DNA from: Fluviispira vulneris
GTDB lineage: Bacteria > Bdellovibrionota_B > Oligoflexia > Silvanigrellales > Silvanigrellaceae
Reading direction: 5' to 3'
DNA length: 64,000 nucleotides
Assembly (NCBI RefSeq): GCF_014281055.1
Contig: NZ_JACRSE010000002.1
Coordinates: forward strand, 248,001-312,000
Shown here: one piece after another, positions 1 to 64,000 of the stretch
How the letters are laid out: every line of letters starts with the position of its first letter
How positions within the stretch are numbered: position 1 is the stretch's first letter
Position numbers and translations under genes: made by a program
Notes under the pieces: generated by a model
Told to the model about the DNA's origin: nothing
Databases searched by the model: none
What the model saw: only the letters and a program-made list of their open reading frames with translations

Positions 1-181
1 TGCTGTTTATATTGAAGCAGAAACGACAAGCTCAGCGAATGTAAAGAAAATAATTGAATTGATTTCTGCAGTTAAAATTTTTGAACAAGTAACAAAAAAT
101 AAAGAAGAAAATAAAATTGGCAGTGCAAATAAATTAATTCATTTTTCTTTCACCGCAACAATTAAAAATGATGAGGCGTAA
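1..181 (+). CDS. gspL: Type II secretion protein GspL, C-terminal fragment (5' end outside window)
   Basis: The reading frame enters from the left edge (first whole codon at base 2) and stops at 179-181, giving 59 visible residues. The pattern of two strands and a helix (AVYIEAETTSSANVKKIIELI, then a strand containing HFSFTATI) resembles the small periplasmic ferredoxin-like domain that closes GspL/PilN-type inner-membrane platform proteins. The assignment rests mainly on context: a GspM-like gene begins two bases after the stop and a GspN gene follows. GspL normally links the cytoplasmic ATPase GspE to the inner-membrane platform. The cytoplasmic actin-like part lies outside the window, so GspL versus another platform protein cannot be settled here. 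Confidence 0.55.
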   Translation, partial: AVYIEAETTSSANVKKIIELISAVKIFEQVTKNKEENKIGSANKLIHFSFTATIKNDEA

Positions 182-183
182 AA

Positions 184-837
184 ATGTCCCAATATTCAGA
201 AGAAATTTCAAGAATTTTATCGAATGCAAAAGTATTTGTTTTTGGGGAAAATAATTCTCGCCTAGAGTATGCAATTGAGTATTTTTATAAACTTAATCAT
301 GAACGTAGAATAATAATAATTATATCAGCAATAGTATCTGCTGTATTGTTTCTTTTATTTATGCTAATTTTCTATTTTTTAGGAATGTATTTTTTGCAAA
401 GTAATTTAAATAAAGCTTATTCTAATACAATAGCTTTAAATAATTTAAAACCATCCTATATGGCTGTCCAAGAAAAGTTTTTAGTATTGGTCAATAATTT
501 AAAAAATGATAATGCAAATATTTCATTAGCAAATATCTTAGAGACGACAGCTAAGGAAAAAGGATTACAAGCAACAGGATTTCCAGATAAACCAATTTCT
601 TCTCAGTTACCAAGTCAAAGTCCTTTTGCGGATCAATTTAAAAAAGTATCTATCGATTTTAAAATAACAAATGTGAGCTTAAAAAAATTGATGGAATATA
701 TAAATGCAATAGAGGATCTACCAAATAAATTTGTGGTCTCAAAATTAGATGTGCAATCTTTGACAGATGCAAAATTATATTTTGATGTATCAATTACTGT
801 AGATGGAGTAATTCCATCTCTAAAGCAAGAGTTATAA
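184..837 (+). CDS. gspM: Type II secretion inner-membrane protein GspM-like
   Basis: A 217-residue protein with a cytoplasmic N-terminus, one strongly hydrophobic segment at about residues 41-70 (IIIIISAIVSAVLFLLFMLI), a coiled periplasmic stretch, and a C-terminal alpha/beta domain at about 110-210. This is the bitopic layout of GspM/PilO, which pairs with GspL in the inner-membrane platform. It lies two bases after gspL and its stop abuts the next start (837/838), so the three are one operon. Sequence identity within GspM is low across bacteria, so the family call depends on topology and neighbours. Confidence 0.65.
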   Translation: MSQYSEEISRILSNAKVFVFGENNSRLEYAIEYFYKLNHERRIIIIISAIVSAVLFLLFMLIFYFLGMYFLQSNLNKAYSNTIALNNLKPSYMAVQEKFLVLVNNLKNDNANISLANILETTAKEKGLQATGFPDKPISSQLPSQSPFADQFKKVSIDFKITNVSLKKLMEYINAIEDLPNKFVVSKLDVQSLTDAKLYFDVSITVDGVIPSLKQEL

Positions 838-1773
838 ATGAAAAAGAAGAATTTAATTAAAATTATTGCTTTAGGTGTTCTATTTTTTTTAGTTTTGATA
901 TATAAAAATTTTCCTTATGATTTAATAAAAGATAATATTAATAAAGAAATAAATAAAGCAATTCAAAAAGAGCGTATTCCATTAATTGTTAATATTGGCA
1001 GTTTGAAACCATATTGGATAACTGGTGTTGAACTGAATAATATAGAAATTAGAAATGCATTAGACAGTGCATCACCGCTACTTTTAGATGAAGTGATAGT
1101 TAAATTTTCGCTTTTGCCTCTTCTAATAGGGAATATTTCTACTGATATTATAGTTCATCAAGTGGGTGGGACTGTTTATTCAAGTGCGAGTGTCTCACTG
1201 ATTGATGCTTTTTCAGGTATTTTGACCTTAAAAAGTGTAGATATTTTTTTAACTCGTTTTCCTCTTGGGGGCATTTTTTCTCAGTTTTTAGGGGTTATTC
1301 GATCAAGTAATAAAACTGAATATGCTGTACTCACTCCAGTTATTTCTAAAACAACGTTAGGTGGTAGTGCAAATGGAAAAATAAAATATCGTGAGAATTA
1401 TGGGAAAATAAATATTACTTTGGAAAAAGCTTTTTTAAATATAAGCAACGAGACGTTAAATATTCCTAAACAGGATTTTAGTAAAGCTGAATTTGGTTTA
1501 AAATGGGATGGAAAACGTTATGTTATAGATAATAGTTCAGAATTAAATGCACAAAACTTTTCTGTAAAAGCAGGAGGTTTTTGGGAAGCATCGAAAAATC
1601 CAGCAGATCCTGCTCACATTAATTTAGAGTTCAAAATCAATATGTCTGGAGTGATTGAAAAAGATTTTGGATTTTTAATTCCTCAATTCTTAAATTGTTC
1701 ACCCACTTCACTTATCAATGGCAAGATGAATATTTCACTTGTAGGAGATGCGAACAATTTTGCTTGTCATTAA
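838..1773 (+). CDS. gspN: Type II secretion protein GspN (deltaproteobacterial type)
   Basis: A 311-residue protein with an N-terminal membrane anchor (residues about 6-22) followed by a periplasmic beta-rich domain. The opening after the anchor (KNFPYDLIKDNI) and the phrase about a third of the way in (LLLDEVIVKFSLLPLL) are typical of the GspN found in Deltaproteobacteria and Bdellovibrio relatives, which is built like an AsmA/lipid-transport-type beta domain. It ends in a final beta-strand (GKMNISLVGD). It starts immediately after gspM with no gap, so translation is probably coupled. It is the last gene of the operon; the next gene is convergent with only 14 bases between stops. Confidence 0.75.
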   Translation: MKKKNLIKIIALGVLFFLVLIYKNFPYDLIKDNINKEINKAIQKERIPLIVNIGSLKPYWITGVELNNIEIRNALDSASPLLLDEVIVKFSLLPLLIGNISTDIIVHQVGGTVYSSASVSLIDAFSGILTLKSVDIFLTRFPLGGIFSQFLGVIRSSNKTEYAVLTPVISKTTLGGSANGKIKYRENYGKINITLEKAFLNISNETLNIPKQDFSKAEFGLKWDGKRYVIDNSSELNAQNFSVKAGGFWEASKNPADPAHINLEFKINMSGVIEKDFGFLIPQFLNCSPTSLINGKMNISLVGDANNFACH

Positions 1774-1787
1774 TTAAATTATTAAGA

Positions 1788-2987
1788 TTATAAGACTTTA
1801 AAATCAGTGTTATTTGTAATAATTTCTCTTGATAGTGAACAGTTTTTATTTTTTTCTTCAATAGTTTTTTTGAATAATTTCAGAATTGAAATATCTTGAT
1901 TATTTGAAAGCGAAGCATTGAGAAGACCTATTTTAGAGTCAGAAACTATGACAGAGTTGGTGATTCTATTTTTTGGAAAGATAAATATATTTTGAAAAGT
2001 TAATGCTATATTTTTTGAGAAACCAATAGTATTTCCTGTCTCACAATTTCTAATTTTAAAAGGTAATAATCCTGTTATTCTTATAGCATTTTCTTGTATA
2101 TAATCAAAATGAATTGATAAACAACCGCTATCATTATTGGAGAATGAGTGCATATAGTTTTCTTCGGAAACAGCTTTTATAAAAATAAAAGCCCACCCTG
2201 CTACAAGTGCTCCTTGGTGAGCATAAGATTCAATAAAGTTTAAAGCATTTTGATTCGTAATTTTTTCATTCTTAAGATCAATTAAGAATTTTTTATAAAT
2301 CAAATCGGAGTTTTGACTATAACTTTCATAGTTAAATTGCTTTTTGTTTATAAAAATCGACATTCTTGTTAAATCTTTAGTTACTTGCTCTTTATCAGCT
2401 TTCGATAGAGTTTTTAATAAATAACGAATAGAATGAGGAGATAATATAAACATATCATTTTTATGGTTAAAAATATAGCCTGGATGTATTTCTAATGGGT
2501 TTCTTTTGTATTGCAATAAGAATTTATCAAGGTTATCAAAGTATTGTTTACTAATTGATTTATAGTTTGTTGAAGAACCAAAAATACCAAAATTTTTAGA
2601 AGATATAAATTCTTTTAACTTCAAAGATTTTTTAAAGTCATTGATATAGTTTGTGATTGTGGTTTTATTGTTTTGGAAATGAATTTCTTCTTTAATTGTT
2701 TCAAAATATTTTTTATACTTCATAAATAAGAAAATACTTTCAAAATTAATTTTATCTAAAGTATTCATAGACTCTAGGTAATAGACAGTTGAAATAGCAT
2801 ATATAGCGCTGCGTGAAATACACGTTTTAAAAATAGAACTTTGCTTATCTAATTGCTGATAAACTTTTTTATTAAAAATCGTTTCTTTAACAATGGGGCC
2901 TTTTTTATCGAAAGTATAACTCGATGGCAATGAAAGACTAGATAAAAATTCTACTTTAATATTAGATTCTTCTGTTTTACTATGCAT
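1788..2987 (-). CDS. Hypothetical protein, about 399 residues, no recognised domain
   Basis: I do not recognise this protein. It has no signal peptide and no clear membrane span. It is lysine/asparagine/serine-rich, with a mostly helical first half and a more beta-rich second half containing an Ala-Gly-rich segment (HQGALVAGWAFIFIKAV) that could be a buried helix. An ATG at 2999 is possible, but the ATG at 2987 has GAGA at normal spacing and is preferred. It stands alone between the convergent gsp operon and a minus-strand PLP-enzyme gene that ends 125 bases upstream of it. Codon use matches the AT-rich neighbours, so there is no sign of recent transfer. Confidence 0.6.
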   Translation of the reverse strand: MHSKTEESNIKVEFLSSLSLPSSYTFDKKGPIVKETIFNKKVYQQLDKQSSIFKTCISRSAIYAISTVYYLESMNTLDKINFESIFLFMKYKKYFETIKEEIHFQNNKTTITNYINDFKKSLKLKEFISSKNFGIFGSSTNYKSISKQYFDNLDKFLLQYKRNPLEIHPGYIFNHKNDMFILSPHSIRYLLKTLSKADKEQVTKDLTRMSIFINKKQFNYESYSQNSDLIYKKFLIDLKNEKITNQNALNFIESYAHQGALVAGWAFIFIKAVSEENYMHSFSNNDSGCLSIHFDYIQENAIRITGLLPFKIRNCETGNTIGFSKNIALTFQNIFIFPKNRITNSVIVSDSKIGLLNASLSNNQDISILKLFKKTIEEKNKNCSLSREIITNNTDFKVL

Positions 2988-3123
2988 AATATTTCTCATT
3001 TAATATAAATGAAAGGAAAAAAAATAACTTTACGATCTGGAGATTAATTCGGATTCTAGAAATAATCAAGTAATAATTTAATTATGTATTTCTGGGTTTT
3101 AAAGTATGATTTTAATAGATTTT

Positions 3124-4131
3124 TTATATAATTTGACTTAATTTTTCAGAAAATCCAAATAAACTCAGGCTTCCGCCTGAGTGAATTAATAATATATTTC
3201 CTGATATATTTTTGTTTTTTATTATATTATCAGCGGTAATAAATAGTTTTGCGCTATAAATAGGATCGGTTAAGATTCCATCCATTTGCGCAGTTATTTT
3301 AATATGATTAAAAATGCTGTTATTCACAGAACCAAAAGATTTGGCTGTACTTGGAAAATAAAACACAAAAGGTATTAAAAATTCGATCTTGCAATTTATT
3401 TCCTTTTCAAATTTATTCTTAAAGGAATTTAGAGATAACTTAAATTCTTCTTCATTTCCAGCGACAAGAATTATGTGAATATTTTTTTTAATTTTTAAAA
3501 ATGATAAACATAAAATCAATGCAATTGAGCTCAATCCTGTGCCTGCATCGATAACGATATCATTAAAATCTATCTGATTCTCTTTCTCATTGCGTAAGAT
3601 ATCGAGAGCGAGCGAGCAAGCGCCGGGAAAAGCTTCATACATATTTGCTCCTTCTTCGATATATCCAACCTGAATTCCTTTTTTTAAACGCGATTCTTTA
3701 TAAGTGTTAATCAAATTCTCTTTATAGTTAAGTTCTTCCTTATTGTGCCAATGAATCGAGTTTTTTTCTAGAAATAAAGAGCTTAGAAGATAGTTTCCTA
3801 TCAATTGATGCTTATTTTTTGTATCAAAAAAGACAATTGGTTTTATCCCACTTTCAATAAGCAATTGCACAGCTGATAAAACATTATTGGAGAACGCTCC
3901 TCCCCAAACTATAACTTCTTGGAAATTTTTATTCATTAAGTTAGGTATCAAGCTCAAGTATTTTCGGATTTTTGTCCCACTTACCCCAAATCCAAGTTCG
4001 TCCTCTCGCTTTACAAAAATACCATTTTCTTTATTTTGGATTGATCTGAGTTTGTGAATTCGCGAGGTTTTAGGATAATCCATCATAGGAAATGAATTTA
4101 AATAATTTACTAATATTTCATAATTTTTCAT
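3124..4131 (-). CDS. PLP-dependent enzyme, ACC deaminase / D-cysteine desulfhydrase family
   Basis: 335 residues of fold-type II (tryptophan-synthase-beta-like) PLP enzyme. The motif FVKREDELGFGVSGTKIRKY near residues 39-58 carries the presumed Schiff-base lysine (in GTKIRK). It is followed by WGGAFSNNVLSA, the usual substrate/cofactor-binding segment, and a late glycine-rich phosphate loop region (DAGTGLSSIAL) plus the terminal HSGGSLSLFGF. The family includes 1-aminocyclopropane-1-carboxylate deaminase and D-cysteine desulfhydrase; the substrate cannot be chosen from sequence alone. It starts 11 bases after the stop of the FecR/TPR gene and is probably the last gene of the gpsA-mfd-fecR-like operon. 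Confidence 0.75.
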   Translation of the reverse strand: MKNYEILVNYLNSFPMMDYPKTSRIHKLRSIQNKENGIFVKREDELGFGVSGTKIRKYLSLIPNLMNKNFQEVIVWGGAFSNNVLSAVQLLIESGIKPIVFFDTKNKHQLIGNYLLSSLFLEKNSIHWHNKEELNYKENLINTYKESRLKKGIQVGYIEEGANMYEAFPGACSLALDILRNEKENQIDFNDIVIDAGTGLSSIALILCLSFLKIKKNIHIILVAGNEEEFKLSLNSFKNKFEKEINCKIEFLIPFVFYFPSTAKSFGSVNNSIFNHIKITAQMDGILTDPIYSAKLFITADNIIKNKNISGNILLIHSGGSLSLFGFSEKLSQII

Positions 4132-4142
4132 GATATTTTCTA

Positions 4143-6605
4143 TTAAAAAATGCCTGTTACAAGAAGAGCAAAGCCGGGTCGACTGACATTGCTTGGTCCA
4201 GGAAAAACAATATCATATTCGTAGGAGAGATTTAAAGTTCCGATCAGCCAATCAAGGAAAAAATAATTTACAGATGCCGTGGGTATAAATTTATAATAAC
4301 TTTCCAATGGATTGAGAAAGACATATAGAAAATCAAAAGTATTACTCAATTTAAAGCTTGTTTTTGAATCATAAGCATATGTAGCACTTGGAGTTGCTAT
4401 TGCTTCTATTGTATGTCCAACTGATGATGTAGTATTAAACATAACTTGTTCTTGCCCTTGTAAGGCTAGATCCCATTTAAATACACCATAATTGCCAAAG
4501 CTCATATTGTAGTACTGATTGTATATAAGTCCACTTTTTTGATACAATGTACTTCGAGTTGATATATCTATTTGTATACCCATATTAAGTTCAAGATCCT
4601 TGTAATTTATACCAAAGAGAAAGTATTGTGTATCAAAGCTATTATCTACAAAAATTGTTCCAGCTGTTTGGTAAAGACGATATCCTTCTTTTTCTTTTTT
4701 ACCATCTATTTCTAAATAGTTTCGATTTGTTTCATAAACACTTCCTTCTATAATAAGTGTATCTAAGTTAGAAAATGTCGAAGTTAAATTTTTTACGTAG
4801 AATGCTTTACCTCCACCGCCGAGAAACCAACCGGCTTCTTCACTGGTTTTACTTGTGTCATAGCTATAAATCCCACCGGCTACTGTTCTCCAACTGGATT
4901 GAGAAGAGTATTGAGATGGGAGAGATTGATTCTGTGCAACTGAAAGTACATTTCCATCATATTGAATGCCAATAGGAACAATAAGATTCCAAGGTTTATC
5001 TACATTGATTTTTTTTAAGAATTCAGCTGCAGACTGTCTGAGTGCTGGATCTAAATCATTATCCCAAACAGCGCTTTTAAAAGCCAGTTTCGCATCTTGT
5101 AACATATTCTTAAAGTAATATGCGACACCAACATAATATTCATATTCATGGTTCAATTTTTCATCGTAAGTAAAGTTTTTCTTAGCTATTAGCAATTCAT
5201 TGAGTGCTTCCGTATATTTTTTTTCATCTAAATAAATTAATCCCATTTGCCAGTGTGCATAGGGTAATTTAGGGTCCAATTTTAGCGCCATTAAAAAATA
5301 TTTTTTTGCTTCAAAAGTTTGAAATAATCCTTTTTTAGCAAAGCCAAAATAATATGGTAACAGAGCATTTTGAGAAAAGTCTCCTTGGTATGGAGCTAGT
5401 AAATTTAAAAGCTCAAAATACTCTTCGTTTTGTGCTAAGATGGCTGCTTTTTCTAAAACTTCATTTAAGTTTGAATCATTAACTGCGAGCTTTCTTGCCT
5501 CGAGTTCATCGGGTGTAGTGGTAAATGCGAGAAAATTATCGATGACAGCTGTTTTGGGGGAACTCACTGGTAAGAGTTTTCCATTACCATAAATAATTAA
5601 TTCCATCCCAGAGCCTAAATAAATATTTTTATATTTTTCTTTTGCTTGTTCTGGTAAATTTGATACATTAGGAATTATTTTTATGACCCCTCCAATACTT
5701 ATTACCCGTGTGTAGTAATCACCTTTTTTATCGCTCTCTCGCGTAATGAGTGCATCAGCGCCGCGTGGAATATTAAGTTGCGCTTCATTTGTCAAAATAA
5801 TCATTTTTGTACTGAAATCTTTTGTTTTATCGTCAGTGTCGTATAAGTTACCTGAGGCTTTTGTTCTAATACTTCCAAAATTTAATTCTGCAACTCGAGA
5901 ATTTTCATCTTCATTTTCTTCATGGAGAGATAAACGTGTTGATGGGAGTAAAAACCATGCTCCAGATTCAGAATCTGTTATGCGAAGAGCATCAACATTG
6001 TCTGTTTCAAAATAACCAAGATTCCATGAAAATTTCCTAGGTACTTTACCAATGTAAAGCATGTAATCATTTTGAATAAGTGTGCCTTTGCCAAATAACG
6101 AAACAACACTTTGACTTGAAAAATTAGGAGGATTTTGTGTGTCTTTGGGAATTGAGTTTTGTTTTAAATAAGCGACTTCTTTATTCCACTTTTCAGAGTC
6201 AAACCCTTGTTTAGTATGCATTTTAAATTCATAGGAGTAAGTGGTTCCTCCATAATTATTTGCAGTAATAATAAAAAGGACTGGAGTTAATTCTTTAAAT
6301 TCTTTTTCTTTTAAAAGAATTTCGCAAGTTATACCTGAGCATATTTTTTTGTTATTCAATATCCAACTAATTGATGAATTTTTTGAGGATGCATCTTCAG
6401 CTAACGTTACTTTCAATGGTATTGGTGAATCATAAGCAGCATAAATCTTAATAGGTGGCCCCGATTGAAGGCGGGGCAAAAAATTTTCAGTGAGAGAAGA
6501 TGGAAGTTGAGCGTTCGATTTTAAAGTAAAACAAATAAATAGAAAATATATAAATAGAATATAGTTACGCTTTGAAAAACTAAACCTATGATGACAATCC
6601 TTCAT
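4143..6605 (-). CDS. FecR-domain / TPR / outer-membrane beta-barrel protein
   Basis: About 820 residues. An N-terminal hydrophobic signal segment (YILFIYFLFICFTLKSNAQ) targets it for Sec export. After a beta-rich region comes a FecR-like domain (around residues 160-340, with ESGAWFLLPSTRLSL and NIPRGADALITRESD), then TPR repeats (about 400-530: LPYYFGFAKKGLF, KKYFLMALKLDPKLPYAHWQ, KKYTEALNELL). The last 280 residues are alternating aromatic strands ending in a terminal Phe (LLVTGIF), the classic outer-membrane barrel signature. The frame is open back to a TTG at 6620, but the ATG at 6605 has GGAG six bases upstream. That Shine-Dalgarno lies inside the mfd 3' end, and the genes overlap by 20 bases. 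Function unknown; probably an envelope sensor or scaffold. Confidence 0.75.
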   Translation of the reverse strand: MKDCHHRFSFSKRNYILFIYFLFICFTLKSNAQLPSSLTENFLPRLQSGPPIKIYAAYDSPIPLKVTLAEDASSKNSSISWILNNKKICSGITCEILLKEKEFKELTPVLFIITANNYGGTTYSYEFKMHTKQGFDSEKWNKEVAYLKQNSIPKDTQNPPNFSSQSVVSLFGKGTLIQNDYMLYIGKVPRKFSWNLGYFETDNVDALRITDSESGAWFLLPSTRLSLHEENEDENSRVAELNFGSIRTKASGNLYDTDDKTKDFSTKMIILTNEAQLNIPRGADALITRESDKKGDYYTRVISIGGVIKIIPNVSNLPEQAKEKYKNIYLGSGMELIIYGNGKLLPVSSPKTAVIDNFLAFTTTPDELEARKLAVNDSNLNEVLEKAAILAQNEEYFELLNLLAPYQGDFSQNALLPYYFGFAKKGLFQTFEAKKYFLMALKLDPKLPYAHWQMGLIYLDEKKYTEALNELLIAKKNFTYDEKLNHEYEYYVGVAYYFKNMLQDAKLAFKSAVWDNDLDPALRQSAAEFLKKINVDKPWNLIVPIGIQYDGNVLSVAQNQSLPSQYSSQSSWRTVAGGIYSYDTSKTSEEAGWFLGGGGKAFYVKNLTSTFSNLDTLIIEGSVYETNRNYLEIDGKKEKEGYRLYQTAGTIFVDNSFDTQYFLFGINYKDLELNMGIQIDISTRSTLYQKSGLIYNQYYNMSFGNYGVFKWDLALQGQEQVMFNTTSSVGHTIEAIATPSATYAYDSKTSFKLSNTFDFLYVFLNPLESYYKFIPTASVNYFFLDWLIGTLNLSYEYDIVFPGPSNVSRPGFALLVTGIF

Positions 6606-9600
6606 ATGCTTCTCCAGCAAGGAGACTCAAAATTCTTTTAAGCTCAGATATTGAACCTTGTTTGTCCTGAATAAAGTTTTTCTTGCGAATAGCAAAAATT
6701 AGTTTTCCATCTGGTGTGATCCGCATGCCTTTTGTTTTTCGATTGCACACGTCTAAAATACGTTTCACAAGTTCTTCGCTTGCTTCATCCGAAGAGTCAG
6801 GTTGCAATACACCTTTATCAAGGCGCATTTCTGTGAAATCTTCTCCTACTGTGAGAGAAAGACATCCAATTAAAAGCAACCATCTCCGAATACGAGCAAG
6901 TTCAGCCAGATTTTTTACTTCTTCAGGCAGAGGTCCAAATCGATCTTCGCATTCTGTGATTAGGTTTTGCAATGCGTTTTCCAAGCGAGCACCAAAAAAA
7001 CGACGGTATGTTCTCAAGCGTTCTTTAGAATTAACTATATAATTTTCAGGAATTTGGGCTGTAAGAGGAATCGATATTTCTACATCCGTTACTTTTGTTA
7101 CTTTAATTCCGCCTAAAGTTTTTATTGCGTCATCTAGCATTTGAAGATATGTTTCAAGGCCGATATCACTAACTTTGCCGCTTTGTTCATCACCTAATAT
7201 ATTACCAGAGCCGCGCATTTCCATATCATGACTTGCAATGACAAAACCACTGCCCAGTTCTTGGTGTTCTTTTAATATATTGAGTCTTTTTACCCCTTCA
7301 TCATCATCGTGCGCATTTTGAGAAGTTAATAAATAAGCATATCCCCGAGTGGAACGTCTTCCTACGCGTCCCCGCAATTGATAAAGTTGGGCAAGGCCAA
7401 AGTGATCTGCATTTTGCACAATGATTGTATTTACATTGGGCATATCAATACCTGATTCTATTATCGTGGTGCATAGTAATATATTAAATTTTCCATCTAA
7501 AAAGTTGATTATTGTCTCTTCCAACTCTTTTTGGCTCATTTTTCCATGACCAATACAAATCTTTGCTTGAGGTAATAATTTCTGTAAATATTTCTGCACA
7601 GTCTCTAATTCTTCAACTCGATTGTGTACATAGAATATTTGTCCACCGCGATTTAATTCAAATAAAATACTGTCAACAATAGTAGACTCTTCAAAAGGAC
7701 AAACAAATGTTTTTGTTGCGAGTCGTGATTTTGGTGGTGTTGTTAATAAACTTAAGTCACGCAAACCTACCATAGACATCTGCAGAGTTCTCGGAATAGG
7801 TGTAGCTGTCATAGTGAGGACATCGATTCCATAAGACATACTTTTAATTTTTTCTTTTTGCAGAACACCAAAACGTTGTTCTTCATCCACAATGAGTAAA
7901 CCAAGATCGCGAAAATCGATATCTTTTGATAATATTCTATGTGTCCCAATTAAAATATCGATCTCACCTTTTTTTATTTTTGTGAGTACTTTTTGAGTCG
8001 AAGTTATAGATCGATCGAGGACTTCTATATTTACGCCAAAATCATGAAAACGTTCTTTTAGAGAGCGAAAGTGTTGATGAGCAAGAACAGTGGTTGGTAC
8101 AAGCCATGCAACTTGTTTGCCATCGAGTATGCAGCGATATGCTGCACGCATAGCCACTTCTGTCTTCCCAAAACCCACATCTCCACACAAAAGACGATCC
8201 ATTGCTTTTGCTTTGCCCATGTCGAACATAATTTCTTTTATTGCACGGATTTGATCGATGGTTTCGTCATATGGAAATGCATCTTCAAACGCAATATAAT
8301 CCTCATCTATTGCAGCAAATGCATGGCCTGGAGTCATACTTCTTCGCGCTTGATGCTCCATGAGTTCTTTAGCAAGTTTCTCAACATCGACTTTGGCTTT
8401 TTGCTTTCTTTTCTCCCAAGAAGTTCCTTTGAGAGTATCGAGCGAAGTGCTGTCAGACGAACCAATATATTTTTGAATTAAATTTAATTTATGGACAGGT
8501 ACATATATTTTATCATTTCCGGCATATTCTAGTGCTAAAAAATCACCCGTAATATCTAATATTTTAATCGTCATTAAACCGCGAAAGCGAGCAATACCAT
8601 GTTGGACATGCACAATTAAATCGCCTTCAATAAAATCTGAAAATTGAGCTGACAAAAATGCTTCAGAATTTGATTTTTGTGTAGATTCAGTGTCTTCTTC
8701 ATGAAAATTTTCAAATTTTTCTGCACTTGCAATTCCACGCAACCAAGTTTCTGAGAGAGCAAGTGTTTCACTCTTTGGTAAATAAAATCCTCCTGACGTA
8801 TTGAGAATACAACAGTGAATATTTTTTGTGATCTCTTGTGCGATTAATTTCTGCGCATTTATCTCTTTAGTAGTGAAAGGCTGAATAGAATTATTAATTG
8901 AAATTGCAGAAAAATCAGGAATATATTTCGCAGCAATTCCTGCAAATTCAATAAATGTTTCATTTGAGTTTGCTAGTAACAATATATTTTTTATTTTATT
9001 ATTTTCATTTAAAATAATATCTTTTATTTTTTCGATTCGAGCTGAAAATTTTTGTTTTTCCAAAGGTTTTAAATCTTTTACGATTTCCTCGGGTAATCTA
9101 TATGAACTTTGTCTTTGTTTTTCATCATGAATCATTTTTTTTGCATGATCGATATTCGGAAAAATAGCATCAATTTTTCCGACGGGATAGTTTTTTCCAA
9201 CCGCGGAATTGAACGAATTTTCGTATAGTTTTTCGATTTCCAAAATAGCTTTGTTTAAATTTTCATTTGTGTCCATCAACTCAAGCGAAATTTCTCTGTT
9301 TCTTTCTTTTGCATATGAAAATATGGAGTTATGAAACGAAAATAATGTATTGTTTGGAGTGAACATGTAAAAAACATCATCGATCCCAGGAAACTGAATA
9401 TTAGCACGTAAATCTTCGAGTAAATTGGCTCTACCAACTCCCATGACTTTTTGAGCTAAAATGGCATGGTTGAATTTTTCAATGGCATTTTCGAGTTGAC
9501 TTGGAAAAGGCCATACAAATTCTCTTGATGGGAGTAATACAAGTTTTTCTAAAGTTTGGAAAGAACGTTGATCCGATGCTCTAAAGGATCGAATTTTATC

Positions 9601-10131
9601 GACAGAGTCTCCAAATATTTCTATGCGAGAAGGGGTTTTTTCCCCAGGTGTCCAGAAATCGACAATGGATCCCCTGACACAAAATTCACCTACTTCTTCA
9701 ACCCTTTGCACTTCTAAATAAGCCAATCGAGAAAGCTGTTCAATCAATAAATCAGGGTCGAGATCATCTCCGATTTTAATTTCAAATTTATTTTCTTGTA
9801 TCCATTTAAAATTTGGAAAATTTCTAAGGTAACCAGCTAAGCTACAAATGAGAATTCTTGGAAAATGCTTGCCTATTGAATATGATGCAGCAATTCTTTT
9901 GGCAATGATTTTACGTGATGATTCAAAACGGAAAACTCCCGCTTGAAAATATCCAGGTATATGTAATATGTCTTTATCTGAAAAAATATCTGCAGTGAAT
10001 TGGCGAAGTGTTTCTTCAATTTTTTGCGCTTCAGATTCAGTATTTACTATAATAATTTTTGATGAATTGGGAGAAATCATAAGTTGAGCTATGATTTCTA
10101 CTAAAACAGGCTCGAGGGAAAAAAGATTCAT
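6586..10131 (-). CDS. mfd: Transcription-repair coupling factor Mfd
   Basis: 1181 residues, the normal Mfd length. It displaces RNA polymerase stalled at DNA lesions and recruits UvrA. A UvrB-like N-terminal module is followed by the CarD-like RNA-polymerase-interacting domain (around residues 495-560: [18 protein letters not shown]). Next is the RecG-like translocase: Walker [10 protein letters not shown] near 650, the DEEQ box ([11 protein letters not shown]) near 747, [13 protein letters not shown], and helicase motif VI ([12 protein letters not shown]). The C-terminal TRCF domain follows. It begins 40 bases after gpsA and shares its last 20 bases with the next gene, so it is inside a minus-strand operon. 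Confidence 0.97.
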
Positions 10132-10171
10132 AAATTAGGATGTCCTCGTTTTCCAAATTTCTGATTAATAA

Positions 10172-11200
10172 TTATTTCCATTTAAATTCGCTTCCCTGTT
10201 CTCTTTCAATAAGTAAGTTAACAGCTTTTTTAATAGGCATGTCTTCATAAATTACTTTATATACAGTGTTTAATATTGAAGCTTCAATTCCAAGCTTTTG
10301 GCAAAGTTCATGCGCACTTTGGGCTGTTGTAATTCCTTCAATAACTTGCCCCATGGAATTGAAAATACTTTCTTTTGTTTCACCACGTGCCATCCGAAAA
10401 CCAAATTGACGATTGCGCGAAAGATCGCCTGTGCAGGTTAAAATAAGATCGCCAACACCACTTAAACCTAAAAATGTCATGGGGTCTGCACCCATTTTCA
10501 CACCCACTTTGGCAATTTCTGAAAGTCCCCGTGTGATGACTGCCGCCCTTGCATTGTAGCCAAGTTCTAGGCCATCAACTGCTCCTGCAACCATTGCGAT
10601 CACATTTTTTAAAGCCCCAGCAATTTCAACGCCAATAATGTCTTCGGAATCATAAATTCTAAAATAGGAACTGTGTAAAATCTGTGCGGCAACATTGAGT
10701 AGTGCTTTATTTTTTGAAGATACTACAACACAAGTTGGTAAACCTAAAAGCATTTCTTTGGCAAAACTTGGGCCACTTAAGCTACCTACATTCGCTTTGT
10801 CTTTCCAAAAATTTTCTAATATTTGATAAGGAAGGTGCAGTGTTTTTTGTTCAATCCCTTTTGCTGCAGATATAAGATTGAGTTTTGGAAAGTTTTTAAT
10901 ATTTTTTTTATTACGAATTTTTAGCCATTTCTTCATCATCCATTCGGAAACGTTCGTTAAACTTTGGCATGGTATTGCTAAAATAATGAGATTAAATTCG
11001 CTAAAATCTGTTGCAAAATCTTCAAATGATATAAGCTCACAAAATTTTAACGTTTCATGCTTTTTTAAATTTTCAAAATTTTTGTCATAGCGAGCGATTA
11101 CAGTCACCGCATTATTTTCGTTTTGCACACACGCTGCAATTGCAGTGCCGAAAGCTCCTGCCCCAACGACGAGTGTTTTTGTTTTAATCTCTGCGCTCAT
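10172..11200 (-). CDS. gpsA: Glycerol-3-phosphate dehydrogenase [NAD(P)+]
   Basis: 342 residues. It makes sn-glycerol-3-phosphate from dihydroxyacetone phosphate for phospholipid synthesis in the cytoplasm. The N-terminal dinucleotide-binding motif is GAGAFGTAIA. Family-specific blocks are LISAAKGIE, GSLSGPSFAKE, the active-site region VEIAGALKNVIAMVAG containing the catalytic lysine (in LKN), and GLSGVGDLILTCTGDLSRNRQFG. The start has GGAG upstream (in the 11210 area). It is the first gene of the minus-strand operon that continues into mfd; moxR is divergent, separated by 231 bases. Confidence 0.97.
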   Translation of the reverse strand: MSAEIKTKTLVVGAGAFGTAIAACVQNENNAVTVIARYDKNFENLKKHETLKFCELISFEDFATDFSEFNLIILAIPCQSLTNVSEWMMKKWLKIRNKKNIKNFPKLNLISAAKGIEQKTLHLPYQILENFWKDKANVGSLSGPSFAKEMLLGLPTCVVVSSKNKALLNVAAQILHSSYFRIYDSEDIIGVEIAGALKNVIAMVAGAVDGLELGYNARAAVITRGLSEIAKVGVKMGADPMTFLGLSGVGDLILTCTGDLSRNRQFGFRMARGETKESIFNSMGQVIEGITTAQSAHELCQKLGIEASILNTVYKVIYEDMPIKKAVNLLIEREQGSEFKWK

Positions 11201-11370
11201 TGAAGGTTGTCTCCTCTATAAGATCCTCGTGTATGAACTACCTTTATTTTTTAAAGATGTGAAGGACAAAAATATCTCTCATATATCTATAAAATTTTAA
11301 TATTATGGGTGACACAAGCTTTTATTAAAAGTGGTGCTTTATTTGTATAAATTATATGAGCTCTTTCCCT

Positions 11371-11400
11371 TTTCATTGCAAAGAGATAAGCTTTTATAAT
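11371..11400 (+). promoter_or_regulatory. Putative sigma-70 promoter for moxR
   Basis: A perfect -10 hexamer TATAAT at 11395-11400 has TTTCAT at 11371-11376, 18 bases upstream, as a candidate -35. Transcription would begin near 11407, leaving a leader of about 25 bases before the ATG at 11432. The -35 match is weak; the call is based on the -10 and its position. Confidence 0.45.
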
Positions 11401-11431
11401 GTAATTCCCTCATATGAAAGGGGCGGAAGAT

Positions 11432-12400
11432 ATGTCAAATTTTCAAGATATTGCTCAAGCTTCAACAAAATTATGTGATTTGCTCAACAGCAAAATTTTT
11501 GGTCAAAAAGAAATTGTTGAGCAAATCGTATTAACGATTCTTTGCAATGGTCATGCACTTTTAACAGGGGCTCCAGGTGTGGCGAAAACCACATTAGTGC
11601 GGAACTTGGCTAAAGCATTGGGCTCTGGCTATAAAAGAATTCAATTTACCCCCGATCTGACTCCGTTCGATATCTTAGGCGGTTATACAATACAATTTGA
11701 TGAAAAAGATCCTAATCTTAAGAAAATAGGTTTTTCACCCGGACCCATTTTTGCTCCGTTTATCCTTGCCGATGAAATCAATCGTGCTTCGCCAAGGACT
11801 CAATCTGCATTATTAGAGGCAATGCAAGAACGTCAGGTCAGTATAGAAGGTGTTTCGAGACCATTGCCGAAACCATTTTTTGTTTTTGCTACGCAAAATC
11901 CAATTGAAAATGAAGGAACTTTTCCTCTTCCTGAGGCACAATTGGATAGATTTTTATTAAACTTGGAAATTCCTTACCCAGATCTAGAAGCTGAAGTAAA
12001 AATCGCCACCCTTTCACAGATGGAAAGTGACCTTGAACCTATCCCTTTTGCTGCAATTTTGTTAGAGGCAAGACGTGTTATTGAAAGTGTTCCAATCAAA
12101 GAGGATCTTTTACAGGGTATTGTCCGCATTGTCAGAAACACACGGCCGCATGAATCAAAACTGTCAGTGGCTCGAGATTATCTTGAATTTGGTGCGAGTC
12201 CGCGAGCCACTCAAGCTTTGTTGATTGCTAGCAAAGCTCTTGCAGTTATCCGTGGACAATCTGAAGTTCAATTTGACAATGTCAATGAAATAGCTCCGGC
12301 TGTTTTACGGCATCGATGCATAGTGAATTTTAGATCTCTGGCGGAAAAAAGAAGTGTTTCTAATATCGTTAATCAAATAGTTCAGGAAACGGTCTTGTAA
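11432..12400 (+). CDS. MoxR-family AAA+ ATPase
   Basis: About 322 residues. MoxR ATPases act as chaperones that assemble or activate partner proteins, often ones with von Willebrand A domains. Walker A is GAPGVAKTT, Walker B LADEINRASP, sensor 1 FVFATQNPIE (ATQNP is the MoxR hallmark), and the AAA lid follows with GASPRATQAL. The reading frame opens at an ATG at 11414, but the ATG at 11432 directly after GGGGCGGAAGA is the better start and fits the promoter just upstream. The usual DUF58 and vWA partner genes are not next to it; instead its stop overlaps the start of an HAD-family gene by one base (TAATG). Confidence 0.9.
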   Translation: MSNFQDIAQASTKLCDLLNSKIFGQKEIVEQIVLTILCNGHALLTGAPGVAKTTLVRNLAKALGSGYKRIQFTPDLTPFDILGGYTIQFDEKDPNLKKIGFSPGPIFAPFILADEINRASPRTQSALLEAMQERQVSIEGVSRPLPKPFFVFATQNPIENEGTFPLPEAQLDRFLLNLEIPYPDLEAEVKIATLSQMESDLEPIPFAAILLEARRVIESVPIKEDLLQGIVRIVRNTRPHESKLSVARDYLEFGASPRATQALLIASKALAVIRGQSEVQFDNVNEIAPAVLRHRCIVNFRSLAEKRSVSNIVNQIVQETVL

Positions 12401-12918
12401 TGAATCTAACAGAAAATAAAAATAATACTGAGTATGCAGTTTTTGTCGATGCGTCTGGGACTATATTAGGAGGATCCCAGACAGGTGCTTTGGGTGTAGA
12501 ACTTTATCCAGACTCTATTAAGCTTTTAAATGCTATGCGTGCAAGGAATATTAACGGAATTAATATAAAAACAGGACTTATTACCAATTGGGGTAAAAAA
12601 ATAAATGCAATGCTAAAAGCATTGAATGTTATGGATTGTTTTGATGTTGTCATCAGTTCTGATTCCGTAGCAAAAGGTAAGCCAGACTCTGAAACATTTC
12701 ACTATGCTTGCTCACTCGTTGAAGTTGAACCAAAGAACGCTATTCATATTGGCGACTCTTTGTTTGACGATGCGCTGGGTGCGCAGAACGCAGGGTTGCA
12801 CGGTATTTGGCTGCGACGCACGCCATATTCAAATAAAGATTCCAAAACATTAAAACATCCCATTTTTAGTAATCTAAATGAGGTTTTATTGTATTTAGAG
12901 ACTATTATTAGAAAGTAA
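12400..12918 (+). CDS. HAD-superfamily protein with altered motif I (DASGT)
   Basis: 172 residues of HAD fold. Motif I is FVDASGTI (Asp17, with Ser19 where most HAD phosphatases have the second Asp), motif II TN in LITNWGKK, motif III lysine in VAKGKPDSETF, and motif IV IGDSLFDDALGAQNAG. The nucleophile Asp17 and the metal-binding GDSxxDD are kept. HAD branches that lack the second motif-I acid include dehalogenases and phosphonatase-like enzymes, so a non-phosphatase activity or a modified phosphatase is possible. It is translationally coupled to moxR. Its 3' end overlaps the convergent lipoprotein gene by 24 bases. Confidence 0.8.
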   Translation: MNLTENKNNTEYAVFVDASGTILGGSQTGALGVELYPDSIKLLNAMRARNINGINIKTGLITNWGKKINAMLKALNVMDCFDVVISSDSVAKGKPDSETFHYACSLVEVEPKNAIHIGDSLFDDALGAQNAGLHGIWLRRTPYSNKDSKTLKHPIFSNLNEVLLYLETIIRK

Positions 12919-13962
12919 TTTGTTATTTTCAATTATTATATTACGTTTTGAAGAAACTGTATTATCTATATTTGGGATAATCTCATTGCCCCAATAAATT
13001 TTTATTTTCCCACTCAATGCATCTTTTGGCACTGTTACGTTAACTAAGTCGAGTGGATAGCCATTTGGACTTTGCAGTGTTTTTAATGCATACGATGTTT
13101 TGACTGGATTCAATGCGCCATTAAAATAAATATATCTTCGTGAAATATTATGACCAATAAGAGTTATGACTTCTTTATTTTTAGCTTTTTTAGGAATTTT
13201 TTCTATCCAAGTGTTTAAAGCTTTATGCCTCCATCCTGCTGTAAATTTATTTTTATTGGAATCTAATTTATTCCAAAAGCCATTTGCACAATCATTTTTA
13301 TTCATTAATTTATAAACAACGACGCCAGCATTCTTACCTTCAGTTCCTTTATGGCATTGACCGTGAGGAGTCATTTTTTCACAAGCCCAAGCAGTGGATT
13401 GAATAGCAATGCATTGCTTCGGATCGAGAACTGCAAGAGCATGACCTGGGAATGCAAGAATATCGCCCGTCCTTGGGGCAAAGCCGTTTTTATAGCGCTT
13501 TAGTGGTACAAAATTTTTGAGTTCCGCATTTGTCCTTCTTTTAGCAAAGGTTTCACTCAGAATTGCTGAATTTTTGTATTTTGAATTATAAGGTAAATTC
13601 ATTTCGCCTGCAAAGAGATGCCAAAGAAATCGTGTGCAATCAACTCCATTTTTTCGCATATAATTATATTTATTATCTGCTCTTAAATAATTTCGATCCC
13701 AATTCGCATTGAGCTTTTGCGAGGGATATGGAATTCCTTTTGTGAATATGTTTTTTTTAATATCTTGCGAATAACTCAGAAATTTTCTAACTTCAGGTGA
13801 AGGGTTTTCTGTATAAAGGGAATACCATGCTACAGAAACATTTTTTGGATCGGCATAATCACCAAAATATGTTCTTCGCAGAGAAGAAGATTTCTGTGAC
13901 ATGCATCCTGAAAGTGTAAAACTGATTAATCCTAAAGTTATATAGGTGATTTTTGTTTTCAT
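12895..13962 (-). CDS. Lipoprotein with NlpC/P60-like cysteine-hydrolase core (paralog of 18646-19671)
   Basis: About 355 residues. The ATG at 13962, with AAGGA upstream, gives a lipoprotein signal ending in the lipobox LSGC; the open frame extends to 13998 but without a good start. The core has NGVDCTRFLWHLF (candidate catalytic Cys) and TGDILAFPGHALAVLDPKQC (candidate catalytic His), the order seen in NlpC/P60 peptidases that cut peptidoglycan peptides. A C-terminal beta-rich part (about 260-355) follows, with a cluster of aromatic and basic residues. It is strongly similar throughout to the product of 18646-19671. Substrate unknown; periplasmic-face or outer-membrane location is inferred from the lipobox. 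Confidence 0.7.
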   Translation of the reverse strand: MKTKITYITLGLISFTLSGCMSQKSSSLRRTYFGDYADPKNVSVAWYSLYTENPSPEVRKFLSYSQDIKKNIFTKGIPYPSQKLNANWDRNYLRADNKYNYMRKNGVDCTRFLWHLFAGEMNLPYNSKYKNSAILSETFAKRRTNAELKNFVPLKRYKNGFAPRTGDILAFPGHALAVLDPKQCIAIQSTAWACEKMTPHGQCHKGTEGKNAGVVVYKLMNKNDCANGFWNKLDSNKNKFTAGWRHKALNTWIEKIPKKAKNKEVITLIGHNISRRYIYFNGALNPVKTSYALKTLQSPNGYPLDLVNVTVPKDALSGKIKIYWGNEIIPNIDNTVSSKRNIIIENNKLLSNNSL

Positions 13963-14100
13963 GGCCGCATTCCTTGTTGTCATCTTCAACATAATCAATA
14001 TATATCTTTCACGGGCAGTTTTAATTTTGCGTGCTGCAAAATCTGCCTGTTAAATTAGAAACACAAACCCTAAAGCTGTGGTTTTTGGAGTGTCTAGCTT

Positions 14101-14712
14101 ATGTCGAAAAACATAGATTCAGATAAATCTGAGAGTTTTGGTCAATATATTGCAATTCATATGAAATCATATCGTCGTGAGTATGGCCTGAGCCAAGAAC
14201 AACTCTCAGAAAGATCAGGAGTTCCTCGTAGCACAATTGCCAGTTTAGAGCGAGGAGAGGGAAATCCAACTTTACAGGTACTCATTGGTATTGCACAAGG
14301 ACTGGGCGTTGAGATGGCATCTCTCCTGCAAAAACCGGTTCCAACTGCTGTATTGCGCAAGAAAAAAGACTTTACAAAAGTAACAAAAAAATTAATTGAG
14401 TCCAATGAGTCAGCAGCTAAAACAGTTGATATAATGTTATTAACTCCAGAAAATTCTCGTTACCTTATATTGCAAGAATATATTTTAAACGAGGGTGAGC
14501 GATTTCCGGGTTCACCACACACACCTGGCACGGAAGAGTATTTTTATTGTCAGGAGGGTTCTTTTGAAATCATGGTTGAAAGCGAATACTTTATAGTTGA
14601 AGAAGGCGATCTTCTTTGCTTTGATGGTCATCAAAAGCATGCCTATGCTTGTTGTCTTGGCTTTAAAAGATCGAAGGGCTTGAGTATCGTTGTGCAGGTT
14701 CCTAAGTTTTGA
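14101..14712 (+). CDS. XRE-family regulator with C-terminal cupin sensor domain
   Basis: 203 residues. An N-terminal Cro/C1-type helix-turn-helix lies at about residues 16-75 (YGLSQEQLSERSGVPRSTIASLERGEGNPTLQVL). A cupin barrel lies at about 115-200 (FPGSPHTPGTEEYFYCQEGSFEIMVESEY...EGDLLCFDGHQKHAY). The cupin probably binds a small ligand that alters DNA binding, as in the large XRE-cupin family of repressors. It is divergent from the lipoprotein gene and convergent with the ABC exporter gene at 14724, 11 bases away. Its target is unknown; the flanking operons are candidates. Confidence 0.88.
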   Translation: MSKNIDSDKSESFGQYIAIHMKSYRREYGLSQEQLSERSGVPRSTIASLERGEGNPTLQVLIGIAQGLGVEMASLLQKPVPTAVLRKKKDFTKVTKKLIESNESAAKTVDIMLLTPENSRYLILQEYILNEGERFPGSPHTPGTEEYFYCQEGSFEIMVESEYFIVEEGDLLCFDGHQKHAYACCLGFKRSKGLSIVVQVPKF

Positions 14713-14723
14713 TTTTCCAGATT

Positions 14724-16298
14724 TTATAATCTTATAATATTATCAAAATGACTTTGAATGGCTGGATTGTGTGAGATAGCAATAATTGTTGTATATTTAA
14801 AATTCTCAATTATATTTTTAATAAGCTTATTTTCATAGTCTTCTTCTAAATCAGCAGTTGCTTCATCTAAAATTAATACATCGGGTTTTGCAATCAAGGC
14901 ACGCGCTATGGATATTTTTTGCGCTGTTTCACGGTTGTAGGAATGCGTTTGAGAATTGGATTGCAAATCGATAGATAATTTTTTGGATATCATTTCTAAA
15001 TCTTCATTTTTATAAATATTTAAAAAATCAATATTTTCTTTGCAGTTTCCTAAAAGAAGGGGAGGCTGTTGCTGGACATAGGAGATTTTAAGATCAGGTT
15101 TTAGAAAGCGGATATGACCTTTTGTGGGATATATTTCTTGAATAAGGAGTTTGATAAGAGTTGATTTCCCTGCTCCAGACTTACCAAAAATAAGGGTTTT
15201 AGAGTTTTTTAAAATTGAAAAATTAAAATCGTTGAGGATGGATTTTTTGCTGTTCATATAAGCGAAATAGATCCTCTCAAACTCAATAATGGCTTTCGGA
15301 TCGTTCACGGTATAAACAATATTATTATCATTGCGTGCAATTTCGGTTTCTGTCACTTTATTCATATTATCAAAAGAAACAGCTTGTGCTTCAAAGGTAT
15401 TGAGCATGCGAATGATTTCGGAAAGGTATTGTGATATTTGTGCAAGTAAAGTAAAAATAAGACAGAATATCGTCTCACTTATGTAATTCATTTTTATAGA
15501 AACTAAAAGAGCAGTGCTTATTATAAATTGTAAAAAATTGCTATAAATAAAAATATGAGTTGAAAACCATCTGTTGAGATTAATTCTTAGATAGAATGAA
15601 CTTTGTACTTTTTTGAAATATTCGTTGAATTTATCTTCAAACTGCAAAAAATATTTTTTGTGCAAAATAAGTTCTGACAAGTGGTTTATTTGATGTGTAT
15701 ATGCGGAAAATTCCGTTTTATATTCTAGATTAAACTTCTTTGAATAGTACGCTGGCGAACGATAGGAAGCTTGTAATTTATTATAGATAAACAAAACCAA
15801 TACGAAAAAAAGTATCATAATAGGTATGCTATATGAGACAAAAATGAAAATAATTGCTGTTTCTACAAAAAGAAAGAAAAATCTTTGGTAGGATTCTGAA
15901 ATTTCAAGATCAATGATTTTTTGATCTTTTAAAAAGATTGTTTTTATATAAGAGATATCAAAATTATTTATCTTGAATAAAAGCGACTCTAAGTTCATAT
16001 TATGAATGGTGTTAGCTGCTTCAATACTTATTTTTTTCCAGCTAATTTCTAGAAATAAATTGAACAGGATTGTGCCGAGCATAAGACTGAGTGTGACAAT
16101 AGGAATTAAAATGGTTGCACTTTTGCTGTCTGAAAAATCTAAGAGCAGAGAGGTTTGAATATAGGGAAAAATAAAAGTTATGAACGTCATTAAAAATATA
16201 GAAATTGTAAATATTTTATGCCATATACCTTTCCCCAATAAGAAACATGTCCAAAGTTTGAGTTGCTGGAATGTTTGAGAGAAATCATTCGTAGCCAA
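14724..16298 (-). CDS. ABC exporter subunit (permease + ATPase) with degenerate signature motif
   Basis: 524 residues. About six membrane helices in the first 300 residues are followed by a nucleotide-binding domain. Walker A is intact (FGKSGAGKST near 369), as are the Q-loop (SYVQQQPPLLLGN), Walker B with catalytic Glu (DVLILDEATADLE near 470) and the H-loop (AISHN). The LSGGQ signature is replaced by RETAQKISIARAL. The start is TTG at 16298 with AGGA upstream; there is no earlier ATG. It follows the split ABC gene by 25 bases and the pair probably forms a heterodimer (see the finding on complementary ATP sites). Substrate unknown. Confidence 0.8.
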   Translation of the reverse strand: MATNDFSQTFQQLKLWTCFLLGKGIWHKIFTISIFLMTFITFIFPYIQTSLLLDFSDSKSATILIPIVTLSLMLGTILFNLFLEISWKKISIEAANTIHNMNLESLLFKINNFDISYIKTIFLKDQKIIDLEISESYQRFFFLFVETAIIFIFVSYSIPIMILFFVLVLFIYNKLQASYRSPAYYSKKFNLEYKTEFSAYTHQINHLSELILHKKYFLQFEDKFNEYFKKVQSSFYLRINLNRWFSTHIFIYSNFLQFIISTALLVSIKMNYISETIFCLIFTLLAQISQYLSEIIRMLNTFEAQAVSFDNMNKVTETEIARNDNNIVYTVNDPKAIIEFERIYFAYMNSKKSILNDFNFSILKNSKTLIFGKSGAGKSTLIKLLIQEIYPTKGHIRFLKPDLKISYVQQQPPLLLGNCKENIDFLNIYKNEDLEMISKKLSIDLQSNSQTHSYNRETAQKISIARALIAKPDVLILDEATADLEEDYENKLIKNIIENFKYTTIIAISHNPAIQSHFDNIIRL

Positions 16299-16323
16299 TA
16301 ATTTTTCCTGCGTTTTTTGTTTT

Positions 16324-17325
16324 TTATTTTTTTGATGATTTATTATTAATTTTTCTGAGTTTTTCTGAGTTTTTCTCTGAAATATTCGATAAAATTTTGT
16401 TTGCGTTTTTCTGATTTAAAATATTTAAGATGTGGGTGCTTTCTTTATAATCCGAATTTTTTATAGTTTTTATTTTTTCTAAATTCCCGTTCTCAGAAAA
16501 ACTATATAAACTATTGCAGATATCTTCACTCAACATTTTAGAGACAATAAAGATAGAGACGTTTTTTGGGAAATAAGAGGGAATATTTTCAAATATTTCA
16601 AGGGCAAAAGTATCTGGAATCGCATTGAGAGGTTCATAGAGAACAAATATTTCTGCCTCAGACAACAGAGCTCTGATAAAAAGCAACCTCTGCCTCTGTC
16701 CCCCAGAAAGGTTGGTCCCATTGTCAGTGAGTTCAAGCGCCAAAAACTGGGGGCATTCATTGATGGATTCCACAAGCTTAAATTCCATTAAGTAATAGTT
16801 GATTCTATCGAGATCATTTTTTTCACCTATAAATAAGTTATCCAATACTGAGCCAGCAACAAAGGGATTGGCTGTCGTATTCACATAAATATTTTCGTTT
16901 TTTAGAGACAATTGAGTAGAAAATAATCTAAGAATTTCATTTATTTTATCTTCATTATGCAAAATAATTTTATGCAGTCCTGGTTCTAGCGTGTGAAGAA
17001 AGTTTTTATCACTCTCTTTTTTTTCTAAAAAAAAGGAATCAATCCTTTTACAAGAAATCCATGCGGTCATAAGTAAATTCACCTGATTCGAAAACTTTGC
17101 ACAGGTTTCTTTTAGCAGTTGACAGATTAAGATTGTGCCCACTATAATTTCTGGCGATAATTCTTTATAAATAAAATAATAAATTAAAACCCCAGCGGTG
17201 ACTGAGATTAAAATAGATGAATTGACAATCACTTTTGTGATCGCTACTAAAGAAAATTGTTTATACAAGAACTTCGCTTCTGTAGCTCTTAAAGCTAATA
17301 TATTTTCTAAGCTTTTTTTAGCCAA
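16324..17325 (-). CDS. ABC exporter second subunit, C-terminal part (TM5-6 and ATPase domain); continues 17307-18068 through a -1 frameshift
   Basis: 329 residues downstream of the shift point. Two membrane helices (VAITKVIVNSSILISVTAGV and ELSPEIIVGTILICQLL) are followed by an ABCC-like nucleotide-binding domain. The signature is perfect (NLSGGQRQRLLFIRAL near 204), but Walker A is unrecognisable (HNEDKINEILRLF in its place), Walker B Asp is Tyr (EIFVLYEPLNA) and the H-loop His is Lys (IVSKM). The only start at its upstream end is a TTG without a ribosome-binding site, so this frame is very probably read only as the extension of the upstream frame. A 10-base direct repeat (TTTTCTGAGT, twice, 16351-16370) lies in its 3' end. 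Confidence 0.75.
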   Translation of the reverse strand: MAKKSLENILALRATEAKFLYKQFSLVAITKVIVNSSILISVTAGVLIYYFIYKELSPEIIVGTILICQLLKETCAKFSNQVNLLMTAWISCKRIDSFFLEKKESDKNFLHTLEPGLHKIILHNEDKINEILRLFSTQLSLKNENIYVNTTANPFVAGSVLDNLFIGEKNDLDRINYYLMEFKLVESINECPQFLALELTDNGTNLSGGQRQRLLFIRALLSEAEIFVLYEPLNAIPDTFALEIFENIPSYFPKNVSIFIVSKMLSEDICNSLYSFSENGNLEKIKTIKNSDYKESTHILNILNQKNANKILSNISEKNSEKLRKINNKSSKK

Positions 17326-18068
17326 TTGTATATAAACAGTGTCGATTTATTTTCATAATAATTGGCAATTAATTTTACTCTTTCTTTACGGGTCAACTCG
17401 ACTTTTTCTATATGCTCTTTGTTTTTAATCGAAAAATTTCCAGCATATATTGCAATGGCAAAAATAAGAATAATAGGGATAAAGCCAAGATGGCCTAAAT
17501 AATAAAAAAGCAAAAGGGTACAGAGCAAAAATTGTGTACATGTTTTGATAAATTCTGGGATACTTTGACCCAAGTTTGCAATGTTTTCACTGTCAATCGT
17601 CACTGCATAAGGAAACGAGTCAATATTGTGATAAAAATTATTTTTATTTTTAAAAAAGTTAAAACTCAGCCTGTTCAGCCATATTTGATAGAGTTTTAAG
17701 TTTTCTTTCATGTAAATTTGAAAAAGAAAGCTGAATGATATATTTGCAACCATATAAAATAATAATATATAAAATATCTGGTTAAAATTTTCATTTATTT
17801 TGTTCAATGATGCAATAAATTGAGTTGAAATAAATGGAATTGCTGCCGCTAAAAGAGCAATAAAAATAGCCATTGCGCAAACTGTCATAAAAAGTTTAAA
17901 GTCACTTGCGATAAGATTTTTCAGCACTTTTGTCTTTGCTGTAAATTCCTTTTTATGTCCATCATTCCAATAGGTCTTTGGCAGTTCGTGGAAATCTTCC
18001 TCTGTCAGTGTACCCTTTTTTGCTTTTTTAATAATTTTTGCGCCATCGCGAAAGAGTAAGTGAATCAT
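17307..18068 (-). CDS. ABC exporter second subunit, N-terminal part (TM1-4), ends at the frameshift
   Basis: About 253 residues from the ATG at 18068 (a GTG at 18080 is also open). The beginning (IIKKAKKGTLTEEDFHELPKT) is the linker seen before the membrane domain of ABCC-type exporters, followed by four membrane helices. The frame stops at TAG (17307-17309) right after IYNWLKKA. The preceding A7 run and the -1 frame give IYNWLKK then SLENILALRATE, which restores the conserved TM4-TM5 cytoplasmic linker. The restored protein would be about 581 residues, the normal length of an ABC half-exporter. It starts one base after the SRPBCC stop. Confidence 0.75.
   Translation of the reverse strand: MIHLLFRDGAKIIKKAKKGTLTEEDFHELPKTYWNDGHKKEFTAKTKVLKNLIASDFKLFMTVCAMAIFIALLAAAIPFISTQFIASLNKINENFNQIFYILLFYMVANISFSFLFQIYMKENLKLYQIWLNRLSFNFFKNKNNFYHNIDSFPYAVTIDSENIANLGQSIPEFIKTCTQFLLCTLLLFYYLGHLGFIPIILIFAIAIYAGNFSIKNKEHIEKVELTRKERVKLIANYYENKSTLFIYNWLKKA
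17313..17319 (-). promoter_or_regulatory. Slippery A7 run: -1 frameshift or transcriptional-slippage site
   Basis: On the minus strand the zero-frame codons CTA AAA AAA GCT TAG contain the heptamer A AAA AAA in the phase required for -1 ribosomal slippage. RNA polymerase slippage adding one A would have the same effect. The bases after it (AAAGCT ... AGCTTT) could form a short hairpin. Whether it is programmed, a recent mutation or a sequencing error cannot be told from one sequence. Confidence 0.6.
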
Positions 18069-18069
18069 G

Positions 18070-18423
18070 TTATAGTGCACTTAGATTTTTATCGTTCATC
18101 GTGACAGTGTGACATATGTATGCAGGCGCGTTCTCTTTCTGTGCTTTAAAATATTCGTGATCAAAAACCAATTTCGTCAAAGGCAATTGCGCAATGTCAG
18201 AAAATGCACGGTAGCGTTCAACACGGCTGAGCTTGAATTCGACTTCAGGTCCATTTATTGGTTTCATTCTGCCAGTCGTGCCAACAGAAAAGTCTCCAAA
18301 GAGTTTGACCCATTTGAGTTCAGTGTCCCAACTGGGCCATGCTGAAGTGTCCTGCCACAGAGCCCAAATTTGTTCGGGTGTGGCTTCTGTTGAAACATTT
18401 TCGCTGTAAGTCCATTTAAACAT
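18070..18423 (-). CDS. SRPBCC (START-like) family protein, apparently shortened at the C-terminus
   Basis: 117 residues, versus about 140-150 for this type of polyketide-cyclase/dehydrase-like protein. The N-terminal part fits well (MFKWTYSENVSTEATPEQIW, WPSWDTELKWVKL, GTTGRMKP, VERYRAFSD, ICHTVTMN), but the long C-terminal helix that normally closes the ligand cavity is missing; the protein ends ...MNDKNLSAL. The start has AGGAG at good spacing. Its stop lies one base before the ABC exporter start. The abrupt end directly against the next gene suggests a deletion joined the two, or the protein is simply a short variant. Ligand unknown. Confidence 0.65.
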   Translation of the reverse strand: MFKWTYSENVSTEATPEQIWALWQDTSAWPSWDTELKWVKLFGDFSVGTTGRMKPINGPEVEFKLSRVERYRAFSDIAQLPLTKLVFDHEYFKAQKENAPAYICHTVTMNDKNLSAL

Positions 18424-18645
18424 TTTAGCACTCCTGTATAGAAATTTATTTCGCTAAAATAATAAAAACAAAAATATTTGTCAAATTAAGTTTTTATTTT
18501 ATTTAATATGATAAATTTAATTTTACGATTTAAATTTTTAAAATAAATACTGTATTTTATATAATAAATAATATTATTATATGGTATTCAATTTATAATC
18601 TTGTACTTGGGGGTTTTATTATAGCCAATTAATGGATTGTTTGCT

Positions 18646-19671
18646 TTATTTCAAACTCACTCTCTTCAAAGTCAACCCTCTTCGCTCAATAACTAAAACA
18701 TTACTCGACTCCACAGTTTCACATATATTTGGACGACCTGTTCCCCAGAAAATTTTTAATTTACCCGATTGAGCATCTTTTGGGACAGTCACGTGTACAG
18801 TTTGCATTCCTGTTTTTTTATTGTTGCTTTTTAAAGTTGTACGAACTGGATAAGAACTTCCATTAAAATAAATATATTTACCAACTAAGTTTTTACCGGT
18901 TAAATTGATTCTTTTTTGTCTGTATGCGCTTTGTGGCATTTTTTCTATCCAAGTGTTGAAAGCACGGTGGCGCCAAGCAACTGTAAACTTATTGCGCTCA
19001 GCATCCATCCCTTTCCAAAGTCCATTTGAACAAAATCTTTTCGATGCCAATTTATAAATTGCAACGCCTGCGTAAAGCCCTTTTTCCGATTCCACGCAGT
19101 GGCCATTTTCAATATTTTTACAGACCCAATTGCTTGATTGAATAGAAATGCAATTTTCAGGATCTAAGACAGCAATGGCATGGCCTGGGAATGCAAGAAT
19201 ATCTCCGGTTTGAGGGCGAAAGCCATGTTGTGAACTTGGAATCCGCACAAAGTTTTTAAGTTGTTTTGCATTGATAGGATTTATATCTGCAAAAGTGTGG
19301 CTGATGATAGGCGCTTCGGGATACAAAGAATTATAAGGTAAATTCAGCATATTTATAAATATATAGCGGAGCAAACGCGTACAATCGACTCCATTTTTGC
19401 GCATAAATTTAAATTTATCAATTGAAGCTAAATAATTCCGTTCCCATTTTTGCGAGATATTTTCATAGGGAATGCCTTTATAAAGGAGGCGATCATGAAT
19501 TATTTTCGCAGACTCAACAAATTCTTTGCGGACCGTAGAGTTATTTTTCTCTTTTAATTTTTCCCACTCGACTTCGGTGCCTAAGGGGAAGGGAGCTTTG
19601 GCTGGGGCGGAAACTGCAAAATAAAAAGCTGAAAAACCAATAGCACATACTAAAAATCGCACACAATTCAT
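18646..19671 (-). CDS. Exported NlpC/P60-like protein (paralog of 12895-13962)
   Basis: 341 residues with an N-terminal Sec signal (FLVCAIGFSAFYFAVSAPAKA) but no lipobox. It shares the blocks FMRKNGVDCTRLLRY, LNLPYNS, TGDILAFPGHAIAVLDPENC, ISIQSSNWVC, RHRAFNTWIEKMP, KYIYFNG and VTVPKDAQSGKLKIFWG with the lipoprotein at 12895-13962, so the two are clear paralogs. The Cys in VDCTR and His in PGHA are candidate catalytic residues of a papain-like/NlpC fold. Its start follows the stop of the 2-hydroxyacid dehydrogenase gene with no gap, so it is co-transcribed. One copy is lipid-anchored and this one soluble, suggesting different envelope compartments. Confidence 0.7.
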   Translation of the reverse strand: MNCVRFLVCAIGFSAFYFAVSAPAKAPFPLGTEVEWEKLKEKNNSTVRKEFVESAKIIHDRLLYKGIPYENISQKWERNYLASIDKFKFMRKNGVDCTRLLRYIFINMLNLPYNSLYPEAPIISHTFADINPINAKQLKNFVRIPSSQHGFRPQTGDILAFPGHAIAVLDPENCISIQSSNWVCKNIENGHCVESEKGLYAGVAIYKLASKRFCSNGLWKGMDAERNKFTVAWRHRAFNTWIEKMPQSAYRQKRINLTGKNLVGKYIYFNGSSYPVRTTLKSNNKKTGMQTVHVTVPKDAQSGKLKIFWGTGRPNICETVESSNVLVIERRGLTLKRVSLK

Positions 19672-20706
19672 TTAATTTACTTGAAAGAGCAAGACTCCTG
19701 TTTCATGCTTTTCGTACCTTTCAATATAATGGGATTTTATCGCTTCAAAAACTCTTTCCCCCATGGCGCGCCTCGTTTCAACCGTAGCGCTACCCAAGTG
19801 AGGAAGAACAAAAAGATTTTTTGCTTTTTGAAGTTCTAATGACATATTAGGTTCGTTACAAAAGACATCGAGTCCTGCCCCAGCTAGGTGATCCGAGTTG
19901 AGGGCGTCCGCAAGGGCTTGCTCATCAATAAGCTCACCACGGGCGGTATTTATAACGAATGACCCAGGTTTTATCATTGAAATGCGCTGAGAATTCAACC
20001 AATATTTTGAACTGTCCGTGAGTGGACAGTTTAAGGACAGCACGTCGACGGTGGCAAGAAAGTCTTTTTCATTTAATCTTTTAATATCATTTGGATTATT
20101 TTTGTTTTCAGACCAGCTGTCGCTTTTTAAAGCCACACATTTCATACCAAGGGCTTGCGCCCGTTTAGCAAAAGCTTGGCCAATTTTGCCATTACCCACT
20201 ATCCCAAGGGTCTTGTTTTGTATGCTGTGACCGAGCATAAAAGAGGGGCTCCAGCCAGGATATTTGCCCTTTTCATTCATCATAGTATATCCTTCCGCAA
20301 TTCTGCGCGTGATACAAAGAAGTAAAGTGAGGGCAATATCTGCGGTGGCTTCGGTTAATATTCCAGGTGTGTTTGTAACCCGTATACCTATTTCTTTTGC
20401 AAAATTGATATCGATATTATTAAAACCAACTCCGAAGTTTGCGATGTGATTTAATTCTGGCAGGCATTTTTTTAAATTTAAAATTTCTTTTTTATCGATA
20501 TGATCAACTATACATGTGACAAGAGTTGATATTTCTAAGTTGTGTTCATTTTGCTTTTGCAGGAATATATTCAATCGCTCGGAAATGCTTTTATTTTCGG
20601 GCTCCGGTAATATTTTACCGATTATCTGGTCATTGTAATTTAAAGGAAGTCCAGGAAATTCCTGGGTTGCTATATATTGAAAAATCTTGTTTTTGAGTGA
20701 ATTCAT
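19672..20706 (-). CDS. D-isomer-specific 2-hydroxyacid dehydrogenase
   Basis: About 344 residues (ATG at 20706; the frame is open to an ATG at 20745 without a ribosome-binding site). The NAD-binding motif is LGIVGNGKIGQAFAKRA. The substrate loop is FGVGFNNIDI. The catalytic Arg is in NTARGELID, the Glu in DVFCNEPN, and the His in VLPHLGSAT. The family reduces 2-keto acids such as glyoxylate, hydroxypyruvate or pyruvate; the substrate is not predictable here. An N-terminal extension of roughly 50 residues precedes the usual first strand. Its 5' end overlaps the small acidic ORF at 20630-20854 by 77 bases in another frame. Confidence 0.85.
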   Translation of the reverse strand: MNSLKNKIFQYIATQEFPGLPLNYNDQIIGKILPEPENKSISERLNIFLQKQNEHNLEISTLVTCIVDHIDKKEILNLKKCLPELNHIANFGVGFNNIDINFAKEIGIRVTNTPGILTEATADIALTLLLCITRRIAEGYTMMNEKGKYPGWSPSFMLGHSIQNKTLGIVGNGKIGQAFAKRAQALGMKCVALKSDSWSENKNNPNDIKRLNEKDFLATVDVLSLNCPLTDSSKYWLNSQRISMIKPGSFVINTARGELIDEQALADALNSDHLAGAGLDVFCNEPNMSLELQKAKNLFVLPHLGSATVETRRAMGERVFEAIKSHYIERYEKHETGVLLFQVN

Positions 20707-20854
20707 TTTTACTATCTCTGAAAATGAGCTCTTCGAGCTGTGCATAACGAATATCTTCTTCTGTCACAGGAGGATTCAATTCAATCTCAAGAAAGTCAAT
20801 ATCTGAATTTTTAAAATCTGTGTCGCAAATTTGCAAATCAAGTTCTTCAATCAT
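20630..20854 (-). CDS. Small acidic hypothetical protein, 74 residues
   Basis: No recognised family. The first half is very acidic (MIEELDLQICDTDFKNSDID...), with no signal peptide or membrane segment, and the tail is more polar-aromatic (YSNPGISWTSFKLQ). A good AGGAG eight bases before the ATG supports translation. It overlaps the dehydrogenase gene by 77 bases and may couple its translation. The acidic-leader look recalls ribosomally made peptide precursors, but there is no modifying enzyme beside it, so no function is assigned. It lies just downstream of a set of three TTGCCTAT half-sites. Confidence 0.5.
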   Translation of the reverse strand: MIEELDLQICDTDFKNSDIDFLEIELNPPVTEEDIRYAQLEELIFRDSKNEFTQKQDFSIYSNPGISWTSFKLQ

Positions 20855-20915
20855 GATCGATTCTCCTATGCGTAATTGCCCTCTTTGAAGTATCGATAGA
20901 TTTGGCTATGGGTAG

Positions 20916-20965
20916 ATAGGCAAGAATGTCTTAATAGTAATTTTTGCCTATATGATAGGCAAAAA
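20916..20965. promoter_or_regulatory. Three TTGCCTAT half-sites, operator-like
   Basis: ATAGGCAA at 20916-20923, TTGCCTAT at 20944-20951 and ATAGGCAA at 20955-20962. The last two form a perfect 11-base inverted repeat (TTTTTGCCTAT / ATAGGCAAAAA, 20941-20965) with a three-base centre. Both arms end in A on the 3' side, so this is not a Rho-independent terminator in either direction. The position upstream of the small ORF and dehydrogenase suggests a regulator-binding site. Confidence 0.5.
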
Positions 20966-20969
20966 AGTT

Positions 20970-22640
20970 CTATGAAACTATTTTGAGATTTTTATTTGGA
21001 TTGGGATAAATCAATTTGTCTTTTTCAAAATACTTCAACATCTCATGGGTATAAGTCGTGTCTTTATCGGCACACATTTTACAACAAACAAAAGTAACAT
21101 CATCATCGAATTCTTCGTTTTCTGCAAAAGAATTTAAATCATTTACTATTGTATCTATCATTTCTGATGTATTTTTAAATTCTTTGCTGACGAGTGCTTT
21201 TCTCAATCTTCTATCTGAATAAAGTTGTTTATTTTTGTTTTTAGCATCAACAATTCCATCAGAATAAATAAATAATATATCACCTGCACTGAATTTATGA
21301 CTGCTAATTTCAAAAATATTATCTTTTTCAAAATCATTAATATATCCTAAACGTTTGCCATTGATAACCAAAGAACTCGCCTTTATATTATTTTTCTCCT
21401 TATCTTTATTGATGAGAAAGGGAAAGTTATGCGCAGCATTGGCAAAAATGATAATTTCAGCATGAGGATCAATAATAGCTGCAAACATTGTCATGAAATG
21501 ATCTTTATCTCCGCTGTGTCGCACAACAATATCAAGTTCTTCTAGAATTTTTGCAGGATTTATTTCATTTTTTGAGTAGATAGAGTCACAATATCCCTTT
21601 ACAGCTGCTGTCAGCATTCCACTTGGGGTGCCATGACCTGTTACGTCTCCAAGCATAATTAAAATCTTATTATGAGCTAAAGGATAAAAGTGCCACCAGT
21701 CCCCTCCACACTCCGATGCTGCTTGAAAAAAACTTGAAATTTCAAAATATCCAACTCGTAGATTCTTTGCATTTGGAATAAGAGATTCTTGCACTATCCG
21801 AGCCATTTCAAGTTCATTGGTCATTCTCTGTTGTTCTTTTTGTTCATCGATAAATTTAATAATTTGTACGACCATGTGATTAAAGTTATTTATAAGGCTA
21901 TCGATTTCGTCTTCTCCAAAAACACTCATTCTTTTTTTAGTTTGAATAAACTCATTTTGGGCAATTTTTAAACTGGATTTTTCGAGATCAGTTAATGGAA
22001 GAATTATAAGTTGACGAATATAAAGAAAACTTGTTATAAGAATAACTGCACCAAGTATAAAAGATAGAAAAATCGATTTATTTATTGTTTTATTTATTGC
22101 TTCTGAAATATTTTTTGTAGAGTAAGTCATAATAAAATAACCTATTTTGAATGCAGATACTTTCCTAATATGGTTTTCCTTTGAATATAGGACTGTAGTG
22201 ATAATTACTTTCTCTTCATTTATGAGTCTTTTTTCATATATTCTGTTATTACTTTTGTTATTTAATTCAATTATTTCGTTTTCGTTAAAAAAATTGTTTA
22301 AGGTATAGTTTTTTACATCAGTTTCTCTATCAAGAAATGAAAAAATATTTTCATTTTCATCTAAGACAATGACTGAATCAACAATTGGGTTTTTAAGTAT
22401 TTGTTTCAAAGCAGTTTCAACCAAAGTCTTATCAAGGCCCCAAATTCCATTTTCTATGATTGGAACTGCAGAAGTAAAAGCAGATTGAGTGTTCGTTTTG
22501 GCTTCTAATTCCATGGCGTGTCGAATGGATTTAATATCAAAAAAAGTATAAATTCCTATAACAAAATAAATAATGAAAATAAGACTTGTTGCTATTTTTA
22601 CAGTCAATGGAATTTTTATTGTTCTGAATTTAGAAACCAA
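20970..22640 (-). CDS. Membrane PP2C-type phosphatase (SpoIIE/RsbU family) with HAMP domain
   Basis: 556 residues. A first membrane helix at about 15-33, a periplasmic sensor region to about 185, a second helix (SFILGAVILITSFLYI) and a HAMP linker (LPLTDLEKSS...FGEDEIDSLINNFNHM) lead to a SpoIIE/RsbU phosphatase domain. That domain carries SECGGDWWHFYPL, LGDVTGHGTPSGMLTA (metal-binding Asp), FANAAHNFPF and YSDGIVDAKN. Such proteins dephosphorylate anti-sigma-factor antagonists or similar partners in response to an external signal. The start is TTG at 22640, with no better start in frame nearby. No partner antagonist or anti-sigma gene is adjacent. Confidence 0.85.
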   Translation of the reverse strand: MVSKFRTIKIPLTVKIATSLIFIIYFVIGIYTFFDIKSIRHAMELEAKTNTQSAFTSAVPIIENGIWGLDKTLVETALKQILKNPIVDSVIVLDENENIFSFLDRETDVKNYTLNNFFNENEIIELNNKSNNRIYEKRLINEEKVIITTVLYSKENHIRKVSAFKIGYFIMTYSTKNISEAINKTINKSIFLSFILGAVILITSFLYIRQLIILPLTDLEKSSLKIAQNEFIQTKKRMSVFGEDEIDSLINNFNHMVVQIIKFIDEQKEQQRMTNELEMARIVQESLIPNAKNLRVGYFEISSFFQAASECGGDWWHFYPLAHNKILIMLGDVTGHGTPSGMLTAAVKGYCDSIYSKNEINPAKILEELDIVVRHSGDKDHFMTMFAAIIDPHAEIIIFANAAHNFPFLINKDKEKNNIKASSLVINGKRLGYINDFEKDNIFEISSHKFSAGDILFIYSDGIVDAKNKNKQLYSDRRLRKALVSKEFKNTSEMIDTIVNDLNSFAENEEFDDDVTFVCCKMCADKDTTYTHEMLKYFEKDKLIYPNPNKNLKIVS

Positions 22641-22708
22641 AAATTCTACCCCATGGCTTTATAATTTTAGAAATAAATTTCTGCCATGAAGTTTTCGGTT
22701 TTTAGATA

Positions 22709-23404
22709 TTATTTCTTTAGGTTTTGAGCGAGATGAAGTATTGTTTCTAGGCGTATTTCCGCTTGAGAAATTGAATTGCCAAAACAATAAATCCCATGCT
22801 TCTCCAAGACAAAAGCTGTGAAAGTTGAGGGCGTTTTAGTTTTAATAAAATTTTCTTCAATTACATTTGAAAGCAATGACATATCCTGATGATTTTCAAT
22901 TATGGGAAGAAAAAAATCTTCCGTATGAGATTTAAAGCCAAGGGCTTTTAGCAGTTCATGTCCTTTGATTCTAAGAAAACCATATTTTAAATCATCTTGC
23001 TTTTGCTTTATAATTTGTGAAAACTCGTTGCATTCTAAATTAAAAATATCAAGTTCGGGCGCATGACAGTGCAGCACTGCATTGGCAGAGTCAAAATTCT
23101 TATAAATCAAAGCATGTAAAAGTGTTTCATCGCTCGGTTTAGGAGAAAGAGGGTGCAAAGGATTGCCACCCAGATCTGTACGGATGAAATGGCTTGGGTT
23201 TAGGTTCCTTTTGTGCAGACCAGATTTAGTAATGAGAAATTCATTGGGCTTCGATCTTAAACTAAAATTGCTACTCGTAGCAGGGATTGCCTTGCGTTCA
23301 TCTAAACGAGTTACAACTTTGCATAAAGAATTTAATTCATAATTTTCTTTTAATGACAAAGGAAAAAAAGAAGCATCCTTAATATATTTTTGCAATGTTT
23401 TCAT
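22709..23404 (-). CDS. mtnB: Methylthioribulose-1-phosphate dehydratase MtnB
   Basis: 231 residues of class II aldolase fold. It dehydrates 5-methylthioribulose-1-phosphate in methionine salvage. Zinc ligands are expected from the HCHAPE-type motif (NAVLHCHAPELD) and the C-terminal HGI in VLEKHGIYCFG; PATSSNFSLR and ITKSGLHKRNL are typical MtnB substrate-site blocks. The start has AGGAA. It is the last gene of the mtn operon (mtnP-mtnA-mtnW-mtnB order), 39 bases after mtnW. The gene for the membrane phosphatase 68 bases further on is probably separate. Confidence 0.9.
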   Translation of the reverse strand: MKTLQKYIKDASFFPLSLKENYELNSLCKVVTRLDERKAIPATSSNFSLRSKPNEFLITKSGLHKRNLNPSHFIRTDLGGNPLHPLSPKPSDETLLHALIYKNFDSANAVLHCHAPELDIFNLECNEFSQIIKQKQDDLKYGFLRIKGHELLKALGFKSHTEDFFLPIIENHQDMSLLSNVIEENFIKTKTPSTFTAFVLEKHGIYCFGNSISQAEIRLETILHLAQNLKK

Positions 23405-23443
23405 AATAATTCCTAGGAAAATGCGTGATAGAATATAAAATTT

Positions 23444-24592
23444 CTATAATTCTTTTAGAAATTCTTCTATACTTTTTCTTATTCCTTTTGGATGTGAAAA
23501 AATACCAGTGCCTGCATTTAATATAAAATTATTGCCAAAATCTTTTTTAGCCATAGGTGCATGTTCTGGTTTTATTCCAGCACTTGGTACAGGAATCGAT
23601 TCATTGATGGACCAATTGGTATTTTTTAAGAGACAATGGTTTGCGATGTCTAATGCTAATTCCTTATCGAGACCAAGTTTTCCATAAGGACTTGGAAATA
23701 AACTCAGATCTGCTCCTGCAGCACGAATAAATTGCGCTAAAGTGACACGTGGATGAATTGTAGCTTTCGCTTCTTGAATTCCAAATGCTCCAACCAGAGC
23801 TGGGTGTGAGACGATTGGTAAATTTGTTACTTTTCTTATTTCTTGCAACACATCAATTCCGGTTATCCATGTGTTGAGGAGAAATGCATTTGCCCCTGCA
23901 TTTTCTAATGCTTTTGCATGCTCAAGAAAGTGTGGTCCATCAATTTGCAGATGCACGGCATACAAAGTTTTTAAATTTCTTTTTGCAGACTCTTCAGCAA
24001 TTCGATTGACTCTTTTTAAACTTTCTAAAGGTGTCAAGTCATGACGAATTTCGTCATCTTTTAATAAATGCACTCCTGCTTCTGCAGCTTCCACATAAAG
24101 TTCAGAGATTTTTTCTGTACTCATACCTACATTTGGTTTTAAAATACCCATGAGGAGTGGTTTATTCTCTTCGGCGCCAACACTCATTCTAATATTATTA
24201 ATATTATTTTTAGGTCCTATAAGTGTTTTCTCATGGAAACAATCTTGAGAAAACCAAACGGAATTCAGTTGAACTCCTTCATAAAAACTCATTTTTCCAA
24301 AGAGAATAGACAAGAGCCAAGAGAGTTTACCATGCCAAATTTCGATAGGAAAAGCGACTGTCGCTTCATGAAAGCATGAGTCAGATTCAATACTAACTAT
24401 TTTTGCAATTTTTTTTCTTAAAGTTTCGATAGCGACATGCTGAGTATCCCACGCTCCTAAAGACTGTCCTAAAGCTATTTCTTCGATTAAATGCACAGGG
24501 TGTTTCTGTGCATCAATGCGAAATCTTGCAAATGCATGGGGCACGTTATTGAGTGGAGCAAGGAGTTCACTGTTTTTAATGTATTTATACAT
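23444..24592 (-). CDS. mtnW: RuBisCO-like protein, probable 2,3-diketo-5-methylthiopentyl-1-phosphate enolase MtnW
   Basis: 382 residues of form IV RuBisCO. Landmarks are MGILKPNVGMS (loop with the family lysine), GVHLLKDDE near residue 175 (the carbamylated-lysine/acid metal site), HLQIDGPHF, and the phosphate-binding end (PSAGIKPEHAP and NAGTGIFSHP). Placement between mtnA and mtnB supports the enolase step after MtnB over other RLP activities. It does not fix carbon: this family uses the same chemistry for enolisation. Ribosome-binding site AGGAA before the ATG. The partner phosphatase gene mtnX is not in the operon. Confidence 0.88.
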   Translation of the reverse strand: MYKYIKNSELLAPLNNVPHAFARFRIDAQKHPVHLIEEIALGQSLGAWDTQHVAIETLRKKIAKIVSIESDSCFHEATVAFPIEIWHGKLSWLLSILFGKMSFYEGVQLNSVWFSQDCFHEKTLIGPKNNINNIRMSVGAEENKPLLMGILKPNVGMSTEKISELYVEAAEAGVHLLKDDEIRHDLTPLESLKRVNRIAEESAKRNLKTLYAVHLQIDGPHFLEHAKALENAGANAFLLNTWITGIDVLQEIRKVTNLPIVSHPALVGAFGIQEAKATIHPRVTLAQFIRAAGADLSLFPSPYGKLGLDKELALDIANHCLLKNTNWSINESIPVPSAGIKPEHAPMAKKDFGNNFILNAGTGIFSHPKGIRKSIEEFLKEL

Positions 24593-24617
24593 TGAATATT
24601 TCCTGTCGAAAGAGGAA

Positions 24618-25721
24618 TTAAAATAAAGATGTTGTTTTCTTTTTTTTATTTAAAAAATCAGCAATGTCATATTCACCAATCTCATTTTTAACTATAATAC
24701 CGAGCTCTGTTACAATTCCTGAAATAAGAAACGCAGGAGTAACATCGAAGGAAGGATTCCAGACATCAATACCATCTGCTGCAATTTGCATATTGTTTAT
24801 ATGAGTTAATTCATTTTTAGGTCGTTCTTCGATCATGATTTCTTTGCCAGATTTTTTCTTACAATCGATGGAAGTTGTTGGGGCTGCAACATAAAAAGGA
24901 ATATTATGATAATGAGCTGCTATAGCAAGTTGATAGGTGCCGATTTTATTAGCAGTGTCTCCATTTGCAACAACTCTATCTGCACCAACAATAACTCCAT
25001 CAATTCCTTTTTCTTTCATAAGGAAAGAAGCCATGGAATCTGAAATAAGTGTTGCAGGAATTTTTTCATAGACAAGTTCAAATGCAGTTAAACGAGCGCC
25101 TTGATTGTATGGTCTCGTTTCGCAAGCAAAAGCTCGTTCCAGTTTTTTTTGTGCATGTAAAGTTCTTATAATTCCAAGAGCTGTTCCATAACCAGCAGTT
25201 GCTAAGCTACCCGTATTACAGTGAGTTAATATCTTTACTTTTTCTTTATTAGAAAAGCACTCGGCGCCAAAATGCCCAATAGCCATATTGTCAGAGATAT
25301 CATTTTGTAGAAGTTTTTCTGCTTTCTTAATAAATAAATTTTTGAGTGTTTCGCCACCAGATATATTATTTTCTAAATGGATTAATTCATTTTGTAATGC
25401 ACTTTTCATTTCATCTGCCATTTTAAATAAATTAACAGCTGTGGGGCGGCTTTCACATAAAAAATCGAGTTTAGAAAAAATATAATTTTTAGTTTCAACT
25501 AAATTTAATTTTTTATTTAAATTTTTAAGTTCACTTGCAAGAGAGAGAGCTGCCGCGATTGCAATTGCGGGAGCACCCCGCACTTTCATACTTTTTATTG
25601 CAGCAAAACCAAGATCGCTCGTTGAGCAATCTTCATAGACAAAGGATTGTGGTAATAAAAGTTGGTTAAGTATTTCAAATTTATTATCAAAATATCGAAT
25701 AGCTTCTAGTGAGTGAGACAT
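24618..25721 (-). CDS. mtnA: S-methyl-5-thioribose-1-phosphate isomerase MtnA
   Basis: 367 residues of the eIF2B-alpha-like isomerase family. It converts methylthioribose-1-phosphate to methylthioribulose-1-phosphate. Diagnostic blocks are MKVRGAPAIAIAAAL near residue 50, ILTHCNTGSLATAGYGTALG with the active-site Cys in THCNTG, ETRPYNQGARLTAFEL, and GADRVVANGDTANKIGTY with the catalytic Asp. It lies between mtnP and mtnW with short gaps (25-33 bases), so it is mid-operon. Confidence 0.95.
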   Translation of the reverse strand: MSHSLEAIRYFDNKFEILNQLLLPQSFVYEDCSTSDLGFAAIKSMKVRGAPAIAIAAALSLASELKNLNKKLNLVETKNYIFSKLDFLCESRPTAVNLFKMADEMKSALQNELIHLENNISGGETLKNLFIKKAEKLLQNDISDNMAIGHFGAECFSNKEKVKILTHCNTGSLATAGYGTALGIIRTLHAQKKLERAFACETRPYNQGARLTAFELVYEKIPATLISDSMASFLMKEKGIDGVIVGADRVVANGDTANKIGTYQLAIAAHYHNIPFYVAAPTTSIDCKKKSGKEIMIEERPKNELTHINNMQIAADGIDVWNPSFDVTPAFLISGIVTELGIIVKNEIGEYDIADFLNKKKKTTSLF

Positions 25722-25754
25722 TATTTTGGCCTATGCTTTGGTTTGTAAAAAAAA

Positions 25755-26630
25755 TTATTTCCAATATTTACCATATAAAATATCAAGTTTTCTTTTTGTT
25801 TCAATGGGAATTAAACTCTTATCGGTCATGATTGCAAATTCCGCTGCATTAAAAATATGATTTTTGCTTTCTAGAGGTAAATATTTATGTATAGCAAGAG
25901 CAATTCTCTTAGATGCTTCTACATTTTTCTTTAAGACGGCAAGGACTGCTTCAACTGTGACAGGCTCTGTTTCTTCTTTCCAGCAATCATAGTCAGTAAC
26001 AAATGCTAACGTTGCATAGGCAATCTCAGCCTCACGTGCGAGTATTGCTTCTGGCATCGCAGTCATACCAATAATGACAGCTCCTTCTTTTCTAAAACTA
26101 TGACTTTCTGCACGGCTGCTAAAGCGAGGGCCTTCAATACAAACCAAAGCTCCACCCATATGCGTTGTTACATTTTCTTGTTCACACGCTTTTGAAATAT
26201 ATTTTTGCAGCTCTGCGCAATATGGATCTGCAAAACTAACATGGCCAACAACTCCATTGCCAAAAAAACTTCTTTCACGAATAGATGTTGTTTTATCAAT
26301 TATTTGTGTAGGAATGACCGCAGTTCCTGGAGCTGTATTTTCTTGCAGTCCTCCCACAGCGCTCACACTGACGATATGAGTAACGCCAAGTTTTTTAAGT
26401 GCAAAAATATTTGCTTTATAGTTTACTTCTGAAGGAGTAAATCTATGACCTTTGCCATGACGTGGAATAAAAGCAATCGGTTTTCCTTCTATTTCTCCTG
26501 TGATAATTTTATCGGATGGTGAGCCAAATGGAGTTGATATTTCTTCTTCTTTTAAATTTTGAATTCCAGGAAGATCATATAATCCACTGCCACCAATAAA
26601 TGCAAGATATGTTTTTTTAAATTGACTCAT
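25755..26630 (-). CDS. mtnP: S-methyl-5'-thioadenosine phosphorylase MtnP
   Basis: 291 residues of the purine nucleoside phosphorylase family. It cleaves methylthioadenosine, the by-product of polyamine or homoserine-lactone synthesis, to adenine and methylthioribose-1-phosphate. Motifs: FIGGSGLYDLPG at the N-terminus, PRHGKGHRFTPSEVNYKAN (phosphate site), SAVGGLQE, CIEGPRFSSRAES and IIGMTAMPEAILAREAEI, followed by VTDYDCW. The start has AAAGGA. It follows the GST-PCD fusion gene by 11 bases and leads into mtnA. Confidence 0.96.
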   Translation of the reverse strand: MSQFKKTYLAFIGGSGLYDLPGIQNLKEEEISTPFGSPSDKIITGEIEGKPIAFIPRHGKGHRFTPSEVNYKANIFALKKLGVTHIVSVSAVGGLQENTAPGTAVIPTQIIDKTTSIRERSFFGNGVVGHVSFADPYCAELQKYISKACEQENVTTHMGGALVCIEGPRFSSRAESHSFRKEGAVIIGMTAMPEAILAREAEIAYATLAFVTDYDCWKEETEPVTVEAVLAVLKKNVEASKRIALAIHKYLPLESKNHIFNAAEFAIMTDKSLIPIETKRKLDILYGKYWK

Positions 26631-26641
26631 TTGAGGATCCT

Positions 26642-27667
26642 TTAATTGTAAATGCGTGTGGTAAGAACTTCAGCAAAAGCAAAATCCATGGAGGTAACAC
26701 CCCACTTGGGTTCATGCGTACAAAGTTCTACTTTAAGTTGGTTAAAGTTTTCAAGTATGAAGTTTGAGTGATGATCTGCACTTTCTTGTAAATCACAAAT
26801 AATTTGGATAGCATTGAAAGCTTCTTCATAATTCTTAAATTGAAAAACTGTTTCAATATATGGACCAGATTTATTGGAATTATTATGCCATATTTGAGTT
26901 ATTTTATTTTTTAATGCTGTAGATATTTTATCGTTTAAATTAATGATTTCAGCGGAAATATCATCGACTAGAGTTCGTGAAGAATTTTTAATTTTATGAA
27001 TATCAGCAGAAGGTGAAAAAAGCGGCGTTACAAATTTTGTAAACTCTTCTATACTTGGTACGGATTTTCTTACTAATGAATGATGAATAATATCATTTAA
27101 ATATTTTGCAACTCGAGAATTAGGTTCTGGCAAAGTCCATTTTTTTCGAATATTTTCTACTGAGAAATAATAAAGAAAAAAGGGGATTAAATTTATATCT
27201 GCTGCATTAATTTCCTGTCCACCTAAAAATCTAGAGTTATTTAAATCTAATAATTTCTCCAGCTCATAAAATGCTAAAGGAATTTGACTCAAAGCTCTAC
27301 GCTCTTTTAAGACGCTGCCATTGCAAAAGAGTGTTTGCATGATTGGCTTTGTTACCTTTTCAGACACCTGCTCAACAGAGTATTTTGCATGCATATTTTC
27401 TACAAGATTATTGCCAAAAAGCTTATCACCTTTGCCAGGAATGGAATCTAGATACTCGATAATGAGCATACTTTCTGCAAAACCTATTCCTTTTGAGAGC
27501 TCTAAGGCAGGAACGGTTTTGTTAGGGCTGATAGCAAGGAAATTTTCGGGTGGATTTTTTAAATCAATTTCTATTATTTCTATCTGTGGATCGACAATTT
27601 TCCTCATTTTGAGGGCTATTTTTACTCTAAAACAAAACGGGCAATCAGGAATAGTATATAGTTTCAT
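26642..27667 (-). CDS. Glutathione S-transferase-like protein fused to a pterin-4a-carbinolamine dehydratase-like domain
   Basis: 341 residues. The ATG at 27667 has GGAGG five bases upstream; an ATG at 27679 overlaps that site. Residues 1-75 are a thioredoxin-fold GST N-domain (YTIPDCPFCFRVKIAL, PNKTVPALEL, ESMLIIEYLD) and about 85-205 a helical GST C-domain. The last 90 residues match the pterin-4a-carbinolamine dehydratase pattern (FQFKNYEEAFNAIQII, ESADHHSNF, KVELCTHEPKWGVTSMDFAFA). It is the first gene of the methionine-salvage operon, 11 bases before mtnP. I do not know this fusion as a named enzyme; the operon position suggests a role in salvage or its thiol chemistry. Confidence 0.75.
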   Translation of the reverse strand: MKLYTIPDCPFCFRVKIALKMRKIVDPQIEIIEIDLKNPPENFLAISPNKTVPALELSKGIGFAESMLIIEYLDSIPGKGDKLFGNNLVENMHAKYSVEQVSEKVTKPIMQTLFCNGSVLKERRALSQIPLAFYELEKLLDLNNSRFLGGQEINAADINLIPFFLYYFSVENIRKKWTLPEPNSRVAKYLNDIIHHSLVRKSVPSIEEFTKFVTPLFSPSADIHKIKNSSRTLVDDISAEIINLNDKISTALKNKITQIWHNNSNKSGPYIETVFQFKNYEEAFNAIQIICDLQESADHHSNFILENFNQLKVELCTHEPKWGVTSMDFAFAEVLTTRIYN

Positions 27668-27778
27668 TTTTTCCTCCATTTCAATGTCGAATTAAAAACG
27701 CGGAATTAACTTCCCTCCTATTTACTGTGAGCACAGGTCGATAACGGAAAGCTCATCTATATAACAGGGGCGGGTCAT

Positions 27779-28288
27779 ATGCTAATTCAATTTTTAAATT
27801 TTATCTTTTCCTATATGGCTATTTTTATTGGAATAATAATTCAATCCGTTTTCCTCATGTTGCCCATCGATTTTAAAAATTGGGATGATGATTCATTAAA
27901 CGTCATGACATATGTCGCTTTACAAGTGTTCGTGGGAGGGTTGCTTTTTGTCATTTCTCCTTGGTTTTTTGAATCTTCACGATTGAGTGGATTTACCTTG
28001 GTAGGCTTTTTTGGGACGATAGGCATTTTGGCCGTTGCAAAAGCCTTAAAAATCATCCCCCTCGAATTTACCCATGCGGTTAAAGAACAAATACATATTC
28101 CCAAGAAAATTAATTTCTTTGAGTTTTTTTATACGAAAAGAATGCTTGAATTGGGGGAAATTCCCTTTGACCAGGCCGATGCTGAAATCCGATATAATGC
28201 TTTCCGTGAAAGATTGGTACGTACGCGCGCTGATGAGAACGAGACAATCATGGAAGAATTGATAAACATGGAAAATGAATCTGATTAA
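27779..28288 (+). CDS. Hypothetical inner-membrane protein
   Basis: 169 residues with about three membrane helices in the first 90 residues (FIFSYMAIFIGIIIQSVFLML, YVALQVFVGGLLFVI and LVGFFGTIGILAVAKAL), then a charged cytoplasmic-type tail of about 75 residues ending in an acidic stretch (ADENETIMEELINMENESD). A purine-rich AGGGGCGGG lies before the ATG. It is divergent from the mtn operon, with 111 bases between, and lies upstream of tuf. No family recognised. Confidence 0.6.
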   Translation: MLIQFLNFIFSYMAIFIGIIIQSVFLMLPIDFKNWDDDSLNVMTYVALQVFVGGLLFVISPWFFESSRLSGFTLVGFFGTIGILAVAKALKIIPLEFTHAVKEQIHIPKKINFFEFFYTKRMLELGEIPFDQADAEIRYNAFRERLVRTRADENETIMEELINMENESD

Positions 28289-28395
28289 AATGTCTTAACA
28301 ATTTTAAAAAAAGCCAATCTTTTCCTTTGTGGCTGTATGGGATAAAACAAAGCAACTCTTGAGCTAAAAATTTATAAAGAGCACCTAAAAGATCA

Positions 28396-28424
28396 TTGCA
28401 TTTTCTATGGAATGTTTGTATCTA
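28396..28424 (+). promoter_or_regulatory. Putative tuf promoter
   Basis: -35 TTGCAT at 28396-28401, a 17-base spacer, and -10 TATCTA at 28419-28424. AT-rich sequence lies upstream. The leader to the GTG start would be about 110 bases. Inferred by pattern only. Confidence 0.4.
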
Positions 28425-28539
28425 TGCCCTTCACAGGTGCAGGAAGAGCTTTACAATCGCTCCTGACTGTGCTTATTCTAAGCATGATTTTTTTTCGTGT
28501 TGTTTTTATTTTGTGTTGCCTATACTGGAGGATTACACC

Positions 28540-29727
28540 GTGGCAAAGGAAAAATTTGAGCGTTCCAAGCCTCATATGAATATCGGTACCATTGGTCACG
28601 TTGACCACGGTAAGACCACTCTTACAGCTGCTATCTCTGCTGTTCTCGCTACACGTCAAGGTAAAGTTGCTACTAAATTCGACGAAATCGACAAAGCGCC
28701 AGAAGAAAAAGCTCGTGGTATTACCATTAACGCGTCCCACATTGAGTACGAAACCCCTAACCGTCACTACGCGCACGTTGACTGCCCTGGTCACGCTGAC
28801 TACGTAAAGAACATGATCACTGGTGCCGCTCAGATGGACGGAGCAATCCTCGTTTGTGCAGCAACTGACGGTCCAATGCCTCAAACTCGCGAGCACATCT
28901 TGCTTGCGCGTCAGGTAAACGTTCCATACATCGTTGTCTTCTTGAATAAGTGCGACATTGCTGACCCTGAATTAACAGATCTCGTTGAGATGGAAATCCG
29001 CGAACTTCTTAGCAAGTATGGTTTCCCAGGTGACGACACCCCTGTTATTCGTGGATCCGCTCTTGCAGCTCTTCAAGCTCCTGGCGACGAAAAAGCTGGT
29101 AAAGCAATTGTTGAACTTATGGACGCTGTTGACTCTTTCATTAAAGAGCCACCACGCCCAATCGACAAACCTTTCCTTATGCCAATTGAAGATGTCTTCT
29201 CAATTTCTGGCCGTGGTACTGTTTGTACTGGTCGTATTGAACAAGGTATGTGTAAAGTTGGTGAAGAACTTGAAATCGTTGGTATTAAGCCAACTTCCAA
29301 GACTATCTGTACTGGTGTTGAAATGTTCCGTAAGGTTCTTGACCAAGGTCAAGCAGGCGACAACGTTGGTGTTCTTCTTCGTGGTACAAAACGTGAAGAC
29401 GTTGAACGCGGTCAAGTTCTTGCTAAACCAGGATCTATCAAGCCATTCAAGAAGTTTACAGCGCAAATCTACGTTCTTAATAAGGACGAAGGTGGACGCC
29501 ATAAACCTTTCTTCAAAGGTTACCGCCCACAATTTTATTTCCGTACAACTGACGTAACTGGTGTTGTTGATCTTCCAGCAAGCGTTGAAATGGTTGTTCC
29601 TGGAGATAACGTTGAAATCACAGTTGAACTTATTACTCCAGTTGCTATGGAACCAGGTCTACGTTTTGCGATTCGCGAAGGTGGCCGTACAGTTGGTTCA
29701 GGCGCTGTTGGTAAGTGCATCGAGTAA
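28540..29727 (+). CDS. tuf: Elongation factor Tu
   Basis: 395 residues starting at GTG 28540 ([26 protein letters not shown]) with GGAGG just upstream; the open frame extends to 28396 but those codons are leader. The G-domain carries GHVDHGKT, the switch I region [22 protein letters not shown] and SAL; domains II and III follow, ending in [11 protein letters not shown]. It delivers aminoacyl-tRNA to the ribosome. Its codon use is clearly richer in C- and G-ending codons than its AT-rich neighbours, as expected for a very highly expressed gene, which also explains the long spurious frames on both strands. It stands alone here, without tRNA or fus neighbours. Confidence 0.98.
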
Positions 29728-29760
29728 TCATTTACTGCAGCTCTATGAGCAAAGTTTATG

Positions 29761-29798
29761 AAAAAGCCTTCAAGAGTTTTTACTTTTGAGGGCTTTTT
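29761..29798. terminator. Strong bidirectional terminator between tuf and the response-regulator gene
   Basis: A long hairpin: arm AAAAAGCCTTCAAGAG (29761-29776), six-base loop, arm CTTTTGAGGGCTTTTT (29783-29798), about 16 pairs including wobbles. It ends in T on both strands, and so serves tuf (plus) and the convergent gene (minus). Confidence 0.9.
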
Positions 29799-30438
29799 GT
29801 ATTTTAATCATTTTTGTATTCGCAGTGTATTGTTCTAATTCTATTTCGTTTTTTTCTCCAATATTCCCTATTTTTTTTACAATATCTGCTATTCTCCATA
29901 GGGCAGTATTTAGTTTTTTTCCGAGTTCTGTTTTATTAATTTCAGAATTTTCTAAACAGTTTATAGCTATTGTCAAAGGATTATTTATTTCGTGATTATA
30001 TGTTGTGATCATAGCATTTAACGCTTCAATTTTTTTTAATTTTGTCATTTCTCTTGAAAGTTCTGCGAGTCTTAAATGGGTTGAAATGCGAGTCACAGCA
30101 ATTTCAAAATGCACAGGTTTTTTAATATAATCATTGGCTCCTTTTTGCAGACATTCAATTACGTCTGAAGCATCTCCTTTAGAAGTGACCATAATAATTG
30201 GAAGTTCGAGTGAGTTATGAGTCTCTCTAATTTTTTCTAGAATTTCTGAACCCAATTTCCCTGGCATCATGATATCCATTAATATTAAATTTATATTATT
30301 TTTATTTAATATTTTAAAACATTGTTTATCATTTTCTGCGTAAAAGGTTTTAAAGCCTCCTTTTTGTCTTAATCCTTCCACCAAAACGTTTCTGTCAAAT
30401 TCACTATCATCGACGATTAAAATATTATTGTTTGTCAT
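29770..30438 (-). CDS. Response regulator with C-terminal histidine-kinase dimerisation (DHp) domain but no ATPase domain
   Basis: 222 residues. A receiver domain (about 1-120) has the acidic pocket VDDSE, phospho-acceptor Asp in LILMDIMMP, Thr in IIMVTSK and Lys in YIKKPVH. It is followed by a HisKA-like helix pair with the H-box ITTYNHEINNPLTIAI near residue 153. The protein ends about 70 residues later with no HATPase_c motifs, so it cannot phosphorylate itself with ATP. It overlaps the HPt gene by four bases and is the third gene of a hybrid kinase-HPt-regulator operon. Its last bases run into the terminator hairpin. Confidence 0.8.
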   Translation of the reverse strand: MTNNNILIVDDSEFDRNVLVEGLRQKGGFKTFYAENDKQCFKILNKNNINLILMDIMMPGKLGSEILEKIRETHNSLELPIIMVTSKGDASDVIECLQKGANDYIKKPVHFEIAVTRISTHLRLAELSREMTKLKKIEALNAMITTYNHEINNPLTIAINCLENSEINKTELGKKLNTALWRIADIVKKIGNIGEKNEIELEQYTANTKMIKIQKALKSKNS

Positions 30439-30752
30439 TTAAAAAGTTCCTTTTTAAGGATTTTTAATTCACTTTTTAATTTAATGAGCTCAGTGTTTAA
30501 ATTTTTATATATAGCCAATGCATCTGTAATCTTTTTTTTTCGTCCCATATCTTCTAGTTTTTTGCAATAATCTATAGATTTATCAGCATAAAAATATGAC
30601 AGAGCTCCTCTTAAAGTATGCGCAGATTTTTCTAAGTTCTCATTATTTTTTTTGTCTATTGCTTTTTTAATCTTTATTAAATATTTTGGAAGCATAGAGA
30701 GAAAACTCTCAATAGTTTTTTGCGCTAAATTTTCCATGGCATTAAAATTCAT
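30435..30752 (-). CDS. Histidine phosphotransfer (HPt) protein
   Basis: 105 residues, all helical, with the HPt phospho-His motif SAHTLRGALSYF (His near residue 45) and a later helix (DYCKKLEDMGR) that matches the HPt C-terminal helices. It should pass phosphoryl groups between the hybrid kinase receiver (previous gene) and the REC-DHp protein (next gene). Its start codon shares a base with the kinase stop and its end overlaps the next start, so the three are translationally coupled. Confidence 0.85.
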   Translation of the reverse strand: MNFNAMENLAQKTIESFLSMLPKYLIKIKKAIDKKNNENLEKSAHTLRGALSYFYADKSIDYCKKLEDMGRKKKITDALAIYKNLNTELIKLKSELKILKKELFK

Positions 30753-33283
30753 TAAGAAACAATTTTTATTGAATGATAATGAATTATTTTTAATTTTTTT
30801 CTTATTAATTTTTTTTCATTTTTATATATCTGGGATTCATTTATATTTAAATTTTTTCTAAGAATCTCAAAATTTATTGGTTTGCTTATATATCCATCCA
30901 TTCCGCTGGAAAAACATCTATCAATATCTGCCTGCATCGTGCTTGCAGTCAAAGCCAGAATACGAGGGCGCTGTTTATTTTTAAATTTTTTTGCTATAAT
31001 TTTCGTGGTTTCAAAACCATCAAGTTCAGGCATATGACAATCCATAAGAATAAGATCATAAGTTTTGGATTCAAGAAAATCTAAAACTCTATGACCATTT
31101 AATGCCAAGTCAGCTTGATATCCTAATTTATCAAGGTAACCAAGAATAACTTGTTGATTAATTACATTATCTTCTGCGACTAAAATTTTGAGAGGATTAT
31201 TTAGACTGAATTTGTCATCGACATCTTTTATAATATTGTTAATTAAATGCTCTTCATGATTTAAAGATACCTCTGCTATAAAATTAAAAATAAAACTTGA
31301 TCCTTCACCAATTTTACTTTCGGCTTGAATTGATCCTCCCATATTTTCACATAAGCCTTTGCAAATTGCTAAGCCTAATCCGGATCCTCCAAATTTTCGA
31401 GTTGTCGAAGAGTCAGCTTGAGAAAACTCTTTGAAAAGTTTGTCAAATGAGTCTTTAGGAATACCTATTCCAGAGTCTTTTACAACAACTTCAATTTGTA
31501 TATTATTATTTTCAATAAGTTTCCCATTAGAAAATATTTTAATATAACCTTTTTCAGTAAATTTGAGAGCATTAGAAACAAGATTCATAAGAATTTGTCT
31601 AAAACGAGTGGGATCGCCTTTTACCCATTTTGGAGTTGATTTGTCATGGGTGTATGTTAAATGAATATTTTTACTTTTGGCTTGAACTTGAAATAATTCT
31701 AAAACCTCAAAAATAGTATTGTCCAAATGAAAAGATATTTTTTCAATCTCAATCTTTTTAGCCTCAATTTTTGACAAATCGAGGATATTATTTATTATTT
31801 CTAAGAGTAAATATCCACAATTCTGAATTATTTTGAGTTTCTCTCTCTGTTTAGTGCTTATCGCTTCTTCTAAAAGTAAGTTGCACATACCAATTATTCC
31901 ATTCATTGGCGTGCGTATTTCATGACTCATATTAGCTAAAAACTCAGCTTTAGTTTTTGCTGCTGCCAGAGCAGCTTCTTTTGCTTTATAAAGTTCAGTG
32001 ACATCATCAATAATCGTCAGCATATAACGAGGTGTTTCATTTGGATTTGTCATTAATGCTATTTTTCTTGTATGAAGCAGCAATAACCCTTTTATCGGAA
32101 CGATAGTTTCAGCTGCTTCAATCTCAATAAGTTTTCCTGATTGAAAAGCATTGAGATCCCATTCAATGATTTTTTTTGCTTGCTCCTCGGGATAAAGTTC
32201 AAAAACTGTTTTTCCAACAGTTTCCTCCGACGAGCGCATTAAAATATTTTCCGCACCTTTATTCCAGACATTTATACGTAAATCATTTTTCATGTCCTTG
32301 ACTATGATTCCCGAAGGAATATTTTGTAAAATAATATCAAGGAAAATTCTCTGTTCAAGAATTTCTTTTTGTACTAATTTAATTTCATCAGACATTTCTT
32401 TCATTTCTGTAATTTCTGTGAATTCATATATTGTATAAATTGGAGAATTTTCTGTTGGTGAATGGATTAGTGAAGTATTCATTCTAATCCAGCGGGTTTT
32501 TTCAGTTTCTTTTTTCAGTCCGACTATTATATTTTTTTGATTTTCTTTATAGTTAAATGAAAAAGAAATTGGATTTTTACTTGCAAAAAATGGATTCTCA
32601 AATTCATCAATCAAATTATAGCGAGAAAAAATATCGTTGATATTTTGAAGTTCATCTATTGTTAATGAAAAAAAATCGAGACTTGCTTTATTATATTCAT
32701 GAATTTTACCGCTTATATCTGCAATAATCATGGCATTTATAATATTTTGAAAAATATCATTGAAGTGGTTATTTATTTCATAAAAATTTGTATTTGCAAT
32801 ACGTAGATCTAAAATATGGATAAGATGTTTAGCGAGTTTCTCTAAGGATTTTTTTTGCTCATCGTTCAATGTCTTTGGCTTATTATCTATAACACATAAT
32901 GTTCCAATTGCATGACCATTGGCTGCAGTTAGCGGCGCGCCAGCATAAAATCGAATGAAAGGCTCACCTGTCACAAGAGGATTATCACCAAAACGGGGGT
33001 CGAGTTGAGCATCAGGGATTTCAAAGATTTTCGCTTCATGAATTGCATGACCGCAAAATGAAATATCTCGGTGTGTTTCTTTGGCGTTGAGTCCGATACT
33101 TGATTTAAACCACTGTCTATCATTATCAATGAGACTGACCAGCGCTATGGGGGTTTGGCATATACTTGAGGCAAGCTGTGTAATATCGTCAAACACATCT
33201 TCGGTTTCAGTATTTAAAATAAAATAATTGTTAAGAGTTTTTTGCCGTTCGTTTTCAGCTGGACCTTTTACCGCTTTTTTCAT
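30752..33283 (-). CDS. Hybrid sensor histidine kinase (GAF-PAS-PAS-HisKA-HATPase-REC)
   Basis: 843 residues with no membrane segment, so a cytoplasmic sensor. A GAF domain at about 25-165 (ICQTPIALVSLIDNDRQWFKS, GEPFIRFYAGAPL, IGTLCVID) is followed by two PAS domains (about 170-300 and 310-435). HisKA has the H-box AEFLANMSHEIRTPMNGIIGM near 455. HATPase_c has NLVSNALKFT, DSGIGI and GGSGLGLAI. The C-terminal receiver has VAEDN, the Asp in ILMDCHMPELDGFET and the Lys in YISKPI. It heads the operon with HPt and a REC-DHp protein. Signal unknown; GAF/PAS domains often sense small molecules or redox state. Confidence 0.93.
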   Translation of the reverse strand: MKKAVKGPAENERQKTLNNYFILNTETEDVFDDITQLASSICQTPIALVSLIDNDRQWFKSSIGLNAKETHRDISFCGHAIHEAKIFEIPDAQLDPRFGDNPLVTGEPFIRFYAGAPLTAANGHAIGTLCVIDNKPKTLNDEQKKSLEKLAKHLIHILDLRIANTNFYEINNHFNDIFQNIINAMIIADISGKIHEYNKASLDFFSLTIDELQNINDIFSRYNLIDEFENPFFASKNPISFSFNYKENQKNIIVGLKKETEKTRWIRMNTSLIHSPTENSPIYTIYEFTEITEMKEMSDEIKLVQKEILEQRIFLDIILQNIPSGIIVKDMKNDLRINVWNKGAENILMRSSEETVGKTVFELYPEEQAKKIIEWDLNAFQSGKLIEIEAAETIVPIKGLLLLHTRKIALMTNPNETPRYMLTIIDDVTELYKAKEAALAAAKTKAEFLANMSHEIRTPMNGIIGMCNLLLEEAISTKQREKLKIIQNCGYLLLEIINNILDLSKIEAKKIEIEKISFHLDNTIFEVLELFQVQAKSKNIHLTYTHDKSTPKWVKGDPTRFRQILMNLVSNALKFTEKGYIKIFSNGKLIENNNIQIEVVVKDSGIGIPKDSFDKLFKEFSQADSSTTRKFGGSGLGLAICKGLCENMGGSIQAESKIGEGSSFIFNFIAEVSLNHEEHLINNIIKDVDDKFSLNNPLKILVAEDNVINQQVILGYLDKLGYQADLALNGHRVLDFLESKTYDLILMDCHMPELDGFETTKIIAKKFKNKQRPRILALTASTMQADIDRCFSSGMDGYISKPINFEILRKNLNINESQIYKNEKKLIRKKLKIIHYHSIKIVS

Positions 33284-33515
33284 TTTTTTCCCTTAAAAGA
33301 CTTATTTTAAATAAATATAGCATTTTTTAAAAATTATTTAGGTCTTTTTAAAAGGGCATTGTCATTTTAATGAAATAGAAAAAATAAATATTTATTCCAT
33401 TTAAGCAATTTTTGCTTTCTTGCATAAATAAAATCATAATGTTAGCTTAAATGCGAATTGAGTAAGCTGCTCAACATGCAGACTATATGTTTTCTAAAGA
33501 AAAAAGTGTGTTTTA

Positions 33516-34013
33516 ATGAATTTCAAAAGCGAACTATCGAAAAATCCTGTAAACCTAATCACCCCCGAGGGTTATAAAAAACTGATAGATGAATTTACTG
33601 TACTTTCTAAAATTGAACGCCCTGCTGTTGTGCAAGAGGTCTCTGCTGCAGCCAAACAGGGTGATCGTTCTGAAAATGCAGAATATCAATATGGGAAAAA
33701 ACGATTGAGAGAAATTGATAGAAGACTTCGTTTTTTAGATAAAAGAATATCTTTGGCTAGAATTGTCAATCCGCAAGAACAAGTTGGTGATAAAATTCTA
33801 TTTGGTGCAACCGTTACTTTAAAAAATATAGATGGAAAAAAAGTAATTTATCAAATTGTTGGGGAAGATGAAGCAAATTTGAGTATGAAAAAGGTAAGCT
33901 GGATATCTCCATTAGGAAAAGAATTATTAAACAAAAAGGTTGGGGAAATTGCAGTTGTGGAAGCTCCGGCAGGTCTGCGTGAATACGAAATTGTTGATTT
34001 TATTTTTAAATAA
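33516..34013 (+). CDS. greB: Transcription elongation factor GreB
   Basis: 165 residues. Gre factors bind the RNA polymerase secondary channel and stimulate cleavage of backtracked RNA. The N-terminal coiled coil has LITPEGYKKLIDEF and the catalytic-tip acidic patch in AKQGDRSENAEYQYGKKRLREIDRRL, the GreB form. The C-terminal FKBP-like domain has KILFGATVTL and VSWISPLGKELL. It is divergent from the hybrid kinase, with 232 AT-rich bases between that must hold both promoters. The next gene follows after 17 bases. Confidence 0.93.
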   Translation: MNFKSELSKNPVNLITPEGYKKLIDEFTVLSKIERPAVVQEVSAAAKQGDRSENAEYQYGKKRLREIDRRLRFLDKRISLARIVNPQEQVGDKILFGATVTLKNIDGKKVIYQIVGEDEANLSMKKVSWISPLGKELLNKKVGEIAVVEAPAGLREYEIVDFIFK

Positions 34014-34030
34014 AACAGGAGAAAATTCTT

Positions 34031-34738
34031 ATGAAGACGTATGATATAGATTACCGAGTAGAAGATACTATTTGTCGTGGTTATTGTATTGAACCACAAG
34101 CGGAAGGAAGAAAACTTCCCGGTATATTAATGTTTACCGATTTTTGGGGGCTCAACAGTCGACAAAAAAAAGTTGCAGAAAAATGGGCAAATCTTGGAGC
34201 TTTAGTGTTAGTTGCTGATCTTTATGGGGAACAAAAAACAGGATCTTCATTTGAAGAATCTGGTAAACTTATGCATGCTGCAATTGAAAATGAAGAAGTA
34301 TTTAATAAAAGAGTTTTTGCAGCTTACGAATTGCTTAAGAAAAGTTCTATGGTAAATAATGATCAATTGTTTTCAATAGGATATTGTTTCGGTGGTGCTG
34401 TATCTTTAAAACTTGCTCGCATGAGTGAAGGTTTAAAAGGTGTTATCAGCGTACATGGTTTATTATCAAGTCAAATAAGAGTTCCTGCAAATAAAAAAAT
34501 GCCTAAAATACTTATTTTGAATGGAGCGCGTGATGGGATGGTGCCTGATTCAGATATAAAAAGTTTTCATGAAGAAATGATTGCTTGTAATGCCGATTTT
34601 ACTTTTATTTCTTTTGGACAAAGCACGCATGCTTTTACCAATCAGGATGCTGCAGGTAATTCAGTAACTGCATACAACTATTCTGCAGATAAAAGGACAG
34701 ATATTTATGTTAGAGAATTTTTAAAGGAAAACTTCTAA
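34031..34738 (+). CDS. Dienelactone-hydrolase-family alpha/beta hydrolase
   Basis: 235 residues. The nucleophile elbow is GYCFGGAVSL, with Cys in the nucleophile position as in dienelactone hydrolases. The acid is expected in NGARDGMVPDSD and the catalytic His in QSTHAFTN. The early block LPGILMFTDFWGLNSRQKKVAEKWANLGALVLVADLYG is characteristic of the family. No signal peptide, so cytoplasmic. It probably shares a transcript with greB. The natural substrate of such hydrolases outside aromatic degradation is generally unknown. Its stop overlaps the convergent binding-protein gene by four bases. Confidence 0.87.
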   Translation: MKTYDIDYRVEDTICRGYCIEPQAEGRKLPGILMFTDFWGLNSRQKKVAEKWANLGALVLVADLYGEQKTGSSFEESGKLMHAAIENEEVFNKRVFAAYELLKKSSMVNNDQLFSIGYCFGGAVSLKLARMSEGLKGVISVHGLLSSQIRVPANKKMPKILILNGARDGMVPDSDIKSFHEEMIACNADFTFISFGQSTHAFTNQDAAGNSVTAYNYSADKRTDIYVREFLKENF

Positions 34739-35475
34739 TAGGAGTCAATAATTTCTTTATATTCTTTTGTTTGTATAAATTTTTTTGCTTCTTCATCGAA
34801 TTGATTTATAAACTTATTATCCATTTCCTTTTTAAAAATAACATATAATTTTAACTCGTTTATTCTTTCTCCAATAGGTATGACTTTATTCATATAATTT
34901 AATTTTTTTACCGTAGATGAGTTCATATAAGCATCATTTGAAGTCATAAAATCGGCTTCATTTTTGATAATCGCTAAGAGGCATGATTTGGCATCGAATT
35001 TTGAAATTTCCTTTATTTCTTTTTTTTCAATTAATTTTATCAAAGCATCTTCTTTATAATAGCCAAGTGGATTGCATAGAATCGTATTTTTGAAATTTGC
35101 AAAATTCTTTTTGCTTTGATGTTTGACATTTGCATATATAAAAATATTGCCATTTACTAAGCTGACGCTTGAATATTTAACTTCTTTTTTTCGCTCTTCT
35201 GTTACAGCGTATGGGAATGTTACATCGGCTTTATTTCTTTTTACCATTTCATAACCACGGGCCCAAGGGAGAAATTCTATCCCATAATTTACTTTAAGGC
35301 GCTTAAAAATTTCCTTGACAATAGTCGTATACATACCACCATTTTTAAGTTTTTCATCTGTGTACGGCGCGAAATCGTTACCTGTAATTAAAGTTAGTTT
35401 TTCAGAACTATATGAAAAGCAGTTTAAACTTATCAAAAATAAAACTAATAAAAATTGTAGAAATATTTTTTTCAT
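34735..35475 (-). CDS. Orphan periplasmic solute-binding protein, family 3 (amino-acid type)
   Basis: About 246 residues from the ATG at 35475, which has GAGAG upstream and starts a clear signal peptide (FLQFLLVLFLISLNCFSYS). The mature part has LTLITGNDFAPYTDE, GGMYTTIVKEIFKRL, PWARGYEMVKRNKADVTFPYAVTEERKKEV, typical of SBP_bac_3 proteins. The open frame continues 70 codons upstream, but that stretch crosses the tRNA-Cys gene and is not real. No permease or ATPase gene is nearby, so it may feed a transporter encoded elsewhere or act in sensing. Confidence 0.82.
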   Translation of the reverse strand: MKKIFLQFLLVLFLISLNCFSYSSEKLTLITGNDFAPYTDEKLKNGGMYTTIVKEIFKRLKVNYGIEFLPWARGYEMVKRNKADVTFPYAVTEERKKEVKYSSVSLVNGNIFIYANVKHQSKKNFANFKNTILCNPLGYYKEDALIKLIEKKEIKEISKFDAKSCLLAIIKNEADFMTSNDAYMNSSTVKKLNYMNKVIPIGERINELKLYVIFKKEMDNKFINQFDEEAKKFIQTKEYKEIIDSY

Positions 35476-35608
35476 AGTTCTCTCGAGTAAGTATTTTCTT
35501 AAATTAATACATTTAAGAGAAAGTTTGAAGAACTCAAGTGTCAAGGATATTGTCAAATGTTTTAATTTAGAAATTTGGATTGACTTGGAATCTCGAGGAA
35601 AAATTTGG

Positions 35609-35680
35609 AGGTGCCGATCGGATTTGAACCGATGTGAAAACGATTTGCAATCGTTTGCGTAGCCGCTCCGCCACAGCACC
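35609..35680 (-). tRNA. tRNA-Cys (anticodon GCA)
   Basis: Reads as a cloverleaf on the minus strand from 35680. The acceptor arm GGTGCTG pairs with CGGCACC, the anticodon loop is TTGCAAA with GCA, the T-arm contains GGTTCAAATCC, and the discriminator is U, as expected for tRNA-Cys. CCA is not encoded (TCC follows), so it must be added after transcription. Single gene, not in a cluster. Confidence 0.95.
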
Positions 35681-35749
35681 ATCTAAAGAGTGGATGAAGC
35701 TATAACGTCTTTATTTGAACTTTGCAAGCCCTTCTCTTAAAAATTACAG

Positions 35750-36316
35750 TTATTTGGGTATATTGCTGTAATTAAAGCCTTTTGTGTACTCAAGATAACG
35801 GAATGTGGTGTCGAGTACACGCTTGATTTCATCATCTTTGACCTGGCGAACGACTTTTGCAGGTGAGCCAATGACGAGACTCCTCGGGGGGATAATTGTC
35901 CCCTGAGTAATAAGACTGCCAGCCCCAACTATACTCTCTCTGCCAACGACAACTCCATCCATAATAGTTGCTCCCATACCGATAAGACAACCTTCTTCAA
36001 TCGTACAACCATGGACAATTGCGAGATGGCCGATACTGACATTTTTAGCGATATGGGTCGGATTTTTCTGGAATGTACAATGAATGACGGCTCCGTCTTG
36101 AATATTTGTATTTTCACCAACTTTTATATAATGGACGTCACCGCGAACAACGGCATTAAACCAAATGCTGCAGTTTTCCCCAAGTTCAACATCACCAATT
36201 ATGCGTGCTCCATCTGCCAAAAAAACGGAATTCGGGATTTTAGGCATGATTTCTTTATAAGCTGTTATTGTTGCAAAAGGACTTTTATTTTTTAAATTCG
36301 TTGATTCATGTTCCAT
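35750..36316 (-). CDS. Gamma-carbonic-anhydrase-like hexapeptide-repeat protein (YrdA/PaaY type)
   Basis: 188 residues forming a left-handed beta-helix of hexapeptide repeats (FLADGARIIGDVELGENCSIWFNAVVRGDVHYIKVG). Zinc-site histidines are in GAVIHCT, VSIGHLAIVHGC, as in gamma-class carbonic anhydrases, and the C-terminal helix VKDDEIKRVLDTTFRYLEY is typical. Many members bind metal without proven carbonic anhydrase activity. An N-terminal extension of about 25 residues precedes the first repeat. It lies between tRNA-Cys (same strand) and a divergent outer-membrane protein gene. Confidence 0.88.
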   Translation of the reverse strand: MEHESTNLKNKSPFATITAYKEIMPKIPNSVFLADGARIIGDVELGENCSIWFNAVVRGDVHYIKVGENTNIQDGAVIHCTFQKNPTHIAKNVSIGHLAIVHGCTIEEGCLIGMGATIMDGVVVGRESIVGAGSLITQGTIIPPRSLVIGSPAKVVRQVKDDEIKRVLDTTFRYLEYTKGFNYSNIPK

Positions 36317-36407
36317 AAATGACTCTTCTCCATCTCAGTTCATTTCGAAAATATCCGATGAGTGCAAAGGTTACAATAAGTAAAATTTATATTAGGAAAA
36401 TAATTTT

Positions 36408-37526
36408 TTGAAAATGAATATCATAAAAATTTTTTTTAATTTATCTTGCAAATTTTTATTTTTACTCATTTGTAACCAAAGTGTGATTGCTCAAGATATA
36501 TCAAGTCTTAAAAAATCAGCGCCCATTTATCAAAATTCATTTGACCTTGCGAGCGGTGGTGCAAGCATGACTCGAGCAACACAGGAAGGTGTTTTATTTG
36601 CAAATCCAAGCTTACCCGCATTTGGCGAAGGAATCATCCGATCGATTTTCTTAAAAAATACAGCTAGTATTGGGGCACAAAGCATAGGTTTTTTAAATGA
36701 TGTAGTAACAGCTGCTGGAAATTTAAATACTGCCCAATTGCAAAATTTATTAGGAGATATAGTAAAAAAACCAGTTTATTTTGGCTTAGATTCCGCGGCT
36801 GGTCTTATTACTTCAAATTTTAGTATTGCAGGTTTTAGTTCCGCTAAAATAGATCTCAATGGGCGCCAGTTTGGTATTTTAGGTCTGCCAGATATTCAAA
36901 TTAAAAGCAATGGTTTTGTTGGGGTTGCTTCTGCTATTAGCACACAATTTGCTGATACTTTAGCAATTGGTATAGGACCAAAATATATTTACAATGCAGA
37001 AATAAACGCAGACTTAGGAGTAAATGATATTTTAAATGCAAGTCAAGCACAAAGTATAATAACAAACTCATTGAAAAATGGCACAGCTATTTCGACTGAT
37101 ATTGGTGTCACTTTCCAAAAGAGAACAAAACACTTTGATGTGCGTATTGCAGGAGTTGTAGAAGATGTAGGTAATACACAATTTACAGGTGGGGTGCCTC
37201 CTTGGTTACAGACCTACAATGCCGGTATTGGATTTTCTATTCACGATGAGACAAATGCTTTGCATTGTGCTTTGGATTACCGTGATATTTCCGATGTGTA
37301 TAAAGAAGATTTGCCAAAAAAAGTGTATATGGGATGCAAGCTTTTAATTACGCGCATTTTTGGATTAGGCTTTGGTTATTTACAAGGTTGGCCTTCATAT
37401 GGTTTTGTTTTGAATTTATTTTTAATGCGAATTGAAGCTGGTGCATATACAAAAGATGCAGGTAATTATCAGGCAGGACTCGTAGGGCGACAAGTTTATT
37501 TTGCTTCTTTAGGATTTGAATTATGA
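36408..37526 (+). CDS. Probable outer-membrane beta-barrel protein
   Basis: 372 residues with a signal peptide (FFNLSCKFLFLLICNQSVIAQ). The motif FDLASGGASMTRATQEGVLFANPS after the signal is the opening of FadL/PorV/TraF-like outer-membrane proteins. Alternating strands follow, ending VYFASLGFEL. The TTG at 36408 has AGGA upstream; an ATG at 36414 is the alternative start. Its stop overlaps the start of a lipoprotein gene by four bases, so the two products probably work together in the outer membrane. Cargo or ligand unknown. Confidence 0.65.
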   Translation: MKMNIIKIFFNLSCKFLFLLICNQSVIAQDISSLKKSAPIYQNSFDLASGGASMTRATQEGVLFANPSLPAFGEGIIRSIFLKNTASIGAQSIGFLNDVVTAAGNLNTAQLQNLLGDIVKKPVYFGLDSAAGLITSNFSIAGFSSAKIDLNGRQFGILGLPDIQIKSNGFVGVASAISTQFADTLAIGIGPKYIYNAEINADLGVNDILNASQAQSIITNSLKNGTAISTDIGVTFQKRTKHFDVRIAGVVEDVGNTQFTGGVPPWLQTYNAGIGFSIHDETNALHCALDYRDISDVYKEDLPKKVYMGCKLLITRIFGLGFGYLQGWPSYGFVLNLFLMRIEAGAYTKDAGNYQAGLVGRQVYFASLGFEL

Positions 37527-38203
37527 GAAAATTAATAATTGGTATCACATTTTTGTCAATTTTAATTAATATAAGTTCATGTAGAGGTAATATATTATCT
37601 TCTTTTGCAGATCAAGATTATCAAGAACAAGCAGAAATCGATATGCAAAATGGTGATTATACATCAGCTCAAACTAAATTATTAAATATTTTAACGACAG
37701 AACCAAATAATTATACTGTTAGATCTCTGCTTGCAGCCTGTTACGCAGCACAGGGTGGAATTATTATTTATCAAGTGTTATCAAATGCTCTCACAAGCTC
37801 AAGTTCTTATAACATTAATACCAATCCATTTGGCTTTACTTCATCAATTTTACCAAATCCCACAGCATATATTTTAGGACAAATGCAACTGGCAATCGAT
37901 TCAATGTCACTTATCCCAGCTGCTAGTATGACGAGTGATATGCAATTTGTTCAATCCATGTTTATCAATCTCTATTTATTACTTCAATTAGAAGATTTAT
38001 TAACTTTACTACGAGCAGGGACTCCATGGACAGCTGCGCAAACAACATTAGTCGTAAATACTTATAATTCTGCTCTTTCTTCAAATGTATCAAGTACAAA
38101 TCCCATCACACAGCTTTTTTCAGTAATTACGACTGGAATTTCACTCACACCGGGAGCGACTCAAGCACAACAAATTCAAAACTTTTTAACTGTATTTGAG
38201 TAA
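37523..38203 (+). CDS. Lipoprotein with TPR-like segment
   Basis: 226 residues. A lipoprotein signal (LIIGITFLSILINISSC, lipobox ISSC at Cys20) is followed by one clear TPR-like helix pair (YQEQAEIDMQNGDYTSAQTK and NYTVRSLLAACYAAQ). The rest is Ser/Thr/Asn-rich and probably helical. It is translationally coupled to the preceding barrel protein, which suggests an outer-membrane pair. No specific family recognised. Confidence 0.65.
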   Translation: MRKLIIGITFLSILINISSCRGNILSSFADQDYQEQAEIDMQNGDYTSAQTKLLNILTTEPNNYTVRSLLAACYAAQGGIIIYQVLSNALTSSSSYNINTNPFGFTSSILPNPTAYILGQMQLAIDSMSLIPAASMTSDMQFVQSMFINLYLLLQLEDLLTLLRAGTPWTAAQTTLVVNTYNSALSSNVSSTNPITQLFSVITTGISLTPGATQAQQIQNFLTVFE

Positions 38204-38381
38204 AACATAAAATAATTTCACATTAATTGATATTTAAATCAATTCTAAAAATTATTAATTTAATTTTTTTAAAAATAGCAAATGAGTGTGTCAAAAATCT
38301 AACTGGCCATTCTTTTGAATGTATTGGTATATTGATGTTCCATTACACTTTCTTAAAAACATTTTCCTTAGGGAGATTTAA

Positions 38382-40184
38382 ATGAATAAAATGTCTTTGG
38401 CATTGATAAGTTCTTCTATCTTTACTTTGGTATCTTTATCTGCAGAAGCTGGAAGCTCTGTAAAAACAAATGACTTGATTAACTCTCTTACTGTTGGCGT
38501 GAGTCCCTTACCTGAACTTATTGAAAGTGGAAATGGCTTGTATCGAGCGGATGGTGTTGCTGAAATAATTTCTGAAGACAATTATAGAACTGCTGATTCA
38601 AATTTAGCAAAAAATCTTAAAAATTCTGAAAATAAAAAAGATACTTCAATCGCAATCGCACGTGATTATCTAAAATTAAATGCGAGCAAATATGGTTTAA
38701 ATACATTTGATATTGACGATCTCAAAGTAACAGATACACGGCTGAATGAAACATTTTCAGTTGTGAGATTTGAACAACGGATTAATGATGTTCCTGTATA
38801 TGGCAGTGAAATTGCTGTAACTGTAACTTACGATGGAAAAGTCACTTTTGTGGCAAGCAATACTGTAACTGGGCTTGTAAAAATGAAATTTTCAGCAGTT
38901 AAAGTTATTGAGAAAGAAAAAGCGATTGAGATTGCTAAAAAACATCTTGGTGTTGTTCGTCTAAATTCTAAAAAAGCAGAGCCAGTGATCTTTAAGGGAG
39001 ACGATTCCCTTCAATATGACGCTTGGCAAGTTAAATTAACACCAAAAGATGGTCCAAAAGGCGATTGGGAAATAATTATTGATGCAGCTACAGGAAAAAT
39101 ACTTCGCTCTGAAAATAAAGAATTGCATGCTAAGGGTTCAGCAAAAGTTTATAAAACTGATCCATTAGCATTTGCTGGTAAAAAATATGGTGATGCAGGA
39201 TTTGTTGATAATACAACAAATCCCTCTTCAGCAAATACTTCGCAAAGTCCCTCTGATTCTCCAGAACTTACGGCCGCACGTGTTGCTGTTACCTTAGAAG
39301 ATATCACTCTGAAAGATGGAAATTATTCGCTTGCAGGATCATATGCTGTATGCTCTGATTTTGAACCACCAACAGATAGCGCTTGTCCTGTGCAAAATAA
39401 AAATGAGTTTGATTTCACTCGGACACAAGTCGGTTTTGATGGGGTTAATGCGTATTATGCAATTGACTCATATATGCGTTATGTCAATGAAGCTTTAAAT
39501 GTAAAAGTCATGCCCTATCAATACAAAGGTGGTGTTCAATTCGATCCGCATGGATTAAATGGAGATGACAATTCACATTTTATCCCAAGCACAGGTAAAG
39601 TTGCTTTTGGCCAAGGCGGTGTTGATGATGCAGAAGATGTCGCTGTTGTAATTCATGAATTGGGGCATGGAATTCACGATTGGTTAACACGTGGCAATGC
39701 AGGCAATGATGGACAAAATGGAATTGGTGAAGGTACGGGAGATTATTTAGCTGCAGGTTATTTACGGGATAAGCAAGAAAGCAAATGGAAGCCAACGGAT
39801 ACAGAGTATCAATGGGTCATGCGTTGGGATGGGCACAATCCTTTTTGGGGTGGGCGTGTAACAAATTGGAATGTTGGCCGCACTTATCCTAAAGATGTTG
39901 TTAACACTGGATCTCCGCACACTGCAGGTCAATATTGGTCTTCTTGCAATATGGCAGCGCGGGATAGAATTGGGGCAAAAGAAATGGATAAAGTTTTCTT
40001 AAACGGCCTTTCAAAAACAGTGCGCTCAACCAATCAAAAAGGCGCAGCACAAGCAATTATAGATGCAGCTAGAGATATGAAATATACTCAAGTTCAAATA
40101 AATAAAATTGCTGAAGCATATAATACCGCTTGTACCTATGGCGTCACTGTGCCAAAAGCGCTTGATCCAATAGAAGGTGAATAA
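38382..40184 (+). CDS. Secreted M36/M4-like zinc metalloprotease
   Basis: 600 residues. A signal peptide (to about residue 24, SAEAGS) is followed by an FTP/PepSY propeptide region (about 75-250: RFEQRINDVPVYGSEIAVTVTYDG, GDWEIIIDAATGKILRSEN). The catalytic domain has VAVVIHELGHGIHDWL near 420 (two zinc His and catalytic Glu) and NGIGEGTGDYLAAGYL with the third zinc ligand Glu, the fungalysin-like spacing. Start has GGGAG. The export signal and the type II secretion genes at the window start make it a plausible secreted degradative enzyme of the organism. It is followed by a strong terminator. Confidence 0.88.
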   Translation: MNKMSLALISSSIFTLVSLSAEAGSSVKTNDLINSLTVGVSPLPELIESGNGLYRADGVAEIISEDNYRTADSNLAKNLKNSENKKDTSIAIARDYLKLNASKYGLNTFDIDDLKVTDTRLNETFSVVRFEQRINDVPVYGSEIAVTVTYDGKVTFVASNTVTGLVKMKFSAVKVIEKEKAIEIAKKHLGVVRLNSKKAEPVIFKGDDSLQYDAWQVKLTPKDGPKGDWEIIIDAATGKILRSENKELHAKGSAKVYKTDPLAFAGKKYGDAGFVDNTTNPSSANTSQSPSDSPELTAARVAVTLEDITLKDGNYSLAGSYAVCSDFEPPTDSACPVQNKNEFDFTRTQVGFDGVNAYYAIDSYMRYVNEALNVKVMPYQYKGGVQFDPHGLNGDDNSHFIPSTGKVAFGQGGVDDAEDVAVVIHELGHGIHDWLTRGNAGNDGQNGIGEGTGDYLAAGYLRDKQESKWKPTDTEYQWVMRWDGHNPFWGGRVTNWNVGRTYPKDVVNTGSPHTAGQYWSSCNMAARDRIGAKEMDKVFLNGLSKTVRSTNQKGAAQAIIDAARDMKYTQVQINKIAEAYNTACTYGVTVPKALDPIEGE

Positions 40185-40222
40185 TAAGTATTTTATTCTC
40201 AGTCTTATTTAATCTTAAGATC

Positions 40223-40263
40223 TGCAACGGAATTCATTCTTTATAAGTTTGAATTCCGTTGCA
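40223..40263. terminator. 14-base perfect hairpin between convergent genes
   Basis: TGCAACGGAATTCA (40223-40236) and TGAATTCCGTTGCA (40250-40263) form a perfect stem with a 13-base loop, between the protease (plus) and alcohol dehydrogenase (minus) stops. The flanking T-runs are short and broken, so termination strength is uncertain. Confidence 0.65.
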
Positions 40264-40282
40264 AAATATTTATTTAAAAATT

Positions 40283-41335
40283 TTAATCTTGGTTCAATGA
40301 TTTAATATCAATCACAAATCGATAACGAACATCGCCTTTAATTATCCTTTCATATGCATCATTAATTTTATTCATCTCTATGATTTCTATTTCAGGTGTT
40401 ACATTATGTTTCGAACAGAAATCGAGCATTTCTTGAGTTTCTGCAATTCCGCCGATCAATGAACCCGCTAGCTGGCGGCGACGGAATATGAGCGGGAAAA
40501 CATTAATTGAATTTGGCTTTTCTGGAGCTCCTACTTGCACCATCGTTGAGTCTAATTTTAACAGGGCAACATATTGTCCTAAATCTGTATTCATTGAAAC
40601 AGTATTTAAAATAAAATCAAATTTATTTAAATGCTCATTCAATGCGTTTTGCTCTGAGGAATTGATATATTCTTTTGCTCCAAATTTAAAGGCATCTTCT
40701 TTCTTTTTATTCGAGCTGCTCACCACAGAAACTTCTGCTCCCATTGCGACAGCTATTTTCACTGCCATATGCCCTAAACCACCTAAACCGATTACTGCAA
40801 CTTTTGAACCTTTTGTTACTTTCCAGTGATTTAAAGGTGAGAAAGTTGTTATTCCAGCGCATAAAAGTGGTGCTGCTTTGTCGAGGGGTATATTATCTGG
40901 AATTTTTAAAACAAACTTTTCGTCGACAACTATTTTGGAAGAATACCCTCCATAGGTGTAACCTTGTCTGCCTTTTTCAACTCCATTGTATGTCCCGACA
41001 AAACCTACATCACAATACTGCTCAAGACCATCACGACACGATGGACAGTTTTGGCAAGAGCCAACCATACAGCCAACTCCGACACTGTCACCCACTTTAA
41101 ATTTTGTTACTTTATTTCCGACTTGCGCTATTTTACCTGCGATTTCATGTCCAGGAACGACGGGATATTGGGTCTGACCCCATTCATTTCGAGCAGTGTG
41201 AATATCGCTATGGCAGACACCACAGTATTCAATGTCAATAAGAATATCGTTTGCGCCCACTTCCCGACGCTCAATGTGGAATTGTTTTAGTTTTGCTTTT
41301 GCATCGAGTGCAGCATAGGCATTTATGAGACTCAT
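40283..41335 (-). CDS. Zinc-dependent NAD(P) alcohol/aldehyde dehydrogenase (YahK/CAD-like)
   Basis: 350 residues of medium-chain dehydrogenase. The catalytic zinc site is ECGVCHSDIHTARNEWG and PGHEIAGKIAQVG; the four-Cys structural zinc loop is CQNCPSCRDGLEQYC; the Rossmann motif is VIGLGGLGHMAVKIA. VQVGAPEK and GSLIGGIAETQEMLDFC place it in the cinnamyl-alcohol-dehydrogenase/YahK group, which reduces a broad set of aldehydes with NADPH. Cytoplasmic, single gene with its own upstream region of about 205 bases. The terminator hairpin at 40223-40263 closes it. Confidence 0.92.
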   Translation of the reverse strand: MSLINAYAALDAKAKLKQFHIERREVGANDILIDIEYCGVCHSDIHTARNEWGQTQYPVVPGHEIAGKIAQVGNKVTKFKVGDSVGVGCMVGSCQNCPSCRDGLEQYCDVGFVGTYNGVEKGRQGYTYGGYSSKIVVDEKFVLKIPDNIPLDKAAPLLCAGITTFSPLNHWKVTKGSKVAVIGLGGLGHMAVKIAVAMGAEVSVVSSSNKKKEDAFKFGAKEYINSSEQNALNEHLNKFDFILNTVSMNTDLGQYVALLKLDSTMVQVGAPEKPNSINVFPLIFRRRQLAGSLIGGIAETQEMLDFCSKHNVTPEIEIIEMNKINDAYERIIKGDVRYRFVIDIKSLNQD

Positions 41336-41540
41336 ATTTGGCTCCTTCAGTTTAAAGAATGCAGTGAGCTTAAGTTAAATTAAAAATAAAAGCCATAATT
41401 AAATATTGTAAAAAATGGCAATAGATTTGTAATATATTGCTCACTTTATATATTGAAACTTTTTACAAAAGACAAAAATCAGATTAAAAAAGACAAATGT
41501 AATTCTTACGTTAATAGAGAAATATGGAAAGGACTTTTAG

Positions 41541-43034
41541 ATGAATTTAAATTTTAGAAAATTATTGATTTGTTTTTCAATTATGCCAAGTTTTATTTAT
41601 GCCAACGAATGGAGCGATAAAGCAAAACAAGATATCGATGAAGTTTATACGATCCTTAAAGAAAACCATCCTGGGTATGTGGATTCTCTCAATCCTGATT
41701 TTAAAAAAGATTTTGAAAAAAATTATATAACTGCCTTGAAAAATTCTGAAAAAATTGATTCCTATAATGGCTATTATTTTACACCGAAAGAATATATTAC
41801 CACTTTTCGCGATGGGCACACTCAATTGAGTTTTAGCAATGACTTGCTCAGGCCAGATGATGACAAAGAAATAGAAAATGCTGGAGTTATTATAAAGTAC
41901 AGAAATAATAAGTTCCTTGTATCATCATTACTAAAAAATAAGGAGAAAAATGCTAAATATCCAGAAATAAATAGTGAATTTATAGCATGTGATAGTATAA
42001 GTGCTGAGGAATTATTTAATGAAAATATTTATAAATATTTAGGGAACAGAAATATTGAACTTGTAAAGATTGCTTATTCACGGAATTTATTTCTGAACTA
42101 TAATAGTCCTGAGCAGAAAAAAAATAAAAACTGCGTGTTTAAAAATAGCAAAGGGAAAATTGAGAAATTCAATCTGGTTTGGCAAAAAACAAAATATTCT
42201 GATCTCAAGAATCATTTTTTAAATGCAAGTGTTGGTGCAGAAACGCAATTTAAATTTGAAGAATTTGCCAAAGGAAAATATTGGATATCTATGCCTTCAT
42301 ATAGTGAGGAAGAAAAGTTTGAGAAATTGTATGCAGAAATAGAACAAAATACGAATGAACTGCGCAATGCAGCGCTCATTGTTTTCGATGTGCGTGGAAA
42401 TACGGGTGGAGATTCGTCTTTCGGCAGCAGTGTTATAAAACAAATATGGGGAAAAGAATACTACAATAATTTACCGAAACAACAAAATGAATATGTTGAA
42501 TGGCGTGCCTCTTGGGGCAATTATAATTTTGTTAATAATCAATATTTTAAAAAATTTTCAGGGGCAGAAGAAAAGAAGAATATAAATAGATATCGATATT
42601 ATGAAAGCCTATTAAAAAATATCAAAGCTGCAATCGCAAATAAACAGGATTATTATCTTGAAAAATATTATGAAGAAGATAAAGAAAAACCAAAAAAAGT
42701 AAAAGTTTCCAATAAAGTTAAGGCAAATATTGTACTTTTAACCGATGCTCGTTGCGCCAGTGCTTGCTTAGATTTTGCCGATGAAATTTATTCACTACCG
42801 AATGTTAAGCATGTTGGCCAGATAACAGGATCAGACACTCAATATATGGATATAAGCATAACTAATTTAAAAAGTGGGTTAGCTGAATTGATATACCCTA
42901 TGAAAGTTTATCGCAATAGAAAGCGTAAGGCAGATGAAAGTTATCTGCCCCAATATGTTTATGATGGTGATATTTGGGAAACGGAAAAGTTGAAATCATG
43001 GATTTTGAGTCTGCAAGAAGAGAACAGATCATAA
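41541..43034 (+). CDS. Exported S41-family serine peptidase
   Basis: 497 residues. A signal peptide (LLICFSIMPSFIYA) and an N-terminal helical domain (DIDEVYTILKENHPGYVD, FRDGHTQLSF) precede the S41 core. That core has KYWISMPSY, IVFDVRGNTGGDSSF and LTDARCASACLDFADEI, where the Ser of CASAC is the expected nucleophile. The tail-specific protease PDZ domain is not obvious, so this is closer to the tricorn/CtpA-like peptidases lacking PDZ. Ribosome-binding site AAAGGA. It is convergent with the catalase-like gene, 34 bases away. Confidence 0.82.
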   Translation: MNLNFRKLLICFSIMPSFIYANEWSDKAKQDIDEVYTILKENHPGYVDSLNPDFKKDFEKNYITALKNSEKIDSYNGYYFTPKEYITTFRDGHTQLSFSNDLLRPDDDKEIENAGVIIKYRNNKFLVSSLLKNKEKNAKYPEINSEFIACDSISAEELFNENIYKYLGNRNIELVKIAYSRNLFLNYNSPEQKKNKNCVFKNSKGKIEKFNLVWQKTKYSDLKNHFLNASVGAETQFKFEEFAKGKYWISMPSYSEEEKFEKLYAEIEQNTNELRNAALIVFDVRGNTGGDSSFGSSVIKQIWGKEYYNNLPKQQNEYVEWRASWGNYNFVNNQYFKKFSGAEEKKNINRYRYYESLLKNIKAAIANKQDYYLEKYYEEDKEKPKKVKVSNKVKANIVLLTDARCASACLDFADEIYSLPNVKHVGQITGSDTQYMDISITNLKSGLAELIYPMKVYRNRKRKADESYLPQYVYDGDIWETEKLKSWILSLQEENRS

Positions 43035-43068
43035 GAAATATTATTGAAATTTAATGATAATAATGTTT

Positions 43069-44040
43069 TTAATTTCTTCTTTTAAAACCATCAATATAAG
43101 CTGGAGATCTTACTGATAATATTGGGTCATCAGAAGGCTCTATTCCAGGTAGCAAAGAAATAGGATTGAACATAGTATTGCACTCATTAACATTTTTTGA
43201 TATTTTTGTTAATTTAATTGTTCCAACTTGTACTTCTTTTCTTGTGCTTGGCCATTCAATTGTAGGATTCAAAATATTATCGCTTTTTTCAGCAATTTGA
43301 ACTCTTAATTCGAATTCTACCGTTTGCTTTTTAAGTCTCTCTGACAACTCTGCTTCTAAAAAATCGTCTGGCATAAATTTCAATTGTTCATCGGATAGAC
43401 CTAAAACACCTTGCACTGGAACAGCTTTCCATCGTCCAAAAACTACATCGTTTTTTTTATTGATAAACTTAAAAGCATTGACACCAAAATAATTTGAAGA
43501 TGCATAACTTGCTGGAACAGGCGTTTTACTTAAAAAATCTAATTGAGGTTTAGTATCAGGATGTGTCTCATTAAATGCTTTTATTTTTTCTAAATCAGGT
43601 TTTCCTGTTTTAGGATCAGGTTTGCGTGCTTCTAAAAATTTCACAAAATTTTCCGCATTCTCCACGAAAAAAACGGGTGCGGATAGCAAAGACAAATCTG
43701 TAGTTTTTCCATTATTTAATGTAAATCTCATCGCAAAACCTCTGACAGTTTTTCCTTTATCTGAGGCTCTTGGATTACCTCCACCAATGGAAAAGCGTGC
43801 AAAAACTTTAGCAGATTCTCCACTAAATAATTGTGACTTTGTTATTCTTGAAGCTTCTTTTGGATTTCCTATAAATTCTCCTTCTACGCAAAATCCTTTG
43901 GCGTGAGATCTTCTCATTCCTTTGTGCTCTCCAAAAGTATTTTCTAATGCACTAACCAATTCAGATGGAGTTTGAGCATGAGAATTAGAAGTTTGCGAGA
44001 GAAAAATTGCTACAGGAAAAATTAATTTTAAATTCTTCAT
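43069..44040 (-). CDS. Exported small catalase-family protein (SrpA-like)
   Basis: About 323 residues from the ATG at 44040, which has AGGA six bases upstream (a GTG at 44043 is also open). A signal peptide (LIFPVAIFLSQTSNSHAQ) directs it to the periplasm. The catalase core has RRSHAKGFC (distal His), FARFSIGGGNPRASDKGKTVRGFAMRF, and the proximal heme-ligand region RSPAYIDGFKRR (Tyr) at the C-terminus. It is much shorter than classical catalases, as in SrpA/YhjK-type catalase-related peroxidases. It lies 10 bases before the end of the nitric oxide reductase gene on the same strand, suggesting a shared nitrosative/oxidative stress operon. Confidence 0.87.
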   Translation of the reverse strand: MKNLKLIFPVAIFLSQTSNSHAQTPSELVSALENTFGEHKGMRRSHAKGFCVEGEFIGNPKEASRITKSQLFSGESAKVFARFSIGGGNPRASDKGKTVRGFAMRFTLNNGKTTDLSLLSAPVFFVENAENFVKFLEARKPDPKTGKPDLEKIKAFNETHPDTKPQLDFLSKTPVPASYASSNYFGVNAFKFINKKNDVVFGRWKAVPVQGVLGLSDEQLKFMPDDFLEAELSERLKKQTVEFELRVQIAEKSDNILNPTIEWPSTRKEVQVGTIKLTKISKNVNECNTMFNPISLLPGIEPSDDPILSVRSPAYIDGFKRRN

Positions 44041-44049
44041 CACTAATCC

Positions 44050-46299
44050 TTAAATTTTGGTAACAATTTTTTTTCTCTTTTTGATTGTAAAGTATTTCAT
44101 AGACCATACAAGTAGTAAAATACCAATAAAAAACAATGAGTCCCCAAATACACGAAGCCATTTAAAAAAGTTTACTAAATCTGTTTGCATAACTTCAACA
44201 GAACGCGCATACCAAAAACCAGTATTTATACTATGAAATAATTGAATAAGTCCGACAGGCAATAAGCTGATTAATACCATTGCTGCTAGTCCAATATTTA
44301 AACTCCAAAAAATATAACTCATTAGTTTTTCGCTGATGATTTTATTTGGGAATAATATTTTCAAGCAAAAGAACATCAAACCTAATCCTAAGAAACCATA
44401 AACTCCGAAAAGAGCTGAATGGCCATGAACTGGTGTCGTGTTTAATCCTTGCATGTAATAAAGAGCAATTGGTGGATTGATAAAGAATCCAAAAACACCT
44501 GCACCAACTAAATTCCAAAATGCAACGGCAATAAAAAAGTATATTGGCCATTTAAAGGGTTTAATCCAATCTTTATCTTTAACACTTTTATAATTTGAAT
44601 AAGCTTCAAAGCCAACAACTGATAAGGGAACAACTTCAAGTGCAGAAAAGCTTGAACCTAAAGCCAAGATAACTGTGGGCGTTCCAGTAAAGTACAAATG
44701 GTGAAATGTTCCTAAAATTCCCCCAATTAGAAATATAAAAGTGGAAAACAAAATAGATTTTGTTGCGAATTTTGGAGTTATTAAATTTAATTTTACACTT
44801 AAAAAAGATATTACTGTTGTGGCAAAAATTTCAAAGAAACCCTCAACCCAAAGATGAACAACCCACCAGCGCCAATATTCAACTCGAGCATAATGCGTTG
44901 TTTGTCCCCACATAAATCCTGCACCATAAAATAGTGCAATGGCAACACATGAAATTAAAAATAAAAAGATAATACTTTTTGTTTCTTCCACTTTTTTAAA
45001 TATAGGTATAATTGCACGTATCATAAGTATTAGCCAAAGTATGAGACCAATAAATAAAAATATTTGCCAAAAACGTCCTAAATCAACATATTGATAGCCT
45101 TGATGGCCAAACCAAAAATTTGCTGAAAATCCTAATTTTTGTTGAATGGTAAACCATTGACCTATGAACGAACCCAAAACAATTACAATTAAACAATAAA
45201 ATAAAAAATCAACCCCCAATTTTTGGTATTTGGGTTCAAATCCGGATATGAGTGGAGCAATAAATAAACCAGTTGCGAGCCATGCTGTTGCGATCCAAAA
45301 TATTCCTAATTGATTATGCCAAGTTCTCGTTAAAGAGTAAGGTAAGTAGTCTGCTAATGGGAATCCATAAAATGCTTGGCCTTCAACACCATAGTGAGCT
45401 GTAATAATACCAAAAACAGCTTGCAATAAAAATAGGAGCACTACTATATAAAAGTACTTTAATGTTGATTTCATTGAAGGAGTAATAGTTATGCTTTTTA
45501 AAAAATTAATTTTTGGTGGTTCTATGTTTTCTTGTTGCTCATGCGACGCATAGTACCAAACAAGTGCTCCAATACCACCTATTAAAAATAAAATACTCAC
45601 AAACGACCATATAAAAGCGCTTGTTGTTGGGGTATTTCCAACTAAAGGATCGTGTGGCCAATTGTTAGTATAAGATATTTTTTCTCCAGGTCTCTCTGTT
45701 ACGCAAGACCATGCGCTCCAAAAAAAGAATGATAATAACTGCTCTCTTCTTAAATCACTTGGAAGAATATTTTCCTGAATCGCATATTTTTCTCGCAAAT
45801 TTTGATAAGATTTATCAGAAGAGAATAGTTTATAATAGTCATTGTAAACAATTTTTATTGCATCTGATCGTTCTTTTGAGAGAGTAAACAAACCTGTTTC
45901 TTTATCATAAGTATTTCTTCTAAGCTCTAACTTTACCTTTGTATTAATTATCTCTTTTTTTTCATCATCAAGTTGATTAAAGCTTTTTTTAAAATTTTTC
46001 TGTGAATAAATTTCTTGCAATGCAACAGCTTCTTTATGTAGCCAATCTGCTGACCAGTCTGGAGCAACATATGAACCATGTCCCCATACAGATCCAAGTT
46101 CTTGTCCACCAATAGACTGCCAAGCTTTTTGCCCATTTTTAATTTGATCTTCTGTAAATAAAATATGATTATCTTTTGTAATATAGGCCTTAGGAATTGG
46201 GGGCTCTTTTAAATATATTTCCCTCCCACCATACAAAAGAGTTATAAATGATGCGCTTACCATTATGATTAATGATATAATCAGTCGTTTGTGAGACAT
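44050..46299 (-). CDS. norZ: Quinol-dependent nitric oxide reductase
   Basis: About 749 residues (ATG at 46299 with AAGGAA; the frame is open to 46344). A single N-terminal membrane helix and a periplasmic domain (KAWQSIGGQELGSVWGHGSYVAPDWSADWLHKEAV) precede twelve-helix NorB. Heme/FeB histidines are expected in LTRTWHNQLGIFWIATAWLA, VVHLWVEGFFEIFATT, HHLYFTGTP and GHSALFGVYGF. The N-terminal extension fused to NorB marks the quinol type (qNOR), which detoxifies or respires nitric oxide to nitrous oxide without NorC. It is co-transcribed with the upstream cupin gene, behind an NsrR-like operator. Confidence 0.94.
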   Translation of the reverse strand: MSHKRLIISLIIMVSASFITLLYGGREIYLKEPPIPKAYITKDNHILFTEDQIKNGQKAWQSIGGQELGSVWGHGSYVAPDWSADWLHKEAVALQEIYSQKNFKKSFNQLDDEKKEIINTKVKLELRRNTYDKETGLFTLSKERSDAIKIVYNDYYKLFSSDKSYQNLREKYAIQENILPSDLRREQLLSFFFWSAWSCVTERPGEKISYTNNWPHDPLVGNTPTTSAFIWSFVSILFLIGGIGALVWYYASHEQQENIEPPKINFLKSITITPSMKSTLKYFYIVVLLFLLQAVFGIITAHYGVEGQAFYGFPLADYLPYSLTRTWHNQLGIFWIATAWLATGLFIAPLISGFEPKYQKLGVDFLFYCLIVIVLGSFIGQWFTIQQKLGFSANFWFGHQGYQYVDLGRFWQIFLFIGLILWLILMIRAIIPIFKKVEETKSIIFLFLISCVAIALFYGAGFMWGQTTHYARVEYWRWWVVHLWVEGFFEIFATTVISFLSVKLNLITPKFATKSILFSTFIFLIGGILGTFHHLYFTGTPTVILALGSSFSALEVVPLSVVGFEAYSNYKSVKDKDWIKPFKWPIYFFIAVAFWNLVGAGVFGFFINPPIALYYMQGLNTTPVHGHSALFGVYGFLGLGLMFFCLKILFPNKIISEKLMSYIFWSLNIGLAAMVLISLLPVGLIQLFHSINTGFWYARSVEVMQTDLVNFFKWLRVFGDSLFFIGILLLVWSMKYFTIKKRKKIVTKI

Positions 46300-46322
46300 A
46301 AAAATTCCTTTTTTAATATTCT

Positions 46323-46637
46323 TTAATTCTTTGTCATTCCACAAATGTGTTCTGCTTCATTAGTAACTTTGTGATTAATATTTATATGGTGAACTATAAT
46401 TTCTAATGATTCGACAGCTTTAATAGAGTGTTTTTCGTCTGGTTTCAAATAAATAAAGCTACCATTGCATATTTTATTTTCTATACCACCAACATTAAAT
46501 ATTCCTAGTCCAGATGTGACCGTAGCGGTTACAATTGCTGAAGAACTATGTTCTGGTATAAAATCATTCGCATCTAAATTTAACTTAACTATGAAAATTG
46601 ACTTATCATTTTTTAATATTGATCTTTTGATTGCCAT
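46323..46637 (-). CDS. Small cupin protein upstream of norZ
   Basis: 104 residues forming one cupin barrel (HSSSAIVTATVTSGLGIFNVGG, GSFIYLKPDEKHSIKAVESLEIIVHHINI). The ATG at 46637 has GGAGAAA upstream; the frame opens at a TTG at 46649. Possible metal ligands are His in DEKHS and VHHIN. The gene lies 23 bases before norZ and is first behind the NsrR-like site, so it should be induced by nitric oxide. A late Cys and His (EAEHICGMTKN) may also matter. Function not known; a role in NO tolerance or iron handling is inferred only from context. Confidence 0.75.
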   Translation of the reverse strand: MAIKRSILKNDKSIFIVKLNLDANDFIPEHSSSAIVTATVTSGLGIFNVGGIENKICNGSFIYLKPDEKHSIKAVESLEIIVHHININHKVTNEAEHICGMTKN

Positions 46638-46714
46638 AAATTTCTCCAAATATTTCTATTAAAATTTTGTTCTCAATTAAAAGGATATTTCTAAGCAGAG
46701 GGATACCCTTTCAA

Positions 46715-46737
46715 AAGAAGTATTTTAAATACATCTT
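46715..46737 (-). promoter_or_regulatory. NsrR-type operator (nitric-oxide-responsive)
   Basis: An 11-1-11 inverted repeat: arm AAGAAGTATTT (46715-46725), centre T, arm AAATACATCTT (46727-46737). Ten of eleven arm positions pair, and it matches the published NsrR consensus AAGATGyATTT-n-AAATrCATCTT at all but one position. It lies 78 bases upstream of the cupin start, where an Rrf2-type NO-sensing repressor would control cupin-norZ. The nsrR gene itself is not in the window. Confidence 0.75.
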
Positions 46738-46821
46738 TTAAGAAATGAGATCAATAAGAAAAAGAAATTGATATTTATGTATCTGTATATTGAATAATTA
46801 AATCTTAATATTAATTAAATT

Positions 46822-46856
46822 TATACTTTATATATATAAATTTTATATAAAGTATA
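46822..46856. repeat. 13-base perfect AT-rich inverted repeat
   Basis: TATACTTTATATA (46822-46834) and TATATAAAGTATA (46844-46856) with a nine-base spacer. It lies in the 400-base intergenic region between the divergent cupin-norZ operon and the beta-solenoid gene. It could be an operator or part of a terminator-like structure; the low complexity makes chance more likely than for a GC-bearing repeat. The remainder of the 46638-47037 gap holds only AT-rich promoter-like DNA. Confidence 0.5.
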
Positions 46857-47037
46857 TTTATACTATTAAAGTTAGTTAGATATGTTGTTTTGGAATATAT
46901 TTGAAAGAAATGAAGAGTGAGATTTGCTATATATCGCAAGAGATAAGTATTTTAATAAGTTTCTTGATAAAATAGAATAATTATATTATAAAAATCCAAA
47001 TATTTAAGTTGATTTAGAATTTATTTCAGGAGACAAT

Positions 47038-47829
47038 ATGAAATTTTCAATATTCGCATTCAGTCTTTATTTTTCAACATGTGCATTTGCCTGTCTAAGT
47101 GGAACAGGACCTATCAAAATGCAGGATGAAAAAATAGATTGTGTCATGCATATAGGATCAATTGCTTTTAAAAATGTCACAGTCAGTAAAAATTTTGAGA
47201 ATACAGGTTCTGTAGAATTAATTGGCAGTCAAATCCAAGGGGCATTTTCAAACACTGGCCATGTGAGTTTAGACAAGGTCACTATAAGCGGAATTTTTGA
47301 AAACACAGGTTCTGTAGAACTGATTGATAGTAAAATACAAGCTGATTTTGACAATACGGGCAATGTTTATGTTGAAAATGGGTTTGTTGCAGGGGACTTT
47401 AAAAATACAGGCAAAGTGAAACTTCAGAACGTTGAAAGTTTAGGTGATATGGATATCACTGGCAAATTTAATGCTAGGAAAATAAAATCAAAAAATATCA
47501 GTATTACAGGTCAAACTGAATTTTCAGGGCAAAGTATAATCAGTGGAAAGACTTATGTCTTAGGCGATTTAACAGCTAAAGAAACTATCTTTAAAGACAA
47601 AATAGAAGTTACTGCAGAAATTGTTAAATTATATGATAGTGTTTTAGCAAAAAATATTTATTTTAGAAAAAATAAAAATGATAAATATGAACAAGAGTAT
47701 TTATATATAAATAATTCAACAGTGGAAGGAAATATAGAATTTGAAAGTGGCAGAGGAAATGTCATTATTTCCAATAGCGGCAAAGTGAAAGGGAAAATAA
47801 TTGGTGCTTCGGTAAAAAATAATTCTTAA
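47038..47829 (+). CDS. Exported beta-solenoid protein with 17-residue NTG repeats
   Basis: 263 residues. A signal peptide (FSIFAFSLYFSTCAFA) is followed by five near-regular 17-residue repeats from residue 53 (FENTGSVELIGSQIQGA, FSNTGHVSLDKVTISGI, FENTGSVELIDSKIQAD, FDNTGNVYVENGFVAGD, FKNTGKVKLQNVESLGD), then more diverged turns. This pattern predicts a right-handed beta-solenoid, like adhesins, pectin-lyase-like or bactofilin-like folds. Repeats 1 and 3 are nearly identical also in DNA, suggesting recent duplication of a 102-base unit. Ribosome-binding site AGGAG. Likely surface or periplasmic; function unknown. Confidence 0.75.
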   Translation: MKFSIFAFSLYFSTCAFACLSGTGPIKMQDEKIDCVMHIGSIAFKNVTVSKNFENTGSVELIGSQIQGAFSNTGHVSLDKVTISGIFENTGSVELIDSKIQADFDNTGNVYVENGFVAGDFKNTGKVKLQNVESLGDMDITGKFNARKIKSKNISITGQTEFSGQSIISGKTYVLGDLTAKETIFKDKIEVTAEIVKLYDSVLAKNIYFRKNKNDKYEQEYLYINNSTVEGNIEFESGRGNVIISNSGKVKGKIIGASVKNNS

Positions 47830-47860
47830 TTTTCATTCTCTAAAGTGAGATAATGATTTA

Positions 47861-48505
47861 TTAGCTGAATTCAGTCTTTGACTTTAAAATAATTCTTGTT
47901 GGAAAACATCCATTCGACACAGAATTTAAAAAATGGATATATTTCATAATATCGGAGTGGAGTACGAGATCCTGCCCAAGTGAACCTAGCACAATATGAC
48001 AAAATTTTATCCCTAAAGTGAAGAATCTTTCTTGGAAAATATCGGAGCTTTGCATAAGTGAATTTTTTGCTAGAACATAGGCTGGATTAAAATAGTCCAC
48101 TTGTTTTAAAGCCGCTGTCGAGCCCACACTGATTACGATACTATTCTCAATTAACATTTTATTTTCTATGAAATGTGTAACTAATTGCCAAAAAGAGAAA
48201 ACATTTACCCTATAAAAATCATGCATTTCTTTTGCATTTGGCACTTTATCTTCGCCATAGGGGCTTGCACAATGAATTATGAGATCGAAGTGACTTATGT
48301 TTATATAATTTTTTTTAACCTTATCCATAAAATCTTCAGTGGAAATATCAATGGATAAAAAATTTTCTTTACTCAAATTGTTTCTATTACTTTTTCCAAT
48401 AATAAACACATCGTTCTTATTTTCTGTACTTAAATCACGATAGATCGAATATCCTAAACCACTTGTGCCGCCAATTATAAGAACATTTTTCTTTAAAGAA
48501 GTCAT
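47861..48505 (-). CDS. Short-chain dehydrogenase/reductase (SDR) family protein
   Basis: About 214 residues from the ATG at 48505 (GGAGAAAA upstream; the frame extends to 48535). The nucleotide-binding motif is IGGTSGLGYSIYRDL. LIHCASPYGE stands in for the NAG motif, the catalytic Ser is in VISVGSTAALK and the Tyr-Lys pair is in AYVLAKNSLM (YxxxK). It is at the short end of the SDR range and the C-terminal substrate-binding part is brief, so the substrate is not predictable. Convergent with the beta-solenoid gene, 31 bases apart; divergent from the HExxH gene. Confidence 0.85.
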   Translation of the reverse strand: MTSLKKNVLIIGGTSGLGYSIYRDLSTENKNDVFIIGKSNRNNLSKENFLSIDISTEDFMDKVKKNYINISHFDLIIHCASPYGEDKVPNAKEMHDFYRVNVFSFWQLVTHFIENKMLIENSIVISVGSTAALKQVDYFNPAYVLAKNSLMQSSDIFQERFFTLGIKFCHIVLGSLGQDLVLHSDIMKYIHFLNSVSNGCFPTRIILKSKTEFS

Positions 48506-48746
48506 GTTTTTCTCCATAAAAAAAACTATTAGCATTATTTTGATTGTTTAACAAATAGAATACTGAGGCGGCTTCAGAAAATATTTTTTTGTAAAAGATT
48601 CCCAAAAAGTGAAGGTGATTTCATAGAGATAACCAATAAAATCTAAAGAATTTAATTGAGAGAAATTTTTTATTGTGTTATTAGTAATTTTTCCAAGATA
48701 GATTCTCTGTATCTTTTAATTATAAATATATGAATAGAAGAATATA

Positions 48747-49682
48747 ATGAATGATATCGGTAAATGGCTTTTAGGTTTTTCAGCATATGAAAAGATTTAT
48801 AAATTAAAATCTAAACTTGATAACAAACAAGTTGAAATTGTCAACCAATTTTCTCCTATTATGCATTCTGAATATCAGCCATGGATGTGCATGCAGGAGT
48901 GTTATCCATATTTTATAAATGAAAATGATCGATTCAATGAAACTCTGGTCGTTAATGACCTAGTTCTATTGAATAAAATTCAGGATAAATTTATCAATAC
49001 TATTAATTGTTCAGATAGGGTTCTGAAATCGAATACATATTTTTATTGGCAAATTGAAACAATTGATAAAGATTATATTGATAAATTTTTCTGCGAAACT
49101 CAACAAGTTTTGGAAATAATATACAAAACACATTTTCTATTTGAAAAGTATATATTACTTATTATAAATCTAATCTACCCATTAAAAAGAACTATTGCTG
49201 CCAAGATGACTGGAGCAGGATTAAGTACACATTTTTTTCGGGGTGGTGTTTTTTTAATTCCTCCAGAGAAAAGTGAATTTTTTGAAGAAGAGTATGCAAT
49301 AAATATTGTCCATGAATTGGCGCATCAGGTTTATTTTCTATATCAAAATGCAGATCCGATATTTAAAACGGAATCTAATTTATTGGTCTATTCTGTAATT
49401 AAGAAAGTTGAACGACCTATAGCGTTGAGTTTTCATGCGCTTGTTGCCACATATTTTATGTATATATATTCTTATTATTTTTTTAAAAATAAGAATTTTA
49501 AAAGCAATAATAAAAAGATATTTATAATAAATAAAAATAATGATTTAAAGAGGAATTTGGAAATTGGTTTGAATGTTTTTAAAAATATTGAATTCACAGA
49601 ATTAGGTGAGCTCATATTACAAGAAATGAATTCAGCATTATCACTTACTATGAACAAGGAGGTATCTCGTGAAAATTTTTAG
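48747..49682 (+). CDS. HExxH-motif protein resembling peptide beta-hydroxylases / HEXXH-domain RiPP enzymes
   Basis: 311 residues, no signal peptide. HELAHQ (His189, Glu190, His193) is preceded by GGVFLIPPEKSEFFEEEYAINIV. It is followed by a segment with Pro-containing spacing, then KKVERPIALSFHALVATYFMY (Arg223-Pro224, His230). A HExxH followed 25-40 residues later by an RP...H block is the pattern I associate with the HEXXH-motif domain found in peptide-natural-product clusters and with alpha-ketoglutarate-dependent HExxH peptide hydroxylases. The family call is by eye. A plain zinc peptidase is the alternative. Its stop overlaps the start of a 72-residue peptide gene by 14 bases. Confidence 0.55.
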   Translation: MNDIGKWLLGFSAYEKIYKLKSKLDNKQVEIVNQFSPIMHSEYQPWMCMQECYPYFINENDRFNETLVVNDLVLLNKIQDKFINTINCSDRVLKSNTYFYWQIETIDKDYIDKFFCETQQVLEIIYKTHFLFEKYILLIINLIYPLKRTIAAKMTGAGLSTHFFRGGVFLIPPEKSEFFEEEYAINIVHELAHQVYFLYQNADPIFKTESNLLVYSVIKKVERPIALSFHALVATYFMYIYSYYFFKNKNFKSNNKKIFIINKNNDLKRNLEIGLNVFKNIEFTELGELILQEMNSALSLTMNKEVSRENF

Positions 49683-49887
49683 TCTATATAAATCTGTCAC
49701 TTTCATAAGTATTCTTTATAGCGTTTTTATTTTTGAAGTATATTTGCGTTCTAATACAGTTAATTTATATAAAGATGAAATAGATTTAGAAGATAAAGTG
49801 ATGAGTCAGCTGTTAGAAAATATAAGACCGAATTATCTTATAAATAATATTAAATTGTCGCATGCGCCACACCATGACCCAACCTGA
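49669..49887 (+). CDS. Small membrane-anchored or exported peptide, 72 residues, His/Asp-rich C-terminus
   Basis: Starts with GTG at 49669 behind a perfect AAGGAGGT, so translation is well supported. Residues about 8-27 form a hydrophobic helix (VTFISILYSVFIFEVYL), followed by an acidic amphipathic stretch (KDEIDLEDKVMSQLLENIR) and a short tail ending SHAPHHDPT. It overlaps the HExxH gene by 14 bases and precedes a solute-binding-protein gene by 15 bases, so the three are one operon. It is a candidate substrate of the HExxH protein, with the His/Asp tail as core; the alternative is a small membrane protein partner. Confidence 0.6.
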   Translation: MKIFSLYKSVTFISILYSVFIFEVYLRSNTVNLYKDEIDLEDKVMSQLLENIRPNYLINNIKLSHAPHHDPT

Positions 49888-49902
49888 TCTGAATAGAGAA
49901 AT

Positions 49903-51414
49903 ATGATTTATAAAATATTAATTTTGACTTTTTTAAGCTTTAATTCAAACTTATATGCGAGTGAAAAAATGCGGATCTTACTCCATGAAACACACGACAA
50001 TCCATATGCAGAAAACTCTCCTGGCTCCACCTTAGCAACTCTCAATGTAGCTATTTTAGGGCAACTAATGGATATAGATAAATATTATAATATTTATCCT
50101 AGAATATTAGAAAGAGCATACTACGATTTTAAAGAAAAAAAATATATTCTTAAGCTCAGAGATAAGACTTATTTTCACAATGGCAGACTGGCTGACTCGA
50201 AAGATCTAGAGTTCTCTTTATTAAGAGGATTTTTTACAAAAAGAATAAATTATTTTAAAATGTATTTTGGTAACATAGAAGGACTCGAAGAGATAGAAAA
50301 GCAGAATATTACAAAATTCAAGAGCGGTTTTGTTTCTGGAGTAAAGATCATAGATAACTTAACTCTTTCCGTAAAACTAAAAGAACCAAACCCCGATTTT
50401 TTATATTCGCTGATAGAACCTTATTTTTCTTTGGTTGCTATGGAAGCTTTAGAAGAAAATTATATGACTTGGAAAAAATATCCAGTAGGTGCTGGACCAT
50501 ATAAAATAGTGGAACCAGGTTATCATGATGGAGAAACCAAGCTTATTAAAGTTCAGAAAGATTTAAAGACAGGTCCGGACGAAGTTTTTTTCTATACAAA
50601 ATATGATACTAGCAAAGAATGTGATATATTGGCCTTCAATTCGAAGCGCGAAAATATTGAAAAATATAAATTATTTGAGTCAAAAAATTCAATTAGTATG
50701 AATGTTATTAATTTCAACTTTAATATAGAATTAAGGAATAATGAAAATTTTAGAAAATTTATTAATGCTGCAATTGATAGGACAGAGTTGATTAAAAGTA
50801 TCGTTGGTGCTACTGAAGCTTATGAAACCTTGCCGAAGCACTATTGGGGACGCATTGAGGCCCTCGACCCTTATAATCCCAAATTGGCAAGTCAATATTA
50901 TCAACTTATACCAAAAAATTTGCGAGAAAAGGAGTGGAATTTATCAGTTTATAGTGGGAAAAAGATAACTCCGCAAAAAAAGAATGTAGCAGAAAATATC
51001 AAATTGCAATTAAGTAGATATGGGTTTAAAATCAATTTTTATCCAAGCAATGATAAATTTTTTTCTGAGATCACAGGGCAGCAAACTGCACTCCGATTAG
51101 CAGGCACATTAACGACAATGAATGATCCTCTTATTGCGTTTAGCGCTTATACACTTGATTCTCCCTATAAGAATGAAAGACCATTACAGGATGAAAAGCT
51201 TAATTCATTATATTTACGAGCAAAAGAAGCAGCCTCAAAAGAGGAGCGGGTGGCGAGTGTAAAGATTTTATCAAAATATTTTATTGAAAAGACTTATGCA
51301 GTTCCTCTATTTGAAATAAAAAATGCGATATTTTATAATAATAATAAAATAAAAAGTTTAGGCGCACAAAATCAAGCGCATATTCTAGATGTGGCAAAAA
51401 TAGAAATGAAGTAG
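49903..51414 (+). CDS. Periplasmic solute-binding protein, family 5 (peptide/OppA type)
   Basis: 503 residues with a signal peptide (YKILILTFLSFNSNLYAS). The SBP_bac_5 pattern is present: NVAILGQLMDIDKYYNIYPRILE, KKYILKLRDKTYFHNGRLADSKDLEFSLLR, TLSVKLKEPNPDFLYSL, KKYPVGAGPYKI, FRKFINAAIDRTEL. These proteins bind oligopeptides or other solutes. There is no permease or ATPase gene here. It is the last gene of the HExxH-peptide-SBP operon and is convergent with the hybrid kinase. It is a paralog of the two minus-strand binding proteins further right (55236-56768 and 53759-55207). Confidence 0.85.
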   Translation: MIYKILILTFLSFNSNLYASEKMRILLHETHDNPYAENSPGSTLATLNVAILGQLMDIDKYYNIYPRILERAYYDFKEKKYILKLRDKTYFHNGRLADSKDLEFSLLRGFFTKRINYFKMYFGNIEGLEEIEKQNITKFKSGFVSGVKIIDNLTLSVKLKEPNPDFLYSLIEPYFSLVAMEALEENYMTWKKYPVGAGPYKIVEPGYHDGETKLIKVQKDLKTGPDEVFFYTKYDTSKECDILAFNSKRENIEKYKLFESKNSISMNVINFNFNIELRNNENFRKFINAAIDRTELIKSIVGATEAYETLPKHYWGRIEALDPYNPKLASQYYQLIPKNLREKEWNLSVYSGKKITPQKKNVAENIKLQLSRYGFKINFYPSNDKFFSEITGQQTALRLAGTLTTMNDPLIAFSAYTLDSPYKNERPLQDEKLNSLYLRAKEAASKEERVASVKILSKYFIEKTYAVPLFEIKNAIFYNNNKIKSLGAQNQAHILDVAKIEMK

Positions 51415-51426
51415 TTTAATAATTTT

Positions 51427-53751
51427 TCAATTAAACTTATGCGGAAATTTATCTTTTATCTCAGCATAAGAGATAGGGATTTTTTCTAAAACCCCATCAA
51501 ATAATGCAACTTCATTTTGCATAAATACATTGAGACTGCTGCTAAGTAATATGGATTTATGATAACCAATATCTCTACAGGCTGCAACGAACTTGTGCTC
51601 AATAATATTTTTTTTATCGCCACAAAAAAAGTAGTCTGCAATGATAAGTTTAACTTTATCTAGATTGTTTATTAAAAATTCAAAAGCTTCTCCAGGGTCA
51701 GAAAATGTATAGCACTCAGAATCATGCAATGCGTATTTCCAACAATCTAAATAAAATTCGTCGTCATCTATCACAATAACGACTGGTTTAGCACTATTCT
51801 TAATAGTCAATTGTTCATTTTTTTCCAAGTGATTCAAAACAATCTTTAAAATATGAATGGATTCCATTGGCTTTGCTAAATATGAATCGGCTCCGCTTTC
51901 AAACGTCTGTTTAAGAATATCGTCCCCTATCCGATTGGAATGCAAATATATTTTTACCTCAGAATTTGAATTTCTTATTTTTTTAGCGATATCGTATCCG
52001 TTTATTTTTGAATGGTTGAGATCAATATCGCAGAGAACAAAATGAACAGTGTGTATATAAAAATATTTTAATCCCTCAAATGGATCTTTTTTACTTATTA
52101 CTGTGATTTTAATATTATGAAGAAGTTCTTGACAGAGAATTTCAATATAGTTTAAATAAGAAATATCATCATCAATATGCAGAATTATAAATTCTTTCGC
52201 GCTCTCTTTATTATTTGCTAGAATGTGATTTATCTTTTGGTATATGCAAATTTCTTCCGAATGAAAAAGTTCTTCATGGGACTGTATTTTTTTATACAAA
52301 GAAGAGTGATCGAATAATTCGATATTAGGTATCTCACTGTCATCTTGCTGGCAACTAGGAATTGTAAAGGTGAGTTCGACTTCATTTTGTTGAGGAGTTG
52401 AACTAAAATTCACAGTGCCTTTGTGGCTTTCAACTATTTGTTTCACTATTGCCAAACCTAAGCCAGTGCCAGAGTTTTTTCCTTTCGTATAGAATTTATC
52501 AAAAACTCTATTTGGATCTTCATGGAGAGTCGATGAGGTGCAATTTATGATACTAAACTCTATAAATCTATTATTATCGATTATGATCTCTTGAGTTGAT
52601 ATCTTTAAAGAACCAATTTTATTCATAGCTTTGATGGCATTGTCAAATATATTATTCAGCACACGAAGAATTTTGTATTCGTCAGCCTTTATAGAATATT
52701 TGTGTTTTAAATCCCAGCTAATAGAAATAGATGTGTTATTTATCCGTGAGAAAATCTGTACAAGAGATTTGTCAAGAAGATGTGTGGGAGAAATAGATTG
52801 GATTTCACAGTTTACTTCTTCACCAAAATATATAATATCTTTAAATATATTTTGAATGTATTCCAGCGAAGCGTGTATTTCTTGTTTCCCAATTTTAATT
52901 AATTTATTTTGCTCATCTTTATTTTTTATTTTATCTATGGAAGTTAAAAGTGACAAGATGAGTGTATAAGGTTTATTCACATCATGGATAATCATTTTGA
53001 TGGTATCGACCATGGATTTAAAATGGGACATTTTTTCAATTTCTTTTTCCCGCTCTTTTATTGTATTTAAAGCGGTTAAGATATTTTCATTATATTTGCA
53101 TAGACAGCTATATAAATTATTAATCTCTATAAATTCAGAGATTTTATTATAAAATAAATCCCCTTTTTTAATATTCTCCTCTATATTGAAAATGGGATCT
53201 GTGATTTTTTTATAGGTCTGGATAGTTCTTTTTTTCTTATAAAAATAAATAATAAATGATAGAATAGTGCATAAAAAATAAGATGTAAAAATGAGAAATA
53301 TATCAAGCTTTTTTCCTAAGATTAACTCGCCAATTTCTCTTTCATTTGATTGAAGTGGAAAATGATATAAAAAAACAAAATTGCTGTTTATACTATACTC
53401 GTCCGTTATTTTGACTAAAGTATTGTCGATAGAGTGATTGGGTTCAAGCGAAAAAACTTCATGTTTTTCTTTGCTCAGGTCATTTTGTGATATTATTTTA
53501 ATATAATCAAAATTATTCCCCATTTTAAGTGAGTTGAGTGTATTATCTATATAAAAAGTATTGCCTATGACAAGCGAGTTTGTCAGTCCAAAGGAAAGAG
53601 AATTGGCAATATCTTGTGATTTTACAATATATGCACTCCAAAAAAACACTGCCCATAATGACGTAATGAAAAGTAATATTGCAAAAAAGGCACGCTTGGC
53701 CTCTGTTTTATTTTTTTTAAGAATATAATTTTTAAGCTTTTTTTCTTGCAT
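51427..53751 (-). CDS. Membrane hybrid histidine kinase with two receiver domains
   Basis: 774 residues. A membrane helix (FFAILLFITSLWAVFFWSAYIV), a periplasmic loop of about 110 residues and a second helix (IFLIFTSYFLCTILSFIIYF) precede the kinase core. The H-box is TIKMIIHDVNKPYTLI and the N-box LNNIFDNAIKAM, followed by VFDKFYTKGKNSGTGLGLAIVKQIVESHKG. Two receivers follow: the first has LHIDDD, Asp in VLCDIDL and Lys in YLAKPM; the second has VIDDDE, Asp in LIIADYFF and Lys in VLEKIP. It lies seven bases downstream of the binding-protein gene 53759-55207 on the same strand, so periplasmic binding proteins may present its signal. Confidence 0.9.
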   Translation of the reverse strand: MQEKKLKNYILKKNKTEAKRAFFAILLFITSLWAVFFWSAYIVKSQDIANSLSFGLTNSLVIGNTFYIDNTLNSLKMGNNFDYIKIISQNDLSKEKHEVFSLEPNHSIDNTLVKITDEYSINSNFVFLYHFPLQSNEREIGELILGKKLDIFLIFTSYFLCTILSFIIYFYKKKRTIQTYKKITDPIFNIEENIKKGDLFYNKISEFIEINNLYSCLCKYNENILTALNTIKEREKEIEKMSHFKSMVDTIKMIIHDVNKPYTLILSLLTSIDKIKNKDEQNKLIKIGKQEIHASLEYIQNIFKDIIYFGEEVNCEIQSISPTHLLDKSLVQIFSRINNTSISISWDLKHKYSIKADEYKILRVLNNIFDNAIKAMNKIGSLKISTQEIIIDNNRFIEFSIINCTSSTLHEDPNRVFDKFYTKGKNSGTGLGLAIVKQIVESHKGTVNFSSTPQQNEVELTFTIPSCQQDDSEIPNIELFDHSSLYKKIQSHEELFHSEEICIYQKINHILANNKESAKEFIILHIDDDISYLNYIEILCQELLHNIKITVISKKDPFEGLKYFYIHTVHFVLCDIDLNHSKINGYDIAKKIRNSNSEVKIYLHSNRIGDDILKQTFESGADSYLAKPMESIHILKIVLNHLEKNEQLTIKNSAKPVVIVIDDDEFYLDCWKYALHDSECYTFSDPGEAFEFLINNLDKVKLIIADYFFCGDKKNIIEHKFVAACRDIGYHKSILLSSSLNVFMQNEVALFDGVLEKIPISYAEIKDKFPHKFN

Positions 53752-53758
53752 AAAAAAT

Positions 53759-55207
53759 CTAAGTCTTCATCACAATATTTGAAAAATGAAGAATATTTTG
53801 TTCCATTTGCTCCGGAGATATTTCTTGAATTTTTTGCGAGTTATAAGAGATTTTCTCTTTAAAGCAGAAAAGTGGAATAGCAACAGTACTGTCTGAAATA
53901 TTTTCAGACAATTCCTTCAGTCTTTGAATTAACTCTTCAGTGCTTTTTGAGCGTTGGGTTTTACAGTATAATTTGTCATAGGAAATATCGTTGGGATGTT
54001 GATAAAATTGTGCACTAGCAGAGCGAAAATAGGAAAAGTTGAGAATAGGATTATCATTGTCTGCAATCTGAGAACACAAACGAAACGGAGAATCTGTAAA
54101 TTCATCATAGAAAACATGCCAAAGTTTATCCGACTCAACAAACTCTACTTTTAGTCCAATATCTTGCAATTGTTTTTCAATAGTCAGCTTATAATTGTTA
54201 CCTAAATACGAATCTGCTGAAATAGGAATTTTATAAGTTTTATTTCTCTCATCTGCATCCAAGCACATTTCTAAGAGCATTTTCCCTTTTTCAATATTCT
54301 GGCTCACTGTGTTTTCGCTTCTACCAATGCTTTTTGGGAGAAGAATCTCATGTAATTCTTCACTTTTTCTTTTAGTTTCTTTAGCAATATCTTCTTTATT
54401 CAATGCCAATTCAATTGCTCTTCTAAAGTTATACTGCTTAGAAAATTTATGATTGAAATTAAATAAAATAAGCCTTTTTCCTGTATAGCAATTTAACTCT
54501 GCAATTTTATAATAAGGGTCATTGGCAAAATTTAAATTTGCATTGCTGAGGTCGGGATTTTGGGTTAATTTTGTAGAAAAATAGACAATTTTTGGTTGAT
54601 TATTTAAATTTTCATTTACAAGTTCAAGAGTAAATATTTTATTTTCATAATCACTTTCTATTACTTTATAATCTCCCACTCCAATAGGCCATTTATTCCA
54701 TTCAATTAGGTCTTCACACAATTCTTCTTGTGGAACTAAAGAATAACTGGTTTGACAAAGTGAGTTTAAAAAGAGAATATTTTTTTCATTTAACTGAACA
54801 GATAGGCTTAATTCATCGAGTATTTTAATACCTCTAACTATTGCAGATGCATAGGGGGTTCCATGGTTTATTTTATCAAGTCCTAAAATATCAAAATTTT
54901 CCATCGATCCTTCATTGGGTTTAGAGGCAAAAAAGCAACGGACTAAGCTGAATTCGAGATCTTTTGCATGAACTGAGCGCCCATTGTGAAAATAAAGATT
55001 GGGTTTTAGTGTAAATATATAAGTATTACTTTCTTCATTGTGTTCAAATCTTTCTAAGAAATCCGAGTGTAGCTTTCCATTTTTAAATCTTAACAATTGG
55101 CCAAGGACATTGACTTCGAAATGGTGTCGCGCTTTTGCACTTGCGGCTTGTTCCCAAGGGACATTCGAGAGATTTTCTATATAAAAAGTGATACTCCTAT
55201 TATTCAT
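53759..55207 (-). CDS. Family-5 solute-binding protein lacking a signal peptide
   Basis: 482 residues. Its sequence aligns with the mature part of the product of 55236-56768 from the first residues (SNVPWEQAASAKARHHFEVNVLGQL versus the TPWEEQAGADARASITANVLGQL region) to the end, including KPNLYFHNGRSVHAKDLEFSLVR and NKWPIGVGDYKVI. The ATG at 55207 follows AAGGAG, and there is no in-frame upstream codon set that could encode a signal peptide. It should therefore stay in the cytoplasm. Unlike SgrR it also has no DNA-binding domain in front. It lies 28 bases after 55236-56768 and directly precedes the hybrid kinase. Confidence 0.8.
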   Translation of the reverse strand: MNNRSITFYIENLSNVPWEQAASAKARHHFEVNVLGQLLRFKNGKLHSDFLERFEHNEESNTYIFTLKPNLYFHNGRSVHAKDLEFSLVRCFFASKPNEGSMENFDILGLDKINHGTPYASAIVRGIKILDELSLSVQLNEKNILFLNSLCQTSYSLVPQEELCEDLIEWNKWPIGVGDYKVIESDYENKIFTLELVNENLNNQPKIVYFSTKLTQNPDLSNANLNFANDPYYKIAELNCYTGKRLILFNFNHKFSKQYNFRRAIELALNKEDIAKETKRKSEELHEILLPKSIGRSENTVSQNIEKGKMLLEMCLDADERNKTYKIPISADSYLGNNYKLTIEKQLQDIGLKVEFVESDKLWHVFYDEFTDSPFRLCSQIADNDNPILNFSYFRSASAQFYQHPNDISYDKLYCKTQRSKSTEELIQRLKELSENISDSTVAIPLFCFKEKISYNSQKIQEISPEQMEQNILHFSNIVMKT

Positions 55208-55235
55208 AGCAAAAAAACTCCTTAAAATTATATTA

Positions 55236-56768
55236 TTAATTTATATAGTTTTCTTTAAGTTTTATATTTGAAAGTCTTAATATACTTCCTCCTGCTTGTG
55301 AACCTACTGATTGTATTTTATTTTTATTATAAAAAACTTTTGCTGGTAAAGCAAAAAGAGTAATTTGAAGTTTTTCAGAATCAACATAACTTGAAAGTTC
55401 TTTCAATTTAATATTTAGAATATCTATGCTGGGTGACAGTTGTGCATCAGTAAAAAGATCATCAAATTTTTTATCTATGGGTCTTTCTTGTATAAGACGA
55501 CTTGTGCTCTTAAAGAATGTAAAGAATAAAATAGGTTCGTAGAAATCAGTTATTTGGGATTTAAGTCGGAATGGTGCGTGAGAAAATTCATTTTCAAAGA
55601 CATTAAAGGTTTTTGAGTAGGTTTTGAATTCAACTTTTAAACCTGCATCAGCAAGTTGTTTTTTAACTTCATTTTTATACTCAATACCAATTATTTCATC
55701 GATAGTATTGGGGATTAAAAAAACTTTTTTATTATAATCATCACCGAGAGATTGTTTGAAAAGTAACTTTGCTTTTTCAAGATTTTTTTCAGATTTTATA
55801 TTTATTCTTCCAATATTATTTGGAGGTATGACTTCATAAAGTGCTTCGCTATCTAAAGTTGTTTTTCTCGCAATTACTTCTCTATCTAGCGCAAGCTCTA
55901 CTGCTTTACGAAAGTTTAAGTCAGAACCAAGCTTTGAATTGAAATTAAATGAAATAACTCTTTTGCTTGAATAGCCAGAAATTTTTTCTTCAATATAATT
56001 TTCTTTTTTAAATGAAGGAAATCCCTCAAAAAAAATGTCAGGATTATTTTTATTCTTTGTTTCAAAATAAACAATTTTAGGTGCATTCTTTAATTCATTA
56101 TTAACTAATTCTAAAGTAAATATACCATTTTCAATATCTGCATCTTTGATTTTATAATTGCCAACTCCTACGGGCCATTTTTTCCATGTTAATAGGTCAG
56201 GTAAGAATTCTTCAAAAGGAACCAATGAGTAATTTGGTCTCGATATTGTATATAAAAAGGTTGGATTTGGAGCTTTTGGTTTTACAGTTATTGTTGTATT
56301 ATTTATTATTTTAATCCCTTCAACCATACCACTTTTATAGGTATCGCCGCGTTTAATTTTATCAAGCCCAAAAATGTTCATAAAAAGTGTTGAGCTTTCA
56401 TTAGCATTCTTGGCTAAATATGGGCGAAGTAGGCAAAACTCTAAGTCTTGCGAGTTGACAACTCTCCCGTTATGAAATTTTAAATTTGGCTTTAATTTAA
56501 GAATATATTGCTGATTCTTAAAGTCCCAATTAAACATATCTAAATATTTTGAGATAAACCCTTGATTTTCATCTATTTCAATTAGTTGCCCCAGAACATT
56601 TGCTGTAATGCTTGCGCGTGCATCTGCTCCTGCTTGCTCTTCCCAAGGGGTTTTTGCTAAAGAAGAAATGCTCAATATAATATCGCTATTTTTCATCGTT
56701 TTTGCTTCAGAATTGGTGCTTAATATTACCATAAAAATAGTGAGTAAAATATTTTTTTTATGGATCAT
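55236..56768 (-). CDS. Periplasmic solute-binding protein, family 5 (peptide/OppA type)
   Basis: 510 residues with a signal peptide (HKKNILLTIFMVILSTNSEA). The SBP_bac_5 domain has ITANVLGQLIEIDENQGFISKYLDMF, LKPNLKFHNGRVVNSQDLEFCLLR, IKIINNTTITVKPKAPNPTFLYT, KKWPVGVGNYKI, FRKAVELALDREVI. It is the first gene of an operon continuing to the signal-peptide-less paralog and the double-receiver kinase. No transport permease is present. Ligand unknown, perhaps peptides. The 270 bases upstream of it hold only AT-rich promoter-like DNA down to the ilvD end. Confidence 0.85.
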   Translation of the reverse strand: MIHKKNILLTIFMVILSTNSEAKTMKNSDIILSISSLAKTPWEEQAGADARASITANVLGQLIEIDENQGFISKYLDMFNWDFKNQQYILKLKPNLKFHNGRVVNSQDLEFCLLRPYLAKNANESSTLFMNIFGLDKIKRGDTYKSGMVEGIKIINNTTITVKPKAPNPTFLYTISRPNYSLVPFEEFLPDLLTWKKWPVGVGNYKIKDADIENGIFTLELVNNELKNAPKIVYFETKNKNNPDIFFEGFPSFKKENYIEEKISGYSSKRVISFNFNSKLGSDLNFRKAVELALDREVIARKTTLDSEALYEVIPPNNIGRINIKSEKNLEKAKLLFKQSLGDDYNKKVFLIPNTIDEIIGIEYKNEVKKQLADAGLKVEFKTYSKTFNVFENEFSHAPFRLKSQITDFYEPILFFTFFKSTSRLIQERPIDKKFDDLFTDAQLSPSIDILNIKLKELSSYVDSEKLQITLFALPAKVFYNKNKIQSVGSQAGGSILRLSNIKLKENYIN

Positions 56769-57019
56769 ACTTCTTTGTCTCCGATGCTGATTAATATTTT
56801 TAATTATAAATAATTATTATTTAAAATTTGTTTATGTCTTTCATGAATATTTTCTTTCGCTATTATTTGTTTAAATTATTTTTATTGTATAAAGCAAAAT
56901 AAATCCCTTGAAATAATATAGAAAAAAATTAATAACATAGGAATTTTTAAATAACAAGAAAATATTTAATTTTAAATTTTTTCAGATTATATTTTATTTT
57001 CGAAATTGAAATGGGAATC

Positions 57020-57044
57020 AAGTTGAAAAAAATTCTTTCAACTT
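57020..57044. terminator. Hairpin at the ilvD 3' end
   Basis: AAGTTGAAA (57020-57028) and TTTCAACTT (57036-57044) pair perfectly around a seven-base loop and include the ilvD stop codon. There is no clear T-run, so function as a Rho-independent terminator is doubtful. The gap to 56768 otherwise shows nothing but AT-rich sequence. Confidence 0.35.
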
Positions 57045-58720
57045 AACTCACCATCCGTTATACAGCCAAGGCTTGCCGACGAAACATTTTTTATATATTT
57101 AAACAATGTTCCTTTTGTTACTTTATAGGGTGGCATGATCCATTTTTCTTTTCTATTATTTAATTCTTTGTCAGATATTTCTAAATGGATAGAATTGGTT
57201 TCAATATTTATTGAAATCATATCATCATTTTCGACTAGTGCAATGGGACCACCGACTTGGGCTTCGGGGGAGATATGGCCTATGATAAATCCATGGGAAC
57301 CTCCAGAAAAACGTCCATCGGTGATAAGAGCAACGTCATTGCCGAGACCAGCTCCCATTATTGCAGAGGTGGGGCTGAGCATTTCAGGCATACCGGGTCC
57401 ACCTTTTGGCCCTTCATAGCGAATGACAACAACATCGCCTTTTTTTATTTTCTTATCTTCAAGTGCTGCAAGCATTTCTTCTTCGGAATTAAATACTCTT
57501 GCCTTTCCTCGGAAAAATAAACCTTCTTTCCCTGTTACTTTAGCAACTGAGCCTTCGGGTGCTAAATTTCCTTTTAAAATTTGTAAATGCCCTGTTTTTT
57601 TTATCGGGTCACTGAGGGAATGAATGATTTTTTGCTCAGGATGTAGGCCTGGAACTTGTGCTAAATTTTCAGCAAGAGTTAGTCCTGTTGCTGTAAGACA
57701 ATCTCCATGTAATAAATTATTTTCAAGCAACATTTTCATAACAGCTGGTGTGCCACCCTGTTTTTGCAGGTCGGCCATGGTGTATTTGCCACTGGGTTTG
57801 AAATCAGCAAGAAGAGGCACTCTGTTACTTACATTTTGGAAGTCATCCAGAGTTAACTGAATACCTACGGAATCGGCGACAGCAATTAAATGCAAAACAG
57901 CATTGGTTGAGCCTCCTAAGACTGTGATGAGCACCATGGCATTTTCAAAAGCTTTGCGCGTCATAATATCGGACGGTTTAATATCTTTCTCTAAAAGTTT
58001 GCGCATGGCAGTGCCGCTTTGAAAACATTCTTGTACTTTTAGGTTATCGATTGCAGGAGTTGAAGAACTGTAAGGTAAACTCATTCCTAACGCTTCAATA
58101 GCACTTGCCATTGTATTTGCAGTGTACATTCCTCCACATGCGCCAGCTCCAGGACATGCTTTTTTCAAAACTTTTTTTCGTTCTTCATCATTTATTTTTC
58201 CAGCTAAAAATTCGCCGTAGCATTGGAATGCAGACACGATATCGATATCTTTTCCATTCAGCTTACCTGGTTGAATTGTTCCACCATAGACAATAAAACC
58301 AGGGCGGTTTAGACGACCCAATGCCATGAGACAACCGGGCATGTTTTTATCACAACCAGGAATGGCAATGCAGCCATCATACCACTGAGCAGAGACGATT
58401 GTTTCTATGGAATCGGCGATGAGATCTCGGGATTGGAGAGAAAAGCTCATCCCATCTGTGCCCATAGAAATACCATCACTCACACCGATTGTATTGAAAC
58501 GCATACCAACAAGCCCAGCATCCTCAACACCTTTTTTTACGTGTTCCGATAAATCGAGCAGGTGCATGTTGCATGTGTTTCCTTCGTACCACATGCTAGC
58601 TATTCCCACTTGCGCTTTTTTAAAATCGTCATCGTTTAAGCCTGTTCCATAAAGCATTGCTTGTGCTGCACCATGCGCAGCGGGTTCGGTAATGCGTGCA
58701 CTGAATTTATTTAATTTCAT
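57038..58720 (-). CDS. ilvD: Dihydroxy-acid dehydratase
   Basis: About 560 residues from the ATG at 58720 ([23 protein letters not shown]); an ATG at 58753 is in frame but lies inside a 20-base repeat and adds 11 residues not seen in the family. Iron-sulfur Cys ligands are expected in [16 protein letters not shown] and [20 protein letters not shown]; the substrate/metal region includes [22 protein letters not shown] and [11 protein letters not shown]. It makes the 2-keto acids of valine and isoleucine. Last gene of the ilv set; a 181-base leader with repeats separates it from ilvC, so it may have extra control. Confidence 0.96.
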
Positions 58721-58733
58721 AGTTACATTTCTG

Positions 58734-58825
58734 CTCGTTAAATAAGAAGTCATATTTAAATATTAAACTCGTTAAATAAAAAGTCATTGATAGATTAAAA
58801 GTGGAAATATCACGACTTCTTATTA
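58734..58825 (-). repeat. Direct and inverted repeats in the ilvD leader
   Basis: CTCGTTAAATAAGAAGTCAT (58734-58753) and CTCGTTAAATAAAAAGTCAT (58768-58787) are direct repeats 34 bases apart with one mismatch. GACTTCTTATT (58814-58824) is the inverted form. On the transcript the upstream copy could pair perfectly with the copy nearest the ilvD start or, with one G-U pair, with the other copy, but not both. The first possible ATG (58753) is inside one repeat. Confidence 0.6.
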
Positions 58826-58901
58826 AAAATTAAGTTAATATTATCGAAAATATTTTATGCTATTCTGGTAGAATCTTTCTTAAAATCTTACCCGTGTTTT
58901 G

Positions 58902-59942
58902 TTACTTTGGACGAAGCTTTCTCACTGTTTGTCCTACTTGCCAGATTTCTTCATTGTGAAGTTTTTCAAGTTCTTTATCTAAAGACTCCTTGTAGTCAGT
59001 TTTGCTATTTGCCGAGATTACAATTCGTGCTTCTTCACCTGTAGCAACACTTTTATAGAGTGAATTGAATACGGGAAGTGTGGCTTTTTTAAAGCGAGGC
59101 ATCCAATCAAGCGCTCCTCTTTGTGCAGTGGTGGAACAATTTTTAAACATCCAATCCATTCCATTTTCAGAAATCAATGGAACAAGACTTTGGGTTAATT
59201 CCTCAACTGTTTCGTTAAAAGCTTCGCTCGGTGAATGTCCATTTTCGCGCAGAACTTCGTATTGTGCTGCAATGATTCCAGCTAGAGCGCCCATAAGTAC
59301 GCCGCGTTCTCCGCAAAGGTCGCTGTAAACTTCATGTTTAAAATTCGTTTGAAATAAATATCCTGAACCTACGCCTATACCATAAGCCAATGCTTTTTCT
59401 TCGGCTCTTTTTGAAGCATCTTGGTGCACAGCATAGCTGGAATTAATGCCTTTTCCTTCTTTAAAAAGGGTTCTGACGCTGCGGCCTGATCCTTTTGGTG
59501 CAACAAGAATAACATCTATTCCAGCAGGTGGAACAACACCTGTTTTGTCAGAATATGTCACAGAGAAACCGTGGGAAAAACAGAGGGTTTTTCCAGGTGA
59601 AAGATATTCGCGCACGGTGCTCCACAATTGCATTTGTGCCGCATCGGATAAGAGGTAACTGATAAAAGATGCTTTCTGGCACGCTTCTTCTATAGAAAAT
59701 AGATCTTTTTTTGGTACCCATCCATCCGCAACTGCCTTGTCCCAAGAGGCAGAATTTTCTCTTTGCCCAATGATCACATTAAATCCATTGTCTTTTAAAT
59801 TGAGTGCTTGCGCAGGTCCTTGCACACCGTAGCCAATAACAGCGATGACTTCATTTTTTAATGCATTTTTTGCTTTTTCAAGAGAAAACTCTTCGCGTGT
59901 AACAACTGTTTCTTCGGTAAATGCAAATTTTAATTTTGACAT
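58902..59942 (-). CDS. ilvC: Ketol-acid reductoisomerase
   Basis: 346 residues of class I IlvC. The NADPH motif is AVIGYGVQGPAQALNLKDNG, with IIGQREN for cofactor choice. The active-site blocks are LAPKGSGRSVRTLF-like (VAPKGSGRSV), DLCGERGVLMGALAGIIAAQYEVLRENGHSPSEAF with metal-binding Asp/Glu, and ENGMDWMFKNCSTTAQRGALDW. It isomerises and reduces acetolactate to dihydroxyisovalerate. It overlaps ilvN by 13 bases, so translation is coupled. Confidence 0.96.
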   Translation of the reverse strand: MSKLKFAFTEETVVTREEFSLEKAKNALKNEVIAVIGYGVQGPAQALNLKDNGFNVIIGQRENSASWDKAVADGWVPKKDLFSIEEACQKASFISYLLSDAAQMQLWSTVREYLSPGKTLCFSHGFSVTYSDKTGVVPPAGIDVILVAPKGSGRSVRTLFKEGKGINSSYAVHQDASKRAEEKALAYGIGVGSGYLFQTNFKHEVYSDLCGERGVLMGALAGIIAAQYEVLRENGHSPSEAFNETVEELTQSLVPLISENGMDWMFKNCSTTAQRGALDWMPRFKKATLPVFNSLYKSVATGEEARIVISANSKTDYKESLDKELEKLHNEEIWQVGQTVRKLRPK

Positions 59943-60217
59943 ACGTAAACTTCCTTATTAAGGGTTTTAACATGATTTTTAAGTTTAGCTTTAACTGTGG
60001 AGAGCTCAATGATTTTATTGAGTTGTTTTACTATTTTTTCAACTTTAAATTCATCAATTTCTACTTCAATATAAAAATTTGAACTTAAATTTTGTTTTGA
60101 GCTTTCAAATTTAAATTGATCAATAAGTAAACGATTTCTTAAAAAAACATTGGACAATCTTTGAAAGACATCGAGAGAATTTTCTGCAATGATCGAAATA
60201 ACATATGTTGATTTCAT
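59930..60217 (-). CDS. ilvN: Acetolactate synthase small (regulatory) subunit, short ACT-domain form
   Basis: 95 residues with a single ACT domain (MKSTYVISIIAENSLDVFQRLSNVFLRNRLLIDQFKFESS), similar in size to IlvM rather than the two-domain IlvH. It should bind IlvB and mediate feedback by branched-chain amino acids. The start has GGAGG nearby. It is 9 bases after ilvB and overlaps ilvC. Calling it ilvN or ilvM is a naming choice; the family is not in doubt. Confidence 0.85.
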   Translation of the reverse strand: MKSTYVISIIAENSLDVFQRLSNVFLRNRLLIDQFKFESSKQNLSSNFYIEVEIDEFKVEKIVKQLNKIIELSTVKAKLKNHVKTLNKEVYVCQN

Positions 60218-60226
60218 AAATCCTCC

Positions 60227-61918
60227 TTAAGAAAAACGAACCTCGCCGACACCAGCACCCGATGGAATCATTGGAAAAACATTTTCACTTTTTAAAACTT
60301 TCACCTCTAAAAAATAAGATTCTTCTGCAGAAACAAGCTCATCTAAATAATCATTTAATTCAGTTTGATTTTCAGCTTTATTTGCACGAATGCCATATCC
60401 TTCCATGATTTTAATAAAATTTGGGTTGTGCATTTCAGTGCTTGAGATCCGATTTTCAAAAAAAAGTTCTTGCCATTGCCTTACCATTCCTAAAAAACTA
60501 TTATTTAATACAATTATTTTTAGTGGGATTTTTTCCTGCATAATTACACCCAATTCTTGAATGTTCATTTGAAAACCCCCATCACCAATAATTGCAATGA
60601 CCTCCCTATCTCCTGCTCCAAGTTTTGCACCAATTGCTGCAGGCAAAGCAAAACCCATCGTTCCCAGACCACCCGAAGAAATATGTGAATTTTTGCATTT
60701 AAAATTATAATAACGTGCAGCTATCATCTGATGTTGTCCAACATCTGTAACAATAACTGCTTTGCCATTTGTTTTTTGTGATAGAAGCTGGATAACTTCT
60801 GCCATCTTGATCTCTTTTTCATTTTTAAAATTCAATTCTTTGTGAACAACTTCATTATATTCTCTTTCATAATATTTATTAAATTTATCGATCCAATTAT
60901 CATGATTATTTTCATGAACGCCTTCTTGGAGTATTTCAACAATTTCTTTCGCATCACCTACAAGAGCAACTGTGCATTTTACATTTTTATTTATTTCAGA
61001 GGGATCAATATCTATATGAATTATTTTTGCCTGTTTTGCATAGCTATTCAAATTTCCCGTGACGCGATCATCAAATCGCATTCCAATAGCAATGATTACA
61101 TCTGCATCATTTGTTAAAACATTTGCAGCATAATTCCCATGCATACCAAGCATACCTACATATAGAGGATGGTCACAAGGAAATGCAGATAAACCTAAAA
61201 GTGTACAGGCAACAGGAATTTTTGCTTTATTTGCAAATGCTAAAAGTTCTTTTTCCGCTTTAGCTAAAGTAACGCCATGCCCAGCTAATATATATGGCTT
61301 TTTAGCATTATTAATCAATGTTATAGCGAGTGAAATATTATCTATATAATGGCGATCAAATTTTTTATTTAATGGAGTAAAGTCGAATATTTCATCATTG
61401 TATTCACACAATTCTATTTGGGCGTCTTTTGTAATGTCTATTAATACTGGACCTGGTCTACCCAATTGAGCGATATAAAATGCTTTTGCAATTATATAAG
61501 GAATTTCTTTTGCACTTGTGATTTGATAATTCCACTTAGTGATTGAAGTCGTCATTGATATAATATTTGCTTCTTGAAAAGCATCTGTCCCTAATAAAAA
61601 ACTTGGGACTTGTCCTGTGATGCAAACAATTGGAGTGGAATCGAGCATGGCATCACAAATTCCAGTTATTAAATTTGTTGCGCCTGGTCCCGATGTTGCA
61701 AAACAGACTCCTGTTTTACCTGAAATTCTTGAATATCCTTGAGCGGCATGGATTGCTCCTTGTTCATGTCTTGTTAAAACATGTCGAAGTTTTTTATCGA
61801 AATCATATAGAGCATCGTAAATTGGCATGATTGCTCCACCAGGATAACCAAAAATCAATTCCGTTTTTTGACAAAGTAACGACTTGAGCAGCATGGCTGC
61901 ACCAGTGATTTTTTCCAT
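60227..61918 (-). CDS. ilvB: Acetolactate synthase large (catalytic) subunit
   Basis: 563 residues of thiamine-diphosphate enzyme. The catalytic Glu is in VLTRHEQGAIHAAQGYSR; the FAD/ThDP regions are GKTGVCFATSGPGATNLITGI, ITGQVPSFLLGTDAFQE, GMLGMHGNYAANVLTNDAD and VTDVGQHQMIAARYY. The ThDP-binding GDG motif is in IAIIGDGGFQMNIQELGVI, with NNSFLGMVRQWQELFF. It condenses pyruvate to acetolactate. First structural gene of the operon, 27 bases after an attenuator hairpin. Confidence 0.97.
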   Translation of the reverse strand: MEKITGAAMLLKSLLCQKTELIFGYPGGAIMPIYDALYDFDKKLRHVLTRHEQGAIHAAQGYSRISGKTGVCFATSGPGATNLITGICDAMLDSTPIVCITGQVPSFLLGTDAFQEANIISMTTSITKWNYQITSAKEIPYIIAKAFYIAQLGRPGPVLIDITKDAQIELCEYNDEIFDFTPLNKKFDRHYIDNISLAITLINNAKKPYILAGHGVTLAKAEKELLAFANKAKIPVACTLLGLSAFPCDHPLYVGMLGMHGNYAANVLTNDADVIIAIGMRFDDRVTGNLNSYAKQAKIIHIDIDPSEINKNVKCTVALVGDAKEIVEILQEGVHENNHDNWIDKFNKYYEREYNEVVHKELNFKNEKEIKMAEVIQLLSQKTNGKAVIVTDVGQHQMIAARYYNFKCKNSHISSGGLGTMGFALPAAIGAKLGAGDREVIAIIGDGGFQMNIQELGVIMQEKIPLKIIVLNNSFLGMVRQWQELFFENRISSTEMHNPNFIKIMEGYGIRANKAENQTELNDYLDELVSAEESYFLEVKVLKSENVFPMIPSGAGVGEVRFS

Positions 61919-61944
61919 TTTATTTTCTCTTTTATTTGGAACTG

Positions 61945-61978
61945 AAAAACCCCCGGGCTCTGAGAGCAGCGGGGGTTT
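61945..61978 (-). terminator. Attenuator (Rho-independent terminator) of the ilv operon
   Basis: On the minus strand AAACCCCCG (61978-61970) pairs with CGGGGGTTT, ending in TTTTT (61955-61945), with GCTC/GAGC pairing inside the loop. It sits between the leader peptide stop and ilvB. The 5' arm can instead pair with GCGAGGGCTTT in the leader (62022-62012), forming an antiterminator. Confidence 0.85.
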
Positions 61979-62005
61979 ATAGTTTGTTATTTTGTCGTAA
62001 TAACT

Positions 62006-62122
62006 CTATACAAAGCCCTCGCGTAGGGGATTTAGGATGAGCACAATAATGACGACTAGCACGACTATAGAAATATTTATTTTATTTTTATTATTGAGTC
62101 TATTAATTGTAGTGTTAGTCAT
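62006..62122 (-). CDS. ilvL: ilv operon leader peptide (38 residues)
   Basis: ATG at 62122 with GAGGGA upstream, stop at 62006-62008. Residues 19-30 are twelve consecutive branched-chain residues (IVVLVVIIVLIL; codons at 62068-62033), preceded by ISI-like ILE residues. This is the signature of transcription attenuation by charging of tRNA-Ile, -Val and -Leu. A ribosome that stalls on this run leaves GCGAGGGCTTT (62022-62012) free to pair with the terminator arm, allowing transcription of ilvB; one that proceeds to the stop covers it, and the terminator forms. Similar in idea to E. coli ilvL, though the sequence is its own. The peptide itself needs no function. Confidence 0.88.
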   Translation of the reverse strand: MTNTTINRLNNKNKINISIVVLVVIIVLILNPLREGFV

Positions 62123-62153
62123 AAATCCCTCTTCGGCTTCATATTCATAACGA

Positions 62154-62182
62154 ACACTAAAGATTTATTATAATACTGTCAA
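62154..62182 (-). promoter_or_regulatory. ilv operon promoter
   Basis: Perfect -35 TTGACA (62182-62177), a 17-base spacer, and -10 TAGTGT (62159-62154) on the minus strand, 32 bases before the leader peptide start. It lies just after the end of the upstream fadJ-like gene. Confidence 0.65.
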
Positions 62183-62193
62183 GTAAGCTGTTC

Positions 62194-64000
62194 TTAAAAA
62201 TCCCAATATGCTGCAGGCTCAAAACGCTTACCATGTTTTTGCGCTAATTCTTTTAATTTTTCTTTTACATTTTTCTTACCAAGAACTTTTGCATAGTGAA
62301 AAGGACCTCCTAAAAATGGAGGGAAACCAAGGCCAAATATTGCGCCTAAATCGCCTTCATCTTCAGATTTAATTATTTTTTCATCTAAGCATCGAGCAGC
62401 TTCATTTAAAAATACGTACACACACCTGTCAGCAATTTCTTTGTGATCGAAATTAATTCTGTCCATACTAAAATGTTTATAGATAGAAGAATCGGGTTTG
62501 TCTTTTTTATTGTCTATGTAACAATAAAATCCTTTATTGTTTTTTCGTCCCTTTCTATCTTCCTTGGCAATATTTTCAATTTCATTTGGTACTTTAAGTC
62601 TATCGGAGAACGCATCGAATAAAACTTGAATAATATGTTCACCCACATCGATTCCCACTTCGTCTAGTAAAGTAATTGGACCGACAGGCATCCCAAATTT
62701 TTCCATGGCATTGTCTATATCTTCGATTTTTCCACCTTCAGCTAAAATATTAAGAGCCTCTGCAATTTGGAAAGCTAAAATACGTGTGGTGTAAAATCCG
62801 GGACCATCATTGACTACAATTATTTGTTTTCCCATTTTTGATGCGAGATCAAATACAGCTGAAGCAGCTTCTTGAGATGTTTTATCTGTCGTAATTATTT
62901 CGACCAAAGGCATTTTTGGGACAGGAGAAAAGAAATGCATACCAACAACATTTTGTGGTTTTTTTGCGGCTGCTGCAATTTGGTGAATGGGGAGACTACT
63001 TGTATTGGTTGCGAAAATAAAATTATCATTTTGGATTGCATTTTCACATTTTTTTAAAACATCGTGCTTAATTTTTACATCTTCAAAGACCGCTTCAATC
63101 ACGATTGGTGACGTTTTTAAGGTTGAGAAATTCATGGAGGGGCTCACACGATAAATTTGCGAATCTCTTTCAAACCATTTTATTCTTCTGCGTTTAAAAC
63201 GTTCTTCAAAATAATTACTGACAGATTTTAAGCCCCTCTGCAGTCCATTGGCGTCTTTGTCGATCATTGCTGTACGGATATTTTTTTCAGCTAAGACCGT
63301 TGATATGCCACTTCCCATTAGGCCCGCTCCCAAAACTCCAACAGATGCATCACCTTGATTGAGCGGATCCATATAAAGGCTTTTTGCTTTTTCTTGGACT
63401 GATTTTGGGTATGGGTTTTTCTTTGCGGCTGTCATGATATTAAAAATATGCACGAGGGAACGACTTTCTTCACTGATCACGAGTTCACTAAAAAGTTTTG
63501 CTTCTACATCAAGACCTCTTTCAAGTGGTATTTCAACCCCCCGCATAACGGCTTCAAGCGCTTTTAACGGAGCTGGGTAACGGCCTTTTGTACTTTTCAT
63601 GACCATTGAGCGGCTTTGTTTTGAAATAACTGCTCTGCCAAAGGGATTTCCTTCAAGGGCAATTTTTTGCATATCAAAATTGCCCTGCATAGATGAAACG
63701 ATACCTAAAGAAGAGGGAAGTCTTCTAATAGAACCTTTTTTCTTTTTACAAAGTGCAAGTGCTTTTTCGTACAATTGATTTTCAGGCACGAGTTCATCGA
63801 TAAGGCCCATTTTTAGTGCTTTTTTCCCATCTACTTTTTTCCCTGTTAGAATGAGGTCAAGGGCTTGGGCAATACCGACAAGGCGCGGTAGTCTTTGTGT
63901 TCCACCACCCCCCGGCAAAATACCGAGTTGGACTTCAGGTAAGCCCAATTGAGTGGATGCATGTGTTGTGCAAATGCGATAATGACAAGCAAGAGCAAGC
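62194..64000 (-). CDS. fadJ: Fatty-acid oxidation multifunctional protein (FadJ/FadB-like), 5' end outside window
   Basis: About 602 visible residues; the frame runs through the right edge (ALACHYRI before LGLPEVQLGILPGGGGTQRLPRLVG), so an apparent start at 63948 (TTG) is not real. The first part is the end of an enoyl-CoA hydratase/isomerase domain. Then comes 3-hydroxyacyl-CoA dehydrogenase: VGVLGAGLMGSGISTVLA, FATNTSSLPIHQIAAAAKKPQNVVGMHFFSPVPKMPLVEII with the catalytic His and Glu, and NDGPGFYTTRILAF. The C-terminal domain is GFGMPVGPITLLDEVGIDVG-like. It performs two steps of beta-oxidation. FadJ versus FadB is a choice made from overall style; the thiolase gene is not in view. Confidence 0.88.
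   Translation of the reverse strand, partial: LALACHYRICTTHASTQLGLPEVQLGILPGGGGTQRLPRLVGIAQALDLILTGKKVDGKKALKMGLIDELVPENQLYEKALALCKKKKGSIRRLPSSLGIVSSMQGNFDMQKIALEGNPFGRAVISKQSRSMVMKSTKGRYPAPLKALEAVMRGVEIPLERGLDVEAKLFSELVISEESRSLVHIFNIMTAAKKNPYPKSVQEKAKSLYMDPLNQGDASVGVLGAGLMGSGISTVLAEKNIRTAMIDKDANGLQRGLKSVSNYFEERFKRRRIKWFERDSQIYRVSPSMNFSTLKTSPIVIEAVFEDVKIKHDVLKKCENAIQNDNFIFATNTSSLPIHQIAAAAKKPQNVVGMHFFSPVPKMPLVEIITTDKTSQEAASAVFDLASKMGKQIIVVNDGPGFYTTRILAFQIAEALNILAEGGKIEDIDNAMEKFGMPVGPITLLDEVGIDVGEHIIQVLFDAFSDRLKVPNEIENIAKEDRKGRKNNKGFYCYIDNKKDKPDSSIYKHFSMDRINFDHKEIADRCVYVFLNEAARCLDEKIIKSEDEGDLGAIFGLGFPPFLGGPFHYAKVLGKKNVKEKLKELAQKHGKRFEPAAYWDF

Follow-up and report, generated by a model that had tools for sequence, protein, structure and literature searches.

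In the window (the whole stretch of 64,000 nucleotides analysed here), we identified a set of genes that may form a cassette for producing and sensing a modified peptide, in which a Sec-exported, oxidatively modified peptide would be sensed in the periplasm by a solute-binding protein (SBP) and histidine kinase pair; we put the chances of this reading as a whole at about even. The initial annotation had described three tightly coupled genes, and we confirmed their order and + strand placement, the 14-base overlap between the enzyme and peptide genes, the 15-base gap between the peptide gene and SBP1, and the good Shine-Dalgarno (SD) sequence, AAGGAGG, a few bases before the GTG of the 72-aa gene (Table 1). 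Its OppA-like call for the third gene was also right, as SBP1 matched the Pfam family SBP_bac_5 with E=6e-29. Beyond what had been noticed there, a convergent hybrid histidine kinase gene lies 12 bases downstream of SBP1 and is accompanied by two more SBP genes. Elsewhere in the window, positions 47038-47829 encode an exported 263-aa protein with repeated beta-strand-like motifs and a weak, sub-cut-off similarity to bactofilins.

Table 1. Coordinates of the putative cassette and the neighbouring convergent operon, in positions of the window.
Feature	Coordinates	Strand	Description
HExxH enzyme gene	48747..49682	+	311 aa, ATG start; aKG/Fe HExxH peptide beta-hydroxylase-like; no signal peptide apparent
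Shine-Dalgarno AAGGAGG of the 72-aa peptide gene	49653..49659	+	inside the 3' end of the HExxH gene
Putative precursor peptide IKLSHAPHHDPT	49669..49887	+	72 aa, GTG start
SBP1, SBP_bac_5 solute-binding protein	49903..51414	+	503 aa, ATG start; signal peptide; no permease nearby
Hybrid sensor histidine kinase	51427..53751	-	convergent with the HExxH operon
SBP2, SBP_bac_5 paralog	53759..55207	-	7 bases upstream of the kinase gene; strong SD, signal peptide lacking
SBP3, SBP_bac_5 paralog	55236..56768	-	has a signal peptide; opens the SBP3-SBP2-kinase operon

The HExxH protein is, as predicted from its sequence and modelled structure, very probably an alphaKG-dependent peptide oxygenase, and its family assignment is well supported, because a family profile, a fold match and invariant motif residues all place it among the alphaKG-HExxH oxygenases. 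Neither this protein nor the 72-aa peptide matched a Pfam family. Its sole match in NCBIfam was TIGR04267 (aKG-HExxH-type peptide beta-hydroxylase; E=1.9e-5), the family to which the initial annotation had pointed, and since its 24.8 bits fall below the curated cut-off of 40 bits we file it as a divergent relative and not as a certified member. TIGR04267 was matched by every relative tested, with scores above the cut-off for Aquimarina spongiae (L062, 54.6 bits), a Bdellovibrionales metagenome-assembled genome (MAG; L063, 48.8 bits) and L047 (48.4 bits), and a score of 39-40 bits for the paralog in the same genome (L007). The HExxH motif with a downstream RP...H block was borne out as HELAH (residues 189-193) and R223-P224-(x5)-H230: residues H189, E190, H193, R223, P224 and H230 are invariant in nine of nine aligned relatives, with which the window protein shares just 18-27% identity, and they line up with HEHRHQ and LRPPSGLLH of ChlH.

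A profile built from nine relatives of the HExxH protein (A2) matched ChlH (PDB 8s5f, an HExxH domain from a peptide hydroxylase that depends on alphaKG) at E=2.2e-16, compared with E=0.008 for the best zinc peptidase. When the AlphaFold model (pLDDT 74.8, with residues 51-105 low and unreliable) was compared with 350,542 PDB chains by Foldseek, ChlH was again matched (E=2.6e-8, probability 1.00, TM 0.60), and SjiH (22ob; E=1.4e-5) was the sole other PDB match below E=0.001. The protein could instead be a zinc or iron peptidase that acts on the exported or imported peptide by hydrolysis, not oxidation, given that HExxH is also common to zincins and that PflC carries out leader-free proteolysis in vitro (PMC12636437). 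This explanation is very improbable, however, as the nearest solved structure is an oxygenase, the relatives belong to TIGR04267 and no peptidase was found by Foldseek below E=0.001. A simple zinc metallopeptidase, the main alternative in the initial annotation, was rejected on the same profile and structure comparisons and on the lack of a Pfam family. Known alphaKG-HExxH enzymes either hydroxylate a residue (Asp, His, Phe, Gln or Pro) or make an oxidative cut that leaves a C-terminal amide (PMC12636437, PMC13060819).

Relatives of the enzyme were retrieved from genome contigs only with an alignment-based query (four matches, versus none with a single-sequence query), and the plasmid and viral contigs searched contained none. 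Searching the Aquimarina family (201 genomes) added only a single genome, with a marginal match (E=7e-4). In a tree of 13 enzymes, only a transporter-associated group and the pair L007/L010 were resolved. Four loci of the same class (L045, L046, L049 and L050) form a separate TIGR04267 group that lies beside MFS or ABC-type membrane proteins and not SBPs.

Enzyme, SBP and small open reading frame (ORF) occur together at eight loci. A second copy in the same genome (L007, contig C5) comprises the enzyme, a 69-aa peptide, an SBP and a kinase, and in a genome of the same genus (L008, G006) the enzyme is found with a 55-aa peptide, an SBP, a GNAT protein and a kinase. Locus L010/L051 (G005), on a contig common to Fluviispira multicolorata 33A1-SZDP (L061), has the enzyme, a 66-aa peptide, five SBPs and a kinase. 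Other gene orders are seen in G034 (L009, on a contig common to Pseudobacteriovorax sp. MAG DT_89), where an 85-aa peptide, SBP, enzyme and kinase form a single run, and in G045 (L011), where a 108-aa peptide, SBP, enzyme and kinase are joined by a response regulator. In G026 (L047) a 24-aa peptide, enzyme and SBP are found with an MFS-fused kinase, and in the Bdellovibrionales MAG (L063) a 70-77-aa peptide, enzyme and SBP are followed by the contig end. A histidine kinase gene was present in the SBP/HExxH neighbourhood at 7 of 7 loci with a contig long enough to check, and in L009, L011 and L047 it belongs to a single compact operon. Because this gene set recurs in distant relatives, it may represent an undescribed peptide-signal system. 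Outside this arrangement, Aquimarina spongiae (L062) encodes an enzyme of the same subfamily directly after a 45-aa peptide ending ...LKVLGGNQAGEGTDKTDRHNRA, which by its sequence is of the shape of a double-glycine RiPP precursor.

The initial annotation had proposed that the 72-aa peptide is the substrate of the enzyme beside it. This peptide has a signal-like hydrophobic N-terminus, an acidic middle and a variable C-terminus, and it does not align with most of the other small-ORF peptides. The position of its gene is conserved beside the enzyme in all SBP-type relatives found, being matched in L007, L008 and L010, with equivalent small ORFs in L009, L011, L047 and L063. A uniform scan, written after the enzyme loci had been inspected, found an SD-preceded short ORF adjoining the operon at 8 of 8 enzyme-SBP loci compared with 1 of 14 SBP loci without the enzyme (Fisher p=2.8e-5; 1.2e-4 with near-duplicates dropped), from which we conclude that the peptide travels with the enzyme. 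The L007 and L010 peptides, the sole pair close enough for rate estimates, gave a dN of 0.54 and a dS of 1.40, whereas dN for the corresponding enzymes was 0.25; thus, these peptide genes are protein-coding and evolve about twice as fast as the enzyme. As expected of a RiPP biosynthetic gene cluster, a peptide gene lies beside the modifying enzyme at all eight SBP-type loci and at the Aquimarina locus. Taken with the operon structure, this co-occurrence makes it likely that the adjacent peptide is the enzyme's substrate.

Sec-like N-termini were assigned by eye and a simple hydropathy rule to seven of the eight peptides; the 24-aa peptide of L047 is without a signal, and by the simple rule the L063 peptide has no net positive n-region. 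Among the other free short ORFs of these loci, 14 of 64 pass a similar rule, so that the Sec-signal rule is suggestive only. Sec signals are rare among bacterial RiPP precursors (PMC12452194). We found neither a leader-removal protease nor a dedicated exporter in the window cluster, and such genes are not encoded in all known RiPP clusters (PMC12636437); with export by Sec, a dedicated exporter would be unneeded.

The SBPs of the cassette lack the partners of a transport system. The genome contains about 22 SBP_bac_5 genes, only three of which have adjacent permease pairs, and the closest BPD_transp_1 permease gene on the same contig as the window SBPs lies more than 300 kb from them. A plain peptide ABC importer was rejected because cognate Opp/Dpp permease genes are absent beside the window SBPs. 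At the alignment column that we take to be that of OppA Asp419, which concerns the ligand amino-terminus, SBP1 has Thr and both SBP2 and SBP3 have Asp. Three SBP_bac_5 paralogs (SBP2, L010 1173-2624 and L010 4625-6136) have a strong SD, no signal peptide and in-frame stops just upstream, and from their sequences are possibly cytoplasmic members alongside the secreted ones.

The window kinase appears to share an operon with SBP2 and SBP3 and, being convergent, is not co-transcribed with the HExxH operon. It has two TM helices, a small PDC/PAS-like periplasmic domain, HisKA/HATPase and REC domains and a second receiver-like domain, and the conservation of H256, the N-box, the G-boxes and D575 indicates a complete sensor kinase. 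The periplasmic part is predicted to be a small helix-helix-beta domain, with weak PDC/PAS-like matches, none below E=0.001. Directly after several kinases (L007 4843-5460, L041 8168-8776 and L051 17786-18400) lies a conserved protein of ~205 aa with an N-terminus that is HTH-like by eye and no Pfam match, a candidate output regulator. An 80-aa ORF between SBP and kinase at L100 7465-7707, the place taken by the HExxH gene in L009, was considered as an enzyme remnant and rejected (blastp E=0.2).

In this clade, SBP_bac_5 genes are often paired with a kinase gene where the enzyme is absent (L044, L094, L098, L099, L100, L101, L102, L105 and L106), and the presence of such pairs alone in relatives points to sensing as the base function of the SBPs. 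Past the window end in the same genome, L044 (G000:C2:305000-322000) contains at 9219-16082 a second RiPP-like module on one strand, made up of an MFS gene, a 37-aa ORF with an SD, a DUF4135/LanM-like protein (E=1.6e-10), an SBP_bac_5 gene and a kinase. The occurrence of SBP-kinase loci without enzyme or peptide could also mean that the enzyme and small ORF are a modified-peptide pair while the SBP and kinase sense unrelated environmental peptides, with shared regulation alone behind their co-localisation. In keeping with that explanation, three SBPs in the window, and five in Fluviispira, accompany one peptide, and although SBPs that activate adjacent kinases are known, adjacency of sbp and kinase genes does not always reflect functional linkage (PMC11113362). 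However, the association of enzyme, peptide and SBP persists in three or more families and under differing gene orders, and every strong match within the class to the A1 enzyme profile adjoins an SBP, and we therefore regard unrelated sensing as improbable.

We propose that the cassette would operate in four steps. The HExxH protein, a predicted Fe(II)/alpha-ketoglutarate-dependent peptide oxygenase that family, motif and fold place with ChlH, BpmH, PosC and PesO, would act in the cytoplasm on the 72-aa peptide, which is probably oxidised on its sequence-variable C-terminal part, as suggested by co-occurrence and operon structure. The signal-like N-terminus is predicted to direct the peptide to Sec export, after which one or more of the orphan SBP_bac_5 proteins would bind its mature modified form, or part of that form, whether in the periplasm or once it has been released and has re-entered. 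The liganded SBP may then make the hybrid histidine kinase encoded beside it more or less active, as the conserved neighbourhood suggests. In this way a two-component phosphorelay would read a peptide that the cell itself makes, serving as a signal or as a self/non-self tag. None of the three outcomes that the initial annotation had named as refuting it was observed (no HMM match to the HEXXH/hydroxylase families, no conserved small gene beside the enzyme in relatives, or a match to an unrelated zinc peptidase family), and the modified-peptide or peptide-signal system that it suggested is supported. The sensing role of SBP and kinase is what we infer here in addition; whether this pair senses the peptide is, in our judgement, evenly balanced.

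The same enzyme, Sec-signal peptide and SBP would also fit if the modified peptide were a RiPP effector released from the cell, such as an antimicrobial or a metal or nutrient scavenger, with the SBP recapturing the peptide or its cargo and the kinase only regulating the cluster. Bufferins, which are known Sec-signal RiPP precursors, are copper chelators (PMC12452194), and the characterised aKG-HExxH enzymes are members of natural-product clusters (PMC12636437, PMC13060819). Set against this are the lack of a permease beside the SBPs for scavenger import, the absence across the peptides of conserved Cys or other metal ligands, the absence of a conserved immunity or export gene and the lone SBP-kinase pairs of the relatives, and we consider an effector role rather unlikely. 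A more specific form of the sensing proposal is that this is a Gram-negative peptide-pheromone system, in which the Sec-exported, alphaKG-HExxH-oxidised peptide would be the ligand of the adjacent SBP_bac_5/hybrid-kinase receptor. The system would then be one of several interchangeable peptide-modifier and SBP-kinase modules in Bdellovibrionota, with the LanM-like DUF4135 module of L044 and its 37-aa ORF as another version; we advance this reading only tentatively.

Both peptide pheromones and ribosomal peptides with modifications are familiar from Gram-positive bacteria, but to our knowledge few Gram-negative peptide signals have a known receptor. If the peptide is the ligand of the SBP, the young alphaKG-HExxH family would be tied to signalling rather than to antibiotic making, a further enzyme class would act on Sec-signal precursors, and a compact and testable set of ligand, modifier, receptor and kinase would be available in a poorly studied lineage.

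Several known systems share parts of this cassette. The alphaKG-HExxH RiPP hydroxylases ChlH (8s5f), BpmH, PflC/PosC and PesO (TIGR04267/IPR026337) have the same catalytic motif, fold, RP...H block and adjacent short peptide gene (PMC12636437, PMC13060819). Their clusters differ in having radical SAM, MNIO or nitroreductase partners together with transporters; an SBP-kinase pair, present here, is not described for them in PMC12636437 or PMC13060819, and the peptides here, unlike theirs, look Sec-exported. Bufferins and other Sec-signal RiPP precursors resemble the proposed precursor as short Sec-signal peptides modified before export (PMC12452194), but they are MNIO-modified and contain Cys, bufferins are related to copper, and neither an SBP nor a kinase is reported with them. 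A full-text literature search returned no paper joining RiPP, solute-binding protein, histidine kinase and precursor peptide, an absence that is weak evidence as most subscription papers fell outside its scope.

On the sensing side, SBP-coupled sensor kinases (LuxP/LuxQ type and others; PMC11113362, PMC10384115) also have an SBP gene adjoining a kinase gene, and a small PDC/PAS-like sensor domain is predicted for the kinase here. The ligands reported for such systems are sugars or amino-acid-like compounds, whereas the cassette combines a peptide-type SBP_bac_5 protein with a co-encoded candidate ligand. The ligand of LuxP is AI-2. PrgZ (4faj), a Gram-positive peptide-pheromone receptor, belongs to the SBP_bac_5 family as do the SBPs here (match E=3.4e-17), and in systems of its type the peptide ligand comes from the same genetic system. 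PrgZ passes an unmodified peptide to the Opp importer and an intracellular receptor, and the cassette described here has a kinase in place of the permease. By analogy with these systems, the cassette appears to work as a RiPP enzyme-precursor pair would if linked to a two-component system that senses through an SBP.
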